A DNA stretch of 64,000 nucleotides from Sorangium aterium (GTDB lineage Bacteria; Myxococcota_A; Polyangia; Polyangiales; Polyangiaceae). Under the pieces are notes generated by a model. It saw nothing but the letters and a program-made list of their open reading frames with translations. It was not told where the DNA came from and did no database searches. Shown here in pieces: positions 1-64,000 of the stretch; within the stretch, counting starts at the first letter, position 1, and the number at the start of each line of letters is the position of its first letter. Where the stretch lies: positions 248,001-312,000 of the forward strand of contig NZ_JAQNDK010000001.1 in the NCBI RefSeq assembly GCF_028368935.1, read 5' to 3'. The translations under genes were made by a program, and so were the position numbers.

Positions 1-954
1 CCCCATCTCTGCAGCCCCGGGCACGCTAGCCGCGTAGCTCTGGCACGCGCCGACATGCTTCGCGAGGCACCCCGGCTGACCTCCCCCCGTGGATCTGGCA
101 CACACGCGCCGCTGCATGTAAATGGTGTCGTCGTACTGCGGGCCCGCGGCGTGCTCTTGCGGATGACAGACGAACGCCTCCTTGTAGATCATATCGTCGA
201 GGTGCGCTGTGGTCAGGCTCGGTCGGACGATCTTGCCCGCGACCAACGTGACCTCGAAATCCGTGTTGAGCGCGCTCGCATTGAAGATGTTGCCGAAGAA
301 CGCGCCCTCCCGCCAGGGATAATTCGTCTTCTCCGCCGCATCCACCTGGAGCATCCTGGTCGTCCCTGGCTTGTCCGAGGGCACACGTCCGCGAGCCGAG
401 ATATTGACCCGCACGCCGAAGGCGTTGTTCTTGGCGAGCAGGCAGGCCGAGACCAGCTCCTGGCAGCTCGCCCTCGTGGCGTTATGCGCCTTGTCCCGCT
501 CGGGCCACAGCGGATCAGCCCACGCAGGGCAGAGCCCCATGGATCCGGAATAAGAGAGAGGGCTGTCGGGCTGCGCGCGCGCAGCGCGCTCCTCCGCCGT
601 CGGGGCCCATGCTCCCTCGTACGCCGGCGGGGTCCACTCGACGCGCTGTTTCGTGGCGAGGGCACACGCGACGAGATCCTTCATCACATCGCGCGCCCAG
701 GGGTCGAGCAGGGCGTCATGGAGGGGGCCGGCGGCGAACGACGCGGTCGTCAGCGGATTGCGGTCGAGCGCCAGGAGGCTCTGCCGGTTGGTCGTCAGCA
801 GGTTGTGGCCCAGGTGGTCGAGCGTCAGGTGGTTGGCGATCACCATGAGCGGCACGGGGACCGCGCTGTTCGCGCTCGTGGCGCTGGCCGCGAGCACGAT
901 GCCCGCGGTCAGCGACAGGGTGGCCACTCCGAGACAAGCCGTTCGTCGATTCAT
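1..954 (-). CDS. Secreted protein of unknown function, 3' end beyond the window
   Basis: An open frame of 318 codons starts at the ATG at 954-952 and runs off the left edge without a stop, so it is partial. A good ribosome binding site (AAAGGGG) sits 5 nt before the ATG. The protein begins MNRRTACLGVATLSL and continues into a hydrophobic Ala-rich stretch ending near ASATSANS, which is a typical Sec signal peptide, so export is likely. The mature part has scattered cysteines (for example ACALAT, GLCPAW, SACLLA, VCHPQE, RVCARS, GACQSY), consistent with disulfides in an extracytoplasmic protein. I do not recognise a family; no catalytic motif stands out. The coding call rests on length, start context and signal peptide. 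Function unknown. Confidence 0.75.
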   Translation of the reverse strand, partial: MNRRTACLGVATLSLTAGIVLAASATSANSAVPVPLMVIANHLTLDHLGHNLLTTNRQSLLALDRNPLTTASFAAGPLHDALLDPWARDVMKDLVACALATKQRVEWTPPAYEGAWAPTAEERAARAQPDSPLSYSGSMGLCPAWADPLWPERDKAHNATRASCQELVSACLLAKNNAFGVRVNISARGRVPSDKPGTTRMLQVDAAEKTNYPWREGAFFGNIFNASALNTDFEVTLVAGKIVRPSLTTAHLDDMIYKEAFVCHPQEHAAGPQYDDTIYMQRRVCARSTGGGQPGCLAKHVGACQSYAASVPGAAEMG

Positions 955-1130
955 CGTTGCCCCTTTCCGGTCATCGAGTCGGAAGCACGTCTAAAGCAGG
1001 TCTTGGACACGTCAGCTGCACGTCCACGTCAAAGCACGCCTCGCGCCACGCCGATCGGCCCCGGGAACGCGGGCTCTCCTCTCCGTGGGCCGGGCGCGAT
1101 GTGGCGCGCGCCGCGACAGCCGGCGGGGGC

Positions 1131-1151
1131 CTGTCGCCTGGGCGGCGACAG
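1131..1151 (-). terminator. Hairpin after the kinase/ATPase gene
   Basis: A perfect 8-bp stem (CTGTCGCC paired with GGCGACAG) with a 5-nt loop lies 19 nt beyond the stop codon of the minus-strand gene that ends at 1170. There is no T-tract, as is usual in very GC-rich myxobacterial DNA, so termination is inferred from position and stem strength only. Confidence 0.45.
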
Positions 1152-1169
1152 AGGTCGTCGGGCGGCCGC

Positions 1170-4100
1170 TCACGGGAGCTCGTGCCCGTCGAGCTGCGCC
1201 GAGAGGCGCGAGAGCCGCCCCTTCCAGAACCGTGTTCCCCAGGTCTTCTGCGTCGCCTCTCCGAGGAAGCCGCGGGCGTCCTCGCGCCTGCCGCTCTCCA
1301 GCGCGGCGGCCGCGGCGAAGCAGAGGACCTCGATGTGCTCGCTGAGGAGCGCGGCCTCCCGCACCTCGGCGACGAGCGCCGCCCACGCCTCCGCCGGCGC
1401 GCCCGCGCCCTCCACGACCTGCGCGCACAGGCGGACCAGGACCCGCGTGACCGGCGGGGCGGCGCCGAGATCGCAGCGGGTCCGCACCCAGTCGAGGTGG
1501 CGCCTCGCCTCGGCGAGCTCGCCGCGCGCGCACTGGATCCGCGCGACGAGAAGCGCGTAGTCCGGCATGGCGCTCGCCTCGAAGAACCGCTGCTGGAGCT
1601 CGAGGGCGCGGAGCGCGAGGGGCAGCGCCTCGGCGAGCTCGCCGCCCCAGTAGAGCAGCTCGGCGAGGTTATGGGCCGGGCCGCGCTCGAGGTACGCGTT
1701 GCCGAGCTCGCGCGCCAGCGCGACCGCGGTCCTGAGGTCGTTCACGGCGCCCTCCGGGTCCTCGCGCATCAGCCGGATCGTCAGCCGGTTCTGGTAGGCG
1801 CCGCCGAGGTGCAGGCGGTCGCCCACGCGCTCGCAGCGCGCGATGATCTCGTCGAACCGGGCCTCGGCCTCCTCGAACCGGCCGGCGTAGACCAGCGCGG
1901 GCGCGAGCAGCAGCAGGGCGATCACCTGGCTCTCGTGGTCGCCGAGCGCCTCGGCGCGCCTCGCCGCGGGCGCGAGGCGCGCGATGGCGTCCTCGAGCTC
2001 TTGCCGGCGGAAGTGCCCGCGGCCGAGGGCCACGTCGCAGCGCACGTCGAGGCCGGGATCCGCGCGCTGCTCCAGGAGGGGCGCCGCGCGGTCCACGAGG
2101 ACCTGCGAGCCGGCGAAGTCGTCGCACCAGTCCAGGATGGTCGCCTCTTCGAGGAGCAGATCGGCGACCGTGGCGTCGTCCCCGGAAGCCTCGGCGATGG
2201 CCCGCGCGCCGCGGAGGTCGTCCGCGGCGTCGTCGAAGCGCTGGATGCGGTAACGAACCTTGCCCCGGCCCGCGAGGGCCGCGCCCCGGCTCACGCGGCC
2301 TCGGAGCGCCGCCGCGGCCTCCGCAGGCGCCGCGCCCGCGCGCTCGGTCTCTGCGAGCGCCGCGAGGGCCGCTGTGTAGTGCCGCTCGGCGTCGACGTAG
2401 AGGTGCCGCCGCCGCGCCTCCTCGGCGAGCTCGAAGCAAGCCGCCGCCGCCTCGGCGTGCGCGCCCGCCGCCGCCGCGTGGCGCGCGATCCTGGCGAGCG
2501 CCGCGCCGCCCTCCCTGGGCGCCGCAAGCAGCCCCCGGAGCGCGATCCCGTGCAGCCGCCGCCGCTTCGCCGCGGGCACCTCCGCCTCGATCGCCCGGCG
2601 GAGCAGCGGGTGCGCGAACGCGAGCCGCCCCCCGTCCGCGGCGCGCAGCAATCCGCGGCGCAGGAGCCGCGACAGGCCGACGCCGGGGTCGAGCTCCGCG
2701 CACGCGTCGACCGCGCGCTCGCGCGCCGCTTCGTCGAGGAGCCTCCCGATCTCGTCGATCGCGAGCTCGTCACCCGCGAGGGCGCACACCTCCGCGAGCT
2801 CGGCGAGCGGCGGCGGTAAGCCGGCGAGCGCGCGCCTCGCGAGGCCGCTCATGACCGGCGCGGCCTCGCCCCGCGCGATCTCGTCGCCGGCGAGGTACCA
2901 CCCCGGGCCGCCGCGCGCCTTCCTGATGGCGCCCGCCTGCCGGAGCGCGGCGGCCAGGTCGACGACGAAGAGCGGGACCCCCTGCGCGGCGCCGAGCAGG
3001 CTCGCGACGACCGGCTCCGGCGCGAACTCGACCGGGTGCAGCCGGTCGAGGAGCAACGCGCGCGCGGCGTCGGCGTCCAGCGGAGGGAGCGTCCGTTGCC
3101 GGGCGCGCGCCGCCCGCTCGCCGAGGAGCGGGCGCGCGGCGGCCAGCGCGGGGTGCGCCGCCACGATGACGGCGAGCGGCGCGCGCGCGCCCGCGAGGGT
3201 CGCGATCTCGATCGCGTCGAGGCCGCCCTGGTCGCCCCACTGCGCGTCGTCGACGACCAGCGCGAGCGGGCGCTCCCGCGCGAGCCGCTGGAGCGCCTCG
3301 CCGGCGGCCCGGGCGAGCGTCTGGCGGAGCGCGCCGGGCGCGGCGAGCATGGCGGCGACGGCGGGCTCGGTCTCGGGCAGGGCGTCGAGCGCGAACGCGA
3401 CGGCGGGCCACGAGGCGAGGCCGAGCTCGGGGCCGAGCCGCGCGACGCAGGCGTCGCGCAGGGAGTCCGCCGCCGCGCTGGGGTCGACGTCGAGGCAGGC
3501 GCGGAGCAGCGCGCGGGCGAGCCCGGCCGGCTCGGCGAGGTCGGGCGGCCTCGCTGCGACCGCGATCGCGCGCGCGCCCGGCTCGGCGGAGAGCGCCGCG
3601 GTCACCGCCTCGCAGAGGCGCGTCTTGCCGTGGCCGACCTCGCCGAGCAGCGTGAAGAGGAGCGGCACGCCGTCGCGAAACGCCCCGCGCGCGTGCGCGA
3701 CGATCTCGGCGACGAGATCGTCCCGCCCGCGGAGCGGCAGCGCGGGCGCCGGGGTGTCCAGCGCGGCGGAGCTCGCGCTCGGCGAAGCCTCGGCGCCCTC
3801 CTTGGCGGCCTCGGCGCCCTCGTCGAGGAGGGCGGCGGCCTCGGGGGTGACCACCACCGGATCCGGCGCGCCCGGAGGCCAGAAGTCGGCGGGCCGCGCG
3901 AGCGCGGCCCCGGCGAACATCATACCGCCCGCGCCCTCGCGCGCGTGGAGCTCGGCGACGTGCACCGCCGCCGAGGTCACGTCGTCCAGCGACGCGACGA
4001 GCCGCTGGGCCGCCTGGAAAGCGGCGCGCGCGCGCTGGCGGGCCGGCCCGGGAAAGGCGATGACGTAGAGGCCGTCCTGCACCCTGGCGAGCCGCCCACC

Positions 4101-5204
4101 GAAGGGGGCTGCGACGCCGACGACGCGGTCCATCGGCGCGTTGCCGCGCACCGCGACGAGCGCGACGGGGCTCCGCCGCGGCGGGGCGCGTCCGCTCGCC
4201 GCGGCGCCCTGGAGGGGCGAGGCGGCTCCCTCGCTCCCCGGATCGACCGCGTGGCGCGGCGAGGGGGCCGTGACGGCCTCGAGCGCCGCCCGCAGCGCCT
4301 CGCAGAAGGCGCGCGCCGACCCGAAGCGCTCCTCGCGCGCCTTGGCCAGCGCGCGCAGCAGCACCTCGTCGGCGCCCCGGGGCACGGGCGCGATCTCCGA
4401 CGGCCGGGGCGGGCGCTGGGAGACGTGCGCGTGCACGACAGCCGACGCGTCCCCGGCGAAGGGCGGCCGCCCTGTGAGCAGCTCGAAGGCGACGATCCCG
4501 AGCGCGTACAGGTCCGCGCGGCCGTCGACGTCGCGCGCGTCGAGGCACTGCTCCGGGGCCATGTACAGCACGCTGCCGAGCCGGAGCCCCGTGTGCGTGA
4601 CCTCGCTCCCCTCCTCCACCGCGCCGTTCGCCCCCGACCGCGCGAGCCCGAGATCGAGGAGCGCGACCTCCGGCCCCTCCATCCGCCGCAGCATCACGTT
4701 CTCCGGCTTCAGATCCCGGTGCACGACGCCGGCCGCGTGCACCGTGTCGACCGCGGCGCCGATCGCGTCGACGAGCCGCATGGCCTCCGCCGGCGCGGCG
4801 GCGCCCGCCCCGGGGAGCGCCTCCATCCATCGCGCCAGCGTCTCGCCGTCGAGGAGCTCGAGCACGAGATAAGGAAAACCTCCTTCCATCTCGCCTTCCC
4901 CGAGCAGCCGCGGCACCGCGGGCGGACCGACCCGGCGGAGCGCCGCCGCCTCGCGCGAGAACCGCGGATCGCCTCGATGGCGCGCGATCTTGAGCGCCAC
5001 CGCGAGGCCGTCCTCGCGCCGCGAGGCCGCGAACACGCGGGCGAAGCCGCCCTCGTCGAGGAGGCGGAGCCCATCGAACCCCGGGACCCGGGGCACGACC
5101 TCCCCCGCCCCGGGCTCTTCCTTCGCGGCGCTCGCGGCCGTGCCGCCGTGCAGGGGGCACCCCGCGACGACACCGATCCTGCGGTGACAGAGGGTGCAGC
5201 GCAT
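1170..5204 (-). CDS. Ser/Thr protein kinase with cyclase-like remnant, ATPase and TPR region
   Basis: A 1,344-residue cytoplasmic regulator. I place the start at 5204 (MRCTLCHRRIG), because GGAGG lies about 11 nt upstream and the family often opens with a small zinc-ribbon-like Cys motif (CxxC, then C-P-L-H-G). Domains in order: Hanks-type kinase at about 40-320, with GGFARVF as glycine loop, ALKIAR lysine, HRDLKPEN catalytic loop, DLG instead of DFG and YMAPEQ; a region resembling a class III nucleotidyl cyclase without evident metal-binding aspartates (about 340-480); an AAA/STAND-type ATPase with Walker A GEVGHGKT and Walker B ALVVDDAQW; then a long Ala/Glu-rich helical region of TPR type to the C-terminus. 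Known relatives couple ATPase-TPR sensing to phosphorylation. The substrate is unknown. It is transcribed divergently from rph. Confidence 0.88.
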   Translation of the reverse strand: MRCTLCHRRIGVVAGCPLHGGTAASAAKEEPGAGEVVPRVPGFDGLRLLDEGGFARVFAASRREDGLAVALKIARHRGDPRFSREAAALRRVGPPAVPRLLGEGEMEGGFPYLVLELLDGETLARWMEALPGAGAAAPAEAMRLVDAIGAAVDTVHAAGVVHRDLKPENVMLRRMEGPEVALLDLGLARSGANGAVEEGSEVTHTGLRLGSVLYMAPEQCLDARDVDGRADLYALGIVAFELLTGRPPFAGDASAVVHAHVSQRPPRPSEIAPVPRGADEVLLRALAKAREERFGSARAFCEALRAALEAVTAPSPRHAVDPGSEGAASPLQGAAASGRAPPRRSPVALVAVRGNAPMDRVVGVAAPFGGRLARVQDGLYVIAFPGPARQRARAAFQAAQRLVASLDDVTSAAVHVAELHAREGAGGMMFAGAALARPADFWPPGAPDPVVVTPEAAALLDEGAEAAKEGAEASPSASSAALDTPAPALPLRGRDDLVAEIVAHARGAFRDGVPLLFTLLGEVGHGKTRLCEAVTAALSAEPGARAIAVAARPPDLAEPAGLARALLRACLDVDPSAAADSLRDACVARLGPELGLASWPAVAFALDALPETEPAVAAMLAAPGALRQTLARAAGEALQRLARERPLALVVDDAQWGDQGGLDAIEIATLAGARAPLAVIVAAHPALAAARPLLGERAARARQRTLPPLDADAARALLLDRLHPVEFAPEPVVASLLGAAQGVPLFVVDLAAALRQAGAIRKARGGPGWYLAGDEIARGEAAPVMSGLARRALAGLPPPLAELAEVCALAGDELAIDEIGRLLDEAARERAVDACAELDPGVGLSRLLRRGLLRAADGGRLAFAHPLLRRAIEAEVPAAKRRRLHGIALRGLLAAPREGGAALARIARHAAAAGAHAEAAAACFELAEEARRRHLYVDAERHYTAALAALAETERAGAAPAEAAAALRGRVSRGAALAGRGKVRYRIQRFDDAADDLRGARAIAEASGDDATVADLLLEEATILDWCDDFAGSQVLVDRAAPLLEQRADPGLDVRCDVALGRGHFRRQELEDAIARLAPAARRAEALGDHESQVIALLLLAPALVYAGRFEEAEARFDEIIARCERVGDRLHLGGAYQNRLTIRLMREDPEGAVNDLRTAVALARELGNAYLERGPAHNLAELLYWGGELAEALPLALRALELQQRFFEASAMPDYALLVARIQCARGELAEARRHLDWVRTRCDLGAAPPVTRVLVRLCAQVVEGAGAPAEAWAALVAEVREAALLSEHIEVLCFAAAAALESGRREDARGFLGEATQKTWGTRFWKGRLSRLSAQLDGHELP

Positions 5205-5411
5205 CCGAGGGGTTTCCTCCGGGGCGATGCTACTGCGCGCGTCGAGCCACCGGAAGCATGGATGCCTCCCCCGACCCGAAGAGGTCGCCATCCCGGGGTT
5301 TCGTCCGGTAGAGCCCATCCAGGTTCGCGTTATAGTGGCGCGCTTCGGCGGAGGGGGCGTGACGATCCGTCGAGGCGAACGAGCTGCTGACGCTCAGATG
5401 GAGGTGAACGG
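5205..5411. promoter_or_regulatory. Divergent promoter region between the kinase gene and rph
   Basis: This 207-nt gap must carry the promoters of both flanking genes. A TATAGT at 5331-5336 could be a -10 box for rph, but no convincing -35 box lies 16-18 nt before it. No copy of the rifamycin-associated element (RAE, an imperfect palindrome known upstream of actinomycete and Paenibacillus rifamycin-inactivation genes) is visible. The rph ribosome binding site GGAGG is at 5400-5404. Confidence 0.35.
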
Positions 5412-8024
5412 ATGCGGACCTTTGTGCTTGGTCTCCAGGAGGTCGATCGAACGAAGGCCAGTTTGGTCGGGGGGAAGGGCGCGAACCTGGGGGAGCTCTC
5501 CAGGATCGAGGGGATCCGCGTGCCCCCTGGCTTTTGCGTCACGACCGAGGCCTTCCAGCGGATCATGGGAGGAGCGCCGTCGATCGACGGGTTGCTCGAT
5601 CGGCTGTCGTCGCTCGCGGCGGAGGACCGGGACGGGATCCGGGAGCTCAGCGGCGAGCTGCGCGGGATCATCGAAGGGACGGCCATCCCCGAGGACCTGC
5701 AAGAGGCGCTCACCCGGGTTCTTTCGAGGCTCGGCGCGGGCGACGCCTACGCCGTACGGTCCAGCGCGACGGCGGAGGATCTGCCGGGGGCTTCCTTCGC
5801 GGGCCAGCAGGATACGTACCTGAACGTCATCGGGACGCAGGCGATCCTGCAGCACGTCCGCCGGTGCTGGGCATCGCTCTTCACCGAGCGGGCGGTGATT
5901 TACCGGATCCAGCACGGCTTCGATCACCGCAAGGTCCACATGGCGGTGGTGGTGCAGAAGATGGTCTTCCCGCAGGCGGCCGGGATCGTCTTCACGGCCG
6001 ATCCCGTCACCTCGAACCGGAAGGTGTCGTCGATCGAGGCGGGCTTCGGCCTGGGGGAGGCCCTCGTCGCCGGCCTGGCGAGCGCCGATCGCTACAAGGT
6101 GCGGAACGGCCAGATCATCGAGAAGGCGATCGCCAGAAAGACGCTGGCCACGCGTGCCCTGGAGGAGGGCGGCACCGAAGAGCGGGCGATCGAGCCCGAG
6201 CGGCAGGACGGGCAGGTGCTGACGGACGCGCAGATCCTGCGGCTCGAGCGCCTGGGCCGGCAGATCGAAGGGCATTTCGGCCACCCGCAGGACATCGAGT
6301 GGTGCCTGGTCGAGGAGGAGCTCCACATCGTCCAGAGCCGGCCGATCACGACCCTGTACCCCATCCCCGAAGCCGGTGATCGAGGCAACCACGTCTACAT
6401 CTCCGTCGGCCATCAACAGATGATGACCGACGCGATGAAGCCCCTGGGGCTGTCCTTGTTCCAGCTGACCTCGGGTGGCCGCATGCTCGCGGCGGGCGGC
6501 AGGTTGTTCGTCGATCCCACGAAGCAGCTGGCCTCACCGGCCAGCCGCGACGCCCTCCTGGATCTCCTTGGGCGCTCCCATCCGCCCCTCAGGGACGCCC
6601 TCTCGACGATCATCGAGCGGGGAGACTTCATCGAGCCCTTGCCCGACGAGCCGACGGGCTCGCGCCCCGGCCAGGGCAACCAGGCGCCGGGGCGCTTCGA
6701 CGCGCAGGTCGATGACGACCCGGCGATCGTCGCGGAGCTGATCGAGCGCACCCAGGCCGCGCTGGCGGAGCTGAAGCGCGACATCCGGACCAAGACCGGA
6801 ACGGCGTTGTTCGACTTCATCCAGGAGGACATCCAGCGACGGAGCGTGGCCATGTTCGGTCCGCAGAGCATGGGCGTGATCATGGCGGGCATGAACGCTT
6901 CATCGTGGATCAACGAGAAGATGATGGCGTGGCTCGGCGAGAAGAGCGTCGCGGATACGCTCTCCCAGTCCGTGTCGAACAACATCACGTCGGAGATGGG
7001 CCTGGCGCTCCTGGATGTCGCCGACGTGATCCGTCCTTATCCGGACGTTGTCGCTCATCTGCAGAACGTGAAGCACGATGGCTTCCTGGAGGAGCTGGTC
7101 GGGCTCGACGGCGGCAAGGAAGCCCGGGACGCCATCCAGGCTTACCTCGACAAATACGGTATGCGATGTGCGGGGGAAATCGACATCACGAGGCCCCGCT
7201 GGAGCGAGGAGCCAGCGACCCTGGTCCCCTTGATCCTGAGCAACATCAAGAACTTCGAGCCTCGCGCCGGCGAGCGGAGGTTCGAGCGGGGGCGCCAGGA
7301 GGCCTCGCAGCGAGCGCGAGCGCTGCTCGACCGGCTGAGGCAACTGCCGGACGGGGAGCAGAAGGCCAGCGAGGCCCAGCGGATGATCGACCGGCTCCGG
7401 AGCTTCATCGGCTATCGCGAGTATCCTAAGTACGGCCTCGTCAATCGCTACTTCGTTTACAAGCAGGCCTTGCTGCGAGAAGCCGAGCGGCTCGTGCAGG
7501 CCGGCGTGATCCACGACGCCGAAGACATCTACTACCTCACGTTCGACGAGCTCCGCGAGGTCGTGCGCACCCATCGGCTGGACGACCAGCTCGTCGGCAA
7601 ACGGAGAGCGGAACACGCGCTCCACAAGAAGCTGTCGCCGCCGCTCGTCATCACGTCCGACGGGGAGGTCGTGGCAGCTGCGCACAAACGAGCCGATCTC
7701 CCCGCTGGAGCCATCGTCGGCCTGGCGGTCTCGTCGGGCGTCGTCGAGGGACGAGCCCGCGTCCTCCTGGACATGGCCGACGCGGAGCTGGATCCGGGGG
7801 ACATCCTGGTCACCCCCTTCACCGACCCCAGCTGGACGCCCTTGTTCGTGTCCATCAAGGGCCTCGTGACCGAGGTGGGGGGCCTGATGACCCATGGCGC
7901 GGTGATCGCCCGGGAATACGGCTTGCCGGCCGTCGTCGGCGTGGAGAATGCAACCAGGTTGATCCGGGATGGACAACGCATCCGCGTGCATGGAACGGAC
8001 GGGTATGTCGAGATCCTGACATGA
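5412..8024 (+). CDS. rph: Rifamycin-inactivating phosphotransferase (rifampin phosphotransferase)
   Basis: An 870-residue cytoplasmic enzyme that transfers the beta-phosphate of ATP to a hydroxyl of rifamycin antibiotics, inactivating them. The whole length matches the Rph family as I know it from Listeria and Bacillus (about 865-868 residues): N-terminal ATP-grasp domain beginning LVGGKGANLGEL, with VRSSATAEDLPGASFAGQ; central rifamycin-binding domain with AHQQMMTDAMKPLGLS-like sequence (here GHQQMMTDAMKPLGLS) and YLDKYGMRCAGEID; and the C-terminal swivelling His domain with GGLMTHGAVIAREYGLPAV, in which His828 is the phosphocarrier. It resembles PEP synthase in fold, but those central motifs are specific to Rph. 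A ribosome binding site GGAGG lies 7 nt upstream. The stop overlaps the next start (ATGA), suggesting co-translation. It may give self-protection or soil antibiotic resistance. Confidence 0.93.
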   Translation: MRTFVLGLQEVDRTKASLVGGKGANLGELSRIEGIRVPPGFCVTTEAFQRIMGGAPSIDGLLDRLSSLAAEDRDGIRELSGELRGIIEGTAIPEDLQEALTRVLSRLGAGDAYAVRSSATAEDLPGASFAGQQDTYLNVIGTQAILQHVRRCWASLFTERAVIYRIQHGFDHRKVHMAVVVQKMVFPQAAGIVFTADPVTSNRKVSSIEAGFGLGEALVAGLASADRYKVRNGQIIEKAIARKTLATRALEEGGTEERAIEPERQDGQVLTDAQILRLERLGRQIEGHFGHPQDIEWCLVEEELHIVQSRPITTLYPIPEAGDRGNHVYISVGHQQMMTDAMKPLGLSLFQLTSGGRMLAAGGRLFVDPTKQLASPASRDALLDLLGRSHPPLRDALSTIIERGDFIEPLPDEPTGSRPGQGNQAPGRFDAQVDDDPAIVAELIERTQAALAELKRDIRTKTGTALFDFIQEDIQRRSVAMFGPQSMGVIMAGMNASSWINEKMMAWLGEKSVADTLSQSVSNNITSEMGLALLDVADVIRPYPDVVAHLQNVKHDGFLEELVGLDGGKEARDAIQAYLDKYGMRCAGEIDITRPRWSEEPATLVPLILSNIKNFEPRAGERRFERGRQEASQRARALLDRLRQLPDGEQKASEAQRMIDRLRSFIGYREYPKYGLVNRYFVYKQALLREAERLVQAGVIHDAEDIYYLTFDELREVVRTHRLDDQLVGKRRAEHALHKKLSPPLVITSDGEVVAAAHKRADLPAGAIVGLAVSSGVVEGRARVLLDMADAELDPGDILVTPFTDPSWTPLFVSIKGLVTEVGGLMTHGAVIAREYGLPAVVGVENATRLIRDGQRIRVHGTDGYVEILT

Positions 8025-9115
8025 GATCCGCGGCGCTCGCGCTCCTCGTCGGGGCCGCGCTGGGCACCTTCGATCGTCCTGCCGATGCGGGACCGCGCAC
8101 CTCATCGCTCGCGTGGGTGCGGATGCCCGGGGCCGAGGCGTGCATCGACGCGCGGGCGCTCGCGCTCGCCGTGGAGCGGCGGCTCGGGCGGGTCGCGTTC
8201 GTGCCGCCCACCCTCGGCGAGGTGGCCATCGAGGGGCGGATCGAGCGCTCGCAGGAGGCCGGCGGCTGGCAGGCGACGATCCGGGTGTTCGACGCGGGTG
8301 GGACGGCGATCGGGTCGCGGGAGATCGAGGCCGATCAGGTCGATTGTCGGGCGATCGACGATCGGCTCGAGCTCGTGATCGCGTTGCTCGTCGACCCCGA
8401 CGCCTCGCTCGTGCTCCCCCGCGCCGCCGGCAGCCCGGCCGCGAGCGCCGGCGGGGGAGCGCCGGGCGCGGGCGCGGCGGAGCGGCCCGCCCCGCTGCCC
8501 CCGGCGGAGCGGCCCGCCCCGCTGCCCCCTACCGCAAAGGCGGCTGCCCCGCTTCCGGCGTGTCCGCCTGCGCCAGCGGCGCCGAGCGCTTCCTGGCGGG
8601 TGGGAGGCGCGGTGGAGGCCGTGGGCGGGCTCGGGCTCGTGCCCGGGCCCGCGGGCGTGGGGGTCGGGGTGCGCGCGCACGCGACGCCGCCGCGCGGGCC
8701 GGGCTTCGAGCTGGGCGGCGCGCTGTGGGCGAGCCCGGACGTCCGCGAGGCGCCCGGATCGCCGGCGTTCTCGCTCGCCTACGGGAGGCTGTCCGTGTGC
8801 CCCATCGAGATCGCGCGCGGCAGGACGGCGCTCTCGGGCTGCGCTGGCGCGATGCTCGGATCGCTGCGCGTCGAGGGGCTCGCGGTGCCGAGCAGGTTCC
8901 GCCACGAGCGGCTCGTGTTCGATCTGAGCCTCGACACGCGCGTGCGGCGGCGCTTCGTGGGGCCGCTGTTCGGGGCCGTCGGGCTCGGGATCGCGGTGCC
9001 GACCGTGCAGGACGCCTATTTTTACACCGATGCGGCGGGGGCGCGGCGCGAGATCTTCCAGGTGTCGCCGGTATCGGCGATCCTGGACCTCGGCCTCGGC
9101 CTCGAGCTGCCGTGA
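8021..9115 (+). CDS. Secreted protein of unknown function translationally coupled to rph
   Basis: A 364-residue protein whose ATG overlaps the rph stop by 4 nt. It starts MRSAALALLVGAALG, a short signal peptide ending near PADAGP. An N-terminal conserved-looking part (ACIDARALALAVERRLGR, RELEADQVDCR-like sequence) is followed by an Ala/Pro-rich linker with a duplicated nonapeptide AERPAPLPP and then a C-terminal half rich in Gly and alternating hydrophobic residues (GLVPGPAGVGVGVRAHATPP, PLFGAVGLGIAVPTV), which suggests a beta-rich, possibly outer-membrane domain. Proteins of this layout commonly precede an ECF sigma factor and its partner in myxobacteria, and the same order is seen here. Its role is unknown. 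The link with rph may be only positional. Confidence 0.8.
   Translation: MRSAALALLVGAALGTFDRPADAGPRTSSLAWVRMPGAEACIDARALALAVERRLGRVAFVPPTLGEVAIEGRIERSQEAGGWQATIRVFDAGGTAIGSREIEADQVDCRAIDDRLELVIALLVDPDASLVLPRAAGSPAASAGGGAPGAGAAERPAPLPPAERPAPLPPTAKAAAPLPACPPAPAAPSASWRVGGAVEAVGGLGLVPGPAGVGVGVRAHATPPRGPGFELGGALWASPDVREAPGSPAFSLAYGRLSVCPIEIARGRTALSGCAGAMLGSLRVEGLAVPSRFRHERLVFDLSLDTRVRRRFVGPLFGAVGLGIAVPTVQDAYFYTDAAGARREIFQVSPVSAILDLGLGLELP
8477..8530 (+). repeat. Two tandem 27-bp units in a Pro-rich linker
   Basis: Two adjacent copies differing only in the last base encode the repeated nonapeptide AERPAPLPP. The repeat lies inside the linker of the secreted protein gene and probably reflects slippage or recent duplication. 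Confidence 0.8.
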
Positions 9116-9172
9116 CCGGGCCGCGTCGATTCTTTCAAAACGCGTCCGCCGCGCGTCCACTCACCCCAGCGC

Positions 9173-9745
9173 ATGTCCCTGCTCGCCACCGCGCGCGAAC
9201 GCCGGCCGCGCGCGATCTCCGCGCCGGGAGGCCCGGTCCCGTCCTTCGAGCAGCTCTTCTTCGAACACGCGCCGTTCGTCTGGCGCGCGCTGCGGCGGCT
9301 CGGCGTCCATGAGGCCGACGCGGAGGACGTCTGCCAGGAGGTCTTCATGATCGTCCACCGGCGCCTCGCGAGCTTCGAGAGGCGATCGTCGGTCCAAACC
9401 TGGATCTACGGCATCTGCATCCGGGTCGCGGCCGACTACCGCAAGCGCGCCCACCGGCGCCGCGAGTCCGCGCGCGCCGAGCTGCCCGACCAGGAAGCGC
9501 ACGAGGACCAGCACGGGGCGCTCGAGGACCGTGAGGCGCGCGCGCTCCTCGACGCGTGCGTCCAGACGCTGGACGACGACAAGCGCGCTGTGTTCGTGCT
9601 GTTCGAGCTGGAGGAGCTGCCGATGACGGAGGTCGCCGAGGCGGTGGGCTGCCCGCTCCAGACGGCGTACGCGCGGCTCTACGCGGCGCGCCGCGTGGTC
9701 GAGGCCGCCCTGCGGCGCGCCACGGCCGGGAGGAGGATGCCTTGA
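9173..9745 (+). CDS. ECF-type RNA polymerase sigma factor
   Basis: A 190-residue sigma-70 family factor of the extracytoplasmic-function group. Region 2 is clear at about 25-95 (FFEHAPFVWRALRRLG, then ADAEDVCQEVFMIVHRRLAS and WIYGICIRVAADYRKR), and region 4 at about 130-180 (PMTEVAEAVGCPLQTAYARL) provides the helix-turn-helix that reads the -35 box. The linker between regions 2 and 4 is charged. The stop codon overlaps the TTG start of the next gene, so the pair is co-translated and the partner may be its regulator. The gene follows the secreted protein gene by 57 nt. Target promoters are unknown; another GGAACTG-type motif in this window (upstream of the giant kinases) resembles an ECF -35 box, but nothing links the two. 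Confidence 0.92.
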   Translation: MSLLATARERRPRAISAPGGPVPSFEQLFFEHAPFVWRALRRLGVHEADAEDVCQEVFMIVHRRLASFERRSSVQTWIYGICIRVAADYRKRAHRRRESARAELPDQEAHEDQHGALEDREARALLDACVQTLDDDKRAVFVLFELEELPMTEVAEAVGCPLQTAYARLYAARRVVEAALRRATAGRRMP

Positions 9746-10647
9746 GCAAACCGAAGGATCCGCCGCGGCTCGTCGATGCGTCCTCGGACACGACCGACGC
9801 CGTGCGCGCCGTCCTGCGCGCGGGTCGGCGCGAGCTCCCCGGGCCTTCCGACCTCGCCCGCCTCGCCGCGCGCCTCCCGCTCGGGCCGCTCCCGCCTCCG
9901 GGCGCCTCGCCGCCGGGCGCCTCGCCGCCCCCGCCGCCTCCACCCGCGCCCGGGCACCTCACCGCGGCCGCCGCGGGGCCTTCCGTGGCCTCCAGCGCGC
10001 TCCTCGGCGCGCTCCTCGGCCTAGGCGTCGTGGGGGGCGTGTGGTGGCGCGACACCGCCACGGCGCCGCGCGACGCCGCGCCCAGCGCCATCGCGACCGC
10101 CTCCGGGCCGAGCGCCGCCGCGCCCACGCCGACCCCCCCGCGGCTCGCGGAGCCCGGCTTCGACGGCGCCGGACACGACGGCGCCGGACACGCCGGATCG
10201 GAGGCCGGCCGCGGCGCAGCGCGTGCGCCCTCGAGCGCGACCGCGCCGCGCGACGAGCTCCTCCCGCGCGCGAGCACCGCCGCGCCGCGCGCCGGCGGGG
10301 CGGCGATCCCCTCGCCGGGCGCGCCGAGCGGCGACGCCCCCGCGAGCGCGAGCCCGCCTTCCGCCGGCGCCGCCGAGACCGAGGTCCAGCTGCTCCATCG
10401 CGCGCAGGACGCGCTCGCCGCCGACGCTGGTTCGTCCTTCGCGCTCACGGTCGAGCACGCGCGGCGCTTCCCCACCGGCGCGCTCGCTCAAGAGCGCGAG
10501 ATCATCGCCATCCGCGCCCTGCTCGCCCTCGGCCGCGCGGCCGAGGCGCGCGCCCGCGCCGCGAGCCTGCTCGAGCGGTTCCCCGGCTCCGCGTACCGCG
10601 GCAGGCTCGAATCGCTCGGCCTCGAGGAATCCTCTCCAAAAGATTGA
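9742..10647 (+). CDS. Single-pass membrane protein, partner of the ECF sigma factor
   Basis: A 301-residue protein starting at TTG (9742), which overlaps the sigma factor stop; GGGAGGAGG just upstream supports this start. The N-terminal 90 residues are likely cytoplasmic and Pro-rich (PLPPPGASPPGASPPPPPPP). A hydrophobic segment near residue 90 (SSALLGALLGLGVVGGVWW) is a transmembrane helix. A long Ala/Pro/Ser-rich linker follows, and the last 90 residues (QLLHRAQDALAADAGSSF to the C-terminus) look like one or two TPR-like helical hairpins. The position, topology and coupling suggest a membrane anti-sigma factor or a sigma-associated scaffold. No zinc-finger HxxxCxxC anti-sigma motif is seen, so the mechanism is inferred only from context. 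Confidence 0.8.
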   Translation: MSKPKDPPRLVDASSDTTDAVRAVLRAGRRELPGPSDLARLAARLPLGPLPPPGASPPGASPPPPPPPAPGHLTAAAAGPSVASSALLGALLGLGVVGGVWWRDTATAPRDAAPSAIATASGPSAAAPTPTPPRLAEPGFDGAGHDGAGHAGSEAGRGAARAPSSATAPRDELLPRASTAAPRAGGAAIPSPGAPSGDAPASASPPSAGAAETEVQLLHRAQDALAADAGSSFALTVEHARRFPTGALAQEREIIAIRALLALGRAAEARARAASLLERFPGSAYRGRLESLGLEESSPKD

Positions 10648-10706
10648 GCCGATCTCTCCACGTACCAGGTGACCGCACGATGCGGTCCTTTCGACGGAGA
10701 ACCCCC

Positions 10707-12443
10707 ATGTCGAGTCGCTTTTCCTCGCGCGCCTCGTTCCCGCGGCGCGCCGCGAACCTCTTCCTTCTCGCCTCGCTCGCGGCGACTTCGCCGCTCCTCG
10801 GCGGCTGCGGGATCGAGCTCCAGATTGGCGAAGAGCCCAGAGAGGGTGATGGTCCCGGCGCCGCGACGGGCACGGGCGGCTCCCCGCCGGGCGCCAGCAC
10901 CGCCACAGGCACGGGCGGCGGGGACGCCGCCGCGACGGGCACGGGCGGAGCCGGCGTTGCGGGTGGAGCCGGCGGTATGCTGCCCACCGGCGGCGGTGGC
11001 ACGGGAGGCGGCGAAGGCGGAGGAGATAGCCTCCCAGGCAAGCCGACCGATCCGGAATGCGCGGACTCCGTCGCCTATCTCGCTCCAATCGAGGTGAAAA
11101 CCCAGGCGCAGCTCGACGCGCTGCCGCTCATTCACAGCGCGGGTAACGTCGCGATCGCCGGCACCGTCGAGGACCTCCAGCACCTCAGGTGCCTGACCGG
11201 GGCGGACATCGTCGAGATCACGAGCGACTCGCTCGAGGATCTGAGCGGGCTCGAACGACTGCAGGTGGTCACGAACGACCTCACCGTCAAAAACACCCAA
11301 GCCTTGCGCTCCCTTTCGGGCCTCCAAGGACTTCGTCACGTGGGCCGCTACTTCAAGATCCTCGAGAACGCCGCCCTGCTCGATCTCCACGGCCTCGAGC
11401 TCTACGTCGAGGAATCGAACTACCTCGACCTCATCGGGAATCAGCGGCTCGAGAGCCTGGACGGCCTTGGCATCACGGACGCGCGACACCTCACCATCAT
11501 GGACAACCCGGCGCTCGAAAGCCTCGACGGCCTCCGCGTGGAGCGAGCCGCCAGCTTCGTGATCGTCAGAAATAACTCCCTCACGGACCTCGACGCCCTG
11601 TCGTCGCTGACCGAGGTCCGCGATCAGCTCCACGTCAGCCAGAATCGCGAGCTGCTGAGCATCGCCGGCCTCCACGGTCTCACTCGCGGAGTCGAGGTGG
11701 TCATCGACGACAACGACAAACTCCGCGATCTCGCCGGCCTGCAAAACATGAGCGAGATAGACCTGCTTCGCGTGAGCCAGAACGACTCTCTCGAAAACAT
11801 CGACGCGCTCGCGGGCATCGAGTTCGACCAGCTCTGTTTGCAGCGCAACGCCTCGCTCACGAACATCGATGGCTTGCAGGAACTCACGAGCATCGGAGCC
11901 ATTCTGATCCTCAACCAGCCGAGCATCAAGTCCCTCCGGACCCTGAGCAATTTGACGCGAGCAGGCATCGTCATGATCCATGAAACGGGCGTAACGAACC
12001 TCGAGGGCCTCGAGAACGCCAAGATCGACGTGGAGCTCTACGTCAACGACAACGCAAATCTCCAGAGCCTCACCGGTCTCAACCCCGACAATCACGTCCT
12101 CGAGGCCGTGTGGGTCATGAGAAATCCGATACTGAGCGATCTCGTCGGACTCGAAATGATCGAGGCCGCGACCAAAGCCATCTACATCAGCGACAACGGT
12201 CGACTGGTCTCCCTCTCGGGCCTCGACAATCTGACCTCGGTCCCCTCGCTCCTGATCATGCAAAATCCGGCGCTCACGGACATCGCGGCGCTCGGCTCGG
12301 TCGAGACCGTGGTCCAAAGGCTCTCGATCATGGACAATGCGTCGCTTCCGAGCTGTCAGGCCTGGGCCATCGCCGATCAAATCGAACCCGGCACGGCCAC
12401 CCTCGAGGTGAGCGGCAACTACCCGGGCGGCACCTGCGATTGA
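10707..12443 (+). CDS. Lipoprotein with repeated L-domain/LRR-like beta-solenoid
   Basis: A 578-residue lipoprotein. The start at 10707 is preferred over an in-frame ATG at 10680 because GGAGA lies 8 nt before it. The signal peptide ends in the lipobox LLGGC. A Gly/Thr-rich linker (TGTGGSPPGASTATGTGGG and more) of about 90 residues tethers the folded part. From about residue 125 to the end there are roughly a dozen repeats of about 23 residues with the pattern N-x-x-L-x-S-L-x-G-L (for example NQRLESLDGL, NPALESLDGL, NARLVSLSGL-like copies), typical of the receptor L-domain or leucine-rich repeat solenoids that bind proteins or glycans. It is probably surface-exposed and involved in recognition or adhesion. 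The ligand is unknown. Confidence 0.87.
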   Translation: MSSRFSSRASFPRRAANLFLLASLAATSPLLGGCGIELQIGEEPREGDGPGAATGTGGSPPGASTATGTGGGDAAATGTGGAGVAGGAGGMLPTGGGGTGGGEGGGDSLPGKPTDPECADSVAYLAPIEVKTQAQLDALPLIHSAGNVAIAGTVEDLQHLRCLTGADIVEITSDSLEDLSGLERLQVVTNDLTVKNTQALRSLSGLQGLRHVGRYFKILENAALLDLHGLELYVEESNYLDLIGNQRLESLDGLGITDARHLTIMDNPALESLDGLRVERAASFVIVRNNSLTDLDALSSLTEVRDQLHVSQNRELLSIAGLHGLTRGVEVVIDDNDKLRDLAGLQNMSEIDLLRVSQNDSLENIDALAGIEFDQLCLQRNASLTNIDGLQELTSIGAILILNQPSIKSLRTLSNLTRAGIVMIHETGVTNLEGLENAKIDVELYVNDNANLQSLTGLNPDNHVLEAVWVMRNPILSDLVGLEMIEAATKAIYISDNGRLVSLSGLDNLTSVPSLLIMQNPALTDIAALGSVETVVQRLSIMDNASLPSCQAWAIADQIEPGTATLEVSGNYPGGTCD

Positions 12444-12456
12444 TCTAAAAAATCAA
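12440..12456 (+). terminator. Short AT-rich hairpin after the L-domain lipoprotein gene
   Basis: A 5-bp inverted repeat TTGAT/ATCAA with an A-rich loop straddles the stop codon. It is one of few AT-rich spots in the area. The stem is weak and there is no T-run on this strand, so termination is uncertain. Confidence 0.2.
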
Positions 12457-12529
12457 CAAATCCAACGAGTTCATTCGACTGCGCAGGTTTGTCTACACCA
12501 CGCTGGCGCGGCGGCGTAACCTGCGGCGC

Positions 12530-13783
12530 ATGACCTTCGGCCGCACCCTGCGTCGCGCGATCCCATGCCTCTGTCCGTTGGCCCTGCTCGCCGCGTGCAC
12601 GGAGGAACAGCCCTCGGACGCGGGCGCCGGCGGAGGCACCGGGACCTCCGAGAGCACCGGGAGCACGAGCACCGCGACCGGGACCAGCGCGGGCACCGGC
12701 GGCGCTGGCGAGAGCGATGGCAGCGGCGGCAGTGGAGGCAGCGGCGGCGTGCCGTCACGGGACCCCGAGGAGGTCCCGGTGCTGGAGAACGTCGTGTTCT
12801 ATGACGGCTACGCCGAGACGGTCGACGAACCGATCCCGGACGGCGTGATCCGCCACAACAACTCGCTGGTCGCGACCAGGTTGACCGACGAGCTGCTCGC
12901 CAAGGTCCAAACCACCCTGAAGGTCCGCGTGGTCGTGGGAGCGCTGTGCGACAACTACGACCGACTCGGCTCGGTCAACCTGGCGCTGGTCCCCAAGGGC
13001 GCCCAGACCTATGTTCCCGGCGAGGTCGACCGGATCGAGGTCGCGCGGTTCGTCACGCCGTTCATGGACATGAACAAGCAGCCGACGACGGTCCCCTACG
13101 AATGGGAGGCCAGCAACCTCGTACCGATCTTGAAGGACCCCGACCTCCTGGCCGATCACGATATTTGGTTCGAGCTGGGCATCTTCGGCGTGCCTTACGC
13201 CGCGAACGACGAGGTCCCCGGCTGCGCCGGTCGCAATGACACGCAGCTCGGATCCCTGATGTTGTACACCGACAGCACGAAGGAGGCCCAGGACTTCAGC
13301 GTCCTGTTGCCGCTCGCGATCAGCGAAGATTTCAACAATTACGCGACGGGCGCCAGCGACAAGGTCGGCACGACCCGCAAGACCGTCCGCTTCGAGCTGC
13401 CGGCAGACACACAGAACGCGCAGCTCGTATTGATCACATCGAATCACGGCGCCAACGAGGGCGGCGAGGAGTATATTCGCCGCGAGCACTACGTGTACGT
13501 CGACGGCGAGCTGGCCTTGCAGTACAAGCCCGGGCGCACGTCGTGCGAGCCGTTTCGCAAGTACAACACCCAGGGCAACGGCATCTACGGGCGGTCCCCG
13601 CGGTCGGACGCACAGTGGCAGTCGTTCAGCAACTGGTGCCCCGGCGACGCGATCGACACCCGGATCGTCCCGTGGGGGGCGGCGAGCGCCGGTATGCACG
13701 AATTCGTGATCGACGTCCCCGACGCGACCTTCGTCGGCGGGGAGGGCAACTTCCCGTTCTCGCTCTACGTGCAGGCTCAGTGA
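12530..13783 (+). CDS. Lipoprotein related to peptide-N-glycosidase F (C-terminal domain)
   Basis: A 417-residue lipoprotein: signal peptide with lipobox LLAAC, then a Gly/Ser/Thr linker (about 30-75) and a folded region. The C-terminal half matches the PNGase F C-terminal jelly-roll pattern: a SNHGANEGGEEY segment, REHYVYVDGELALQYKPGR, C-E-P-F-R, then SNWCPGDAID and a final strand pair (GMHEFVIDVPDATFVGG). In characterised PNGase F two such jelly rolls release N-linked glycans from glycoproteins. The N-terminal half (VVVGALCDNYDRLGSVNLAL, VTPFMDMNK) resembles the partner jelly roll. Whether the catalytic acid residues are kept cannot be decided without alignment, so deglycosylation activity is inferred. 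No clear ribosome binding site is present; a predatory or scavenging role on eukaryotic or bacterial glycoproteins is plausible. Confidence 0.8.
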   Translation: MTFGRTLRRAIPCLCPLALLAACTEEQPSDAGAGGGTGTSESTGSTSTATGTSAGTGGAGESDGSGGSGGSGGVPSRDPEEVPVLENVVFYDGYAETVDEPIPDGVIRHNNSLVATRLTDELLAKVQTTLKVRVVVGALCDNYDRLGSVNLALVPKGAQTYVPGEVDRIEVARFVTPFMDMNKQPTTVPYEWEASNLVPILKDPDLLADHDIWFELGIFGVPYAANDEVPGCAGRNDTQLGSLMLYTDSTKEAQDFSVLLPLAISEDFNNYATGASDKVGTTRKTVRFELPADTQNAQLVLITSNHGANEGGEEYIRREHYVYVDGELALQYKPGRTSCEPFRKYNTQGNGIYGRSPRSDAQWQSFSNWCPGDAIDTRIVPWGAASAGMHEFVIDVPDATFVGGEGNFPFSLYVQAQ

Positions 13784-14072
13784 ATTCGTCTCTTTGACCC
13801 TCTCGACGGCTCGCGTCGCGACGCCGTCGTCGTGCTCGATGTCTCGGGCTGGGGCTGCAGATCGAGCTGTGGCCGCGCAGGCCACACCCGCGCGGCGCGG
13901 TGCGACGGCCGCGCGACAAACTCGCCAAAGGCAGCGCGAATTCCGCGGTTCGCGGACGGTACGTCGATTGCTTGGCCGGGCCTCGAACGCACAGCGACCC
14001 AGGCGCGTCGCTGCGTGTCAGCCCACCAGCGCCGCGGCGCCGCGCGAGAGCGCAGGAGCCATGGAGACGATC

Positions 14073-15863
14073 ATGTCGAAGCACCTCTTCCGCACCGCAC
14101 CGTTCCTCGGAATCCTGATCACCACCGGCTGCGCCGCGACAGCCGGCGTCGATGAGCTCGACGATGAGCCGGTCGGAGAGGCCGAGAGCGCGCTCGCCGC
14201 CGAGATGACGCTCAGCCCGAACCAGCGGATCGTCAACGCCGCAAGCCTATACACCGCGAACCCGGACATCGCGGTGAGCCAGTTCGCCGAGGCGTCGCTG
14301 GGCGGCTACTGCAACGGCGTGATGATCGGCCCGAACGTCTTCTTCAGCGCGGCCCACTGCGGGGGCGGGCCGACGACCATCACCTTCCGGACGTACCGGA
14401 ACGGCAGCACGGCCACGTCGGACACGGAGGCCTTCACGTGCGACGCGATGGAGCAGACGTTCAACGACACGGACGGCGTGCTCTTCTTCTGCTGGCCGAA
14501 CGCCGCCGGCGAGAACCCGGGCGACAAGTACGGCTACGTCGATTTCGATGTGTCGCCGCCCGTCGTCGGACAGCAGATCTACAGCATCTCGGCGAACAAC
14601 CAGCAGAACGGCAGCCTCCCCTTCGACACGCGCATGTTCGCGAACGGCCAGGTCACGAGCGTCACCGGCGCGGGGCACTGGTTCACCCCGTCCTCGGCGC
14701 CGAACACCGGCGTCGAGATGAACGTCTGGGGAGAAGGGGGCATGAGCGGCTCGCCCCATTTCAACGCGGCGAACGGAAAGATGATCATCGCCCCGCTCTC
14801 CACGGCGTGCTCCGCCGGGTGCTGGGGCCGCAACGCGCTCTCGATGCGCGATCTGCTCTACTGGGGGTACATCAACCCGAGCTTCGACCCCGCGGCCCAG
14901 GGCCCCACGGTCAACGTCTCGCTCGTCACGAGCCTCGGCCTCACCCCGGCCAGCTACTACGGCTGGGCGGACAAGGAGCTCGACTGGGAGTTCGACATCC
15001 AGCGCGACCTCGAGCGGCTGCGCGGCGAGGCCCGGCGCGACTGGTACAACCTCGGCTTCGACAGCCAGCGCCGCAACGCGCTCTGGGACCTCACCGCGCT
15101 CGCGACCTTCGACCTGGCGAACCGGTGGGCGCGCATCAACCGCACGACCGGCGCGGGCTACGCCGACGCGCTGTCGCACGGCAAGCTGAACCTGGCCGCG
15201 GGCAGCTACCGGATCACGCTCATGACCTACACGCAGGCGAGCCAGTACTCGAGCTCGCTGTGGGTGGGGCTGAAGAGCGGCGCGACGTGGGTCGGGGGCG
15301 AGTACGTGGCGAACACCGTGGGTTCGGGCTGGCAGATGCACACGCTCGAGGTGAACGCCCCGTCCGACGGGCTCACGCTCGGGCTCGGCGTGTACGGGAC
15401 CGCCGATATCCTCGTGTCCGCGCCGAGCGTGGTGAAGAGCACCGCGGTCATGAACTTCGACACCTTCGACAAGCGCACGAACTGGCGCAATGACATCGAC
15501 GGGAGCCGGGCGCAGGTGGTCCCTGACGGGCGGGTGACGGGTGCGCCCAACTGGGCGGTTCGCGTGACGCAGAGCGCGACGGGCTACCCGGTGCGCAACC
15601 GCCAGCTCGCGCTGGCCGCGGGGCGGCCGTACCAGATCTGCTTCGACGCGCGCAGGACCACCGCGAGCGGGTCTTCCCAGGCCGAGCTCCGCGTCGTGAG
15701 CGGCGGCGCCCAGGTGATGTGGACGAGCTTCTCGCCCTCGAGCGCCTGGAGCACCACCTGCTCGGCGTCGTTCACCCCGCCGTCGGACGACAACAACCTG
15801 CAGATCCGCGTCACGACCGGAGATCCGGTCCTCGTCGACAACATCGCGATCACCGCGATGTGA
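14073..15863 (+). CDS. Secreted trypsin-fold serine protease with C-terminal jelly-roll-like tail
   Basis: A 596-residue secreted protein. The ATG at 14073 has GGAG 6 nt upstream; the ATG at 14061 is too close to its own GGAG. The signal sequence (LFRTAPFLGILITTGC) is followed by an acidic propeptide-like stretch (DELDDEPVGEAESALA). The S1 chymotrypsin-like domain covers about 50-270: catalytic His95 in FSAAHCGGG, candidate Asp near 132-134 (NDTDGVLFF), and nucleophile Ser225 in GEGGMSGSP. The rest (about 300-596) has two beta-rich modules; the last one (FDTFDKRTNWRND to VLVDNIAITAM) has the layout of CenC-like carbohydrate-binding modules. The lipobox is poor (T at -3), so it is probably secreted rather than lipidated. 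It may act on prey or matrix proteins. Confidence 0.87.
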   Translation: MSKHLFRTAPFLGILITTGCAATAGVDELDDEPVGEAESALAAEMTLSPNQRIVNAASLYTANPDIAVSQFAEASLGGYCNGVMIGPNVFFSAAHCGGGPTTITFRTYRNGSTATSDTEAFTCDAMEQTFNDTDGVLFFCWPNAAGENPGDKYGYVDFDVSPPVVGQQIYSISANNQQNGSLPFDTRMFANGQVTSVTGAGHWFTPSSAPNTGVEMNVWGEGGMSGSPHFNAANGKMIIAPLSTACSAGCWGRNALSMRDLLYWGYINPSFDPAAQGPTVNVSLVTSLGLTPASYYGWADKELDWEFDIQRDLERLRGEARRDWYNLGFDSQRRNALWDLTALATFDLANRWARINRTTGAGYADALSHGKLNLAAGSYRITLMTYTQASQYSSSLWVGLKSGATWVGGEYVANTVGSGWQMHTLEVNAPSDGLTLGLGVYGTADILVSAPSVVKSTAVMNFDTFDKRTNWRNDIDGSRAQVVPDGRVTGAPNWAVRVTQSATGYPVRNRQLALAAGRPYQICFDARRTTASGSSQAELRVVSGGAQVMWTSFSPSSAWSTTCSASFTPPSDDNNLQIRVTTGDPVLVDNIAITAM

Positions 15864-16003
15864 CGCGGCGCCGGCACGACCACGACCACGACGGTGAAGG
15901 ATGGTGGGGGGCGGGCTTCGTGCCCTGAGCCCTCGACCGCCTGGCGACGGGAGGCTTTGTCAGGCGCGATAACCTACCTGGGAACGGCCGAGTCGGATCA
16001 CCG

Positions 16004-16795
16004 TCACGGGACGAACGCGATGTCGTCCACGAGCATGTCGAACACGGTCGACTTCGCCGTGTGGAACTCGATCGAGTAAGCGTGCGCAGCGTCGAACGCC
16101 GGGGGCGCAGGCACACCCCAGCCGTCCGTGCTGAGGATATCGAACATGACCGTGTACTGCGCCCACTCGGTCGTGATGTCGATCCCTTCACCGAAGTGGT
16201 CGCCGCAGCCCGTGCCTTCACACACGCCGCCCTCGCGATCGGTGTTGCGGTCGGGGAAGTTCACGTAGATGTGCGTCGGCGCTGCCGCCTTGGCCCAGAA
16301 GGTCAGGCCCGAGTAGGCAGAAGCGTCGTAGGTGAGCTTCGCTCCCCCTGGGGCGAGGTTCAGATCGAACCCCATGCCGGCCCCCCTCGTGACGAAGCCG
16401 CTCCCCGCGACGTGAGCGGCGTACTCGCTCGGACCGTGCCCGGGCGCGACCGGTACGAACGGGCGGCCGGGCAGAGGGGTCTGCGTGCCGCCCCGGGTGC
16501 CGTCGTTGTACGTGTACCAGCTGCCGATGCGGTCCTTGCACCGGACGATCGCGCCGTCGCCGTCCTCCAGGTCGTCGAGGAGCGCGGTGCAGGCAGGGAG
16601 CTCGGGCTCCGCGTCCGAGCCGCCCGAGCCGCCGGCGCCGCCCCTACCCTCGTCCGAGCCGCCGGCTCCCCCGGCCCCTCCAGCGAGGCCAAACGGATCG
16701 GGGTCGTACTCGCCGGGCGAGATGCCAAGGACGAGGCCGCACCCGTTCAGCACCACCGACGCGCAGAGGGCGACCGTGAGCACCTGGAAGCGCAT
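16004..16795 (-). CDS. Lipoprotein with carbohydrate-binding-like jelly-roll domain
   Basis: A 263-residue lipoprotein: MRFQVLTVALCASVVLNGC is a signal peptide with a lipobox-like end, followed by a Gly-rich linker (GLAGGAGGAGGSDEGRGG). The remainder begins LLDDLEDGDGAIV and GSWYTYNDGT, the usual opening of CBM11-like carbohydrate-binding domains in myxobacterial lipoproteins, and ends with beta strands such as YSGLTFWAKA and FDMLVDDIAFVP. The ATG shares one base with the stop of the gene upstream (TGATG), so the two are translationally coupled. Likely located on the outer surface, binding polysaccharide; the ligand is not known. Confidence 0.83.
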   Translation of the reverse strand: MRFQVLTVALCASVVLNGCGLVLGISPGEYDPDPFGLAGGAGGAGGSDEGRGGAGGSGGSDAEPELPACTALLDDLEDGDGAIVRCKDRIGSWYTYNDGTRGGTQTPLPGRPFVPVAPGHGPSEYAAHVAGSGFVTRGAGMGFDLNLAPGGAKLTYDASAYSGLTFWAKAAAPTHIYVNFPDRNTDREGGVCEGTGCGDHFGEGIDITTEWAQYTVMFDILSTDGWGVPAPPAFDAAHAYSIEFHTAKSTVFDMLVDDIAFVP

Positions 16796-17787
16796 CAGAA
16801 GCTGCCTTGTACGAGCGCTCCGCCCACCGCGGGCGAAAGCCCGAGCGACACGCCCTGGGTCGAGCTCTTCGCCGTGAGCCACAGCACGCCGCCGCCGGCG
16901 ATGGCCGCGAGGCCGACGCCGAAGACCACGGTCGCGACGTTCGCGCGCGCCACGGCGCTGCCGCGGATGTCCATGCCGCGCCGATCGCAGCGGTCGCCGT
17001 TGCAGAACGGGCGCGACTCGTCGAACCTCGACTTCGCCGCGAAGCCGAGCGCCGCCCCGACGCCCACACCCACGACCCCTGCGCCTGCCGTGACGAGCGC
17101 GATCGTGCGGCGCCCATCCCCCGCGCCGCCCGCGTCCCTCGATGCAGGGTCGTCCTCCAGCGCGCGCACGACGAGGGTCGAGGTCTCGCCGCCCGGCTTC
17201 ACCTCGACCTGCGCCGTCCAGGCCCGCTTGCCCGGCGCGCTCGCCTGGATCACGTGGGTCCCTGCGTCGACCGGCATGGGCACGCCCCACTGGCCGGGGC
17301 CGACCGGCGTGCCGTCGCGCTTCACCTCGAGGCCCGGCGTGCTCGCGGCCTCGACGACCACCGAGAGGCGGGAGACCTTCGGCTGGACGGCCGCCGCGCG
17401 CTCGCGCGCCTTCGCCTCCTTCACGCGGTCGCCGCTCGCGTGCACCCGCGCGGCGACCTCGAGGAACTGCGCCCACGCGGAGGCCATCTTGCCGATGCGC
17501 TCGTAGCAATCGGCGAGGAAATAGCGGGTGTTGACGCTGTCGTAGAGGCGCAGGCTCTCCTCGTACTTGGGGCAGGCGCGCGACGCCTGGCCAGCGTCGA
17601 CGAGCGCTCCCGCCTCCCGGAACAGCGCCACGGCGCCCGCCTTGTCCTCGGCCCTCGCCGCGCGCCCTCCCGCGATCGCCGCCGCCAGGCCGATGCCGAT
17701 CGCGCAGAGGCGCGCGGCGCGCCCGCGCTTCGGTCGGCTTTTCGTGTGCGGCAGCGTCATCGTGTCGGCGAAGGTATCAGAAGACAT
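16795..17787 (-). CDS. TPR and PEGA-like membrane protein coupled to a kinase
   Basis: A 330-residue protein with an N-terminal signal or anchor segment (ARLCAIGIGLAAAIAGGRAARA), a TPR-like region (about 50-135, AVALFREAGALVDAGQ, YEESLRLYDSVNTRYFLADC), a PEGA-like beta module (LSVVVEAASTPGLEVKRDG, GTHVIQASAPGKRAW), and two hydrophobic segments near the C-terminus (about 230-250 and 290-308). The first ATG (17787) overlaps the end of the kinase gene by 11 nt; an internal ATG at 17760 avoids the overlap but has no better ribosome binding site. Proteins of this type are common beside myxobacterial kinases and are taken to be envelope-associated sensors or structural partners. Confidence 0.82.
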   Translation of the reverse strand: MSSDTFADTMTLPHTKSRPKRGRAARLCAIGIGLAAAIAGGRAARAEDKAGAVALFREAGALVDAGQASRACPKYEESLRLYDSVNTRYFLADCYERIGKMASAWAQFLEVAARVHASGDRVKEAKARERAAAVQPKVSRLSVVVEAASTPGLEVKRDGTPVGPGQWGVPMPVDAGTHVIQASAPGKRAWTAQVEVKPGGETSTLVVRALEDDPASRDAGGAGDGRRTIALVTAGAGVVGVGVGAALGFAAKSRFDESRPFCNGDRCDRRGMDIRGSAVARANVATVVFGVGLAAIAGGGVLWLTAKSSTQGVSLGLSPAVGGALVQGSF

Positions 17788-19267
17788 CGCGCGAGAACGG
17801 GTCGGTGCTGGAGGGCCGCTTCACCTGCGGCGCGCCGCGCTTCGCCGGCTGCGCGGAGCCGCCCGGCCTCGCGGGCTTCTGCGCGGCGGGGGCGGTGGCG
17901 CGCGCCTCGGGCGGCGGCCCCTCGGCCGACGCGCGGGGAGCGGCGCTGGACGGCGCGGCACCGGCGGCCGCGGCGACCGCAGCGTCCGGCGCGGCGCTGG
18001 CGGCAGGCTCGACGGCAGCGTCCGGCGCGGCGCTCGGCTGCGCGGGGCGCGGCTCCGGGGCCGCGCCCTGCGGGCCGGCCGCCGACGCGGCCTCGCGCTC
18101 GATGTCGCGCGGGGCCCGGTCCGGAAGGCGCCAGAGGAGCAAGCCGCCGCTCACGACCGCAAGCCCGATCCCGATCGCGATCGAAGCGGCGCGCCTGTCG
18201 CGCGACGCTGGCTTGCGGTTCGTCGTACCGAGCGGCGCGATCGTGAGCGCTCCCGCGTCGAGGGGCACGGTCGCCGCGGGCAGGGTCGCCCCGGCCGCCG
18301 TGACCGCCGGCGCCACGCGAGGAGCGCCGGGCGTCAGGGTCCCGGCCGGGAGCGCGCCGCGCAGCGCGCCGAAGAGGCGCTCGGCCGCCGCGCGCGCGTG
18401 CGGCGGGGCGAACGGCACGAGCGCGAGCGCGAGATCCGCGACGGTCGGGAACCGGCGATCGCGATCGCGCGCGATCGCAGCGAGGATCACCTGCTCCAGC
18501 GGCTCCGGGAGGTCCGGGCGGAGGGCGCGCGGCCGCTGCGGCTCCCCCTGCGTGACCAGGTAGACAAGCTGCGCGAGCTCCTGCGCGAAGAACGGCGTCC
18601 GCCCCGTGAGCAGCTCGAAGAGGACGACGCCCAGCGAATAGATGTCCGCGCGGCCGTCGACGTCGCTCGAGGAGCGGAGCTGCTCGGGGGACATGTAGAG
18701 GGGCGAGCCGAGCACTCCCCCCACCCGCGTCAACGCGTGGTCCTCCGCGTGCGTCATCTTGGAGATCCCGAAGTCGAGCACCTTGACGCACGGCGAACCG
18801 TCCGCGTTCCGCGTGACGAACAGGTTGCTCGGCTTCACGTCCCGGTGGACGATGCCTTGCGCGTGCGCCTCCGCGAGCGCCTCGCAGACCTGGAGCACGA
18901 GCTCGACGGCAACGGGCACCGCGAGGCGCCCGCTCTCCGCGAGCACGGCGGCGAGGTCCCTCCCCTCGAGGTGATCCATCACCATGTACGGCGCGCCGCT
19001 CTCGAGCGTGCCGACGTCGGCGACGCGCACGACGTGCTGGCTGCGAACGCGCACGGCGGCGCGCCCCTCCCTCAGAAAGCGCTGGAGGATCTCCGGATCC
19101 CGCACGTACTTCGGCAACAGCACCTTGATCGCGACGCGCTCGTCGAGGGCGAGGTGGCGCGCGGCGACGACGAGCCCCATGGCGCCCCGTCCGAGGACGC
19201 TCTCCACGCGATACTTGCCGAGGAGGACATCCCCGGGGGCAATCGTGGTCTCGTCGGGGCTCGACAT
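17777..19267 (-). CDS. Membrane-anchored Ser/Thr protein kinase
   Basis: A Hanks-type kinase of 496 residues from the ATG at 19267 (MSSPDETTIAPGD); an ATG ten codons earlier (19297) is possible, and neither has a clear ribosome binding site. The kinase domain covers about 15-285 with a canonical glycine loop (LGRGAMGLV), catalytic lysine in VAIKVLLPK, HRDVKPSN, DFGIS and YMSPEQ, so it should be active. An Ala/Pro-rich juxtamembrane part is followed by one transmembrane helix (SIAIGIGLAVVSGGLLLW) and a long Ala/Pro/Glu-rich extracytoplasmic tail with the repeated motif AAPDAAV. Typical of myxobacterial receptor-like kinases. It overlaps the TPR/PEGA-like gene and heads a three-gene minus-strand unit. 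Confidence 0.92.
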   Translation of the reverse strand: MSSPDETTIAPGDVLLGKYRVESVLGRGAMGLVVAARHLALDERVAIKVLLPKYVRDPEILQRFLREGRAAVRVRSQHVVRVADVGTLESGAPYMVMDHLEGRDLAAVLAESGRLAVPVAVELVLQVCEALAEAHAQGIVHRDVKPSNLFVTRNADGSPCVKVLDFGISKMTHAEDHALTRVGGVLGSPLYMSPEQLRSSSDVDGRADIYSLGVVLFELLTGRTPFFAQELAQLVYLVTQGEPQRPRALRPDLPEPLEQVILAAIARDRDRRFPTVADLALALVPFAPPHARAAAERLFGALRGALPAGTLTPGAPRVAPAVTAAGATLPAATVPLDAGALTIAPLGTTNRKPASRDRRAASIAIGIGLAVVSGGLLLWRLPDRAPRDIEREAASAAGPQGAAPEPRPAQPSAAPDAAVEPAASAAPDAAVAAAAGAAPSSAAPRASAEGPPPEARATAPAAQKPARPGGSAQPAKRGAPQVKRPSSTDPFSRDVF

Positions 19268-19743
19268 GGCAGGCCAGGGCAGCAGAAGGGCATCCACTAT
19301 GCCACGCCGTGGTCAGAGACTCATGCAATTTTCCACTGCACCGGCCTCGGCCGGGCAGCGCTGCCATGGATTGGCCCATGCTGTCCTGTCGCGGTCGCTC
19401 AACCCTGACTCGTCGCGACCCGCCGGGAGCAGAGAGACGACGACTTGATCTTCAGCGATGGCCGCGGCGCTGACAGGCCCTTCCATTCCTTCCACCGATT
19501 GTTACGAAACGACACACCCCCACGGATTGTTACGAAACGACACACCTCCTCGCCCAGCAATCGGGCTTGCCTCGACTACGCGCCTCGGCTTGCCTTAAAA
19601 AAAATGATATAAATGCTCTCACACATGGAGGCCGCACCGCGGCAATTCACGTCAGGATCGGGAGCGACAGCTCGGAGCTCGGTCCTTCGTGATTTATTTT
19701 CTACTCGTCGACTGTTATTGAAATAGCGATAGCGAGATAGCCA
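19268..19743. other. 476-nt non-coding region, unusually AT-rich
   Basis: This gap separates the divergent kinase and esterase genes. It holds a two-copy 28-bp-period repeat (19497-19546), then the most AT-rich tract of the window (19594-19616), where TATAAA at 19608-19613 could be a -10 box of the esterase gene although no -35 box is spaced well, and a second AT-rich stretch just before the esterase start (19688-19740) with the small repeat ATAGCGATAGCGAGATAG. No coding frame is convincing. Confidence 0.6.
19497..19546. repeat. Tandem direct repeat, 22-bp unit with 28-bp period
   Basis: Two perfect 22-bp copies (19497-19518 and 19525-19546) beginning GATTGTTACGAAACGAC are separated by 6 nt. 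They could be binding sites for a regulator of the esterase or kinase genes, or scraps of a mobile element end. Two copies only, so not a CRISPR array. Confidence 0.8.
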
Positions 19744-21045
19744 ATGACCACCACCCTTCGATTCGTCGCGCCCGCCGCCGCTTCCCTCGCAACTGTATTG
19801 CTCGCGATCTCGCCGTCATTGGCGGCTTCGTGGCAGACCCGGGTCAACTACGGCGGGAACACGCCCATGGACCTCTATGTCCCGGACAAGGTCGACGCTT
19901 CGCCGGGGATCGTGGTCTCGCTGCACTACTGCAGCGGGAACGCAGGAAACGCTCATGGCTGGTTCCAGGGTCTGGCGGATCAGCACGGCTTCCTCATCAT
20001 CACGCCGCAAGCGGGCGGCAACTGCTTTGACGCAACGCCCGCGCGCAGCGGTGAGCGAGAGGCCATCACCAAGATGGTCCAGTACGCCATCACACAGCAC
20101 CACGCCGATCCGACCCGGGTCTTCGCTGCGGGGGCGTCCTCCGGCGCTTGCATGACGAACGCGCTCCTCGCTGCCTACCCCGACGTGTTCGCCGGGGGTT
20201 CGGTGCTGGCTGGTGTTCCCGCCGGCGCCTGGACGGGAGGAAACGCCTATGGCTGGACGACCCCTGCCAACAGGACCGCTGCCCAGTGGGGTGACATCGT
20301 GCGCAAGGCGAGCCCGAACTTCACGGGCGCGCGGCCTCGGATTCAGCTCTGGCACGGAACGGCTGACACCACCCTCAACTACGACCCGAATTTTCCTGCC
20401 GAGATCGCGCAGTGGACGAACGTCCTGGGTCTGAGTCAGTCCGACAGCAAGACGAGCAGCTTCAAGGGCTCCTCGGATACCTGGAGTCGGGCCTCTTACT
20501 CGAATGCTGCGGGGACGCTCGTCCTGGAGACGAACTCCGCGCAAGGCGCCCCGCACGATCTCTCGGGGCGAGGCTTGTGGGCCGACGCCGTGCGCTTCTT
20601 CGGGCTGGATATGGACCCTCCGTCCACCGGAGAAGGCGCGGGCGGCGGTGATGGCACCGGCGGCAGCGACGCGTCGGGCGGAGGCAGCAGCGCCTCCGGC
20701 GCAGGTGGCGAAGGTGGCAGCGCAAACGGCGCCACTTCAGGCGCAGGTGGCAACGCGAGCGGCAGCACTGCCAGCAGCGGAGCGACTAGTAGCGGAGCGA
20801 CCACCGGAGGCGCGGCGCAAGGCACCAGCGGAGCCACCACGGGCGGCTCGACGAGCAACGCGGGTGGAAGCACCTCTTCCGGAGACAGCGATCCGACCAC
20901 GACAGGCGGCGACAGCGCGTCGGACGACGGTGGGTGCAGCTTCAACGTGGCCTCCAGGGGTCGGCTGCCCGGCGGCGCGCTCGTCGGATTGCTCGTGGCA
21001 GGGCTTGGCGCGCTGGCCCGTCGTCGTCGCCGATCTGCGGCGTAA
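19744..21045 (+). CDS. Secreted PHB-depolymerase/CE1-type esterase with MYXO-CTERM-like tail
   Basis: A 433-residue secreted alpha/beta hydrolase. Signal peptide: VLLAISPSLAAS. The catalytic domain (about 28-295) fits the polyhydroxybutyrate depolymerase / feruloyl and acetylxylan esterase family (CE1): the oxyanion segment LHYCSGNAGN, nucleophile Ser132 in GASSG, an Asp in WHGTADTTL, and a His near GAPHDLSGRG. A roughly 95-residue Gly/Ser/Thr/Ala linker follows. The last 35 residues have a Cys (GGCSFN), a hydrophobic helix (GALVGLLVAGLGALA) and an Arg cluster (RRRRR), the layout of the MYXO-CTERM sorting signal that anchors exported myxobacterial proteins to the surface. Substrate could be PHB or an ester-decorated plant polysaccharide; the sequence does not decide. 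Confidence 0.88.
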   Translation: MTTTLRFVAPAAASLATVLLAISPSLAASWQTRVNYGGNTPMDLYVPDKVDASPGIVVSLHYCSGNAGNAHGWFQGLADQHGFLIITPQAGGNCFDATPARSGEREAITKMVQYAITQHHADPTRVFAAGASSGACMTNALLAAYPDVFAGGSVLAGVPAGAWTGGNAYGWTTPANRTAAQWGDIVRKASPNFTGARPRIQLWHGTADTTLNYDPNFPAEIAQWTNVLGLSQSDSKTSSFKGSSDTWSRASYSNAAGTLVLETNSAQGAPHDLSGRGLWADAVRFFGLDMDPPSTGEGAGGGDGTGGSDASGGGSSASGAGGEGGSANGATSGAGGNASGSTASSGATSSGATTGGAAQGTSGATTGGSTSNAGGSTSSGDSDPTTTGGDSASDDGGCSFNVASRGRLPGGALVGLLVAGLGALARRRRRSAA

Positions 21046-21063
21046 GACGGACTCACCGTTCAT

Positions 21064-21091
21064 CTCCCGGGTCGACCGATGGATCCGGGAG
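21064..21091 (+). terminator. Hairpin after the esterase gene
   Basis: A 7-bp stem CTCCCGG/CCGGGAG with a 14-nt loop begins 18 nt after the stop. No T-tract. It could equally be part of the next gene's leader. Confidence 0.3.
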
Positions 21092-21209
21092 CTCCCCGCC
21101 TCCTTTCAGGAAGGAAGCGGATCGCGTCGAAAGACGTCCTGTCAACCCGGTGCAGGTCCCGCAATCGGGGCTTGACGTTTCCGGGGCGTTTGGATTTCCT
21201 TCTCTCATC

Positions 21210-22337
21210 ATGAAAACGGCTTTCACTCGCTTTCGACTCGTCGCATCGACGGCGTTCCTCGTCGCGGCCGCCGCGTCCTGCAGCAGCGAAGATGCCGCTC
21301 CTGGCACGCCAGGTTCGTCGGGCGGCTCACCGCCAGCGAGCGGGTCGGGCGGGACGGGTGGAGCAGCCGCGAGCAGCGGCGGTGCGGGTTCGGGCTCGGA
21401 CGCCTCGAGCGCCGAAGGAACCGGCGGCACTTCTACGGGGGGGTCGTCAGCGGTCAGCACAGGCGCAGGGGGCGGAGGCGCGGCATCGGGGGGTTCGGGA
21501 GGGTCGACGCCCGAGACGGGCGATCGCTCGCCGGAGGGCACCTGCGCGCGCTTCAACGCCGACACCGCCGACATGAGCGAAGGCACGTGGAGCGGCTCGC
21601 TCGATCCCGAGTGCGACCCGGGAGACATCTCTGCCGAGGGTCGAGCGAACGCGCTCCGGCTCTTCAACCTGTACCGCTGGCTGGCGGACTTGCCCCCGGT
21701 CGTGACCGAGCCCACCCGCGACGCTCAGGCCCAGGCCTGCGCGCTCATGATGGACGCGAACAACTCGCTCTCGCACGAGCCGCCGGAGAGCTGGAAGTGC
21801 TACTCGAAGACAGGCGCGGACGGCGCGAGGACAAGCAACATCTCGAGCGGCCCCGGCGTTGCGAGCGTTCAGGGCTATCTGATCGACCCCGGGAACGAGA
21901 CGACCTTCGGCCACCGGCGCATCATCCTTGCGAACGATCTCGGTCCGATCGGCCTCGGCTCCACCGGGAAGAGCGGCGCCTCCTGCATGCAGAACATCGG
22001 AGGGACGGGGCGCGCAGGCAAGGAGTGGACGGCATGGCCTCCGCCCGGGGTGTTCCCGATGCAGGCGTATGCCGACCGCTGGAGCTCCCTCAGCGACACC
22101 GGCTGGTCGATTCAAAGTGAGGACATCGAGCTCGAGAACGCCGAGGTGACGATCACGAGCGCCGGAGCCCCTCTGGCCGTCGACGTCGAGCCGCTCCAGG
22201 GGCGCTACGGCTCGACGAACGCCATTCGCATCGTGCCGAACGGCTGGGACCCTGAAGCCGGCAACACCTACTCCGTGAGCGTCTCCGGAATCTCGGCGAC
22301 CATCGCCTACGACGTCGTGTTCGTCGACTGCGAGTAG
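21210..22337 (+). CDS. CAP-domain (SCP/PR1-like) lipoprotein
   Basis: A 375-residue lipoprotein. MKTAFTRFRLVASTAFLV leads to AAAASC, an acceptable lipobox, then a Gly/Ser-rich linker of about 85 residues. The folded part fits the CAP superfamily: LFNLYRWLADLPPV, AQACALMMDANNSLSHEPP (a CAP histidine), ISSGPGVASVQGYLID, and GHRRIILANDLGPIGLGS, followed by a beta-rich C-terminal extension (VEPLQGRYGSTNAIRI, TYSVSVSGISATIAYDVVF). Bacterial CAP proteins are extracellular and of varied or unknown function; some bind lipids or act in envelope remodelling. No ribosome binding site is clear. Position beside the esterase is the only context. Confidence 0.82.
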   Translation: MKTAFTRFRLVASTAFLVAAAASCSSEDAAPGTPGSSGGSPPASGSGGTGGAAASSGGAGSGSDASSAEGTGGTSTGGSSAVSTGAGGGGAASGGSGGSTPETGDRSPEGTCARFNADTADMSEGTWSGSLDPECDPGDISAEGRANALRLFNLYRWLADLPPVVTEPTRDAQAQACALMMDANNSLSHEPPESWKCYSKTGADGARTSNISSGPGVASVQGYLIDPGNETTFGHRRIILANDLGPIGLGSTGKSGASCMQNIGGTGRAGKEWTAWPPPGVFPMQAYADRWSSLSDTGWSIQSEDIELENAEVTITSAGAPLAVDVEPLQGRYGSTNAIRIVPNGWDPEAGNTYSVSVSGISATIAYDVVFVDCE

Positions 22338-22525
22338 AGGATCCTCGCCAACGCAGGGCAGTGGACCAGCGCCCGAACCCTGGCCGATTCCCTGACCGCC
22401 GCCCATCGCGCCACGGCATCGCTGCTCGACGCGATCGAGGCCCAGGGTTTTTCATGGGGTGTATCCGACGGTAACTGACGGCGCAGCCGGTCAGCGCACG
22501 GCGGAGAGGTCGAGAAGCAAGAGCG

Positions 22526-23086
22526 TCATTTCGGGACCTTGACGTCGAGCTTGCCGAGGCGCGCGAGCAGCGGGCCCCGATCCTCCATGGCCACGCCGAC
22601 GAGCCTCCGCGCAGACGCATCGTCGAGCTTCGGGACGGATCGCGCTGCGAATCCTTCCTCGTCCGCGGAGGAGACCTGAAAGATCAGGTGGTAGACGCCG
22701 CTGTTCGAGACCGCGAGCACGCGCTGCATCTCCCCCAGGCCGAGCAATCGGCAGAGCGCCGCGGCAAGGAACCCCGCGGCAGCACGAGCGAGAGCGCCGC
22801 CGCGAAACGAGAGCGAGACGTGGTGCTCGCGTCCGTCCTTGCCGGCCTCGGCGACTGTATACACAACGGCGATGTCGGCAGACGTGATGAACGCATTGCC
22901 CTCGGCGAACGGGTCCGCCGGCGGGCCCTCCCCGGCGCGCCTGAGCGCTGTCTCCTTGGCGCGGCCGACCCCGCGCGAGAGCTCGATCAGGTGGTCCGGC
23001 GAGAACAGCCGATCGTAACGCGGCCGCTTCATCGCGAACCGGTAGACCAGGAACACAACGAGCCCGACGAGCAGCCATTTCAGCAT
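22526..23086 (-). CDS. Small membrane-anchored protein of unknown function
   Basis: A 186-residue protein starting at 23086 (MLKWLLVGLVVFLVYRF), chosen because GGAGGTGC lies 8-15 nt upstream and the start is immediately followed by a transmembrane helix. The remainder is cytoplasmic or periplasmic, mixed alpha/beta, with conserved-looking phrases such as VVYTVAEAGKDGREHHVSLS and MQRVLAVSNSGVYHLIFQVS. No family recognised. The ATG overlaps the stop of a tiny upstream frame (ATGCTGA), which suggests translational coupling. Confidence 0.7.
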   Translation of the reverse strand: MLKWLLVGLVVFLVYRFAMKRPRYDRLFSPDHLIELSRGVGRAKETALRRAGEGPPADPFAEGNAFITSADIAVVYTVAEAGKDGREHHVSLSFRGGALARAAAGFLAAALCRLLGLGEMQRVLAVSNSGVYHLIFQVSSADEEGFAARSVPKLDDASARRLVGVAMEDRGPLLARLGKLDVKVPK

Positions 23087-23232
23087 CGGACCTTGCACCT
23101 CCGCGCCCACACGCCGAGACAGACCATCACGCCCGCGGCGAGCGGCAGGGCGGGCGCCTCGCTGGCCTGCGTCGAGCCCGGCGCGCACCCCTTATCCTGG
23201 ATCGCCGCAGCATGCGCCTTCCGTCGTCCCAT
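23080..23232 (-). CDS. Possible 50-residue membrane peptide with MYXO-CTERM-like pattern
   Basis: A short frame (MGRRKAHAAAIQDKGCAPGS onward) ends with a Cys, a Pro/Ala spacer, a hydrophobic segment (ALPLAAGVMVCLGVWA) and basic residues (RRCKVR). Its TGA overlaps the ATG of the next gene, and that gene's ribosome binding site lies inside this frame. It could be a real small membrane protein or the left-over C-terminal anchor of a lost surface protein. No ribosome binding site is evident for its own start. Confidence 0.35.
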   Translation of the reverse strand: MGRRKAHAAAIQDKGCAPGSTQASEAPALPLAAGVMVCLGVWARRCKVRC

Positions 23233-23310
23233 GGCGAGGCATCGTGCCGGTCCTGGCGCGATTCGTCCACGGGGAATCACCTCTGCCGTCGCCTCTCGCA
23301 TACCCGCGCC

Positions 23311-24345
23311 TCACGCCCTTGCGGCTCGTCGGGCTGGCGGATCCTGGCCTCCCCCGGCTCGGGGCCGGGCGCCTGGCTCAGCTGGTGGATTGCTCTGGCG
23401 CACGTGCTGCTGGCGACGGTAGGCCCCCGGCGCCATGCCCGACCACTGTCGGAACGCGTGGCTGAACGAGGCCTCCGATGCGTAGCCGGTGAGCTGAGAC
23501 GCCAACGCGAGCGTCGCGCCTTCGCGCAGCAACATCGTCGCCCTCTGCATGCGCATCCGCGTGAGGAAGCCGAGCGGCGGCTCGCCGACGAGGCTCGTGA
23601 AGCGCGCAGCGAAGGCGGACCGCGACAGCCCGACCTGCTCGGCGAGCGAGGCGACCGTCCACGGATGCTCCGGTCGGCCGCTCATCAGGCCCAGGGCCGT
23701 GGCCACGCCCGGATCGCGCAGCGCGCTCACCAGCTCGAGCGATCGACACGAGTGCGAAGGCTCGTCGCCCAGCGTCTCGACGTATGCCCGCATCACGTGG
23801 ATGAACAGCACGTCTGCCATGCGGGCGAGCGCGAGATCGGAGCCGAACGGCCTCGACTCGATCTCGCGCGCGAGGAGACGGAGGTGCTCCACGAGCGCCG
23901 TCTGACCCGCGCCCGCACCCGCGAGCCGGAACACGGGCGGCAACGACGACACGATCGGGACGGAGAACGGATCCTCGAGCTCGACGAGCGCCGACGTGAC
24001 CCTCGCCTCGGTCCCCACACCGCCCAGGGTCAGGCGCCACACGCGCTCGTCACCGCCCGCGCGGACCCCGGGCAGCGCTTCGAAAGCGACGAGCGGCGTA
24101 TCGGCACGATCACGGAGCGAATGCGCCCGGCCATGCGGTACCACGGCGACATCACCGGTCGCCAGGGCGAGCGCGTGGCCGTCGTTCTCGGCCGAGACCC
24201 AGGCCGCGCCGCTCACCACATGGTGGACGCAGAAGGTCGAAGGCCTACCTCGAAGCGCGACGCCCCATGGCGCCCTCGCGTCGAGGCAAGCCCACGACGC
24301 CGACCTCGCTCGAACCGAGGACAGGAGTTCGCTCAGCGCGTCCAT
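23311..24345 (-). CDS. AraC-family transcriptional regulator with cupin-type N-terminal domain
   Basis: A 344-residue DNA-binding protein. The N-terminal domain (about 1-190) is of the cupin_6 type found in AraC regulators (CVHHVVSGAAWVSAEN, LATGDVAVVPHGRAH). The C-terminal two helix-turn-helix domain is clear at about 225-320: TVASLAEQVGLSRSAFAARF, GEPPLGFLTRMRMQRA, LASQLTGYASEASFSHAFRQ. It ends in a Pro/Arg-rich tail. It is divergent from the NmrA-type oxidoreductase gene across a 122-nt gap, the common arrangement for a regulator and its target. The effector is unknown. Confidence 0.92.
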   Translation of the reverse strand: MDALSELLSSVRARSASWACLDARAPWGVALRGRPSTFCVHHVVSGAAWVSAENDGHALALATGDVAVVPHGRAHSLRDRADTPLVAFEALPGVRAGGDERVWRLTLGGVGTEARVTSALVELEDPFSVPIVSSLPPVFRLAGAGAGQTALVEHLRLLAREIESRPFGSDLALARMADVLFIHVMRAYVETLGDEPSHSCRSLELVSALRDPGVATALGLMSGRPEHPWTVASLAEQVGLSRSAFAARFTSLVGEPPLGFLTRMRMQRATMLLREGATLALASQLTGYASEASFSHAFRQWSGMAPGAYRRQQHVRQSNPPAEPGARPRAGGGQDPPARRAARA

Positions 24346-24434
24346 GAGCGGCCCCGGCTGGACGATTTCGCAAACAACGTGGACGCGCTCGGCTGGTCGC
24401 AGCCGCTCGAGCGCCGCATGGTTGGGGGGTGATT

Positions 24435-24454
24435 CGAGGCCTTCATTCGCCTCG
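24435..24454. promoter_or_regulatory. Inverted repeat in the AraC/NmrA divergent promoter region
   Basis: CGAGGC and GCCTCG separated by 8 nt lie 14 nt before the start of the oxidoreductase gene. It could be an operator of the AraC-type regulator or a 5' leader hairpin. No -10/-35 boxes are obvious in the gap. Confidence 0.3.
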
Positions 24455-24467
24455 GGAAGGGTAGCTC

Positions 24468-25382
24468 ATGTCCATTGAAGCGACCACCGAGCCGGTGCTG
24501 GTCACCGGCGCCACGGGGAGGCAAGGCGGGGCCGTCGCCGCTGCGCTGCTCGGGCGAGGCGTCCCCGTGCGTGCGCTCGTTCGTGACCCTGGCGTGGCTC
24601 CTGCAATCGCGTTGCGCGCTCGAGGCGCGGCCCTCGTGCGGGGCAACTTCGACGACCCCGGCTCGCTGCGCATCGCCTGCGAGGGGGCGCGGGCGGTGTT
24701 CTCCGTGCAGCACCCGAGCATGGCCGATCCCGAGTCGGACTCCGAGCGACTACAGGGGAAGAACCTCGTCGAGGCAGCCCGGGCCGTCGGCGTGCCCCAG
24801 TTCATCCACACCTCGGTGTCCGGAGCCGGCGCGCACCACCGGCGAGCGCCGGGCTGGGAGCTCGAGCGAGGCCATATTCGCAATTACTGGGAGAGCAAGG
24901 CGTACACCGAAGAGCTTGTGAAGAACGCCGGATTCCGCTTCTGGACCCTCATCAAGCCGTCCTTCTTCATGGAGAACTTCGTCCGCCCTTCCATCATGTT
25001 CGAGGGGGGCACGGGGGACCGCCTGCTCACCACGATCGCGCCTGACACGGAGCTGGCCCTGGTCGCCGTGCAGGACATCGGGGCAGCGGCCGCAGCCGCT
25101 GTCCAGGAGCCGTCACGGTTCCACGGCGTGGAGCTCGAGCTCGCGAGCGAACGGTTGACGATGCGCGAGATCGCCCGTGCCCTGGCCCGTGCGCTCGACC
25201 TTCCCATCGAAGCTCCGTCGCTCACGGCCGACGAGGCCATCGCCCGGGGTCTGATGCCCACGATTGCGCGCCCGCACGAGCGGCTGAATCACCACGGCAG
25301 CCCGGCCACGCCCGAGGCGGCACGGGCGCTTGGCATTCCACTCACCAACTTCGAGACCTGGCTTCGACACCACCCTCTGTGA
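24468..25382 (+). CDS. NmrA-family NAD(P)-binding protein
   Basis: A 304-residue atypical short-chain dehydrogenase. The N-terminal dinucleotide-binding motif is GATGRQGG (residues 14-21), followed by VRALVRDP for the NADP-preferring turn and HTSVSGAGAHH in the place where classical enzymes have the Tyr/Ser active site. FWTLIKPSFFMENF is a family hallmark. GGGAAGGGT 6-14 nt upstream of the ATG is a usable ribosome binding site. NmrA-like proteins act as redox sensors or as quinone/aldehyde reductases; which applies here cannot be told. The divergent AraC regulator probably controls it. Confidence 0.9.
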   Translation: MSIEATTEPVLVTGATGRQGGAVAAALLGRGVPVRALVRDPGVAPAIALRARGAALVRGNFDDPGSLRIACEGARAVFSVQHPSMADPESDSERLQGKNLVEAARAVGVPQFIHTSVSGAGAHHRRAPGWELERGHIRNYWESKAYTEELVKNAGFRFWTLIKPSFFMENFVRPSIMFEGGTGDRLLTTIAPDTELALVAVQDIGAAAAAAVQEPSRFHGVELELASERLTMREIARALARALDLPIEAPSLTADEAIARGLMPTIARPHERLNHHGSPATPEAARALGIPLTNFETWLRHHPL

Positions 25383-25688
25383 GGCCGGGGGCTCGCCCGA
25401 TCACGCGCGTTGCTGCGACGCCGGGAGCCGCCCTGATCTGAACGCCGCGCGCGATGGCCCCGAGCTGGCGGAACTGGCGGCGCGCGTGGCGGCCGCCAGG
25501 TCCCGGAGCGCGGAGAGGGCCAGAAGATCCGGCAAAAAGGCCGCGGCACACCGCTCGCACTACGTGCCTACCAGAACGCCGCGAGGTCCGACCTCGCGCT
25601 GGTCCCGCCGTTGCGGGACGGCGCGAGGCCCGGAAGCGGCGTGCTAGCCCGAGCCGGCGTCACGCGCCGCGCTCGGATGGAGGCACCC
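25383..25688. other. 306-nt gap without a recognisable gene
   Basis: The region contains Arg/Ala-rich open frames in several directions typical of non-coding GC-rich DNA. No start, family motif or strong hairpin was found. The ribosome binding site of the next gene (GGAGG) is at 25679-25683. Confidence 0.5.
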
Positions 25689-26243
25689 ATGTCGGTTCAT
25701 CATGCCATGTCCATGCTTCTCCCTGTCCTCGCGGTCGCCTGCTCCGCAGCGCAAGGCGGCGCCCCGGAGCCATCGGAGAGCACCACACCGCAGCGCGACG
25801 ACGCAGCGGCGCCGGCCAGCTCGACAGGCGCGAAGAGCTTCGTCGACGCCGAGTCGTACTTCACGAGCTCGGCCGAGATCGACGCCTGGTACGGGCTGCT
25901 CCGCGAGCTGAACGACGACTTCGACGTCGTGTGCGGCGACACGTTCTGCGAAGGCGATTTCACGAACTACATGCCGCTTCGACTCCGTTGCTCCGTCGAG
26001 GAGCACGCCGGGACGATAGGCAGCTGCGTGTGGGTCCTCGCCGCGAGCAACGAGGAGATCGTGCCTTCCACGGGCGAGGTGGAGGTGGACGCGAGGATCT
26101 TCCTCTGCGAGATGCCCGTCGCCCCGGACACCGCCGTGACCGACCTCGTCGAGGCGCTCTCGGCGCCGTCAGGTCGGGCGATCAACGCGGCGCTCCCTGG
26201 AACGGACCGATCGCTCTACGACGGCCTCGTCGAGTGCCTCTGA
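25689..26243 (+). CDS. Small exported, probably lipidated protein of unknown function
   Basis: A 184-residue protein. The ATG at 25689 has GGAGG 5 nt upstream and gives a signal peptide (MSVHHAMSMLLPVLAVACSA) ending in a lipobox-like LAVAC. The mature part is acidic with four or more cysteines in pairs (VVCGDTFCEGDF, LRCSVEEHAG, GSCVWVL, FLCEMP), suggesting disulfides. The phrase GDFTNYMPLRLRCSVE recurs in uncharacterised myxobacterial lipoproteins as far as I recall, but no function is known. Confidence 0.75.
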   Translation: MSVHHAMSMLLPVLAVACSAAQGGAPEPSESTTPQRDDAAAPASSTGAKSFVDAESYFTSSAEIDAWYGLLRELNDDFDVVCGDTFCEGDFTNYMPLRLRCSVEEHAGTIGSCVWVLAASNEEIVPSTGEVEVDARIFLCEMPVAPDTAVTDLVEALSAPSGRAINAALPGTDRSLYDGLVECL

Positions 26244-26318
26244 CAGCTCGCCAGCGTCGGCCAGCGCGACCGTCGAGCCGCGCCGGCGGCGCCTAATCCT
26301 GCCCGTCGGTCGAGCGCC

Positions 26319-29300
26319 TCAGGCGCCGCTCTCGCCCGTCACCGGCTCGCCTTCGGCGAGCAGCCGCTTGAGCGTGCCGAGATCGACGGGCTTCACGATG
26401 TGCTCGTCAAACCCGGCTCCACGCGCCCTCTCGCGGTCGCCCTGCTGCCCGTAGCCGGTGAGCGCGATCAGATAGACGTTCTTGTGCTGGGGCTTCTCTC
26501 GAACGCGGCGCGCGAACTCGAGGCCGTCGATCCCCGGCAGCCCGATGTCCACGATGGCCACGTGCGGGAGCACCTCGTCCATGAGCTCGATCCCCGAGAT
26601 CCCGTGATTCGCCGAATGGCACTCGAACCCGGCGCGCGTCAGGAGCGCGCAGAGCGCCTCGCGGCCGTCGTCGTTGTCCTCCACGACGACGACCCGCGAT
26701 CTCCTGGGGAGCTTCCCGGGCAGCGAGCCGCGCGCCGCCTCCTGCTCGGATGGCGGCTCGGAGATCGGCAGCCGCACCTCGAACTCGCACCCTTTGCCCT
26801 CTCCCTCGCTCCGCGCGCTCACGGTGCCGCCGTGCTTTTCGACGAGGCCTCGGACGAGGGTGAGCCCCACGCCGAGCCCCCCCGCCGATCGGTCCAGGGT
26901 GCGGCTCGATTGCACGAAGAGCTCGAACACCGTGTCGAGCATCTCCTTCGGGATCCCGACGCCGTCGTCCTTCACGCGGACCACCGCGTGTCCGTCCACG
27001 CGCTTGGCCTCCAGCGTGACATGACCCCCTCGCGAGGTGTACTTCGCAGCGTTGTTGAGCAGGTTCACGTGAACCTGCTGGAGCCGCGCTGGGTCGCCCT
27101 CGACCCAGATCGGCTCGGGATCGACGATGACCGCGAAATCGACGCCGCGCGTGTCCATGAGGTTCTTGACCGCGTCGGCGGCGTCCTTCACCACCGAGCC
27201 GAGGTCGAGCACGCGCTTTCGAAGCTCGATCTTGTTCTGCGTGACGCGGCTCGCCTCCAGCAGATCGTCGAGCAGGCGCGCCATCTGCGCGGACTGACGC
27301 TCGAGGATCTGGACGACCTTCTCGTCAATCCCGGACGCGCCGGAAGGCGCGGAGCAGTCTTCCTTGAGCAGCGCCGTGGCGTGGACGATCGCGCCAAGAG
27401 GGTTGCGGAGCTCGTGCGACAGCATGGCGAGGAACTCGTCGCGCCTGCGCACGGCGTCCTTGATCTGCTCCTCCGATCGCTTTTGCGCGGTGACGCTCCG
27501 GAAGATCCCGATGATACCCACGATGTGGCGCGCCGCGTCGATGAGCGGGAGCCGCGTGACGAGGTCCCACTCCACGACGCCATCCTGCCGCACGCGCTTC
27601 TCCAGCTTGTAATGCTGCGCCTCGCCGGTCCGCAGCACCACCTCGTCCTGCTTGTGAACGGCGAGCGCCGCCTCGTACCCAGGCAGCTCGAAGCCGGTCT
27701 TACCCGCCGCTTCGCCTGGATCGGAGAGGCCGAGGCGCTCCGCCATGGCGTTGTTCGTGCGAATGAACCGGCCGCGCGCGTCCTTGAAGTAGATCGCGTC
27801 GGGCACGCTGCGGAGCAGGCTGTTCAGGAGATAGCGCTCGTGGAAGAGCGCGTCCTCCGCCGCCTTCAGGCCGCTCACGTCGATGAGCGTGAGCACGACC
27901 CCCGCGATGGTGCCCTTGGCACGGTAGGGGAGGATGCGAAGAAAGAACGAGCGACCATGCCGGTCGCGCAGCTCGCGCTCCACGCGCTCCCCCGTCGCGA
28001 GCACGCGCTTGAGATCCGCGGTGAGCTCCGGGTGGTCGACCGCATACGTGAACGTCTCGATCGGCCTGCCGACGTCCTGCAAGAGCAGGTTGAAGCTCTC
28101 CGCGATCTGCGGCGTGAATTTCCTGATCTTGAGCTCCCTGTCGAGGAAGATGGTGCCGATGTCCGTGCTCGACAGGAGGTTCTCCATGTCGTTTCCGAGC
28201 TCGGTGAGATCGGCGATCTTCCGCTGGTACTCCGCGTTCACCGAATAGAGCTCCTCGTTGACGCTCTGGAGCTCCTCGTTCGTGCTCTGCAGCTCCTCGT
28301 TGGAAGCGAGGAGCTCTTCGTTCGCCGCCTGCAGCTCCTCGTTGCTCGCCTCGAGCTGCTCGGTCATCGCCTGCAAGGTCTGCTTCGTGTAACCGAGCTC
28401 CGCCTCGAGCGCGCCGAGCTGCTCGCGCGACACGTCGTCCAGGTCGATCTCCTTCACCGGCACCGCCGCCCGGCGCGGCGCCCCGTCGTTCGCGTCGATC
28501 GCGTCGAACGTGATGAGGACGTGGGGCAAGGTGCCTCGTCGGCTCTCGACCCGGCGCATCGTGACCTTGTAGGTGCCTCCCTCCGCTTGCACCCCCTTGA
28601 ACACGATCGCCGTGCGCTCCTTGATGACGCGCCCGAGGCCCCCCGTCAGCACCATCTTGAGGTCGCAGTCCAGCATCTCGAAGGCGTCGAGCCCCTGTCT
28701 GCCATCCTTGACCTTCAGGAACCGGCTCGCGCCGCCGAACGCGTGGACGAGCTCCCCTGTGTCATTGACGAGGAGGCTCGGAGGCATGAACTCGTCGAGC
28801 AGCGCGTCGTAGGTCCCGAGCAGGTACGACGCCGGGGGGCGCGCGATGGGCGCGGTGATCCCCGAGCGCGGGGCGCTCCGGGCCTTCGTCGATGCCGGCT
28901 GGAAGCGGGGCTCGACCTGCATCCGCCGGTCGCTGTACTTCCGGTAGATCCGCCATTGCTTGTCGACCATCTCGAAGTCGTGCGCGAGGTGCCCCGGCGT
29001 CTCGCTGGGCCCGAGGAAGACCACGCCCCCGCGGTTGAGCGCGAAGTGAAAGAGGCTCAGGACCTTCTGCTGCACCGCCGGCTGAAGGTAGATGAGCACG
29101 TTGCGGCAGCTGATGAAGTCGACGCGCGTGAACGGCGCGTCCTTGATCACGTTGTGGTGCGCGAAGACCACCGCCTGGCGGAGGTCCGGGACAACCTGGT
29201 AGCTGCGTCCGCGCCGGATGAAATACCGCTCGAGGCGCTCGGGGGAGACGTTCACCACCGCCTCTTCCTCGTAGAGCCCGCGCGTCGCGATCTCGAGCGA

Positions 29301-30383
29301 TCCATGGTGCACGTCGGTCGCGAAGACCTTGAACGGTCGCTGGCCATTCCGGGACGTGAGCTCGTGGAGGAGGATGGCGAGCGAATAGACCTCTTCGCCC
29401 GTCGCGCAGCCGGCCACCCACACGCGGAACGGGGCGTCCCGCGGCCCCGCGCGCAGGAGCTCGGGGAGCACCGAGCGCTCGAGGATGCCGAACGCCTCCT
29501 CGTTCCGGAAGAAGCGCGTCACGCCGATGAGGAGATCACGGTAGAGCACGTCGAGCTCGCTCGACTTGCTCTTCAGGCGCTTGACGTACTGTTCGATATC
29601 GTCCGTATGCGCGAGCTGGATCCGCCGCTCGATGCGCCGGGTGACCGTGCTCGGTTTGTAGTGCGTGAAGTCGATGCCGAACTGCTCCTCGAGCATCCTG
29701 TAAACCGCGCTCATCCCCTGATCGACCCTGACCGCGTCCCGCTCCGGGCTACGCCCCTTGGACCTCACGTGATCGAGGAGGACGCGCGGCATGTCCTGGG
29801 GAGGCAGGACGCAGTCGGCCACACCGGCGTCTCGCGCGGTCTTCGGCATCCCGTCGAACTGCGCGCTGTCGACGTCCTGCACGACGACCAGCCCGCCCGC
29901 GTCGTGGACCGCGCGGATCCCCCGTGAGCCGTCGCTGCCACCCCCGGAGAGGACCACGGCGATCGCCCGCGGGCCGCAGTCCTGCGCGAGGGATCGAAAG
30001 AACACGTCGATGGGCAGCGCGAGCTCCTGGTCGCGATCCCGCTCGCTCAGGAGGAGGCGGTCGCCGGAGATGATCATCTCCTTCTTCGGCGGGATCAGAT
30101 AGACGTGGTCGGGCTCGACCAGCATGCCGTTCTCGACGAGGTGAATGGGCAGCTCGGTGCGGCGCCCGAGGATCTCGTCCATCAGGCTCTTGAAGTCCGG
30201 CGACAGGTGCTGGACCACGACGAAGGCCATCCCGCTCTCCTTCGGGATGTTCTCGAAGAAGTGCTCGAGCGCCTCGAGCCCCCCCGCGGAAGCGCCGATC
30301 CCTACGACGTAAGGCGCCACCTCTGGCCGGACTGTGCGGGTTCTTGTCTTTGTGGCATCGCGCACCTCGCGCTCGGTCGACAT
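26319..30383 (-). CDS. CheB-CheR-PAS-histidine kinase-receiver fusion
   Basis: A 1,354-residue chemosensory composite. The ATG at 30383 (MSTEREV, with GAGGT upstream) is preferred to an upstream TTG. Domains: CheB methylesterase at about 25-210 ([11 protein letters not shown] with catalytic Ser, [13 protein letters not shown] with His, [13 protein letters not shown] with Asp); CheR methyltransferase at about 225-490 ([31 protein letters not shown]-binding loop, SCRNVLIYL); a coiled coil of NEELQ-type heptads (about 655-730); PAS domains (about 735-970); histidine kinase with phospho-acceptor His near 990 in [10 protein letters not shown] and ATP-binding boxes [11 protein letters not shown] and GLGVGLTLV; and a C-terminal receiver with Asp near 1278 ([10 protein letters not shown]). 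No separate chemoreceptor or CheA gene is nearby, so it probably works outside a classical chemotaxis array. Confidence 0.93.
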
Positions 30384-30566
30384 GACCGACCTCGACGGCA
30401 GCAAGCGTGCCCAGGCTGGGCCCGCTGGCGAGCGCCTTCACCAGGGCCAAAATCCCCGGGATTCAGCCGTCGGACGGAGGTCGGATGTGTGGCAAATTGC
30501 CTCGCTGCGCGCCCCATGTGAGTCTTGCGGCCTCGCAACGGCTCAGGGACGGCGGGGTTCGTGCGC

Positions 30567-30583
30567 AGGGAGCGAGGCTCCCT
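30567..30583 (-). terminator. Perfect hairpin downstream of the flippase-like gene
   Basis: AGGGAGC and GCTCCCT pair perfectly around a GAG loop, about 90 nt after the stop at 30674. No T-tract. Confidence 0.35.
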
Positions 30584-30598
30584 CTCACGCGGGGTTCG

Positions 30599-30673
30599 TC
30601 AGAAGGTCGGTATCCCGGTGACGACGACCTTCTCCGGCCGGACGCCGCGGCGGACGAAGAGGTCGCGGTCTCC
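30599..30673 (-). pseudogene. Probable 24-codon remnant of a glycosyltransferase
   Basis: Directly after the stop of the flippase-like gene, and in its frame, the DNA reads GDRDLFVRRGVRPEKV then VVTGIPTF and a stop. The phrase GV-x-x-E-K-V-V-V-T-G-I-P is characteristic of GT-B glycosyltransferases of the MurG/diacylglycerol glycosyltransferase type. There is no start and no further homologous sequence, so it looks like a scrap left by a deletion. Chance resemblance cannot be excluded. Confidence 0.35.
30601..30633 (-). terminator. 9-bp perfect hairpin just after the flippase-like gene
   Basis: AGAAGGTCG and CGACCTTCT form a perfect 9-bp stem with a 15-nt loop, 41 nt beyond the stop at 30674. 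It overlaps the glycosyltransferase-like remnant. Confidence 0.4.
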
Positions 30674-31816
30674 TCATCTCGTCGCCTCGCTTCCCGCCAT
30701 GGGGGCGGGCGCGGGGCGGAACGCCGCCCGGCCGCCGAAGAACACGAGCAGGCCGAGCGCTATCCACACGAGCTCCTTGGCTCTCTTGATGAGGACGAAG
30801 GCGGCGCCCACCGTGGCGGCGGCGGGCACGCCGAGCGCGGTCAGGAAGGCGACATAGCCGGCGTCCTGCACGCCGAGCCCGGCAGGCACCATGAAGGCGG
30901 CGGCGCGGAGGAGCGCGAGGACGACCTCGAACGAGAGGACCTCGGGGAGCGAGACGTCGACCCCGAGGAGCCGGAGGAAGAAGTACGTCTCGGCGCCCTC
31001 GGCGAGCCACATCCCGAGCAGCAGCAGCGCCGCGGCCGCGAGCGCGGGGCGGCGCTCCGCGAGCGCGGCCGCGTGCCGGTCGGTCGCGGAGAAGGCCGCG
31101 GCCCTCGCGTCGATATAGGCCTTCACGCGCTGGCCGGGCAGGCGCTTGAGCCACGCGAAGACCCGAGACGCGACCGTCCCCGAGAGGAGCGCGCCCGCGA
31201 GCGCGAGCGCCACGGCGAGCAGGCCGAGCCCCGAGAGGACCACGAGCCACGGGAGCCCCGGCCCGCCGATCAGGGGGCGCGAGGCGCGCTCCAGGTGGCC
31301 GAAGCCGAGCGCGAGGGCGATCCCCACGTAGGCGGCGTTCGCGAGGACGATCAGCGCCCTGCGCACCGCGATGCCGGCGACGGCCTGCGGCCCCGGGGTC
31401 CCGCACCACCGGTGCAGCAGATAGAACGTGACCGACTCGGAGAGGGCAGCGCCGGCGGGGACGCTCATGTTGAGCGCCTCGGTCGACAGCGTGAGCGCGA
31501 GGTACCGGGAGAACGGCGCCGGCCGCCCGGACGCGGGGTTGCACGTGTCGAAGACGCGCCGGCTCGCCTCGGCCTGGAAGAGCCGCGCGACGAGGTTGGG
31601 AACCAGGGCGAGCGCCATCATCGGCGCCCCCACCGAGGCGATGAGCGCCGCGACGCTCGGGAGATCCGCGCCGCGCAGCGTGCTCCAGAGCGCCGCCGCC
31701 GCGATGGCGACCCCGAGCCACCTCAGCGCGACGGCGCCCGCGCCCGGGCGGGATCGCGCCCCGGGGACAGGCTCATCGTGGGCGTCACGGGCAGCGTCAG
31801 GGGCAAGGAGGGGCAT
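30674..31816 (-). CDS. Flippase-like integral membrane protein (LPG synthase transmembrane/UPF0104 family)
   Basis: A 380-residue protein with eight or so predicted membrane helices, e.g. ALRWLGVAIAAAALWSTL, MMALALVPNLVARLF, LPWLVVLSGLGLLAVALALA and TVGAAFVLIKRAKELVWIAL. The family marks are the early SLAIVSVG-like helix, NMSVPAGAALSESVTFYLL and the late MVPAGLGVQDAGYVAFL, which match the lysylphosphatidylglycerol synthase TM / AglD-like flippase superfamily (TIGR00374 type). Members move or modify lipids such as hopanoids or glycolipids. The start at 31816 is chosen by its GGAG upstream; an ATG at 31903 would add 29 non-membrane residues. The glycosyltransferase-like scrap behind it hints at a former lipid-glycan locus. 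Confidence 0.87.
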   Translation of the reverse strand: MPLLAPDAARDAHDEPVPGARSRPGAGAVALRWLGVAIAAAALWSTLRGADLPSVAALIASVGAPMMALALVPNLVARLFQAEASRRVFDTCNPASGRPAPFSRYLALTLSTEALNMSVPAGAALSESVTFYLLHRWCGTPGPQAVAGIAVRRALIVLANAAYVGIALALGFGHLERASRPLIGGPGLPWLVVLSGLGLLAVALALAGALLSGTVASRVFAWLKRLPGQRVKAYIDARAAAFSATDRHAAALAERRPALAAAALLLLGMWLAEGAETYFFLRLLGVDVSLPEVLSFEVVLALLRAAAFMVPAGLGVQDAGYVAFLTALGVPAAATVGAAFVLIKRAKELVWIALGLLVFFGGRAAFRPAPAPMAGSEATR

Positions 31817-32113
31817 CGCACGTTCGCGCTCCGGCGCCGGCCGAGGGCCTGAGGCCGAGGGCGCATGCTCGTATCGCGCAGGCGCGTCGCGCGCTGATGT
31901 CATGGGCGCAACGCCGCGGCGACACGTCGCGGCACGCCGCGACACGCGCGGTCGTGCGTCGAGCTCGTCCGCTCCGGTCGAGCGCGTCCGACGCGCTCGA
32001 GCAGCCGACGAACGCGCGGCGTGACGCGGGGATCGGCTATCTTCCTGGTTCGCTGAAGACGCGCGGGAGCGGAGAGCGGCTCCTCGGCGGGGTGGGAGGG
32101 GGCGGTCGGAAGG

Positions 32114-33424
32114 ATGGAAGGAAGAGCGAACGTGGCGACGGATCAGGACAGCATCGAGCGGCTCCGGGTGGAGAACGCCGGATTGCGAAAGGAGATCGAC
32201 AGGCTCCATGAGCAGCTGGGGCGCCGGGAGGAACGGACGCGGCTCATCCTGCAGGCGGCCGGCGAGGGCTTCCACGTCGTCGGGATGAACGGGGACATCC
32301 TCGACTGCAATCCATCCTTCGCCGGCATCGTGGGTTACGACCGGAGCGAGCTCCTGACGATGCACATCGGCGAGATCGACCCGCGGCCGCCGCACGAGGT
32401 CGCCATGGTCATCGAGGAGATCAAGGCCAAGGGGTCGCTCCGCTTCCTCGCGAGGCACCGCCACAAGGACGGCCACCTGATCGACGTCGAGGTCAGCTCT
32501 CACCTCGTCCAGAGCGGTGATGAGCAGTTCTTCTCCGCCTTCTCGCGGCCCCTCACGGAGCAGCTGAGGCGCGAGCAGGCGCTGCGCGAGAGCGAGCAGA
32601 AGTTCCGGGCGATCTTCGACGAGACCTCGATGTTCATCGGCCTGCTCACCCCGCACGGGGACCTGATCGAGCGCAACCGGACGATGGCCGATTTCACCGG
32701 GGCGCGGCCGGGCGAAGCGCGCGGCGGGCCGCTCTGGCAGGCGCCGTTCTGGGTCGGCGGAGCGAGCGCAGGGGAGCGGATCAAGGAGTGCGTCCGCCGG
32801 GCAGCGGCGGGCGCGCCGTCGTCGTGCGAGGTCCAGATCCACGGGCCCGGCGGGCGCGTGGCAACGCTCGACCTCAAGATGAAGCCGATCCTCGACACGC
32901 TGGGCCAGAGCGTCCTCCTGATCGCCGAGGGGTACGACGTGACCGAGCTCCGGCGGGCCGAGGCGGAGCGCGCGGCGCTTCAAGCGCAGATGATCGACGC
33001 GCAGGAGGCGACCATCCGGGAGCTCTCGACGCCGCTCATCCCGCTCGACGCGGGGATCCTGGTGATGCCCCTCGTCGGGCGGCTCGACCGGGTGCGCATC
33101 GAGCAGCTGCTGGAGCGCTTGCTCCAGGGGGTGGTGGCGCAGCGCGCGGTCACCGTCATCCTCGACGTCACCGGCGTGCCGGTGGTGGACGCCGAGATCG
33201 CGGACTCGCTGATCAGGGCGGCCCAGGCGGTGAAGCTGCTCGGCGCGGAGGTCATCCTCACCGGCGTCGGCCCCGAGGTGGCGCAGACGATGGTGAGCAT
33301 CGGCATCGACCTGCGGGAGATCGTCACGCTGAGCTCGCTCCAGAGCGGGCTCCACCACGCGCTGGGGCGCTCTCGCCGTGGCGTCGGGAGGAGGTCGGGC
33401 GGCCCGCGGCGCCGCGACGGGTGA
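32114..33424 (+). CDS. RsbR-like PAS-PAS-STAS sensor
   Basis: A 436-residue cytoplasmic protein. A short coiled coil (IERLRVENAGLRKEIDRLHE) leads to PAS 1 (about 45-165, GFHVVGMNGDILDCNPSFAG), PAS 2 (about 170-285) and a C-terminal STAS domain (about 300-415) beginning STPLIPLDAGILVMPLVGRL and containing ILDVTGVPVVDAEIADSL. This is the layout of RsbR-type co-antagonists of stressosomes, which pass signals to anti-sigma/phosphatase systems by partner switching. A GTG at 32132 with AAGGA 9 nt upstream may be the true start. No RsbS or RsbT gene is adjacent, although another PAS-STAS gene lies at 47121-48008. Confidence 0.88.
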   Translation: MEGRANVATDQDSIERLRVENAGLRKEIDRLHEQLGRREERTRLILQAAGEGFHVVGMNGDILDCNPSFAGIVGYDRSELLTMHIGEIDPRPPHEVAMVIEEIKAKGSLRFLARHRHKDGHLIDVEVSSHLVQSGDEQFFSAFSRPLTEQLRREQALRESEQKFRAIFDETSMFIGLLTPHGDLIERNRTMADFTGARPGEARGGPLWQAPFWVGGASAGERIKECVRRAAAGAPSSCEVQIHGPGGRVATLDLKMKPILDTLGQSVLLIAEGYDVTELRRAEAERAALQAQMIDAQEATIRELSTPLIPLDAGILVMPLVGRLDRVRIEQLLERLLQGVVAQRAVTVILDVTGVPVVDAEIADSLIRAAQAVKLLGAEVILTGVGPEVAQTMVSIGIDLREIVTLSSLQSGLHHALGRSRRGVGRRSGGPRRRDG

Positions 33425-33436
33425 CGGGCTGCAGAG

Positions 33437-33454
33437 CGCCTCCCCGGAGGGGCG
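33437..33454. terminator. Hairpin between convergent genes
   Basis: A CCTCC/GGAGG core extended by CG pairs lies in the 53-nt gap between the PAS-STAS gene and the convergent nuclease-like gene, so it could stop transcription from both sides. No T-tract. Confidence 0.3.
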
Positions 33455-33477
33455 TCGCCGTCAGGATCGCGCTGGGG

Positions 33478-34398
33478 TCAGCGGCGGATCGGCTCGGCGA
33501 GCCAGCGCACCAGCGCGTCGCTGTCGAGATCGAGCAGAGCATCCTCGACCTCGCCCGGCCCGAGGGCCTGTGCGCGCTCGACGATCGAGCGCTCCTCCTC
33601 GGCTGTGGGCCGGCGCCCGACCCGCCGCGCGAAGAGACGGCCGAGCAGCTGGGCGATGACCTGCTGCTCGGCCTCCCGCACGCGCTCGTCGAGCGCCTCT
33701 CTCATCCACGGTACGCTCCAGAGCAGCTCCTTCTCCGTCTCCGTGTCGTCCATCAACATGACGATCTCCTTCCGCAGATTGTGTCTCCAGGGGTCGATGG
33801 CCGCCATGACGAGGAGCGCTGTATATAACTCGACCCGCTCCTCGCCGGTCGCCACCCGCGCGTGGATCTCCGCGACGACCTCCCGCATCGCGGCGGCAGT
33901 GGCGTCCCGGGCAAGCGGGGCGAACACGAGCCAGAACACGCTGCCGCGCGCCCTGAGCTCGGCGACCGTGCGCTGGTAGACCGCGTCGATGCGGAAGCGC
34001 GCGCCGCTGAACTGCCGCTCGCGCCAGGCGGTGCGGCGCGTCCCTGTCGCGGGCAGGCGCTGCCTGCGGCCCGAGAGGACCACGGCGACGCTCTCGATGG
34101 GCGGCACCGGCTCTCCGGGGGCCTCGCGCCGAAGCGCGGCGAAGAGGAAGCCGAGGTACTCGAACATCTGGTCGGGCACGTCGTCGCGCCACGCGAAGCA
34201 GAACTCGACGTGCAGCACGCGCAGCTCGGCGCCGACGCGCAGGCGCAGCGCCTTGTCGAGGCGCCGCTCGAGCTTCGTGACCTGCGTGTCTATCCAACCG
34301 AGGACCTCGACCGGTCTGCCCTCGGGAACAAAGACGCGCGTCAGGTCGCCGGGGCACCTCCGGGCGATGTGTCGCAACGTGATGTCGGCGTCTCCCAT
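33478..34398 (-). CDS. Rpn/PD-(D/E)XK nuclease-like protein with DUF4351-type tail
   Basis: A 306-residue protein starting at 34398 (MGDADITLRHIARRCP; GAGGT about 9 nt upstream). The central phrase RVLHVEFCFAWRDDVPDQMF-EYLGF is the counterpart of the L-H-x-E-F-Q ... R-M-x-x-Y core of the Rpn (recombination-promoting nuclease / YhgA-like transposase_31) family and related cyanobacterial and myxobacterial proteins. The C-terminus (AQLLGRLFARRVGRRPTA, then LDLDSDALVRWLAE) resembles the DUF4351 helical tail that accompanies them. Such proteins are DNA endonucleases or remnants thereof. The usual Q after the core Glu is replaced by Cys here, so activity is uncertain. Confidence 0.7.
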   Translation of the reverse strand: MGDADITLRHIARRCPGDLTRVFVPEGRPVEVLGWIDTQVTKLERRLDKALRLRVGAELRVLHVEFCFAWRDDVPDQMFEYLGFLFAALRREAPGEPVPPIESVAVVLSGRRQRLPATGTRRTAWRERQFSGARFRIDAVYQRTVAELRARGSVFWLVFAPLARDATAAAMREVVAEIHARVATGEERVELYTALLVMAAIDPWRHNLRKEIVMLMDDTETEKELLWSVPWMREALDERVREAEQQVIAQLLGRLFARRVGRRPTAEEERSIVERAQALGPGEVEDALLDLDSDALVRWLAEPIRR

Positions 34399-34553
34399 GC
34401 AGCGCGACCTCGGCAGGTCGCATACCAGGGAGCGAATCGCTGAAATCAGCGGGTGCCGGGGGGGTGAGGCGCGCTTCGGGGCTGGCGCCGCCATGGCGGA
34501 CGGCGGCCTCCCCCGCGCCGGCGGCGGCAGGACGGCGCCCGCGCGGCGCGCCG

Positions 34554-35372
34554 CTAGGCGGTGCGGCCGCGCGCCTCGCGCACCAGCGACACCATCGCCT
34601 TCCGCACCTCGTCCGTCGCCGAGACCGGCGCGCCGAACGGGAGGCGCGCCGCCTTCGGCCCCGCCGGCGTGATGACATCGAGCTCGAAGCCGTAACGATC
34701 GACCGAGGTCATCGTCGCGCCGGTGGCGTCCTTGATGCCGGCGAGGACCTTCGCGTATGCGAGGACCGCGTCGGCGTGATCGGTGTTCATGTGCTCGAGG
34801 ATGCCCGCGGCGTCGGCGGCGAGCGGATCCGGCTCGGCGGCCGCGTAGGCGTCGGCCTCGACCCAGGACATGCGGCCGAAGCCGCCGACGTAGCGGATCG
34901 ACACCGGGTCGAGCCGGTAGAAAGAAAAGTCTGTGAAATCGACGTAGTACGACGCGCGCGGGTGCGCCGCGAGGAAGCTCGTCCGGGCGGCGGCCGCCTC
35001 CGCGCCTTCGAGCGAGCGGCACGGGCCCATCAGGGTCATCCGGCCGAGCGCGAGCGGGTCGGCCAGGCCCTCGGCGGGCTCGGCGAGGAGCAGCGACGCC
35101 TCGGCGCGGACCTTGAGGTTGCCTGTGTGCTCGGCGAGCGCCGAGAGCAGCAGCAGCGGGCGCCCGTGACCGTCCACGGTGACAGCGACGAGCGAGCCGT
35201 ACGGATAGCCGGCGGGATCCCGCGCGAGCGTGCACAGCGTGGCGGCGCGGGCCCGCTGCGCCAGCGTGCGGCAGCGCTCGGCGTGGCTCGGCGCCTTCGC
35301 GCCCTGGAGCGGTGGATCCGCCGCCGGCGCCGGGCCGGCGCCGGGGCGGCCATGGTCTGTGCTCGTCGACAT
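34554..35372 (-). CDS. HugZ-type haem/PNPOx-like protein
   Basis: A 272-residue cytoplasmic protein. The N-terminal split-barrel domain (about 30-170: LCTLARDPAGYPYGSLVAVT, PLLLLSALAEHTGNL, YYVDFTDFSFYRLDP) belongs to the pyridoxamine 5'-phosphate oxidase-like fold, and the C-terminal DUF2470-type domain carries ILEHMNTDHADAVLAYAK. This combination is found in HugZ-like haem-degrading enzymes and in related proteins of unknown substrate. No ribosome binding site is evident before the ATG at 35372. Haem binding is inferred from family only. No iron-uptake genes are nearby. Confidence 0.88.
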   Translation of the reverse strand: MSTSTDHGRPGAGPAPAADPPLQGAKAPSHAERCRTLAQRARAATLCTLARDPAGYPYGSLVAVTVDGHGRPLLLLSALAEHTGNLKVRAEASLLLAEPAEGLADPLALGRMTLMGPCRSLEGAEAAAARTSFLAAHPRASYYVDFTDFSFYRLDPVSIRYVGGFGRMSWVEADAYAAAEPDPLAADAAGILEHMNTDHADAVLAYAKVLAGIKDATGATMTSVDRYGFELDVITPAGPKAARLPFGAPVSATDEVRKAMVSLVREARGRTA

Positions 35373-35431
35373 GGAAGGGCGGGTAGCACGCCGGGAGGGC
35401 CGGAGGAACCGGGGCGCCGCGCCGCCCGGCG

Positions 35432-37261
35432 CTACGACGGCAGCACCCGGAGCCGCCCTCGCTGCGCCGCTGCGTCGCGTCCGCCCGCTTCGGCCGGACG
35501 CGCAGGCGCGGGCCGCGCCACGGCCTGCGGCCACGCCGCGAAGTCCTCCGGGAGCGGCCCCGGGAGCGCCGGCTGCGCGGTCCGCTCCAGGAGCTGGAAG
35601 TCGCAGCGCGCGACGAGATCGAGCGGGAGCCCCTTGCCCGGCCCGCCCTTCGCGAACCACGCGCGCGCCGCCTGCACGTTGCGGATGAGCACGGCGTGCT
35701 GCGGGTCGCGCTTCGCCGCCGCCGTGAAGTGGTCCTGCATCGCCTGCCAGTCGCGCCGGCCCGCCGCGACGCACGCGAGCGCGTTGAGCGCGAGCCCCGG
35801 CAGCGGGTGGCCGAGCTCCAGCGCGCGCGCGGCGTGCCGCTCCGCGAGGTCGAGCTGCCCCGCGTCGAGGTAGGCGACGCCGAGCTCCAGGTGCGCCGCG
35901 TGGTGGTCGCCGAGCCGCTCGAGGATCGCCAGGCGCTCCTCCACCCCCTCGCGGTAGAGCTCGCGCAGCCCCTTGTTCTGCTCGAACCAGGCGCTCATCA
36001 GCGCCGTGTCCTCCTCCGAGGCGTCGAACGGCGTCTTGAGCTCCTGGAAGTCGCCGCGGAAGTAGACGTCGCGCTCCAGCCAGCCCGCCGCCTCGGCGTC
36101 GTCGAAGTCACGCGTGCCGGGGTAGATGGACAGGCACGAGAAGATGTACTGGTGCGGCCTCGCCGCCTCCAGGAACGCGAGCGTCTCGCGGAACGTCTCC
36201 GCCGTCTCGCCGCGGTTGCCCAGCATCATGTAGTAGCGGACCTGGATCCCGTACTTCTTCGCGAGCTCCGTCGACTCGATGATCTTCTTGACCGTGATCT
36301 TCTTGTCGATGTTCTTCAGGATGGACGGCGAGCCCGACTCGACGCCGAGGCTCAGGCGCTGGCAGCCGGCGAGGCGCATCTCGCGGAGCAGCTCCTCGCC
36401 GAGCACGTCGACGCGCGTGTCGCAGCTCCACAGGAAAGAGATCTTCCTATCGCGGATGCCGCGGCAGATCTCGATGACGCGCTTGCGGTTCGTCGTGAAG
36501 GTGTCGTCCTTGATCTGGACCATCTTCACCGGCAGCTTCGCCACGGCGGCCTCGATGGAGTCGAGGACGTAGGGCACCGATTGACCCCGGAAGCCGCGGC
36601 CCCACGTCGCCTCGGCCCCGCAGAACGTGCACGCCCAGGCGCAGCCGCGCGAGGTCATCACGATGTGCGTGGCGAAGTGGTCGTGCGGCGACGCGAGCGC
36701 GTCGAGCTCCTCGATCGCGGGCCGGGGCGGGCCGAGCTCGACCCGGCCGTCGACGCGGTAAGCCGTGCCGGCGACGCCGAGCGCGGGGCGGCCGGCCTCG
36801 AGGCGCTCGAGGAGCTCGAGGAACGAGTGCTCGCTCTCGCCGAGCGTCACCGTGTCGATCTCGGGGTGGTGCCGCAGCATCTCGGCCGCGAGCGGGGTCG
36901 CGTGCGGCCCGCCGACGACGATGTGCGCCCCGGGGTGGAGCCGCCGGATGCACCGGGCGGTGAGCGCCACGCCGCGCCGGTTGGCGGTCCAGCACGACAG
37001 GCCGAACACGTCCGCACCGAGCTCGCGCACGACCCGCTCGACCTGCGAGAACGGGTACGACGAGAGGTTCAGCACCTTCACCTGGTGGCCCGCGCGGATG
37101 GCCTGCGCGCCCAGCGAGAAGAGCCCGTACGGGGTCTGGTGGAAGTCCGGGTCGAGGTCGCCCTCGCGGTACTCGGCCGGCGGGCCGTCGCCGCTCGCGT
37201 CGAGCGCCTCCCCGGGCGCGGGGATCTTCCAGGGCGGTGGGTAGAGCAGCGCGATGCGCAT
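35432..37261 (-). CDS. B12-binding radical SAM protein with C-terminal TPR region
   Basis: A 609-residue protein. It opens with a cobalamin-binding domain (about 1-150: MRIALLYPPPWKIPAP, FGLSCWTANRRG, HIVVGGPHATPLAAEML). The radical SAM domain follows at about 195-410, with the 4Fe-4S motif C-x3-C-x2-C in TSRGCAWACTFCGAE, SLGVESGSPSILKNIDK and the SAM-contact strand RYYMMLGNRGETAETF. From about 430 the sequence becomes helical and TPR-like (LELGVAYLDAGQLDLAERHA). The gene starts 26 nt after the GH1 gene stop with AGGA close upstream, so they are likely co-transcribed. B12 radical SAM enzymes methylate, epimerise or rearrange unreactive carbons; the substrate is unknown. Confidence 0.9.
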   Translation of the reverse strand: MRIALLYPPPWKIPAPGEALDASGDGPPAEYREGDLDPDFHQTPYGLFSLGAQAIRAGHQVKVLNLSSYPFSQVERVVRELGADVFGLSCWTANRRGVALTARCIRRLHPGAHIVVGGPHATPLAAEMLRHHPEIDTVTLGESEHSFLELLERLEAGRPALGVAGTAYRVDGRVELGPPRPAIEELDALASPHDHFATHIVMTSRGCAWACTFCGAEATWGRGFRGQSVPYVLDSIEAAVAKLPVKMVQIKDDTFTTNRKRVIEICRGIRDRKISFLWSCDTRVDVLGEELLREMRLAGCQRLSLGVESGSPSILKNIDKKITVKKIIESTELAKKYGIQVRYYMMLGNRGETAETFRETLAFLEAARPHQYIFSCLSIYPGTRDFDDAEAAGWLERDVYFRGDFQELKTPFDASEEDTALMSAWFEQNKGLRELYREGVEERLAILERLGDHHAAHLELGVAYLDAGQLDLAERHAARALELGHPLPGLALNALACVAAGRRDWQAMQDHFTAAAKRDPQHAVLIRNVQAARAWFAKGGPGKGLPLDLVARCDFQLLERTAQPALPGPLPEDFAAWPQAVARPAPARPAEAGGRDAAAQRGRLRVLPS

Positions 37262-37287
37262 CGTTCCTGCCTTTCCGGTGCCGTCGA

Positions 37288-38571
37288 TCACGCGGGCGCG
37301 GCGCCGCGCTCGCTCCGCGCGCCGCCGGGGCCGTCGGCGTCGATGCGGCGCGCGCGCGCGATCCGGGCGTAGAGCTCGGCGCTCGGCCGCGGGCTGCGCT
37401 CCTGGGTCACGCGGTCGACCTCGACGAGCCCGAAGCGCGGGGCGTACCCCTCGGCCCACTCGAAGCCGTCGAGCAGCGACCAGTGCATGTACCCGCGCAC
37501 GTCGACGCCGCGCTCGATGGCCCGCGCGACCTCCGCGAGGTGCCGCACGAGGAACCGCGGGCGCTGGTCGTCGTCGGCGTCGGCGATGCCGTTCTCCGTG
37601 ATGTAGATCGGGACCCGGGCGCGGGGCCACCAGGCGTCGAGCACGTGGCCGAGGCCCTCGGGGTAGATCTCCCAGCCGAGATCGCTGACCTCCGCCCCCT
37701 CGGGGACGAGCCGCCGGAGGAACCCCGCGCGCGCGTGCGCCGGCGAGAAGCGGACAAGGTCGCGGCTGTAGTAGTTCACGCCGAAGAAGTCGTGCAGGCC
37801 GCTGTCGCAGACGGCGCGCGCGAAGGCGTCGTTGAACAGCCGCTCGAAGAGGGCCGCCCACATGCGGTCGGCGAGCCGCCCGAACCGCTCGGGCTCGATG
37901 ACGCGCAGGTGGTGCGCCACGCCGACCGAGATGGAATGCCCGCGCCGGCCCGCGGCCTCGTGCATAGCGCGGTACATGGCGGCGTGGGCGCGGAAGAGGT
38001 TCTGGTGGGCGCGCACCGCCTCGACGGGCGAGCTTCGCGCAGGCGGCCAGACGCCGAGCAGGTGGGCCTGCAGGGCGAGCATGTTGGGCTCGTTGATGGT
38101 GATCCAGAGCTGGCACAGGTCGCCGAGCGCCTCGACGGCGCGCTCGGCGAAGCGCGAGAGGAGCGCCGGCAGCTCCTGCGAGAGCAGGCCGCCCCGCTGC
38201 GCGACCCAGCGCGGCAGGGTGACGTGGTGGACGGTGACCATCGGGGTGATCCCGGCCTCCCGGTGCGCGCCGAGCACGTCCCGGTAGTGGTCCCACGTGG
38301 CGGGATCGAACTCGCCCGGCTCCCGCTCGACGCGGGCCCACTCGATGGAGAGCCGGTGCGCCCCCATACAGAGCCGCGCCTGGAGCGCGACGTCCTCGCG
38401 GAAGCGGTGCAGCTGGTCGCACGCGTCGTCCGGCGTGTCGCCGCCGCGGACGCGCCCCGGCTCGCGCGCGAACGCGGCCCAGTCGCTCTGCGCGCAGTGC
38501 CCCTCGACCTGTGTGGCGGAGGCGGCAGTGCCGAACAGGAACCCGTCCGGGAAGCGCAGATCCTCACCCAT
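37288..38571 (-). CDS. GH1 beta-glucosidase-like glycoside hydrolase
   Basis: A 427-residue cytoplasmic enzyme (no signal peptide) of glycoside hydrolase family 1, shorter than the usual 450-480 residues. Start: FPDGFLFGTAASATQVEG. The acid/base Glu161 is in TINEPN and the nucleophile Glu326 in YITENGI; the late signature WSLLDGFEWAEGYAPRFGL is also present. The retaining mechanism cleaves beta-linked glucosides or related sugars. VHHVTLPRWVAQRGG replaces the common HWDLPQAL-like segment (His kept), so specificity may be unusual. Its first base-pairs overlap those of a divergent TPR gene frame (shared CATG at 38569-38572). Confidence 0.93.
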   Translation of the reverse strand: MGEDLRFPDGFLFGTAASATQVEGHCAQSDWAAFAREPGRVRGGDTPDDACDQLHRFREDVALQARLCMGAHRLSIEWARVEREPGEFDPATWDHYRDVLGAHREAGITPMVTVHHVTLPRWVAQRGGLLSQELPALLSRFAERAVEALGDLCQLWITINEPNMLALQAHLLGVWPPARSSPVEAVRAHQNLFRAHAAMYRAMHEAAGRRGHSISVGVAHHLRVIEPERFGRLADRMWAALFERLFNDAFARAVCDSGLHDFFGVNYYSRDLVRFSPAHARAGFLRRLVPEGAEVSDLGWEIYPEGLGHVLDAWWPRARVPIYITENGIADADDDQRPRFLVRHLAEVARAIERGVDVRGYMHWSLLDGFEWAEGYAPRFGLVEVDRVTQERSPRPSAELYARIARARRIDADGPGGARSERGAAPA

Positions 38572-38665
38572 GAGCGCGCATCCTACGCGAACTCGCGCCG
38601 GGCGGCTGCCTTCCGGAGCAGCCGTCCGTTTGCTCGACGGGCCCGGCGCCGGTACGCTCGGCCCG

Positions 38666-39394
38666 GTGTGCGCGGCGCGGTGCGTAGATGCGGGGGGCGC
38701 GCGCCGCCGAGCGCGCGCCCTCGCCGCCGCCTCGCTCGCCGCGGCGCTGCTCCACGGGGCCGCGCCGGCCCGGGCGGACGGGGTCGGCTGGGCGACGGCC
38801 CAGGCCGCCGAGCTGACGCGCCAGGCCGAGGCCCGCGCCGCGGCCGGCGAGGCCGACGTGGCGCTGCAGCGGTACCTGGAGGCGGTCCGCTTCGACGCGA
38901 CCTACGGCCCGGCGTACCTCGGGCTGGGCGCGCTGTACGAGCGGGCGGGCGATCCGCGCGAGGCGGAGCGCGCGTATACCGTGGGGCTGGACCACGTGAG
39001 CGCCTTCGTCGAGGGCCACCGCGCCAGGGCGGCGCTGCGGTCGCGCGAGGGGCGGCGCGAGGAGGCGATCGCCGACATGGAAGCGGCGGCGGCGCTGCGC
39101 GGCGACGACGGCGAGCTGCTCCAGGAGCTCGCAGCCGCGTACGTGGCGGCGGGCGCCCTGCCGGCGGCGCTCGGCGTCGCGCGGCGGCTCTCGGCGCTCG
39201 CCGCGCGGAACGGCGATCGCGCCCTCGCGGCCGCGGCGACGACGCAGGCGCGCGCGCTGTCGGTGCTTGTCGGCGAGGCCGATCCGGTGCGCGCCGGCGG
39301 CGCCGATCGCGGCCCGGTCCGGCGCGCGCTCGCGCGGTACGCCGCGGGGCCTGCGCGGGGGAGCGCGGCGGCTCGGCATCGCGAAGGGCGGTGA
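38666..39394 (+). CDS. Exported TPR protein
   Basis: A TPR protein of about 242 residues if started at the GTG at 38666, which puts a signal-like segment (ARALAAASLAAALLHGAAPARA) near the N-terminus. An in-frame ATG at 38570 would give 274 residues but overlaps the GH1 start codon and leaves no room for a promoter. The body has two to three TPR units (GEADVALQRYLEAVRFDATY, YGPAYLGLGALYERAGDPRE, HRARAALRSREGRREEAIAD) and an Ala-rich C-terminus. Likely periplasmic scaffold; partner unknown. Confidence 0.65.
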   Translation: MCAARCVDAGGARRRARALAAASLAAALLHGAAPARADGVGWATAQAAELTRQAEARAAAGEADVALQRYLEAVRFDATYGPAYLGLGALYERAGDPREAERAYTVGLDHVSAFVEGHRARAALRSREGRREEAIADMEAAAALRGDDGELLQELAAAYVAAGALPAALGVARRLSALAARNGDRALAAAATTQARALSVLVGEADPVRAGGADRGPVRRALARYAAGPARGSAAARHREGR

Positions 39395-39828
39395 TGCCAC
39401 GACGCCGGCCCGGCGGCCGTATCGGCCACGGGGAGCGGCCTGCGGCGCGGCTCGCTCGACCTCCTGTCGGACGGGCCGCCTGCGGCTGAGCCCCTCTATC
39501 CAGGCCGGCGAGCCCGGATAACGGGGCTCGCCCGCGGCGAGCGGCCCCGGACGGGGCAGATTGTCACGTTCGCCCCGCCGCCCGAGGAGCAGCGCGCCGT
39601 GGTTGCGAGCAGCGCGCCGGGGCCGGATCTCCCCGGCGATGTCCCGCTGGCACCTCGGTTGCTGCAGCTTCTGTTGAAGCTCCGCGCCGCGGTTGCACGC
39701 GCAGGCTGGCACGGGATCGGCACGGATACCCCTCGTCCAGAACCTCGGCGCATCTCTGCAGAGCGCGGCGGCCTGCGCCTCTCGGCCGGCCGGCGCGCCG
39801 CCCCCCTGAAGGGAGAAAGCGAGAACCC
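39395..39828. other. 434-nt gap between TPR and dehydrogenase genes
   Basis: The gap holds a strong hairpin (39507-39532) and the palindrome CTCTGCAGAG at 39754-39763, about 65 nt before the dehydrogenase start, which could be an operator. GAAGGGAG near 39808 provides the dehydrogenase ribosome binding site region. No coding frame with recognisable features was found. Confidence 0.5.
39507..39532 (+). terminator. 9-bp perfect hairpin after the TPR gene
   Basis: GGCGAGCCC and GGGCTCGCC pair perfectly around an 8-nt loop, 113 nt after the TPR stop codon. No T-tract; termination is inferred. Confidence 0.4.
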
Positions 39829-41079
39829 ATGAAGGCGGTAGTGTTTCACGGCATCGGCGACATCCGGATGGACGACGTCAAGGAGCCGAAGATCAAGGAG
39901 CCGACCGACGCGATCCTCCGGATCACGGCGAGCGCCATCTGCGGGACCGATCTCCACTTCGTCCGCGGCACGATGCCAGGGATGGTGCCGGGCACGGTCC
40001 TCGGCCACGAGGCGGTCGGCGTCGTCGAGGAGCTCGGCGCCGACGTGCGGAACCTGAAGAAGGGCGATCGCGTCGTCGTGCCCTCGACGATCGCGTGCGG
40101 CTATTGCTCGTACTGTCGCGCCGCGTACTACGCGCAGTGCGACAACGCGAACCCGAACGGCAAGCACGCGGGCACGGCGTTCTTCGGCGGCCCCGCCGCA
40201 TCGGGCCCGTTCAACGGGCTGCAGGCCGAGCTCGCGCGCATCCCGTTCGCCGGCGTCGGCCTCGTCAAGCTGCCGAACGGCGTCAGCGACGACCAGGCCA
40301 TTCTGCTCTCCGACATCTTCCCGACGGCGTACTTCGGCGCCGAGCTCGCCGAGATCAAGCCCGGCGACACGGTCGCGATCTTCGGCTGCGGCCCTGTCGG
40401 CCTGTTCACGATCGCGAGCGCCAAGCTCATGGGCGCGGGGCGCATCATCGCGGTCGATCGCGTGCCCGACCGCCTCGAGATGGCGCGCGAGCAGGGCGCC
40501 GAGACCGTCGACTTCTCCGCCGAGGACCCGATCGAGGCCATCCTGCGCCTCACCGGCGGCATCGGCGTGGACCGGGCGATCGACGCCGTGGGCGTCGACG
40601 CCGAGCGCCCGCACGAAGGCCCCGCCCACAAGGAGGCGAAGCAGCAGGCCAAGGCGTTCGACCTCGAGGTCAAGCAGATCGCCCCCGACGCGCGGACCAC
40701 GGGCGACGCCTTCCGCGCCGGCGACGGGCCGTCGCAGGTGCTGCAGTGGGCCGTCCGGTGCGTGGCCAAGGCGGGGACCATCGCCGTCATCGGCGTCTAT
40801 CCGCAGACGTCGCGCACGTTCCCCATCGGAGAGGCCATGAACAAGAACCTCACCCTCCAGATGGGCAACTGCAATCACAGGAAGTACATCCCGAAGCTCG
40901 TGGACCTCGTGCAGACGGGGCAGGTGGAGCCCACCGCGATCCTCACCAAGAAAGCGCCCCTGGAATCGGCGATCGACGCCTACAAGGCCTTCGATCGGCG
41001 AGACGCCGGGTGGGTGAAGGTCGAGCTCCGCCCGTCGCGGGCCGGGGCGCCTGCCCACCTGGACCGCGCCGTCGCGTAG
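39829..41079 (+). CDS. Zinc-dependent alcohol/formaldehyde dehydrogenase (MDR family)
   Basis: A 416-residue medium-chain dehydrogenase of the glutathione-independent formaldehyde dehydrogenase-like subgroup. Catalytic zinc ligands: Cys38 (AICGTDLHF) and His60-Glu61 (LGHEAVG). Structural zinc: CGYCSYCRAAYYAQC. The Rossmann motif is FGCGPVGLF followed by AVDRVPDRL, an Asp that favours NAD. The long insertion with SDIFPTAYFGAELAEI, QVLQWAVRCVAKAGTIAVIG and MGNCNHRKYIPKL is typical of this subgroup. The cytoplasmic enzyme probably oxidises aldehydes or alcohols; the natural substrate is unknown. It faces the first giant kinase gene tail-to-tail. Confidence 0.92.
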   Translation: MKAVVFHGIGDIRMDDVKEPKIKEPTDAILRITASAICGTDLHFVRGTMPGMVPGTVLGHEAVGVVEELGADVRNLKKGDRVVVPSTIACGYCSYCRAAYYAQCDNANPNGKHAGTAFFGGPAASGPFNGLQAELARIPFAGVGLVKLPNGVSDDQAILLSDIFPTAYFGAELAEIKPGDTVAIFGCGPVGLFTIASAKLMGAGRIIAVDRVPDRLEMAREQGAETVDFSAEDPIEAILRLTGGIGVDRAIDAVGVDAERPHEGPAHKEAKQQAKAFDLEVKQIAPDARTTGDAFRAGDGPSQVLQWAVRCVAKAGTIAVIGVYPQTSRTFPIGEAMNKNLTLQMGNCNHRKYIPKLVDLVQTGQVEPTAILTKKAPLESAIDAYKAFDRRDAGWVKVELRPSRAGAPAHLDRAVA

Positions 41080-41083
41080 TCCG

Positions 41084-41133
41084 GCGCCGCCGGATCGAGG
41101 CGGCTCGCGGCGCCCGCCCCCCGCCGGCGGCGC
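41084..41133. terminator. Long-range 10-bp inverted repeat between convergent genes
   Basis: GCGCCGCCGG and CCGGCGGCGC form a perfect 10-bp stem around 30 nt, filling the gap between the dehydrogenase and the first giant kinase gene. It could stop transcription from both sides. GC-rich DNA makes chance repeats likelier. Confidence 0.35.
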
Positions 41134-44100
41134 TCAGCTCGGCAGAGCGCTCGGATCGACCGTGCGCGGCGGCCCGGCGCGCGGCAGCTCGACGATGAAC
41201 ATGGCGCCGGCGCCGGGCGCGCTCTGGACGCGGATCGAGCCGCCGTGCGCCTCCGCGATCCTGCGGCTGATGTAGAGGCCGAGCCCCAGCCCGCCGTAGT
41301 GCCGGTTGGACACGGCGCGCTCGAAGCGCTCGAAGATGCACTCCTGGCGCGCCGGATCGACGCCGATCCCCTGATCCCTGACCGAGAGCCACGCCATTCC
41401 GGCCTCCTCGCCGAGGACGACCTCGATGGGCTTGCCTGCGCCGAACTTGATCGCATTGGCGAGCAGGTTCGTCACGATTTGATCGACGCGAGAGCGATCC
41501 CAGCGGCCCACGATCCGGCCGCCGTCCCGGAGCGAGGCCGAGCACCCGGCGCGCTCCAGATCCTGCCTAAACCGCGCGAGCACGTCGCGGGCGACCTCCC
41601 GGAGGTCGACCTCGGCGACGCTGAGCCTCAGCCGAGCCGCGTCGATCTGCGAGACATCGAGGAGCTCGCTGTTCAGGCGGGTCAGGCGCGCTCCCTGCCG
41701 CAGCGCGCGGTCGACCTGCCTGCCCATGGCCTGCGGATCCCAGATCCGACCCGACCGGATGGCCCTATCCATCGCCTCGAGCGTGAGCGTGAGCGACGTC
41801 ATCGGCGTGTTGAGCTCGTGCGTCGCCACCGTCAGGAACTCGTCCCGCATCCGGACGGCCTCCTGGGCGGCACGGTAGAGCCGCGAATTGTCGATCGCCA
41901 TCGCCGCCCGGCGCGCAACTTCCTGCACGAGCTCGAGATCTGCCTCCCCGTAGCGGCGCCCCGGTACGGACGAGACGACGTTCAGCACCCCGAGCGGCTG
42001 TCCCCGCGTCACGAGCGGCACGGTGATGGAGCTATGCGTCCCGAGCTCGCGGAGGAGCCTTTCGTGCCCGTCGTCCTCGGCGTATCTGCGGAGGAGCTCG
42101 TCGGAGATCTCGGGGAGCAGGAGCGGCTCGCAGTCCCCGAGGACGCGGGCCGCCCGGTGGGGCGAATCCCGGCCAGGAGGGTATCGCCGTCGTAGCTCCG
42201 CGAGCAAAAGCTGCTTCGCAGGATCTCTGTGAGCCGAGGCCGCGGGCCGGGCCTCTCCACTGTCGACGACATCGATGATGCACCAGTCGCAGAGCGATCG
42301 CACCGACAGCCGCGCGAGCCGCGACAGCGTCTCCCCGTAATCGAGCGACCCGGAAAGGATCTCCCCGGCCTCGGCCAGGAACGCCGCGCGCCGCACGGCC
42401 GTCTCCGCCGCGGTCCGGGCAGACTGCTCCTTCGAGAGGAGCCGCGCGTTCTCCAGGGAAATCGCCGCCTGCGAGGCGAGGAGCGAGAGGACGGTGAGCC
42501 TCTCCTGCGTGAACGCGCCGGCGAGGAGGTTGTTCTCGAGGAAGAGCAGGCCCACCACCTCGGCTCGCCTCAGGATGGGCATGCAGAGGAGCGATCTGGG
42601 CCGATTCCGCGCGAAGTAGACGTCGCCGGAGAACCTGCCCGCATCGGCGGTCGCGTCGTGCAGGATGACGCGCTCCTCCGTCCGCCACACGTAGTCGACC
42701 ACCGACGAGGGGAGGCGCCGCGAGGAATCCACCGGCCCCGGCTCGAGGGTGCTCATCACCGCCCCTCCCTCCTCGAGCGCGGCCTCCGCTTCGATCGAGG
42801 GCCTTCCGTCCTGACTCAGGACGATGCAGGCCCTCTGCGCGCCGCCCTGCTCGAGCACGACCTCGAGCAGCGTGCGAAGGAGCCTGTCGAGGAAGATCTC
42901 GCCCGAGATGGCCTGCGAGGCCTTGGTCACCGAGAGCAGGTCGAGCTGCTCGGGCCGAGCCGCGAAGGTGGCGGTGAACGGGGTGGGCCTCGGCTCTCGG
43001 AGGTGCGGATTCTCCCTGTCGAGCTGCGCCACCTTGCCGTCGGCGCCCCAGCGGGCGTAGCAGGTCCGCGCGTCGCCCAGGTAGGTGTCGGCGAACCTGT
43101 CGAGCCCCCGTGCTCGGTAGAACCGAGACGCGACCTCGCAGGCGACCGCCTCGTTGTGGACGAAGCCGCTGGCGCGCGCCAGGTGGATGGCCTCTTCGTA
43201 GAGGCGCTCGGCGTCGAGGTGCCGGTCCTCGATTCGCGCGATCTCGGCGGCGACCAGCGCCGCGCGGTTCCCGAAGTTCTCGGGACAGCTCATCGCCCAG
43301 CGCTGGAGCTGCTGGTGGTGGGCGATGATGGCATCCCAGTGCCGGCAGCGCTCGTCGGCGGTCGCCGCGTCGTGGTGGGCTGCCCGCGCGAGCGCTCCAT
43401 AGAAATGGTACTCCGCCGCCTCGAAGAACGACGCCGACGACCCGAGGAGCCGCTCTGCCTGCGAGGCTGCCTCGACGGCGGAGGCGTGGTCCGCCGCGTA
43501 GAAGCGCCCTTGCAGCTTGCGGATCCAGTACCAGCAGGCGGCGACCGTCAGCGCGGGATCGCTCATGAGGTGCCGCTCGAACCGGCCCTCGTCGAACTCC
43601 GCGTCGTTGAAGGTGGAGAAGTCCGGCGAGAGGCCCCGGAGCGCCCTGATGAGCCGGCGGTTTCCCGTATAGATGTCGACGATGAGATGGAACCTCGCCC
43701 TCCGCGCGAACTCGAGCTCTCTCTCGGCTTCGCGCTGCGCTTCGTCGAGCAGATCGCCGCCCGAGAGCAGGAGCGAGACCAGGGAGCTTCCGGTATAGGC
43801 CACATACGCGAGGTCGCCTGTCTCCTGCGCCACGTCGCGGGCGCGCCGCATGAGCTCGATGCTGGCGCGCAGGTGCCTCGTCCAGGGCAGGACCATGAAC
43901 GCGAAGGTCGCGTAGACGCGGGCCTTGAAGCGGAGCAATCCGTGCTTCTCCACCAGATCGAAGCCCAGCTTGCCGAAGCGGTACGCCGCCTGGTAGTCGC
44001 CGAAGCGCGGGCCGAGGCACGTGCTGAGGTAGACGTAGGCGAAGGACGAGGCGTCGCTGTTTCCGTGCTCGATGCTGAGGTTCACGGCGCGACCCAGGAT

Positions 44101-46827
44101 GAGGGCGAGCAGATTGGCGTCGGTGAAGAGCGCCGGCGGGATGGTCGACGTGAGGACGTCCACGGTCGCCCGCGAGACCGCATCGGTCATCGGGGGCAGA
44201 TCGATGAGCTCCTCGATCGAGCGGCTCCCGAGCCGCTCCCCTAGCCGCTCGAACTCCCGCTGGACCTCCTCGTCCGTCGGGTGCGGCGACCACGCGACGC
44301 CGACGCGCCGGAGGTATTCAAGGCACGCGCCGACGGCGCGGTCGCTCCAGGTGAGGGTCGTGAAGAGCTCGACACGAGCGCGCGCGACGGCGGCCGCGTC
44401 GACGAGGTCCCGCGCGCGGCGCCAGAGCGCGGAGAGCCGCTCCTCCGCCGCCGGGGCGCCGGTGACGGTCTCGCACTCGGCCAGGTGGAGCTCGATCGCG
44501 AAGGCGAGCTCGTACCGCGTGTCCCAGCCTTCACCTCCGAGGAGCTCGGCGGCGACCGTGAGATAGCTCAGCGCCGAGGCGTACGCCGTGGCTCTCCTGG
44601 CGCGCTCGCCCGCGACGAGGTTGAGCTCGGCCACGCGCTCGCGCTCCTCCGGTGCCGTGATCAGCGAGGCGCCGCGGTTGAGCTGATTCACGATCTCGAA
44701 GATCGTTTCCTCGATCTCCTCGGGCGGCGTCCGCGATGAGAGCAGACGGCCGATCCCGAGGTGCATCGCCGCCCGCTCGTCCTCGGGGATGAGCGAATAG
44801 GCCGCCTCCTGGACGCGGTCGTGGAGAAAGCTGTACGCGCCGTCCGTGCGGACGACGAGCCCTGCGCGGACGGCCTCCCAGAGGGCCGCGTGCAACACCC
44901 CCTCCGAGCGGCCATGGACCATCGCCAGGAGCGCGATCTTTGCGGCGTGTCCCAGACAGGCGAGCTGCTTCACTCCTTCCTGGGTGCTGGCCGGGAGCCG
45001 CATGAGCTTCCCGACCATCAGGGCCACCACGTTGTCGGTGAAGCCCTTGGCGCGGATCTTCGTGACGTCCCACCGCCAGGCCTCTGCGTAGACGTCGAAC
45101 TCGATCAGGCGCTCCTCGTGGAGCGCCATGAGAAACTGGATCGCGAAGAAGGGGTTGCCGCCCGTCCTCTCGTGGACGAGGTCCGAGAGCGGCGCGGCGT
45201 CCTCGCGGCGGCAGTGCAGCGTGTCGCTGACGAGCGCGGCGAGGTGCTCGCGCGAGAGCGGGCCAAGCACGATCTCCCGGACGCTCGCGCCCCCCTTCCG
45301 CATCCGATCGAGCGCCAGCATCAGCGGGTGGGAGCGGGTCACCTCGTTGTCGCGGTAGGCGCCGATGACGAGCAGACACCGCGTCTCGGGGTGCGTCATC
45401 AGATCTTCGAGGAGCCCGAGGCTCGCGGGATCGGCCCACTGGAGATCGTCGAGAAAGAGCGCGAGGGGGTGCGCCTTCCGGGTGAATACCCCGATGAATC
45501 GCCGGAACACGACGCGGAACCGGCTCTGCGCCTCGGTCGGCGGCAGCGCGGCGACCGGCGGCTGCCGCCCGATGACGAGCTCGACCTGCGGGATCACGTC
45601 CACGATGAGCTGTCCGTTGACCCCGAGGGCGGCGAGCAGCCGCTCCCGGACGACCGCGAGCCGCTCCTCGCTCTCGGCAAGGAGCTCGAGCACCAGCTCC
45701 CGGAAGGCCTGGACGAGCGTCGCGTACGGGATATCGCGCTTGTGCTGGTCGAACTTCCCCGAGATGAAGAATCCCCGCTCGCGGACGATCGGCTTGTACA
45801 GCTCGCTCACCAGCGCGCTCTTGCCGATCCCGGAATAACCAGAGACCATGACGATCTCCGGGGCTCCCGTGCCGACCACGCGATCGAACGCGGACAGCAG
45901 CGCGGCGACCTCGTCCTCGCGGCCATAGAGCTTCTGAGGGATCTGGAAGCAGCCGGAGACGTCGCGCTCGGCCAGGGGGAACGGATCGATCCTGCCGGTG
46001 GCCCGGAGCTCCGCCTGGCACCGCTCGAGGTCATGCAGCAGGCTGCTCGCGGTCTGGTAGCGATCCTCCGCCATCTTGGCGAGGAGCTTCAGGACGATCG
46101 CGGAGAGGATCTCGGGCAACTCGGGGACGAACGCGGAGGGCGGCTGCGGCTCGCGGGCGACATGGCAGTGCACCCACTCGAGTGGGTCGCGCGCCTCGAA
46201 GGGCAGGCGCCCCGTGAGCATCTCGTAGAAGGTCACGCCGAGCGCATAGAGGTCGGCGCGGCTGTCGATCGCGCGATTCATGCGCCCTGTCTGCTCCGGA
46301 GACAGGTACGGCAACGAGCCCTCGATGAGCCGCGGAGGCCCCGCCGGCGGCTGCTCGCGGGAGAGGCGGGACGCGAGGCCGAAGTCGGTGAGCTTGACCT
46401 GGCCGGTGGCCGCGTTCACGAGGATGTTCTGGGGCTTGAGATCCTTGTGAAGGATGCCCCGCGCGTGGAGCTCCGCCACGCCGGCCACGATACGGACCGC
46501 CAGGTCGAGGAACCGCTCGGTCTGCATCGGCGCGCCGATGAAGTGATCGAGCGACTCGCCGCCGAAATCCTCCATGACGAGCGCTGGCAGCCCCTCATAC
46601 GTCTCGAGGGCGAGCGGCGTCACGATGGCCTCGTGATTCAGCGTCTTGCCGATCGCGTACTCGTTCTTCAGGCGCTCGACGTCCTGCGGGCGGCTGCGCC
46701 TCGCGTCGATGATCTTCAAGATCACCGAGCGGCCATCGGAGCTCCGGACCGCACGGAGCAGCCTGGTCCTCAGGCCCTCGTGGAGGGTCTCGATGATCGT
46801 GTATGGCGAGGCGGCGCTCATCCCCAT
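41134..46827 (-). CDS. Trifunctional Ser/Thr kinase / ATPase / histidine kinase, copy 1 of 4
   Basis: A 1,897-residue cytoplasmic sensor. Start chosen at 46827 (MGMSAASPYTI); an open GTG at 47001 would add 58 residues. Domains: Ser/Thr kinase at 8-270, with Lys38, HKDLKPQN (Asp129) and DFGLAS, but TLHEG-x-R in place of a GxGxxG loop; STAND/AAA ATPase with Walker A GYSGIGKS (about 330) and Walker B ALFLDDLQWAD; a long helical repeat region to about 1290; GAF 1 (about 1296-1450, TKASQAISGEIFLDRLL); GAF 2 (about 1480-1640, LCDWCIIDVV); HisKA with His near 1670 (ATHELNTPMTSL); HATPase with NLLANAIKFG, DQGIGVDP and GGLGLGLYIS. No receiver domain or response regulator is adjacent. It is the most divergent of the four at the 3' end and lies alone after the STAS cassette. 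Confidence 0.95.
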   Translation of the reverse strand: MGMSAASPYTIIETLHEGLRTRLLRAVRSSDGRSVILKIIDARRSRPQDVERLKNEYAIGKTLNHEAIVTPLALETYEGLPALVMEDFGGESLDHFIGAPMQTERFLDLAVRIVAGVAELHARGILHKDLKPQNILVNAATGQVKLTDFGLASRLSREQPPAGPPRLIEGSLPYLSPEQTGRMNRAIDSRADLYALGVTFYEMLTGRLPFEARDPLEWVHCHVAREPQPPSAFVPELPEILSAIVLKLLAKMAEDRYQTASSLLHDLERCQAELRATGRIDPFPLAERDVSGCFQIPQKLYGREDEVAALLSAFDRVVGTGAPEIVMVSGYSGIGKSALVSELYKPIVRERGFFISGKFDQHKRDIPYATLVQAFRELVLELLAESEERLAVVRERLLAALGVNGQLIVDVIPQVELVIGRQPPVAALPPTEAQSRFRVVFRRFIGVFTRKAHPLALFLDDLQWADPASLGLLEDLMTHPETRCLLVIGAYRDNEVTRSHPLMLALDRMRKGGASVREIVLGPLSREHLAALVSDTLHCRREDAAPLSDLVHERTGGNPFFAIQFLMALHEERLIEFDVYAEAWRWDVTKIRAKGFTDNVVALMVGKLMRLPASTQEGVKQLACLGHAAKIALLAMVHGRSEGVLHAALWEAVRAGLVVRTDGAYSFLHDRVQEAAYSLIPEDERAAMHLGIGRLLSSRTPPEEIEETIFEIVNQLNRGASLITAPEERERVAELNLVAGERARRATAYASALSYLTVAAELLGGEGWDTRYELAFAIELHLAECETVTGAPAAEERLSALWRRARDLVDAAAVARARVELFTTLTWSDRAVGACLEYLRRVGVAWSPHPTDEEVQREFERLGERLGSRSIEELIDLPPMTDAVSRATVDVLTSTIPPALFTDANLLALILGRAVNLSIEHGNSDASSFAYVYLSTCLGPRFGDYQAAYRFGKLGFDLVEKHGLLRFKARVYATFAFMVLPWTRHLRASIELMRRARDVAQETGDLAYVAYTGSSLVSLLLSGGDLLDEAQREAERELEFARRARFHLIVDIYTGNRRLIRALRGLSPDFSTFNDAEFDEGRFERHLMSDPALTVAACWYWIRKLQGRFYAADHASAVEAASQAERLLGSSASFFEAAEYHFYGALARAAHHDAATADERCRHWDAIIAHHQQLQRWAMSCPENFGNRAALVAAEIARIEDRHLDAERLYEEAIHLARASGFVHNEAVACEVASRFYRARGLDRFADTYLGDARTCYARWGADGKVAQLDRENPHLREPRPTPFTATFAARPEQLDLLSVTKASQAISGEIFLDRLLRTLLEVVLEQGGAQRACIVLSQDGRPSIEAEAALEEGGAVMSTLEPGPVDSSRRLPSSVVDYVWRTEERVILHDATADAGRFSGDVYFARNRPRSLLCMPILRRAEVVGLLFLENNLLAGAFTQERLTVLSLLASQAAISLENARLLSKEQSARTAAETAVRRAAFLAEAGEILSGSLDYGETLSRLARLSVRSLCDWCIIDVVDSGEARPAASAHRDPAKQLLLAELRRRYPPGRDSPHRAARVLGDCEPLLLPEISDELLRRYAEDDGHERLLRELGTHSSITVPLVTRGQPLGVLNVVSSVPGRRYGEADLELVQEVARRAAMAIDNSRLYRAAQEAVRMRDEFLTVATHELNTPMTSLTLTLEAMDRAIRSGRIWDPQAMGRQVDRALRQGARLTRLNSELLDVSQIDAARLRLSVAEVDLREVARDVLARFRQDLERAGCSASLRDGGRIVGRWDRSRVDQIVTNLLANAIKFGAGKPIEVVLGEEAGMAWLSVRDQGIGVDPARQECIFERFERAVSNRHYGGLGLGLYISRRIAEAHGGSIRVQSAPGAGAMFIVELPRAGPPRTVDPSALPS

Positions 46828-47001
46828 GGGGGAGGCGCTCCGTGGAGCGGCGCTGGCGCCCGGCGGCCTGGCGGCCCCTGGGGGCTGCCGCCGACGCCGG
46901 AGCGCTCGAGTCCGCGCGCCCTGCCGAGACGACGCAGCCATACGACCGGCGTGAGCGCACGGCGCCCACCGGGGACCGCATTCTCTGTCACGGCCTCCCA
47001 C
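46828..47001 (-). promoter_or_regulatory. Conserved leader of giant kinase copy 1
   Basis: This stretch between the shared promoter-like element and the chosen start is similar in DNA to the corresponding stretches before copies 2 and 3 (for example GGGAGGCCGTGACAGAGAAT here). It is open in frame with the kinase from a GTG at 47001, so it could be an N-terminal extension, but the copy 3 leader is out of frame, which favours an untranslated leader. Confidence 0.45.
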
Positions 47002-47020
47002 GATCGTGTCACCCCAGCAC

Positions 47021-47070
47021 CCCCTCTATCGATAGGTACCACGGGTCAGGCCCGGCAGTTCCGTGGTGCA
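47021..47070 (-). promoter_or_regulatory. Shared promoter-like element, copy 1
   Basis: Read on the minus strand: GGAACTG (47062-47056), then GCGGGCC-like spacer, GTGGTACC and the palindrome CTATCGATAG (47035-47026). The same order occurs before copies 2 and 3. GGAAC is the classic -35 word of ECF sigma promoters, but the -10 counterpart is not settled. It lies about 200 nt before the start codon. Confidence 0.55.
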
Positions 47071-47090
47071 CGTCGCGGGCCCCGACGTGC
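47068..47090 (-). terminator. 8-bp hairpin after the PAS-STAS gene
   Basis: GCACGTCG and CGACGTGC pair perfectly around a 7-nt loop, 31 nt after the stop at 47121 and just before the copy 1 promoter-like element. It would insulate the giant kinase from the STAS genes. No T-tract. Confidence 0.45.
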
Positions 47091-47120
47091 GGGGACCTCC
47101 ATGCTCTCGCGACGCGGCGA

Positions 47121-48008
47121 TCAGGCGGGCTTCGCTGCAGCCGGGGCACGCTGCCGGACGGCGATCGCGGCCTTCAGGCCCGCCCGCAGGTCCCGGAAGG
47201 TCTCCACGCCCGACCAGTCGAGCCCGAGCCGCGTGAGCGCCTGCGCCATGGCCGGCGAGATGCCCACGAACGAGCACGCCGCGCCGAGCAGCCGCGCCGC
47301 CCGGACGGCCTTGAGCAGGTAGCCCGAGACGACCTCGTCCGCGACCGACACGCCCGTCACGTCGAGGATCACGCGGTCGGACGCGGTCTCCACGACGCTG
47401 CCGAGCAGGCTCTCCAGGATGAGCGACGATCGCCGGTGGTCGATGGTGCCCACGAGCGGCAGGACGAGCACGCCTTCCCAGACCTGGATCACCGGCGTGG
47501 AGAGCTCGAGCAGCGCCCGCTCCTGCTCCTCGACGAGGCGCAGCTTCCTCTGCAGCTCCTCGGTGCGCACGAGGACCGCGCTCTCCGCCTGCCGCTTGCT
47601 TTCGAGGAGCGCCCGCTCGGCCTGCTTCTCTCGCGTCACGTCGCGCAGCTCGACGAGGATCAGCTCCTCGCCCGCGGCGCTCACCTTGCGCGCGAGCACC
47701 TCGAGGTCGACCGCGCGGCCGTCCTCGCGCGCGGCGCGGCAGGTGAACCGCTTGCGCGCGCCGCCGAGCACGTCCGGCCACGCCCGCCCGAGCGGCTCGA
47801 GCGGGTGCCCGCTCGCCAGCGCCCCCCCGCGGATCGCCAGCGCCTCCGGCCCGGCGAGGCCGTCCCCGAGCAGCTCCCGGATCCGCGCGTTCGCGAACGC
47901 GACATCGCCCGTTCCGCTGTAGACGAGGACGCCGTCGCGGATCGCGTCGAGCACGCCCCGCAACGCCTCGAGCGCCGCGCCCTCCCCCGGCGTGTCGCGC
48001 TCGGTCAT
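47121..48008 (-). CDS. PAS-STAS (RsbR-like) regulator
   Basis: A 295-residue cytoplasmic protein starting at 48008 (MTERDTPGE; GAGG upstream). A PAS domain at about 12-125 (VLDAIRDGVLVYSGTGDVAF) is followed by a coiled coil (REKQAERALLESKRQAESAV) and a STAS domain from about 175, with ELSTPVIQVWEGVLVLPLVG, VILDVTGVSVADEVVSGYLL and LGAACSFVGISPAMA. It is the same STAS class as the 32114-33424 protein and probably takes part in partner switching. It lies 28 nt behind the SpoIIAA-like gene, so the two form an operon. The usual Ser/Thr phosphosites cannot be assigned without alignment. Confidence 0.87.
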   Translation of the reverse strand: MTERDTPGEGAALEALRGVLDAIRDGVLVYSGTGDVAFANARIRELLGDGLAGPEALAIRGGALASGHPLEPLGRAWPDVLGGARKRFTCRAAREDGRAVDLEVLARKVSAAGEELILVELRDVTREKQAERALLESKRQAESAVLVRTEELQRKLRLVEEQERALLELSTPVIQVWEGVLVLPLVGTIDHRRSSLILESLLGSVVETASDRVILDVTGVSVADEVVSGYLLKAVRAARLLGAACSFVGISPAMAQALTRLGLDWSGVETFRDLRAGLKAAIAVRQRAPAAAKPA

Positions 48009-48036
48009 GCCGATGCCTCGCTCGCGGGCTCCGCCC

Positions 48037-48546
48037 TCACGCCGCCCCCGGCGGGTGGGCCCTGCGCAGCCAGGCCAGCGCCTCCTCCTCGGAGAAGAAC
48101 GCGGCGATGTGCGCATCGTCCTCCGCGAACCGGCTGGCGGCGAACTCGTGGTTCTCGACGACCTGCTCCGCGCCCGGCGCGGCCTCCCTGGGCAGGAGCG
48201 TCGCGACCCGCTTCAGCCCGGCCGCGTAGGCCTTCGGCATGATCTCGTCTCGCTGCCAGTCGTTGATGCCGTCCCAGCTCGACTTGCAGTCGCGTATGTC
48301 GATGAGGCACAGCGGGCCCCCGCACTCCAGGAAAACATCGTAGAAATGACCGCCGATGATCTCCTTCATCTCCTCGTCGAGCGGCGTGCCATACCAGCGC
48401 GCCACGAAGACCCCGGGGATGCGGCCAGGCTTCTCGATGCGGTGGATGCGCTCGCCAACGACGTTGAAGGTCTCCACGACGTCGCCGTCGTGCACGACGC
48501 GGATGCCGGTCCGGGTCTCGATGGGCCTCTTGAGTGTCTTTGTCAT
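48037..48546 (-). CDS. SpoIIAA/STAS-like small protein
   Basis: A 169-residue protein from the ATG at 48546 (GGGAG 6 nt upstream). The sequence fits the SpoIIAA-like (STAS/SEC14) family: an opening HDGDVVETFNVVGERI, a central ALCLIDIRDC-like strand (GGPLCLIDIRDCKSSWDG), AAGLKRVATLLP and a C-terminal FFSEEEALAWLRRA, which is the F-S-x-E-x-E-A-L-x-W-L hallmark of this family. These proteins are thought to act as antagonists or sensors in signalling. It precedes the PAS-STAS gene and together they may form a partner-switch pair beside the giant kinases. The frame continues open upstream, but the ribosome binding site supports this start. Confidence 0.75.
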   Translation of the reverse strand: MTKTLKRPIETRTGIRVVHDGDVVETFNVVGERIHRIEKPGRIPGVFVARWYGTPLDEEMKEIIGGHFYDVFLECGGPLCLIDIRDCKSSWDGINDWQRDEIMPKAYAAGLKRVATLLPREAAPGAEQVVENHEFAASRFAEDDAHIAAFFSEEEALAWLRRAHPPGAA

Positions 48547-48900
48547 CGGAGCTCCCCCGCCCCCCTGCCACCCAGGTCCCCCGGAGCGCCGCAGGGAGCG
48601 TCTGGATATACCTATCGAGCGCGACCTCTCCGTCGCAAGCGTCTTCGGGTCCCGGGCGCGCGAGCCGCCGGTGTCCTTGTGAGACAGCCCATGAGCGAGG
48701 CAGCCGAAGAGCTCGTTCAGCAGCTCGTGCTCCGCCATCTCGGCCAGGGCCGTCCCGTCGTTGATCAGAGACCTGCGGTTCAGGGCATCAGGCCTCCGCG
48801 TTGGCGAACTAGAGCCCGAGGTCGAGACCGACAGGAGGTTGAGCAGGACCTGCTCCAGGCGGCATGACGGGCAAGGGCGTCGCGAGGTAGCCTCCCGGCC
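48547..48900. other. 354-nt gap with a histidine kinase-like scrap
   Basis: No intact gene. On the minus strand, in the frame of the SpoIIAA-like gene, codons at 48861-48832 read RLEQVLLNLL, the N-box consensus of histidine kinases, and the open stretch further on includes MAEHELLNELFGCLAHGLSH. It looks like decayed coding DNA. The promoters of the divergent SpoIIAA-like and CDF genes must also lie here; CCTATCGAG near 48612 recalls part of the CTATCGATAG palindrome. Confidence 0.45.
48832..48861 (-). pseudogene. Possible histidine kinase N-box remnant
   Basis: Ten codons spell RLEQVLLNLL, preceded by CPSC and followed by SVSTSG instead of the expected SNA. A decayed kinase would explain it; a chance match of ten residues in Leu-rich GC-rich DNA is the alternative. 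Confidence 0.25.
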
Positions 48901-49938
48901 ATGAGCGGACCACGTCCTGCCGCCCGCGCCGCCCGCCCCGACCCCGCCGCCCGCCCCGACCCCGCCACCCGCCCCGACCCCGGCGTTGCGCCCGCCGGCC
49001 GCGCCGTCGTCGACCCCGGCGCCCCTGTCTCCGCCGACCGCCGCCTCGACCCTGCCGACCGCGCCCGCGCCGCGCTGCGGGCCGGGCGCATCGCGGCGCT
49101 GACCGCCGGCGGCCTCGCCCTCGGCAAGCTCCTCGCCGGCCAGCTCGGACAGTCGATGGCCGTGACCGCGAGCGCCGTCGACTCGCTCACGGATCTCTTC
49201 GCCTCCTCTGCGAACGCCCTCGCCATCCAGCTGGCGCACGCCGCGCCCGACCGCTCGCACCCGTTCGGCCACGCGAAGATCGAGACGCTCGCGACCGCCG
49301 GCCAGGGCCTGCTCATCGGCGGCTCGGGGGTCTACCTGCTCATCGAGGGGATCCGGCGGCTGCTCTCGCCCGAGCCGCTCCGCCTCGCCGCCGTCACGCT
49401 CGGCACGATGGCGGCCGCCGCGCTCGTCACCGCGGCGCTCGTGGCTTACCTCGGCCGCGTCGCCGCGCGCACCGGCTCGAGCGCCATCCAGGCCGACGCC
49501 GTCCACTACCGCACCGACATCGCCGCGAACCTCGCGGTCTTCGCCGGCGTCGCCGTCACGTACGCGACGGGCTTCTCCCGCATCGACGGCGTCCTCTCGG
49601 TCGCGGTCGCCGTCTACATCCTCACGTCCGCGGGGACCCTCCTCCGGCTCGGCGTGCGCGACCTCATCGACACGAGCGCCCCGGAGGAGCGCGTCGGCGC
49701 CATCGCGGCCGCGCTCGACGCCATGCGCGAGCGCGGCGAGCTCCTCGGCCACCACGCGCTCCGTACGCGGATCGCCGGGCGCACGCTGTTCGTCGAGGTG
49801 CACATCGAACTCTCGGGCGACCTCCCCCTCGCGCGCGCGCACGCGACCGGCGACCGCGCGCGCGACGCCATCCTCGCCATCGAGCCCGACGCGCAGGTGC
49901 TCGTGCACATCGATCCGGAGCGCGACGAGCCGGCGTGA
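48901..49938 (+). CDS. Cation diffusion facilitator (CDF) metal transporter
   Basis: A 345-residue inner-membrane antiporter that exports divalent metals (Zn, Fe, Co, Cd type) in exchange for protons. After a Pro-rich N-terminus with an RPDPAA repeat, it has six membrane helices with the metal-site motifs TASAVDSLTDLFAS (D-x3-D, helix 2) and ADAVHYRTDIAAN (H-x3-D, helix 5), the FieF-like loop SHPFGHAKIETLA, and a cytoplasmic C-terminal domain (TRIAGRTLFVEVHIELSGDL, AQVLVHIDPE). It is divergent from the STAS pair and ends 18 nt before the stop of giant kinase copy 2 on the other strand. Metal specificity cannot be read off. Confidence 0.93.
   Translation: MSGPRPAARAARPDPAARPDPATRPDPGVAPAGRAVVDPGAPVSADRRLDPADRARAALRAGRIAALTAGGLALGKLLAGQLGQSMAVTASAVDSLTDLFASSANALAIQLAHAAPDRSHPFGHAKIETLATAGQGLLIGGSGVYLLIEGIRRLLSPEPLRLAAVTLGTMAAAALVTAALVAYLGRVAARTGSSAIQADAVHYRTDIAANLAVFAGVAVTYATGFSRIDGVLSVAVAVYILTSAGTLLRLGVRDLIDTSAPEERVGAIAAALDAMRERGELLGHHALRTRIAGRTLFVEVHIELSGDLPLARAHATGDRARDAILAIEPDAQVLVHIDPERDEPA
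48931..48984 (+). repeat. Three tandem 18-bp units in the CDF gene
   Basis: Three copies of a unit starting GCCCGCCCCGACCCC (the third with two changes) encode ARPDPA-type hexapeptides at the N-terminus of the transporter. The repeat probably varies in number between strains and is not part of the transport core. Confidence 0.8.
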
Positions 49939-49956
49939 GCGCGCCTGGCAGCGCCG

Positions 49957-52900
49957 CTAGCCCGGCAGGGCGCGCGGCGCTGCCCCGGGCGGCGGCCCGG
50001 TCCGCGGCAGCTCGACGATGAACGTCGCCCCGGCGCCGAGCGCGCTCTGGACACGGATCGAGCCGCCGTGCGCCTCCGCGATCCGGCGGCTGATGTACAG
50101 GCCGAGCCCCAGCCCGCCGTAGTGCCTGTCGGACACCGCTCGCTCGAACCGCTCGAAGATCTGCGCCTGGTGCGCCGGGTCGATCCCGATCCCGTGATCC
50201 CGCACCGAGAGCCGCGCCGTCCCGGCCTCCCCGCCGATGGAGATCTCCACGGGCTTGCCCGCCCCGAACTTGATCGCGTTGGCGAGAAGGTTCGAGACGA
50301 TCTGGTCCACGCGGGAACCATCCCAGAGGCCCACGACCCGGCCGCGCTCGCGCAGCGAGACCGCACACCCGGCGCGCGCCAGATCCAGCTTGAACCGCGC
50401 GAGCGCGTCGCGGACGACCTCCCCGAGATCGACCTCCACCACATCGAGCCTCAGCCGAGCCGCGTTGATCCGCGAGACGTCGAGCAGCTCGCTGTTCAGT
50501 CGGGTCAAGCGCGCCGCCTGCCGCAGCGCGCGGTCGATCTGCCTGCCCATGGCCTGCGGATCCGAAGTTCGACCCGATCGGATGGTCCGATCCATGGCCT
50601 CGAGCGAGAGCGTGAGCGACGTCATCGGCGTGTTGAGCTCGTGCGTCGCCACGGTGAGGAACTCGTCCCGCGCGCGGATGGCCTCCTGGGCGGCGCGGTA
50701 GAGCCGCGCATTGTCGATCGCGATCGCCGCCCGGCGCGCCACTTCTTGCACGAGCTCGAGATCGGCATCCCCGTAGCGGCGCTCCGGCACGGACGAGATA
50801 ATGCTCAGCGCCCCGATCGCCTGTCCCCGCGCCACGAGCGGTACGGTGATGAAGCCGTGGATCCCGAGCTCGCGGATGAGCCTGGCCTTCCCGTCGTCCT
50901 CGCAGTATTCCCGGAGGATTGCCTCGGAGACTTCGGGGACCAGGAGTGGCTCGCCGCTCCGCAGGATCCTGGCCGCCGGGCGGGGCGAAACCCGGCCAGG
51001 AGGATACCGCCGCTCTAGCTCCTCCAACAACGACTCCTTCGCAGGGTCCCTGTGTGCCCATGAGATTCGCCGGATCTCTCCGCCTTCCACCAGGTCGATC
51101 ACGCACCAGTCGCAGAGCGATCGTACCGAGAGCTGCGCGACACGCGACAACGTCTCGGCGTAATCGAGCGACCCGGAGAGGATGTCCCCGGCCTCGGCCA
51201 GGAAGGCCGCGCGGCGCTCCGACGCCTCGGCCGCGGTCCGCGCGGCCTGCTCGTTTGCGAGCAGCCGCGCGTTCTCCAGGGAGATCGCTGCTTGTGTGGC
51301 GAGCAGCGAGAGGGCGGTCAGCCGCTCCGGCGTGAACGCGCCCTCGACGAGGTTGTTCTCGAGGTAGAGCAGGCCCACCACCTCGCCCTGCCTCAGGATG
51401 GGCGCGCAGAGCAGCGACTTGGGCCTGTATCGAGCGAAGTAGCCGTCGCCGGAGAACTTGCCCGCGTCCGCGGCGGCGTCGCTCAGGATGACACGCTCCT
51501 TCGTCCGCTGAACGTAGCGGACGAGCGACATGGGGACGCGCCGCGAGCCATCCTCCGCCTTCGGCGGGAGGAGGGTCATCGCCGCCCCTCTCTCTTCGAG
51601 GGTGGCCTCCGCCTCGATGGAGAGGCGCCCGTCCTTGTACAGGAGGAGGCAAACCCTCTGCGCCCCGCCCTGCTCGAGGACGACTGCGAGCAGCGTGCGG
51701 AGCAGCTTGTCGAGGACGAGCTCGCTCGACAGGGTCTGCGATGCCTTGGTCACCGAGAGCAGGTCGAGCTGCTCGGACCGCACCGCGAAGGAAGCGGTTG
51801 GGGCGAGCGGCGTCTTCTCCCAGAGGCGCGGATGTTGCTGGTCGATCTGCTTGACCTTGCCGTCCGCCCCCCAGCGGTCGTAACAGGCGCGGGCCTCGCG
51901 GAGGTACGTGTCGGCAATGAGGTTGAACCCTCGCGTCCGGTAAAACCTCGACGCGATCTCGTGGGCAAGCGCCTCGTTGTGGACAAAACCGCTTTCGCGC
52001 GCCGAGCGGATGGCCTGCTCGTACAGATGCTCCGCCTTGTCCCATTCGCTGCCGATGCGCGCAATCTCGGCGCCGACCAGCGCCGCGCGATTGCGGAAGT
52101 TCTCCGGGCAGCTCGAGGCCCAGATCTGGAGCTGATGGTGGTGGGCGACGAGCGCCGTGAGGTGCTGCGACCGCTCGTCGGCGGATGGGGGTGCCGCGTC
52201 GTGGCGCGCCGCCCGCGCGAGCGCGCTGTAGAAATGGTATTCGGTGAGCGCGAGGAACACCGGCGACGTCCGGAGGAGCCGCTGCGCCTTCGCCCCGGCC
52301 TCGAGGGCAGAGGCGTAATCACCCCCGTAGCAATGCGCTTGCAGCTTGTGGAGCCAGTACCAGCCCGCGGCGATCGAGAGGCGCGGATCTCGCTCGAGGC
52401 GCCGCTCGAACCGGCCCTCGTCGAAGTCGTCATCGTTGAAGGAGCCGAGGACCGGCAAGAGCCCCCGGAGCGTCCGGATGAACCCGAGCTGTCCGGTGAT
52501 GAGATCGACGACGAGGCCGAACTTCGCCTTCCGCGTGAACTCGAGGGCTACCTCGGCCTCTCGCTGCACCTCGCCGAGCGGATCTCCCTCCGTGAGGAGG
52601 AGCGTCACCAAGACGGCGGACAGATAGGACGAATACGTGAGATCGCCGGTCTCCTGCGCCGCGCGAAAGCCGCGTCGTAATGGATCGAGGCAGGTGCGCA
52701 CGTGCCTCGTCCAGGGGTTGATGGTGTACCAGAAGACAAAATAGACGCGGGCCTTGAAGCGGAGTATCGCGCGCTTCTCCATCAGATCGAGGCCGAGCTT
52801 GCCGAAGCGAAACCCCGCCTGATAATCGCCGAAGTGCGATCCGAGGAGCGAGCCGAGCCGGACGTAGGCGAGGCATGATGCGTCGCAGTTGCCATGCTCG

Positions 52901-55659
52901 AGGCTGAGGTTCACCATGCGAGCGACGAGGAGGCTCAGCAGGTTCTTGTCGGAGAACAAGGCCGGCACATCGCACGACGAGAGGACGTCCATGGTCGCGC
53001 GGCAGTCCGGGTCGGTCATCGTGGGCAAATCGAGGAGCGCCTCGAGCGGGCGGCTCCCGACCTTTCGCCACATCCGCTCGTATTCCTGCTGGAGTTCCGC
53101 GTCCGACGGGTGCGCCGGCCACGCGACGCCGACGCGCCGTAGGTACTCGAGGCACGCCTCCACGCTGCGGTCGCTCTGATCCAGGGTCGTGTAAAGCGCC
53201 ATGCGCACGCACGTGACGGCGGCGAAGTCGACGACGTTCCGGGCACGGCGCGAGAGCATGGCCAGCCGCTCCTCCGCTGTCGGCAGCTCGCCGGTCAGGT
53301 ACTCGCACTCGGCCCGGTAGAGCTCGAGCGCGAAGGCGAGCTCGTAACGAAGCGACCAGCTGTCCTCGGTGAGGAGCGCCGCGCCGGCGGCGAGGTACGC
53401 CAGCGCCGAGGCGTAGGCGGTCGACCCCTTGGCGCGCTTGCCCGCGACGAGGTTGAGCTCGGCGACCCGTTCTCGCTCGCGCCGCGACGTGATGAGCCCC
53501 GCGCCGCGGTTGAGCTGGTTCACGATTTCGAAGATCTTCTCCTCGAGCTCTTCGGGCGGCATATGCGACGCGAGCAGCCGGCCGATCCCGAGATGCACTG
53601 CCGCCCGCTCGCCTTCGGAGATGAGCGAATAAGCCGCCTCCTGGACGCGGTCGTGGAGGAACTTGTACGTGCCGTTCAAGCGAAAGACGAGCCCCTCATG
53701 AACTGCGTCCCAAAGATCCGTGTGCACGTCCTGCTCCGAGCCGCCCTGAACGATCGTCAGGAGAGTGACCTCCACGATGCCTCCCAGACAGGCGAGCTGC
53801 GTCAGCGCTCCCTGGGTGCGCCGGAGGAGCCGCGCGAGCTTGCCGACCATCAGGTCGACCACGTTGTCGGTGAACCCCTTCTCGCGGATCTTCGCCACGT
53901 CCCACCGGAAGGCCTCGGCACGCTCGTCGAACTCGATCAGCCGCTCTTCGTGCAGCGCGGAGAGGAACTGGATCGCGAAGAACGGGTTGCCAGCCGTCTT
54001 CTCGTAAACGAGGTTCGAGAGCGGCGCGGCGTCCTCGCGGCGGCAGCGAAGCGCGTCGCTGACGAGCGCGGCGAGGTGGTCCCGGGAGAGCGAGCCGAGC
54101 ACGATGTCCGTGATGCGCGCCCCCTCCTTCCGCGCCTGGTCGAGCGCTCGCAGGAGCGGATGCGAGGGCGTCACCTCGTTGTCGCGGTACGCGCCGATGA
54201 CGAGGAGAAATCGCGTTTCGGGGTGCGTCACCAGATCATGAAGGAGCCCGAGGCTCGCAGCATCGGTCCACTGAAGATCGTCGAGGAAGAGCGCGAGGGG
54301 GTGGTCCTTCCGGGCGAACACCCCGATGAAGTGCAGGAATACGATGCGGAACCGGTTCTGCGCCTCCGCCAGCGGGAGCTCAGGAACCGGCGGTTGCCGG
54401 CCGATGACGAGCTCGAGCTGAGGGATAACCTCTACGATGAGCTGTCCGTTGATCCCGAGGGCGCCGAGCAACCGCTGCCGGATGGCCGCGACCCCGTCCT
54501 CGTCCTCGGCGAGGATCTCCAGCACGAGCTCCCTGAAGGCCTGGACGAGCGTGAAGTACGGGATGTCGCGCTTGTATTGTTCGAACTTCCCCGAAAGAAA
54601 GACCGCTCGCTCCCGGACGATCGGCTTGTACAGCTCGTGGACCAGCGCCGACTTGCCGATGCCCGCATAGCCTGAGACCAGGACGAGCTCGGATGCGCCC
54701 GTGCCCATCACGCGCCCGAACGCGCGCAGCAGCGCGGCCACGTCCTCCTCGCGGCCATAGAGCTTCTGAGGGATCTCGAAGCGATCGGAGACGTCGTGCT
54801 CGACCAAGGGGAACGGCTCGATCCGGCCGGTGGCTCGCCACGCCGAAAGGCACCGATCGAGGTCGTGCTTGAGGCCGCGCGCGGTCTGATAGCGATCCTC
54901 CGCCATCTTCGCCAGGAGCTTCAGGACGAGCGCCGAGAGCACCCCAGGGAGCTCCGGAACGAGCACGGAGGGCGGCGGCGGGACGCGGGCGACGTGACAG
55001 TGCACCCACTCGAGCGGGTCCCGTGCCTCGAACGGCAGTCGCCCGGTGAGCATCTCGTAGAACGTCACGCCGAGCGCGTAGAGATCGGTGCGGCTGTCGA
55101 TCGCCCGGTTCATCCGCCCCGTCTGCTCCGGAGCCAGGTACGGCAAGGAGCCCTCGATGAGCCGGGGAGGCCCTGCCGGCGACTGCTCGCGGGAGAGGCG
55201 GGACGCGAGGCCGAAGTCGGTGAGCTTGACCTGCCCGGTAGCTGCGTTGACGAGGATGTTCTGGGGCTTGAGATCCTTGTGGATGACGTCCCGCTGGTGG
55301 AGCTCCGCCACGCCGGCCACGATACGGACCGCGAGCTCGAGGAACCGATCGACCTTCATCGGGGCGCCGAGCAAGCGGTCGAGCGACTCACCGCCGAAAT
55401 CCTCGACGACGAGCGCCGGCAGCCCCTCGTACGTCTCGAGGGCGAGCGGCGCCACGATGGCCTCGTGGCTCAGCGCCTTGCCGATCGCATACTCGTGCTT
55501 CAGGCGCTCGATGTCCTTCGGGCGGCTGCGCCTCGGGTCGAGGACCTTCAGGATCACCGGGCAGCCATCGGCGCTCCGGACGGCGCGGAGCAGGCGGGTC
55601 GTTTGGCCCTCGTGGAGGGTCTCGGTGATCGCGTAGGGGGAGGCCGGGCTCACCGCCAT
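49957..55659 (-). CDS. Trifunctional Ser/Thr kinase / ATPase / histidine kinase, copy 2 of 4
   Basis: A 1,900-residue protein starting MAVSPASPYAITETLHEG. The Ser/Thr kinase has Lys38, HKDLKPQN (Asp129), DFGLAS and LAPEQT; the ATPase has Walker A GYAGIGKS and Walker B LALFLDDLQW; the GAF pair and histidine kinase (His near 1673, ATHELNTP; DHGIGIDP; GGLGLGLYIS) follow as in copy 1. Its kinase end is almost identical in DNA to copy 3 (209 nt with one difference at 50291-50499), which indicates gene conversion. No good ribosome binding site precedes the ATG, and the frame is open upstream for 57 codons from an ATG at 55830 (MAGDCGRECGARPAP). The gene is separated from copy 3 by 289 nt with its own promoter-like element. 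Confidence 0.95.
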   Translation of the reverse strand: MAVSPASPYAITETLHEGQTTRLLRAVRSADGCPVILKVLDPRRSRPKDIERLKHEYAIGKALSHEAIVAPLALETYEGLPALVVEDFGGESLDRLLGAPMKVDRFLELAVRIVAGVAELHQRDVIHKDLKPQNILVNAATGQVKLTDFGLASRLSREQSPAGPPRLIEGSLPYLAPEQTGRMNRAIDSRTDLYALGVTFYEMLTGRLPFEARDPLEWVHCHVARVPPPPSVLVPELPGVLSALVLKLLAKMAEDRYQTARGLKHDLDRCLSAWRATGRIEPFPLVEHDVSDRFEIPQKLYGREEDVAALLRAFGRVMGTGASELVLVSGYAGIGKSALVHELYKPIVRERAVFLSGKFEQYKRDIPYFTLVQAFRELVLEILAEDEDGVAAIRQRLLGALGINGQLIVEVIPQLELVIGRQPPVPELPLAEAQNRFRIVFLHFIGVFARKDHPLALFLDDLQWTDAASLGLLHDLVTHPETRFLLVIGAYRDNEVTPSHPLLRALDQARKEGARITDIVLGSLSRDHLAALVSDALRCRREDAAPLSNLVYEKTAGNPFFAIQFLSALHEERLIEFDERAEAFRWDVAKIREKGFTDNVVDLMVGKLARLLRRTQGALTQLACLGGIVEVTLLTIVQGGSEQDVHTDLWDAVHEGLVFRLNGTYKFLHDRVQEAAYSLISEGERAAVHLGIGRLLASHMPPEELEEKIFEIVNQLNRGAGLITSRRERERVAELNLVAGKRAKGSTAYASALAYLAAGAALLTEDSWSLRYELAFALELYRAECEYLTGELPTAEERLAMLSRRARNVVDFAAVTCVRMALYTTLDQSDRSVEACLEYLRRVGVAWPAHPSDAELQQEYERMWRKVGSRPLEALLDLPTMTDPDCRATMDVLSSCDVPALFSDKNLLSLLVARMVNLSLEHGNCDASCLAYVRLGSLLGSHFGDYQAGFRFGKLGLDLMEKRAILRFKARVYFVFWYTINPWTRHVRTCLDPLRRGFRAAQETGDLTYSSYLSAVLVTLLLTEGDPLGEVQREAEVALEFTRKAKFGLVVDLITGQLGFIRTLRGLLPVLGSFNDDDFDEGRFERRLERDPRLSIAAGWYWLHKLQAHCYGGDYASALEAGAKAQRLLRTSPVFLALTEYHFYSALARAARHDAAPPSADERSQHLTALVAHHHQLQIWASSCPENFRNRAALVGAEIARIGSEWDKAEHLYEQAIRSARESGFVHNEALAHEIASRFYRTRGFNLIADTYLREARACYDRWGADGKVKQIDQQHPRLWEKTPLAPTASFAVRSEQLDLLSVTKASQTLSSELVLDKLLRTLLAVVLEQGGAQRVCLLLYKDGRLSIEAEATLEERGAAMTLLPPKAEDGSRRVPMSLVRYVQRTKERVILSDAAADAGKFSGDGYFARYRPKSLLCAPILRQGEVVGLLYLENNLVEGAFTPERLTALSLLATQAAISLENARLLANEQAARTAAEASERRAAFLAEAGDILSGSLDYAETLSRVAQLSVRSLCDWCVIDLVEGGEIRRISWAHRDPAKESLLEELERRYPPGRVSPRPAARILRSGEPLLVPEVSEAILREYCEDDGKARLIRELGIHGFITVPLVARGQAIGALSIISSVPERRYGDADLELVQEVARRAAIAIDNARLYRAAQEAIRARDEFLTVATHELNTPMTSLTLSLEAMDRTIRSGRTSDPQAMGRQIDRALRQAARLTRLNSELLDVSRINAARLRLDVVEVDLGEVVRDALARFKLDLARAGCAVSLRERGRVVGLWDGSRVDQIVSNLLANAIKFGAGKPVEISIGGEAGTARLSVRDHGIGIDPAHQAQIFERFERAVSDRHYGGLGLGLYISRRIAEAHGGSIRVQSALGAGATFIVELPRTGPPPGAAPRALPG

Positions 55660-55830
55660 GGGGAAGACACGCCACGGAGCGCTGGCGCCCGGCGCGTCCG
55701 TGGGACACGAGAGCTGTCGACGCCGGAACGGTCGAGCCCGCGCGCCTCGCCGAGGCGGCGCAGCCGCACGGCCGGCGCGAGCACACGGCGCAGGCCGGGC
55801 ACCGCATTCCCTGCCACAGTCTCCCGCCAT
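55660..55830 (-). promoter_or_regulatory. Conserved leader of giant kinase copy 2
   Basis: Homologous in DNA to the copy 1 leader; both could be read as MxGxxxREC-G-x-R-x-A-P-C-A-type extensions in frame with the kinase. Whether it is translated is open. Confidence 0.45.
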
Positions 55831-55844
55831 CGTGCCACCCGAGG

Positions 55845-55895
55845 CCCCCCTATCGATAGATACCACGGCTGAGGCCCGGCAGTTCCGCGGCGCAC
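55845..55895 (-). promoter_or_regulatory. Shared promoter-like element, copy 2
   Basis: On the minus strand: GGAACTG (55886-55880), CCGGGCC spacer, GTGGTATC and CTATCGATAG (55859-55850), about 190 nt before the start codon at 55659. The arrangement matches copy 1 with few differences. Confidence 0.55.
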
Positions 55896-55948
55896 CTCGC
55901 AGGCGCGGCGAGCAGGGATCCCCGGGCTCACGTGCATGCCCGCACCGC

Positions 55949-58900
55949 TCAGCCGGGCGGGCAGCTCGACTCGGCCCCGCGCGGCGGTCCGTTCCGCGGC
56001 AGCTCGACGATGAACGTCGCCCCGGCGCCGAGCGCGCTCTCGACGCGGATCGACCCGCCGTGCGCCTCCGCGATCCGGCGGCTGATATACAGGCCGAGCC
56101 CCAGCCCGCCGTAGTGCCTGTCCGACACCGCGCGCTCGAACCGCTCGAAGATCTGCGCCTGACGCGCCGGGTCGATCCCGATCCCGTGATCCCGGACCGA
56201 GAGACGCGCCGCCCCCGCCTCCTCGCCGATGGCGATCTCCACAGGCTTACCCGCCCCGAACTTGATCGCATTGGCGAGCAGGTTCGAGACGATCTGGTCC
56301 ACGCGGGAACCATCCCAGAGGCCCACGACCCGGCCGCGCTCGCGCAGTGAGACCGCACACCCGGCGCGCGCCAGATCCAGCTTGAACCGCGCGAGCGCGT
56401 CGCGGACGACCTCCCCGAGATCGACCTCCACCACATCGAGCCTCAGCCGAGCCGCGTTGATCCGCGAGACGTCGAGCAGCTCGCTGTTCAGGCGGGCCAG
56501 GCGCGCCGCCTGCCGCAGTGCGCGGTCGACCTGCCGGCCCATGGCCTGTGGGTCCAAGGGACGGCACGAGCGGAGCGCCCGATCCATGGCCTCGAGCGTG
56601 AGCGTGAGCGACGTCATCGGCGTGTTGAGCTCGTGCGTCGCCACCGTCAGGAACTCGTCCCGAACGCGGACGGCCTCCTGGGCAGCGCCGTAGAGCCGCG
56701 CGTTGTCGATCGCTATCGCGGCCCGGCGCGCCACCTCCTGCACCAGCGCGAGATCAGCATCCCCGTAGCGGATCTCCGGCGCGGACGAGACAACGGTCAG
56801 CGCCCCGATCGGCTGTCCACGCGCCAGCAGCGGCACGACGATGACGCTGTGCGTCCCGAGCTCGCGCATAAGCCTCTCGTGACCGCCGTCCTCGCAGTAC
56901 TGCCGGAGGACCTCTTCGGAGAGCTCGGGGAGCAGGAGCGGCTCGCCGAGCCGGAGGACCCTGGATGCAGGGCGACGCGATTCCCAGCGAGAGGGATACC
57001 GCCGCTCCAGCTCCTCGATAAGCGGCTCCTTCGACGGGTCCCTGTGCGCCCATGACAGCCGCCGGACCGCCCCACCTTCCAGGGCGTCGATGGCGCACCA
57101 GTCGCAGAGCGTCTGCACCGACAGCCGCGCGACGCGCGACAGCGTCTCTCCGCAATCGAGAGACGCAGAGAGGATCTCGCCTGCCTCGGCCAGGAAGGCC
57201 GCGCGCCGCTCCGCCGACTCGGCCACGGTCCGCGCGGACTGCTCCTTAGCGAGGAGCCGAGCGTTCTCCAGGGAGACGGCTGCCTGTGTGGCGAGGAGCG
57301 AGAGGGCGGTGAGCCGATCCGGCGTGAACGCGCCGGCGAGGAGGTTGTTCTCGAGGTAGAGCAGGCCCGCCACCTCGGACCGCCTCAGGATGGGCACACA
57401 GAGGAGTGATTTGGACCGACGCCGTGCGACGTAGTCGTCGCCGGAGAACTTGCCCGCATCAGCCACCGCGTCGTGCAGGATCACGCTCTCCTTCGTCCGC
57501 TGCACATAATGAACGAGCGATAGGGGGACCCGCTGCCATGAAGACTCCCCCGGCAAAGGCGCGAGGTGGATCGTCGTCCCCCCGCTCTCGTTCTCATCGA
57601 GCGTCGCCTCCGCTTCGATGGAGAGGCGCCCGTCCTGACACAGAATGAGGCAAGCTCGCTGCGCGCCCCCCTGCTCGAGGACGAACGTGAGCAGCGTGCG
57701 CAGGAGCTTCTCGAGGACGATCTCGCTTGAAATGGTCTGCGATGCCTTGAGCACCGAGAGCAGGTCGAGCTCCTCGGACCGCGCCGCGAAGGAGGCGGCC
57801 TGGGCGAGCAGCCTCGCGTCCCAGAGGCGCGGATTCTGCTGGTCGATCTGCTTGACCTTGCCGTCCGCCCCCCAGCGAGCGTAGCAGGCGCGGGCCTCGC
57901 GCAGGTACGTGTCCGCGATCAGATCGAACCCCCGCATCCGGTAAAACCTCGACGCGATCTCGTAGCCCAGCGCCTCGTTGTGGACGAAGCCGCTCTCGCG
58001 CGCAGAGCGGATCGCCTGCTCGTACAGCTGCGCCGCCTTGTCCCATTCCTCGCCGATGCGCGCGATCTCGGCGCTGACCAGCGCGGCGCAGGCGCCGAAG
58101 TTTTCGGGGCAGCTCGAAGCCCAGACCTCGAGCTGCCGGTGGTGGACGACGAGCTCGACGAGGTGCGAGGGCCGCTCATCGGCAGGTGCAGCGTCATGGC
58201 GGCCCGCCCGCGCGAGCGCACCATAGAAATGGTACTCGGCGACATCGAGAAACGACGGCATCATCCAGAGAACCCTCTGCGCTCTCGCCGCGGACTCGAT
58301 GGCAGAAGCGTGATCGCCCGCGTGAAAGTGCGCTTGCACCTTGCGGATCCAATACAAGCACCGGGCATACGCGAGGCGCGGATCGTCCTCGAGGCGCCGT
58401 TCGAACCGGCGCTCGTCGAAGTGGTCGTCGTCGAACGAGCCGAAAGCCAGCGTCTGGCCTCTGAGCATCCGGGTGAGCTGCAGCAGCGTGGTGATGGTGT
58501 CCATGGAGAGACCGAACCTCGCCTTCCGCGTGAATTCGAGCCCCCTCTCGGCTTCTCGCTGCACTTCGCCGAGCGGATCTCCCTCGGCAAGGAGGAGCGC
58601 GACCAAGGCCGTGCGTATACAGGACGAATACGTGAGATCGCCGGTCTCCGCCGCCGCATAAAAGGAGCGTCGCAAGGGCCCGACGCCGGTGCGCATGTGT
58701 CTCGTCCAGGGATTGATCACGTACCAAAAGACCAGGTCGACGCGGGCCTTGAAGCGGAGCAGCCCGCCCTTCTCCGCGAGGTCGAAGCCGAGCTTGCCGA
58801 AGTGAAACCCCGCGCGGTAGTCGCCGAAGCGTGGCCCGAGGCTCGTCCCGACCCGAACGTAGGCGAGGCACGATCCGTCGCTGTTGCCACGCTCGAGGCT

Positions 58901-61651
58901 GAGGTTCACCACGCGAGCGTTCATGAGGCAGAGCAGGTTCTCGTCGGTGAACAATGCCGCCGCGTCGCACGACGTGAGGACGTCGATGGTTGCGCGGCAG
59001 TCCGGATCGGTCATCGGGGGCAAGTCGAGGATCTCCTCGAGCGGGCGGCTCCCGAGCTTTTGCCACATCCGCTCGTATTCTTGCCGGACCTCCTCGTCCG
59101 TCGGGTGCGGCGACCAGTCGACGCCAATGCGCCGCAGGTACTCGAGGCAGATCTCGACGGCGAGCTCGCTTCGATCCAGCGTCGTGTAGAGATCCACACG
59201 CGCGAACGTGACGGCGGCGACGTCGACGGTGCTCCGGGCGCGGCGCGCGAGCTCCGAGAGCCGCTCCTCCGCCGCCCCGAGCTCGCCAGTCAGAAATTCG
59301 CACGCGGCCCGGTGGAGCGCGAGCGCGAAGGCGAGATCGTACCGCCGGTCCCAGCTGTCCTCTTCCAGGAACGCCGCGCCCGCGGCGAGGTACTTCAGCG
59401 CCGACGCGTAGGCCGTCGACCCCTTCGCGCGCTTGCCCGCGATGAGATTGAGCTCAGCCGCCCGCTCCCGCTCCTCGCGCGACGTGAGCAGCGCGGCCCC
59501 CCGGTTGAGCTGGTTGACGATCTCGAAGATCTTCTCCTCGAGCTCCTCCGGCGGCGTCCGGGACGCGAGCAGCCTGCCTATTCCGAGGTGCGCCGCCGCC
59601 CGCTCGCCTTCAGGGATGAGCGAATAGGCCGCCTCCTGCACCCGATCGTGGAGGAACTTGTACGTGCCGTCCAGACGGAAGGCGAGCCCCTCGCGCGCTG
59701 CGTCCCGGAGATCCGCGTGCACGTCCTCCTCCGAGCCGCCGTGGACTATCGTCAGCAGGGCGACCTCCGCGGTGTTTCCCAGACAGGCGAGCTGCTTCAG
59801 CGCTCTCTGGGTGCGCGGAGAGAGCCGCACGAGCTTGCCGACCATCAGGTCGATGACGTTGTCGGTGAAGCCCTTTCCGCGGATCCTCGCCACGTCCCAC
59901 CGGAAGGCCTCGGCACCCTCGTCGAACTCGATCAGCCGCTCTTCGTGGAGCTCGGTGAGGAACTGGATGGCGAAGAAGGGATTCCCGCCCGTCTTCTCGT
60001 GAATGAGGCGGGAGAGCGGCGCGGCGTCCTCGCGGCGGCAGTGCAGCGCGTCGCTGACGAGCGCGGCGAGGTCCTCGCGGGAGAGCGGGCCAAGCACGAT
60101 GGCCGAGATGCGCGTGCCCTCGTTCCGCACGTGGTCGAGCGCCAGCATGAGCGGGTGCGAGGAGGTCACCTCGTTGTCGCGAAACGCGCCGATGACGAGG
60201 AGATGGCGTGTCTCGGGGTGCGTCACCAAATCGCGAAGGAGCTCGAGGCTCGCCGAATCGGTCCACTGGAGATCGTCGAGGAAGAGCGCGAGCGGGTGCT
60301 CCTGCCGGGCGAACACCCCGATGAAGTGTCGGAACACGACGCGGAACCGGTGCTGCGCCTCGGCCGGCGGGAGCTCGGGGACCGGCGGTTGCCGGCCGAT
60401 GATGAGCTCGATCTGGGGGATGACGTCCACGATGAGCTGTCCGTTGCTCCCGAGCGCGCCGAGCAACCACTGCCGCCATGCCGCGATCCGGTCCTCCGCC
60501 TCGGCGAGGATCTCGAGCACGAGCTCCCGGAACGCCTGGACGAGCGTGGCGTAAGGGATATCGCGCTTGTATTGGTCGAATTTCCCCGAGAGGAAGAGCG
60601 CTCGTTCTCGGACGATCGGCCTGTAGAGCTCATGGACCAGCGTCGACTTGCCGATGCCGGAATAGCCGGAGACCAGGACGAGCTCGGGGGATCCCGTGGC
60701 CACCAGGCGGTCGAACGCGCGCAGCAGGATGGCCGCGTCGTCCTCGCGACCGTAGAGCTTCTGAGGGATCTGGAAGCGGCCGGAGACATCGCGCTCGGCC
60801 AGCGGGAACGGCTCGCTCCTGCCGATCGCTCGGCGCTGCGCCGCGCACCGCTCGAGGTCGTGCTTGAGGCCGCGGGCGGTCTGGTAACGATCCTCCGCCA
60901 TCTTGGCCAGGAGCTTCAGCACGAGCGCCGAGAGCACCTCGGGCAGCTCTGGCACGAGCGCCGAGGGCGGCGGCGGGGCGCGGGCTACATGGCAGTGCAC
61001 CCACTCCAGCGGGTCCCGCGCCTCGAAGGGCAGGCGTCCGGTGAGCATCTCGTAAAAGGTGACGCCGAGCGCGTACAGGTCGGCGCGGCTGTCGATCGCC
61101 CGGTTCATTCGCCCCGTCTGCTCCGGAGACAGGTACGGCAACGACCCCTCGATGAGCCGCGGAGGCCCTGTCGGCGGCTGCTCGCGGGAGAGGCCGGACG
61201 CGAGGCCGAAGTCGGCGAGCTTCACCTGGCCGGTGGCCGTGTTGACGAGGATGTTCTGCGGCTTGAGATTCTTGTGGATCACCTCCTGCTCGTGGATCGC
61301 CGCCACGCACGCCGCGATGCGGACCGCGAGGTCGAGGAACCGCTCGTCCTTCATGGGCGCGCCGATGAAGCGGTCGAGCGGCTCACCGCCGAAATCCTCG
61401 AGGACGAGCGCCGGCAGCCCCTCGTACGTCTCGAGGGCGAGCGGCGTCACGACGGCCTCGTGGTCCAGCGCCTTGCCGATCGCGTACTCGTGCTTCAGGT
61501 GCTCGATGTCCTTCGGGCGGCTGCGCCTCGGATCGAGGACCTTCAAGACCACCGGGAGGCCATCCGCGCTCCGGACCGCGCGCAGCAGGCTGACGCGTTG
61601 GCCCTCGTGAAGGGTTCCGGTGACCGTGTAGGAGGGAGCGCTCGTGTCCAT
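55949..61651 (-). CDS. Trifunctional kinase/ATPase/histidine kinase, copy 3, with altered Ser/Thr kinase active site
   Basis: A 1,900-residue protein starting MDTSAPSYTVTGTLHEG. Architecture as in its neighbours: Ser/Thr kinase-like domain (8-270), Walker A GYSGIGKS, Walker B LALFLDDLQW, helical repeats, two GAF domains, HisKA (His near 1673), HATPase. The kinase catalytic loop reads HKNLKPQN: residue 128, which must be Asp for phosphotransfer, is Asn (codon AAT at 61270-61268, GAT in copies 1 and 2). Lys37 and DFG are kept, so ATP may still bind; the Ser/Thr kinase is probably catalytically dead or crippled. The histidine kinase half looks intact and is nearly identical to copies 2 and 4. 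The leader upstream is out of frame with this gene. Confidence 0.95.
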   Translation of the reverse strand: MDTSAPSYTVTGTLHEGQRVSLLRAVRSADGLPVVLKVLDPRRSRPKDIEHLKHEYAIGKALDHEAVVTPLALETYEGLPALVLEDFGGEPLDRFIGAPMKDERFLDLAVRIAACVAAIHEQEVIHKNLKPQNILVNTATGQVKLADFGLASGLSREQPPTGPPRLIEGSLPYLSPEQTGRMNRAIDSRADLYALGVTFYEMLTGRLPFEARDPLEWVHCHVARAPPPPSALVPELPEVLSALVLKLLAKMAEDRYQTARGLKHDLERCAAQRRAIGRSEPFPLAERDVSGRFQIPQKLYGREDDAAILLRAFDRLVATGSPELVLVSGYSGIGKSTLVHELYRPIVRERALFLSGKFDQYKRDIPYATLVQAFRELVLEILAEAEDRIAAWRQWLLGALGSNGQLIVDVIPQIELIIGRQPPVPELPPAEAQHRFRVVFRHFIGVFARQEHPLALFLDDLQWTDSASLELLRDLVTHPETRHLLVIGAFRDNEVTSSHPLMLALDHVRNEGTRISAIVLGPLSREDLAALVSDALHCRREDAAPLSRLIHEKTGGNPFFAIQFLTELHEERLIEFDEGAEAFRWDVARIRGKGFTDNVIDLMVGKLVRLSPRTQRALKQLACLGNTAEVALLTIVHGGSEEDVHADLRDAAREGLAFRLDGTYKFLHDRVQEAAYSLIPEGERAAAHLGIGRLLASRTPPEELEEKIFEIVNQLNRGAALLTSREERERAAELNLIAGKRAKGSTAYASALKYLAAGAAFLEEDSWDRRYDLAFALALHRAACEFLTGELGAAEERLSELARRARSTVDVAAVTFARVDLYTTLDRSELAVEICLEYLRRIGVDWSPHPTDEEVRQEYERMWQKLGSRPLEEILDLPPMTDPDCRATIDVLTSCDAAALFTDENLLCLMNARVVNLSLERGNSDGSCLAYVRVGTSLGPRFGDYRAGFHFGKLGFDLAEKGGLLRFKARVDLVFWYVINPWTRHMRTGVGPLRRSFYAAAETGDLTYSSCIRTALVALLLAEGDPLGEVQREAERGLEFTRKARFGLSMDTITTLLQLTRMLRGQTLAFGSFDDDHFDERRFERRLEDDPRLAYARCLYWIRKVQAHFHAGDHASAIESAARAQRVLWMMPSFLDVAEYHFYGALARAGRHDAAPADERPSHLVELVVHHRQLEVWASSCPENFGACAALVSAEIARIGEEWDKAAQLYEQAIRSARESGFVHNEALGYEIASRFYRMRGFDLIADTYLREARACYARWGADGKVKQIDQQNPRLWDARLLAQAASFAARSEELDLLSVLKASQTISSEIVLEKLLRTLLTFVLEQGGAQRACLILCQDGRLSIEAEATLDENESGGTTIHLAPLPGESSWQRVPLSLVHYVQRTKESVILHDAVADAGKFSGDDYVARRRSKSLLCVPILRRSEVAGLLYLENNLLAGAFTPDRLTALSLLATQAAVSLENARLLAKEQSARTVAESAERRAAFLAEAGEILSASLDCGETLSRVARLSVQTLCDWCAIDALEGGAVRRLSWAHRDPSKEPLIEELERRYPSRWESRRPASRVLRLGEPLLLPELSEEVLRQYCEDGGHERLMRELGTHSVIVVPLLARGQPIGALTVVSSAPEIRYGDADLALVQEVARRAAIAIDNARLYGAAQEAVRVRDEFLTVATHELNTPMTSLTLTLEAMDRALRSCRPLDPQAMGRQVDRALRQAARLARLNSELLDVSRINAARLRLDVVEVDLGEVVRDALARFKLDLARAGCAVSLRERGRVVGLWDGSRVDQIVSNLLANAIKFGAGKPVEIAIGEEAGAARLSVRDHGIGIDPARQAQIFERFERAVSDRHYGGLGLGLYISRRIAEAHGGSIRVESALGAGATFIVELPRNGPPRGAESSCPPG

Positions 61652-61832
61652 GGGGAGCCCGTGCTGACGGCGCGCACGGGGCGCTGAAGCCTGGCGGTCT
61701 AGCAGGACCTAGGGGCTTCCGTCGACTCGGGCGCAGTCGAGCCCGCGCGCCTCGCCGGCACGACCCGGCCACACCACCGGCATATGCGCACGGCGCCCGC
61801 CGGGCGCCGTGTTCCCGGTCACCGCCTCCGAC
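61652..61832 (-). promoter_or_regulatory. Conserved leader of giant kinase copy 3
   Basis: DNA similar to the leaders of copies 1 and 2 (for example the segment GGAGGCGGTGACCGGGAAC), but the distance to the ATG (181 nt) is not a multiple of three, so any peptide like theirs would be read in a different frame from the kinase. The rest of the 372-nt gap up to 62023 holds the promoter-like element and a hairpin. Confidence 0.45.
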
Positions 61833-61851
61833 GGTCGTGCCGCCCCAGGCC

Positions 61852-61900
61852 CCCTCTATCGATAGACGACCATGGGGGAGGCCCGCCAGTTCTGCGGTGC
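61852..61900 (-). promoter_or_regulatory. Shared promoter-like element, copy 3
   Basis: On the minus strand: AGAACTG (61893-61887), a spacer with GCGGGCCT and ATGGTCGT, and CTATCGATAG (61865-61856), about 205 nt before the start. GGAAC is reduced to AGAAC here. Confidence 0.5.
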
Positions 61901-61949
61901 GCCTCGCAGGTCCCGGCGTTCGGGATCGCCGTGCTCTCGTGCACGGCTC

Positions 61950-61966
61950 GCCCGGCAGGGCCGGGC
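61950..61966 (-). terminator. Hairpin after giant kinase copy 4
   Basis: GCCCGG and CCGGGC pair around a 5-nt loop, 58 nt beyond the stop at 62024. Short stem, no T-tract. Confidence 0.3.
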
Positions 61967-62023
61967 CCACCGCGGTCGAGAACCGCCGCGCGTCGCCAGG
62001 CCGCGAACCCGTGACCGCCCCGT

Positions 62024-64000
62024 TCAGCCCGGTAGGGAGCCCGGCTCGGCCCCGCGCGGCGGTCCGGTCCGCGGCAGCTCGACGATGAACGTCGCCCCGG
62101 CGCCGAGCGCGCTCTCGACGCGGATCGAGCCGCCGTGCGCCTCCGCGATCCGGCGGCTGATGTACAGGCCGAGCCCCAGCCCGCCGTAGTGCCTGTCCGA
62201 CACCGCGCGCTCGAACCGCTCGAAGATCTGCGCCTGACGCGCCGGGTCGATCCCGATCCCGTGATCCCGGACCGAGAGCCGCGCCGCCCCCGCCTCCTCG
62301 CCGATGGCGATCTCCACAGGCTTGCCCGCCCCGAACTTGATCGCGTTGGCGAGCAGGTTCGAGACGATCTGGTCCACGCGGGAACCATCCCAGAGGCCCA
62401 CGACCCGGCCGCCCTCCCGCAGCGAGACCGCACACCCGGCGCGCGCCAGATCCAGCTTGAACCGCGCGAGCGCGTCGCGGACGACCTCCCCGAGGTCGAC
62501 CTCCGCCACATCGAGCCTCAGCCGAGCCGCGTTGATCCGCGAGACGTCGAGCAGCTCGCTGTTCAGGCGGGTCAGGCGCGCCGCCTGCCGCAGCGCGCGG
62601 TCGACCCGCCTGCGCATGGCCTGCGGATCCCACGTGCGACCCGACTGGAGGGCTCGATCCACGGCCTCGAGCGTGAGCGTGAGCGACGTCATCGGCGTGT
62701 TGAGCTCGTGCGTCGCCACCGTCAGGAACTCGTCCCGCACGCAGACGGCATCCTGGGCAGCGCGGTAGAGCTGCGAATTGTCTATCGCGATCGCCGCCCG
62801 GCGCGCCACTTCCTGCACCAGCGCGAGATCGGCCTCCCCGTAGCGATGCCCCGGCACACACGAGACGATGTTCAGCACGCCGATCCTCTGTCCTCGCGCC
62901 ACCAGCGGCACGATGATCGAGCTCACCGCCCCGAGCTCGCGGATGAGCCTCGCGTGCCCGTCGTCCTCGGCGTATTCCCGGAGGACCTCTTCGGAGAGCT
63001 CGGGGAACAGGAGCGGCTCACCGCCCCGCAGGGCCTTGAGCGCCGGGTGAGGCGAATCCCAGCCAGGCGGATACCGCCGCTGTAGCTCCGCGAGCAACGA
63101 CTCCTTCGCAGCGTCTCGGTGCGCCCACGAGAGCCGGCGGATCACCCCGCCCTCCACGAGGTCGATGATGCACCAGTCGCAGAACGTTCGCACCGACAGC
63201 CGCGCGATGCGCGACAGCGTCTCTCCGTAATCGAGCGACCCGGAGAGGATGTCCCCGGCCTCCGCCAGGAAGGCTGCGCGCCGCTCCGCCGCCTCGGCCG
63301 CGTTCCGCGCCGACTGCTCCCTGGAGAGCAGCCGCGCGTTCTCCAGCGAGATCGCCGCCTGCGTGGCCAGGAGCGAGAGGGCGGTGAGCCGCTCCGGCGT
63401 GAATGCGCCGGCGAGAAGGTCGTTCTCGAGGTAGAGCAGGCCCGCCACCTCGGACCGCCTCAGGATGGGCGCGCAGAGGAGCGATCTGGGCCTGCGCCGC
63501 GCGAAGTAATCGTCGCTGGAGAACTTGCCCGCGTCCGCGATCGCGTCGTGCAGGATGACGCGCTCCTTCGTCCGTTGTACGTAGCGGACGAGCGACATGG
63601 GGACGCGCCGCGAGACGTCCTCTGTCGAACGCGAGAGGACGGTCGTCGCCGCCCCGCGCTCTTCGAGGGTCGCCTCGGCTTCGATGGAGAGGCGCTCGCC
63701 CTGAGCCACGACGAGGCAAGCTCGCTGCGCGCCGCCCTGCTCGAGGACGACCGTGAGCAGCGTACACAGGAGCCTGTCGAGGACGATGTCGCTCGAGATG
63801 GCCTGCGACGCCTTGAGCACCGAGAGCAGGTCGATCTCCTCGGACCGCGCCGCGAAGGTGGCGCTGTGAGGGTTCGTCCTCGCCTCCCAGAGTCGAGGAT
63901 TCCGCTGCTCGATCTGCTTGACCTTGCCGTCCGCCCCCCAGCGCGCGTAGCAGGCGCGGGCCTCGCGGAGGTACGTGGCGGCGAATACGTCGAACCCTCG
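62024..64000 (-). CDS. Trifunctional kinase/ATPase/histidine kinase, copy 4, 5' part beyond the window
   Basis: The last 658 codons of a fourth copy; the frame is open to the right edge (the first codons read RGFDVFAATYLREARACYAR, matching the end of the helical region in copies 2 and 3). It carries GAF 1 (LKASQAISSDIVLDRLL), GAF 2 (TFCDWCIIDLV) and a complete histidine kinase (ATHELNTPMTSL, NLLANAIKFG, DHGIGIDP, GGLGLGLYIS). Over the ATP-binding part the DNA differs from copy 3 at only about five positions in 270. Whether its N-terminal Ser/Thr kinase has Asp or Asn cannot be seen. Confidence 0.92.
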   Translation of the reverse strand, partial: RGFDVFAATYLREARACYARWGADGKVKQIEQRNPRLWEARTNPHSATFAARSEEIDLLSVLKASQAISSDIVLDRLLCTLLTVVLEQGGAQRACLVVAQGERLSIEAEATLEERGAATTVLSRSTEDVSRRVPMSLVRYVQRTKERVILHDAIADAGKFSSDDYFARRRPRSLLCAPILRRSEVAGLLYLENDLLAGAFTPERLTALSLLATQAAISLENARLLSREQSARNAAEAAERRAAFLAEAGDILSGSLDYGETLSRIARLSVRTFCDWCIIDLVEGGVIRRLSWAHRDAAKESLLAELQRRYPPGWDSPHPALKALRGGEPLLFPELSEEVLREYAEDDGHARLIRELGAVSSIIVPLVARGQRIGVLNIVSCVPGHRYGEADLALVQEVARRAAIAIDNSQLYRAAQDAVCVRDEFLTVATHELNTPMTSLTLTLEAVDRALQSGRTWDPQAMRRRVDRALRQAARLTRLNSELLDVSRINAARLRLDVAEVDLGEVVRDALARFKLDLARAGCAVSLREGGRVVGLWDGSRVDQIVSNLLANAIKFGAGKPVEIAIGEEAGAARLSVRDHGIGIDPARQAQIFERFERAVSDRHYGGLGLGLYISRRIAEAHGGSIRVESALGAGATFIVELPRTGPPRGAEPGSLPG

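Follow-up and report, generated by a model that had tools for sequence, protein, structure and literature searches.

The Ser/Thr kinase domain encoded by the third of four tandem genes in this Sorangium genome was predicted to be a pseudokinase standing alongside complete histidine kinase motifs in the same protein. On balance, copy 3 is probably a natural pseudokinase resembling HER3 and JAK JH2, likely to bind nucleotide and to serve as a regulatory module acting in cis on its histidine kinase. The window, which is the whole stretch of 64,000 bp analysed, corresponded to C1:248001-312000 of a genome of 13.5 Mb in 7 contigs. The copy 3 gene was located on the minus strand (55949..61651) as an open frame of 1900 codons, and its 1900 aa product was arranged as Ser/Thr kinase, AAA_16 ATPase, repeat region, two GAF domains, HisKA and HATPase. 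The plus strand of the window reads ATT at 61268-61270, giving an AAT codon (Asn128) on the coding minus strand (61268..61270) within CAC AAG AAT CTC AAG CCG CAG AAC, or HKNLKPQN, and Asn128 aligned with the HRD Asp of PknB, the position of the catalytic base. The codons of the assembly agreed with the earlier note, which had reported HKNLKPQN in copy 3 through a GAT to AAT change and HKDLKPQN in copies 1 and 2. The substitution Asp128Asn amounts to one G-to-A transition on the coding strand. Loss of the beta3 Lys, the HRD Asp or the DFG Asp is the usual sequence criterion for a pseudokinase in the accessible part of a 2025 review (PMC12599244); copy 3 had Asn128 in place of the HRD Asp while Lys37 and Asp147 were retained. 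From these residues we infer that the Ser/Thr activity of copy 3 was lost.

Pfam matches to Pkinase, GAF, HisKA and HATPase were all found in the single copy 3 chain. The protein kinase domain spanned residues 9-265 (60857..61627, minus strand), with Lys37, Glu55, Asn133 and Asp147 intact. Its structure model, built with 31 aligned sequences, showed a canonical kinase fold (mean pLDDT of 90.3, pTM of 0.90), and the nearest solved structures were those of PknB. The AAA_16 ATPase domain followed at residues 298-487 (60191..60760, minus strand); GYSGIGKS at residue 329 and LALFLDD at residue 454 are taken by us to be Walker A-like and Walker B-like motifs, respectively. Two GAF stretches were matched further along the chain. 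HisKA was found at residues 1664-1733 (56453..56662, minus strand) with the phospho-acceptor His1673 in ATHELNTP, and HATPase_c at residues 1780-1886 (55994..56314, minus strand). His1673, Asn1794 and the DxGxG box of the histidine kinase were all present, with the N box and G1 box intact. A simple hydropathy scan of copy 3 gave no convincing transmembrane stretch, with one 19-residue window reaching at least 1.6 inside the second GAF match, and no receiver domain was found among the Pfam matches of copies 1-3 (E up to 0.001). Phage-defence kinase models, PADLOC PD-T4-6 and mad6 among them, also gave matches; as all of the best 25 of 33 fell within the kinase domain, we take these to reflect similarity among kinases in general.

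The whole-genome search placed four tandem copies on C1 at 289.1-294.8, 298.0-303.6, 304.0-309.7 (copy 3) and 310.0-315.7 kb, one more than the three counted earlier. In the window, copy 1 (41134..46827) and copy 2 (49957..55659), both on the minus strand, read HKDLKPQN, while for copy 4 (62024..64000, minus strand) only the C-terminal part was included. The kinase domain of copy 4 lies outside the window, at about 314.8-315.7 kb of C1, and also reads HKDLKPQN. There were 372 bases from the stop of copy 4 to the start of copy 3 and 289 bases from the stop of copy 3 to the start of copy 2. Copy 4 has a PEPCK gene upstream of it, and copies 1 and 2 are separated by genes for STAS and cation-efflux proteins. 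Copies 3 and 4 were sisters in the kinase-domain tree (support 100/99), with 90% identity in this domain and a difference at the catalytic base; copy 2 fell together with the copy of So0157-2 (G004; 97/95).

A different grouping was obtained for the HATPase stretch, where copies 2, 3 and 4 came together in a single clade (100/100) whose end branches measured 0.008-0.017. DNA identity among these three copies was 97-98% over residues 1741-1800 and 93-98% over residues 1801-1860, against 65-94% in 60-residue windows upstream, and pairs involving copy 1 or the G004 copy showed 81-89% over the same stretch. Identity and trees together delimited a region of about residues 1741-1880 of copy 3 (56012..56431, minus strand) in which copies 2, 3 and 4 have been homogenised. 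The 93-98% identity suggests that copy 3 recently exchanged sequence with copies 2 and 4, and in our reading the HATPase output stretch was probably homogenised by gene conversion across the predicted pseudokinase copy 3 and the two HKD copies. The common stretch may mean that all three signal to a single response regulator. In the window-identity and tree comparisons, the values for L006, a family copy of the same genome, are too low, since this gene was aligned in the reading frame that follows its frameshift.

The close clade comprised 12 kinase domains (the four array copies, L006, two of G003, one of G004, two of G002 and two of Polyangium), a decayed G004 fragment without the catalytic loop being left out. 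Copy 3 alone had lost the HRD Asp and the other 11 domains kept it; at this position GAT or GAC was present in 9/9 relatives in the codon alignment. An Asn common to the close relatives was thereby not supported, and its absence from them gives no sign that D128N has been retained over time. The orthologue comparison proposed previously therefore had a mixed outcome, with Asn in 0/11 of the close-clade domains but in six other, separate family members, five of them from other genomes and the sixth from another locus of the same genome. The DFG Asp was also lost within the close clade, in one G003 copy (GLG) and in one G002 copy (GLG), the latter also having Ser for Asn133.

For the wider family, 349 loci yielded 225 distinct proteins that have both a kinase and an ATPase domain, of which 200 were complete and 224 were placed in a FastTree tree. 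Of 461 public loci, the best 80 (79 distinct) were included, and clade sizes should therefore not be read as frequencies. The HRD Asp was lost in 22 of 223 readable kinase domains, in 11 all-lost clades, seven of which were single rows with Asn, copy 3 among them. Loss of the DFG Asp was found in 118/223 domains and 19 clades. By parsimony, the minimum was 11 changes for the HRD Asp and 16 for the DFG Asp. One mostly proteobacterial clade of 76 members (support 100, a FastTree value that deserves less trust) had Gly at the DFG position in 76/76, kept the HRD Asp in 74 and had the beta3 Lys in 0/71 readable members, the remaining five being gapped; this column was unreadable in 17/224 rows of the whole tree. 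In the four Sorangium genomes, 43/119 family members were without the HRD or DFG Asp (G000 11/42, G001 15/31, G003 6/17 and G004 11/29).

Conservation of the affected proteins was compared at matched ATPase identity. Kinase domains of the 76-member clade resembled each other as closely as intact domains do at ATPase identities of 0.5-0.7 (0.55-0.62 versus 0.51-0.58), and were less alike at 0.7-0.9 (0.65-0.71 versus 0.74-0.78). For other kinase-lost proteins with a histidine kinase, the values at ATPase identities of 0.3-0.6 fell slightly below those of intact ones (0.38-0.48 versus 0.41-0.51). The phospho-acceptor His was aligned in 77 of 84 complete histidine kinase-type members that belong to the 76-member clade or are without the HRD or DFG Asp (55/61 in the clade and 22/23 elsewhere; the misses were two Asp and five alignment gaps), and in 42 of 47 histidine kinase-type members retaining the Lys and both Asp (five gaps). 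Judged by these motifs and identities, catalytic-residue loss is rampant and independently repeated in the family of copy 3, and the putatively dead domains remain conserved. The idea that a live kinase is needed with a STAS output but not with a histidine kinase output was not supported, losses being 11/35 with STAS versus 27/68 with HK or HWE (p = 0.52; complete proteins of the four Sorangium genomes, with 15 having neither output and one with an unreadable motif left out).

No loss of the HRD or DFG Asp was found in 60 other Ser/Thr kinases (20 of G000 and 40 of G004), which were hand-picked and non-random, taken from matches to the copy 3 sequence, a choice that favours intact motifs. For G000 and G004 alone, 22/71 family members compared with 0/60 controls gave a Fisher p of 3.5e-7 with relatedness ignored; the family counts, both here and over all four genomes, leave out six distant rows (L158, L159, L211, L212, L213 and L217) and one row with an unreadable motif. 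Given that none of these 60 hand-picked non-family kinases of the genus lacked either Asp, the loss of the HRD Asp in copy 3 is, set against the controls, more than chance. The earlier note had presented copy 3 as a pseudokinase carrying a live histidine kinase, and as a possible decoy, scaffold or allosteric partner of its sisters: its predicted status and the complete histidine kinase motifs held up, whereas its singularity did not, the change being one of many family losses. Overall, copy 3 is a very clean case of an already known pattern and not a singular event.

Early decay, in which copy 3 is redundant in a growing and shrinking tandem array and has taken, with the Asp-to-Asn change, a first and neutral step toward a pseudogene, was considered unlikely. 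The resemblance of the array to a birth-and-death family keeps this explanation alive. In So0157-2, the gene adjoining the intact copy was a remnant with frame breaks and internal deletions, and L006 was frameshifted in its kinase domain; both suggest that the loss in copy 3 may be decay, and the privacy of Asn to copy 3 within the close clade would fit as well. Against it, the copy 3 frame is open over its full length, and the HATPase stretch that it has in common with copies 2 and 4 points to recent exchange. In addition, dN/dS of the kinase domain, calculated from codon alignments with a Nei-Gojobori style script, was 0.27 between copies 3 and 4, and the four further pairs compared gave 0.29-0.32. 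With copy 2 and the G004 copy as outgroups, nine lineage-specific residues were counted in copy 3 and eight in copy 4, and at sites otherwise invariant in the close clade (L006 left out) copy 3 had three private changes (R51H, R122Q and D128N), compared with 1-9 in the ten other rows. An already relaxed kinase domain was not supported by dN/dS and the private-change counts. With no sign of relaxed selection, the copy 3 domain appears to be under continued constraint; a very recent single mutation would look alike.

It is rather improbable that copy 3 is an atypical active kinase, its Asn variant still having low Ser/Thr kinase activity in the manner reported for HER3. The nucleotide- and metal-binding residues of copy 3 are kept, and the consulted sections of PMC4718504 describe HER3, with the same Asp-to-Asn change, as binding ATP and autophosphorylating in vitro, so that this change need not abolish activity, and term JAK2 JH2 a low-activity pseudokinase. 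The same sections, however, identify this Asp as the catalytic base, required for catalysis to be efficient, and read its absence from ILK, together with other changes, as a sign of inactivity (PMC4718504). An assembly or sequencing error, with G as the true base, was judged very unlikely. The change is a single base read from the assembly, and the frameshift of L006 in the same assembly could itself be an error; on the other side, no further disturbance is seen in the array's long open frames, the six separate Asn cases lie mostly in other genomes, and the private change R122Q near Asn128 argues that this region truly differs from the sister copies.

If copy 3 is the natural, cis-acting pseudokinase favoured here, Asp128Asn would make its kinase domain transfer phosphate poorly or not at all. 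The domain would most likely still fold and bind Mg-nucleotide, because Lys37, Glu55, Asn133 and Asp147 are kept and by analogy with HER3 and JAK JH2. It may then exert nucleotide- or partner-dependent conformational control over the attached ATPase, GAF domains and histidine kinase, with the output probably carried by the histidine kinase through His-Asp phosphotransfer. More tentatively, the Ser/Thr kinase domain could serve throughout the family to sense nucleotide and act allosterically on the histidine kinase, with phosphotransfer being optional and repeatedly switched off by single substitutions. Copy 3 would be such a switch, in an array whose live and dead sisters retain a shared HATPase output domain through gene conversion and compete for, or cross-regulate, that output.

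Among known systems, the CP1 family is similar to that of copy 3. In the available part of the 2025 review, CP1 (pseudo)kinases are cytosolic and come joined to the COG3899 predicted ATPase, frequently also to FhlA (GAF) or PAS domains, and about 40% are pseudokinases without at least one catalytic motif (PMC12599244). In copy 3, it is an AAA_16 match that follows the kinase domain. If the copy 3 protein is a CP1 member, the family-level loss pattern would already be covered by that description; the same part of the review mentions neither a histidine kinase in the same chain nor tandem arrays of live and dead copies, and calls bacterial pseudokinases largely unexplored experimentally (PMC12599244). 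A literature search, with subscription papers mostly outside it, returned no report of a single chain that combines a histidine kinase with a bacterial pseudokinase. The cyanobacterial cbSTKIII proteins, with Alr0709/Alr0710, combine a Ser/Thr kinase with GAF and HisKA in a single chain as copy 3 does, and in the consulted part of PMC2176072 they have a KD instead of an RD motif and also occur as adjacent duplicated copies, like the array. Copy 3 differs from these dual kinases in its HKN. We infer that HstK and cbSTKIII are one kind of dual Ser/Thr-His kinase.

The fungal group X proteins (Candida Chk1, S. pombe Mak2/Mak3) likewise have a kinase-related domain, an AAA-16 ATPase and GAF ahead of the histidine kinase, and copy 2 matched Pfam TPR_CHK1 above the cut-off. 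Group X carries a receiver domain, in contrast to the Pfam matches of copies 1-3. For Candida Chk1, which has the same domain order, the accessible portion of PMC9069115 reports that deletion of the kinase and ATPase domains abolished tissue invasion like deletion of the full gene, and that additional deletion of GAF partly restored it. HER3 and JAK JH2 share with copy 3 the catalytic Asp-to-Asn change and, in the consulted sections of PMC4718504, retain nucleotide binding. They are without the canonical alphaC Glu contact, whereas copy 3 keeps Glu55 in sequence, and they regulate tyrosine kinases, whereas the output enzyme attached to copy 3 is a histidine kinase; the likeness is one of working, with no kinship beyond the fold. 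Finally, copies 3 and 4, as sisters differing at the catalytic base, form a natural test of what steers the histidine kinase, phosphorylation or conformation, which matters for the HstK-type and fungal group X proteins as well.

The HATPase region of copy 3 contains a homogenised stretch (window 56012-56431, minus strand) with matching stretches in copies 2 and 4, and the tree of this region for the three copies was incongruent with the tree of their kinase domains. Because of this homogenisation and incongruence, the HATPase sequences are read as the product of a putative gene conversion of the output domain. Output type showed no association with kinase loss among the family members of four Sorangium genomes. 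A STAS domain replaces the HisKA/HATPase output in some members (L150, L144, L023 and others) and an HWE histidine kinase replaces it in L030.

A STAS-domain protein is also encoded between array copies 1 and 2 (window 47121-48116) and is a possible partner. In Sorangium So0157-2, a decayed array-copy remnant (L250, about 8560-10560; 7300.6-7302.6 kb of the genome) adjoins an intact array copy. The source genome has another tandem array from this family at about 2.10-2.16 Mb of G000:C1 (L010, L013-L015, L017, L020-L022; L337-L340), where eight copies were found, all with the catalytic-loop Asp. A further family gene (L006/L333, G000:C5, about 789.7 kb) is frameshifted in the kinase domain, which is either a real lesion or an assembly error.

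A 76-member family clade was drawn from loci L061-L139 of public genomes, loci which were the best 80 (79 distinct) of 461 so that clade sizes are not frequencies, and from L309 of another Sorangium genome (G001). Bradyrhizobium and Paraburkholderia were the commonest genera. No beta3 Lys was readable in this clade (71 rows legible, 5 gapped). The DFG position was Gly in all 76 members, and 74 of them retained the HKD Asp.
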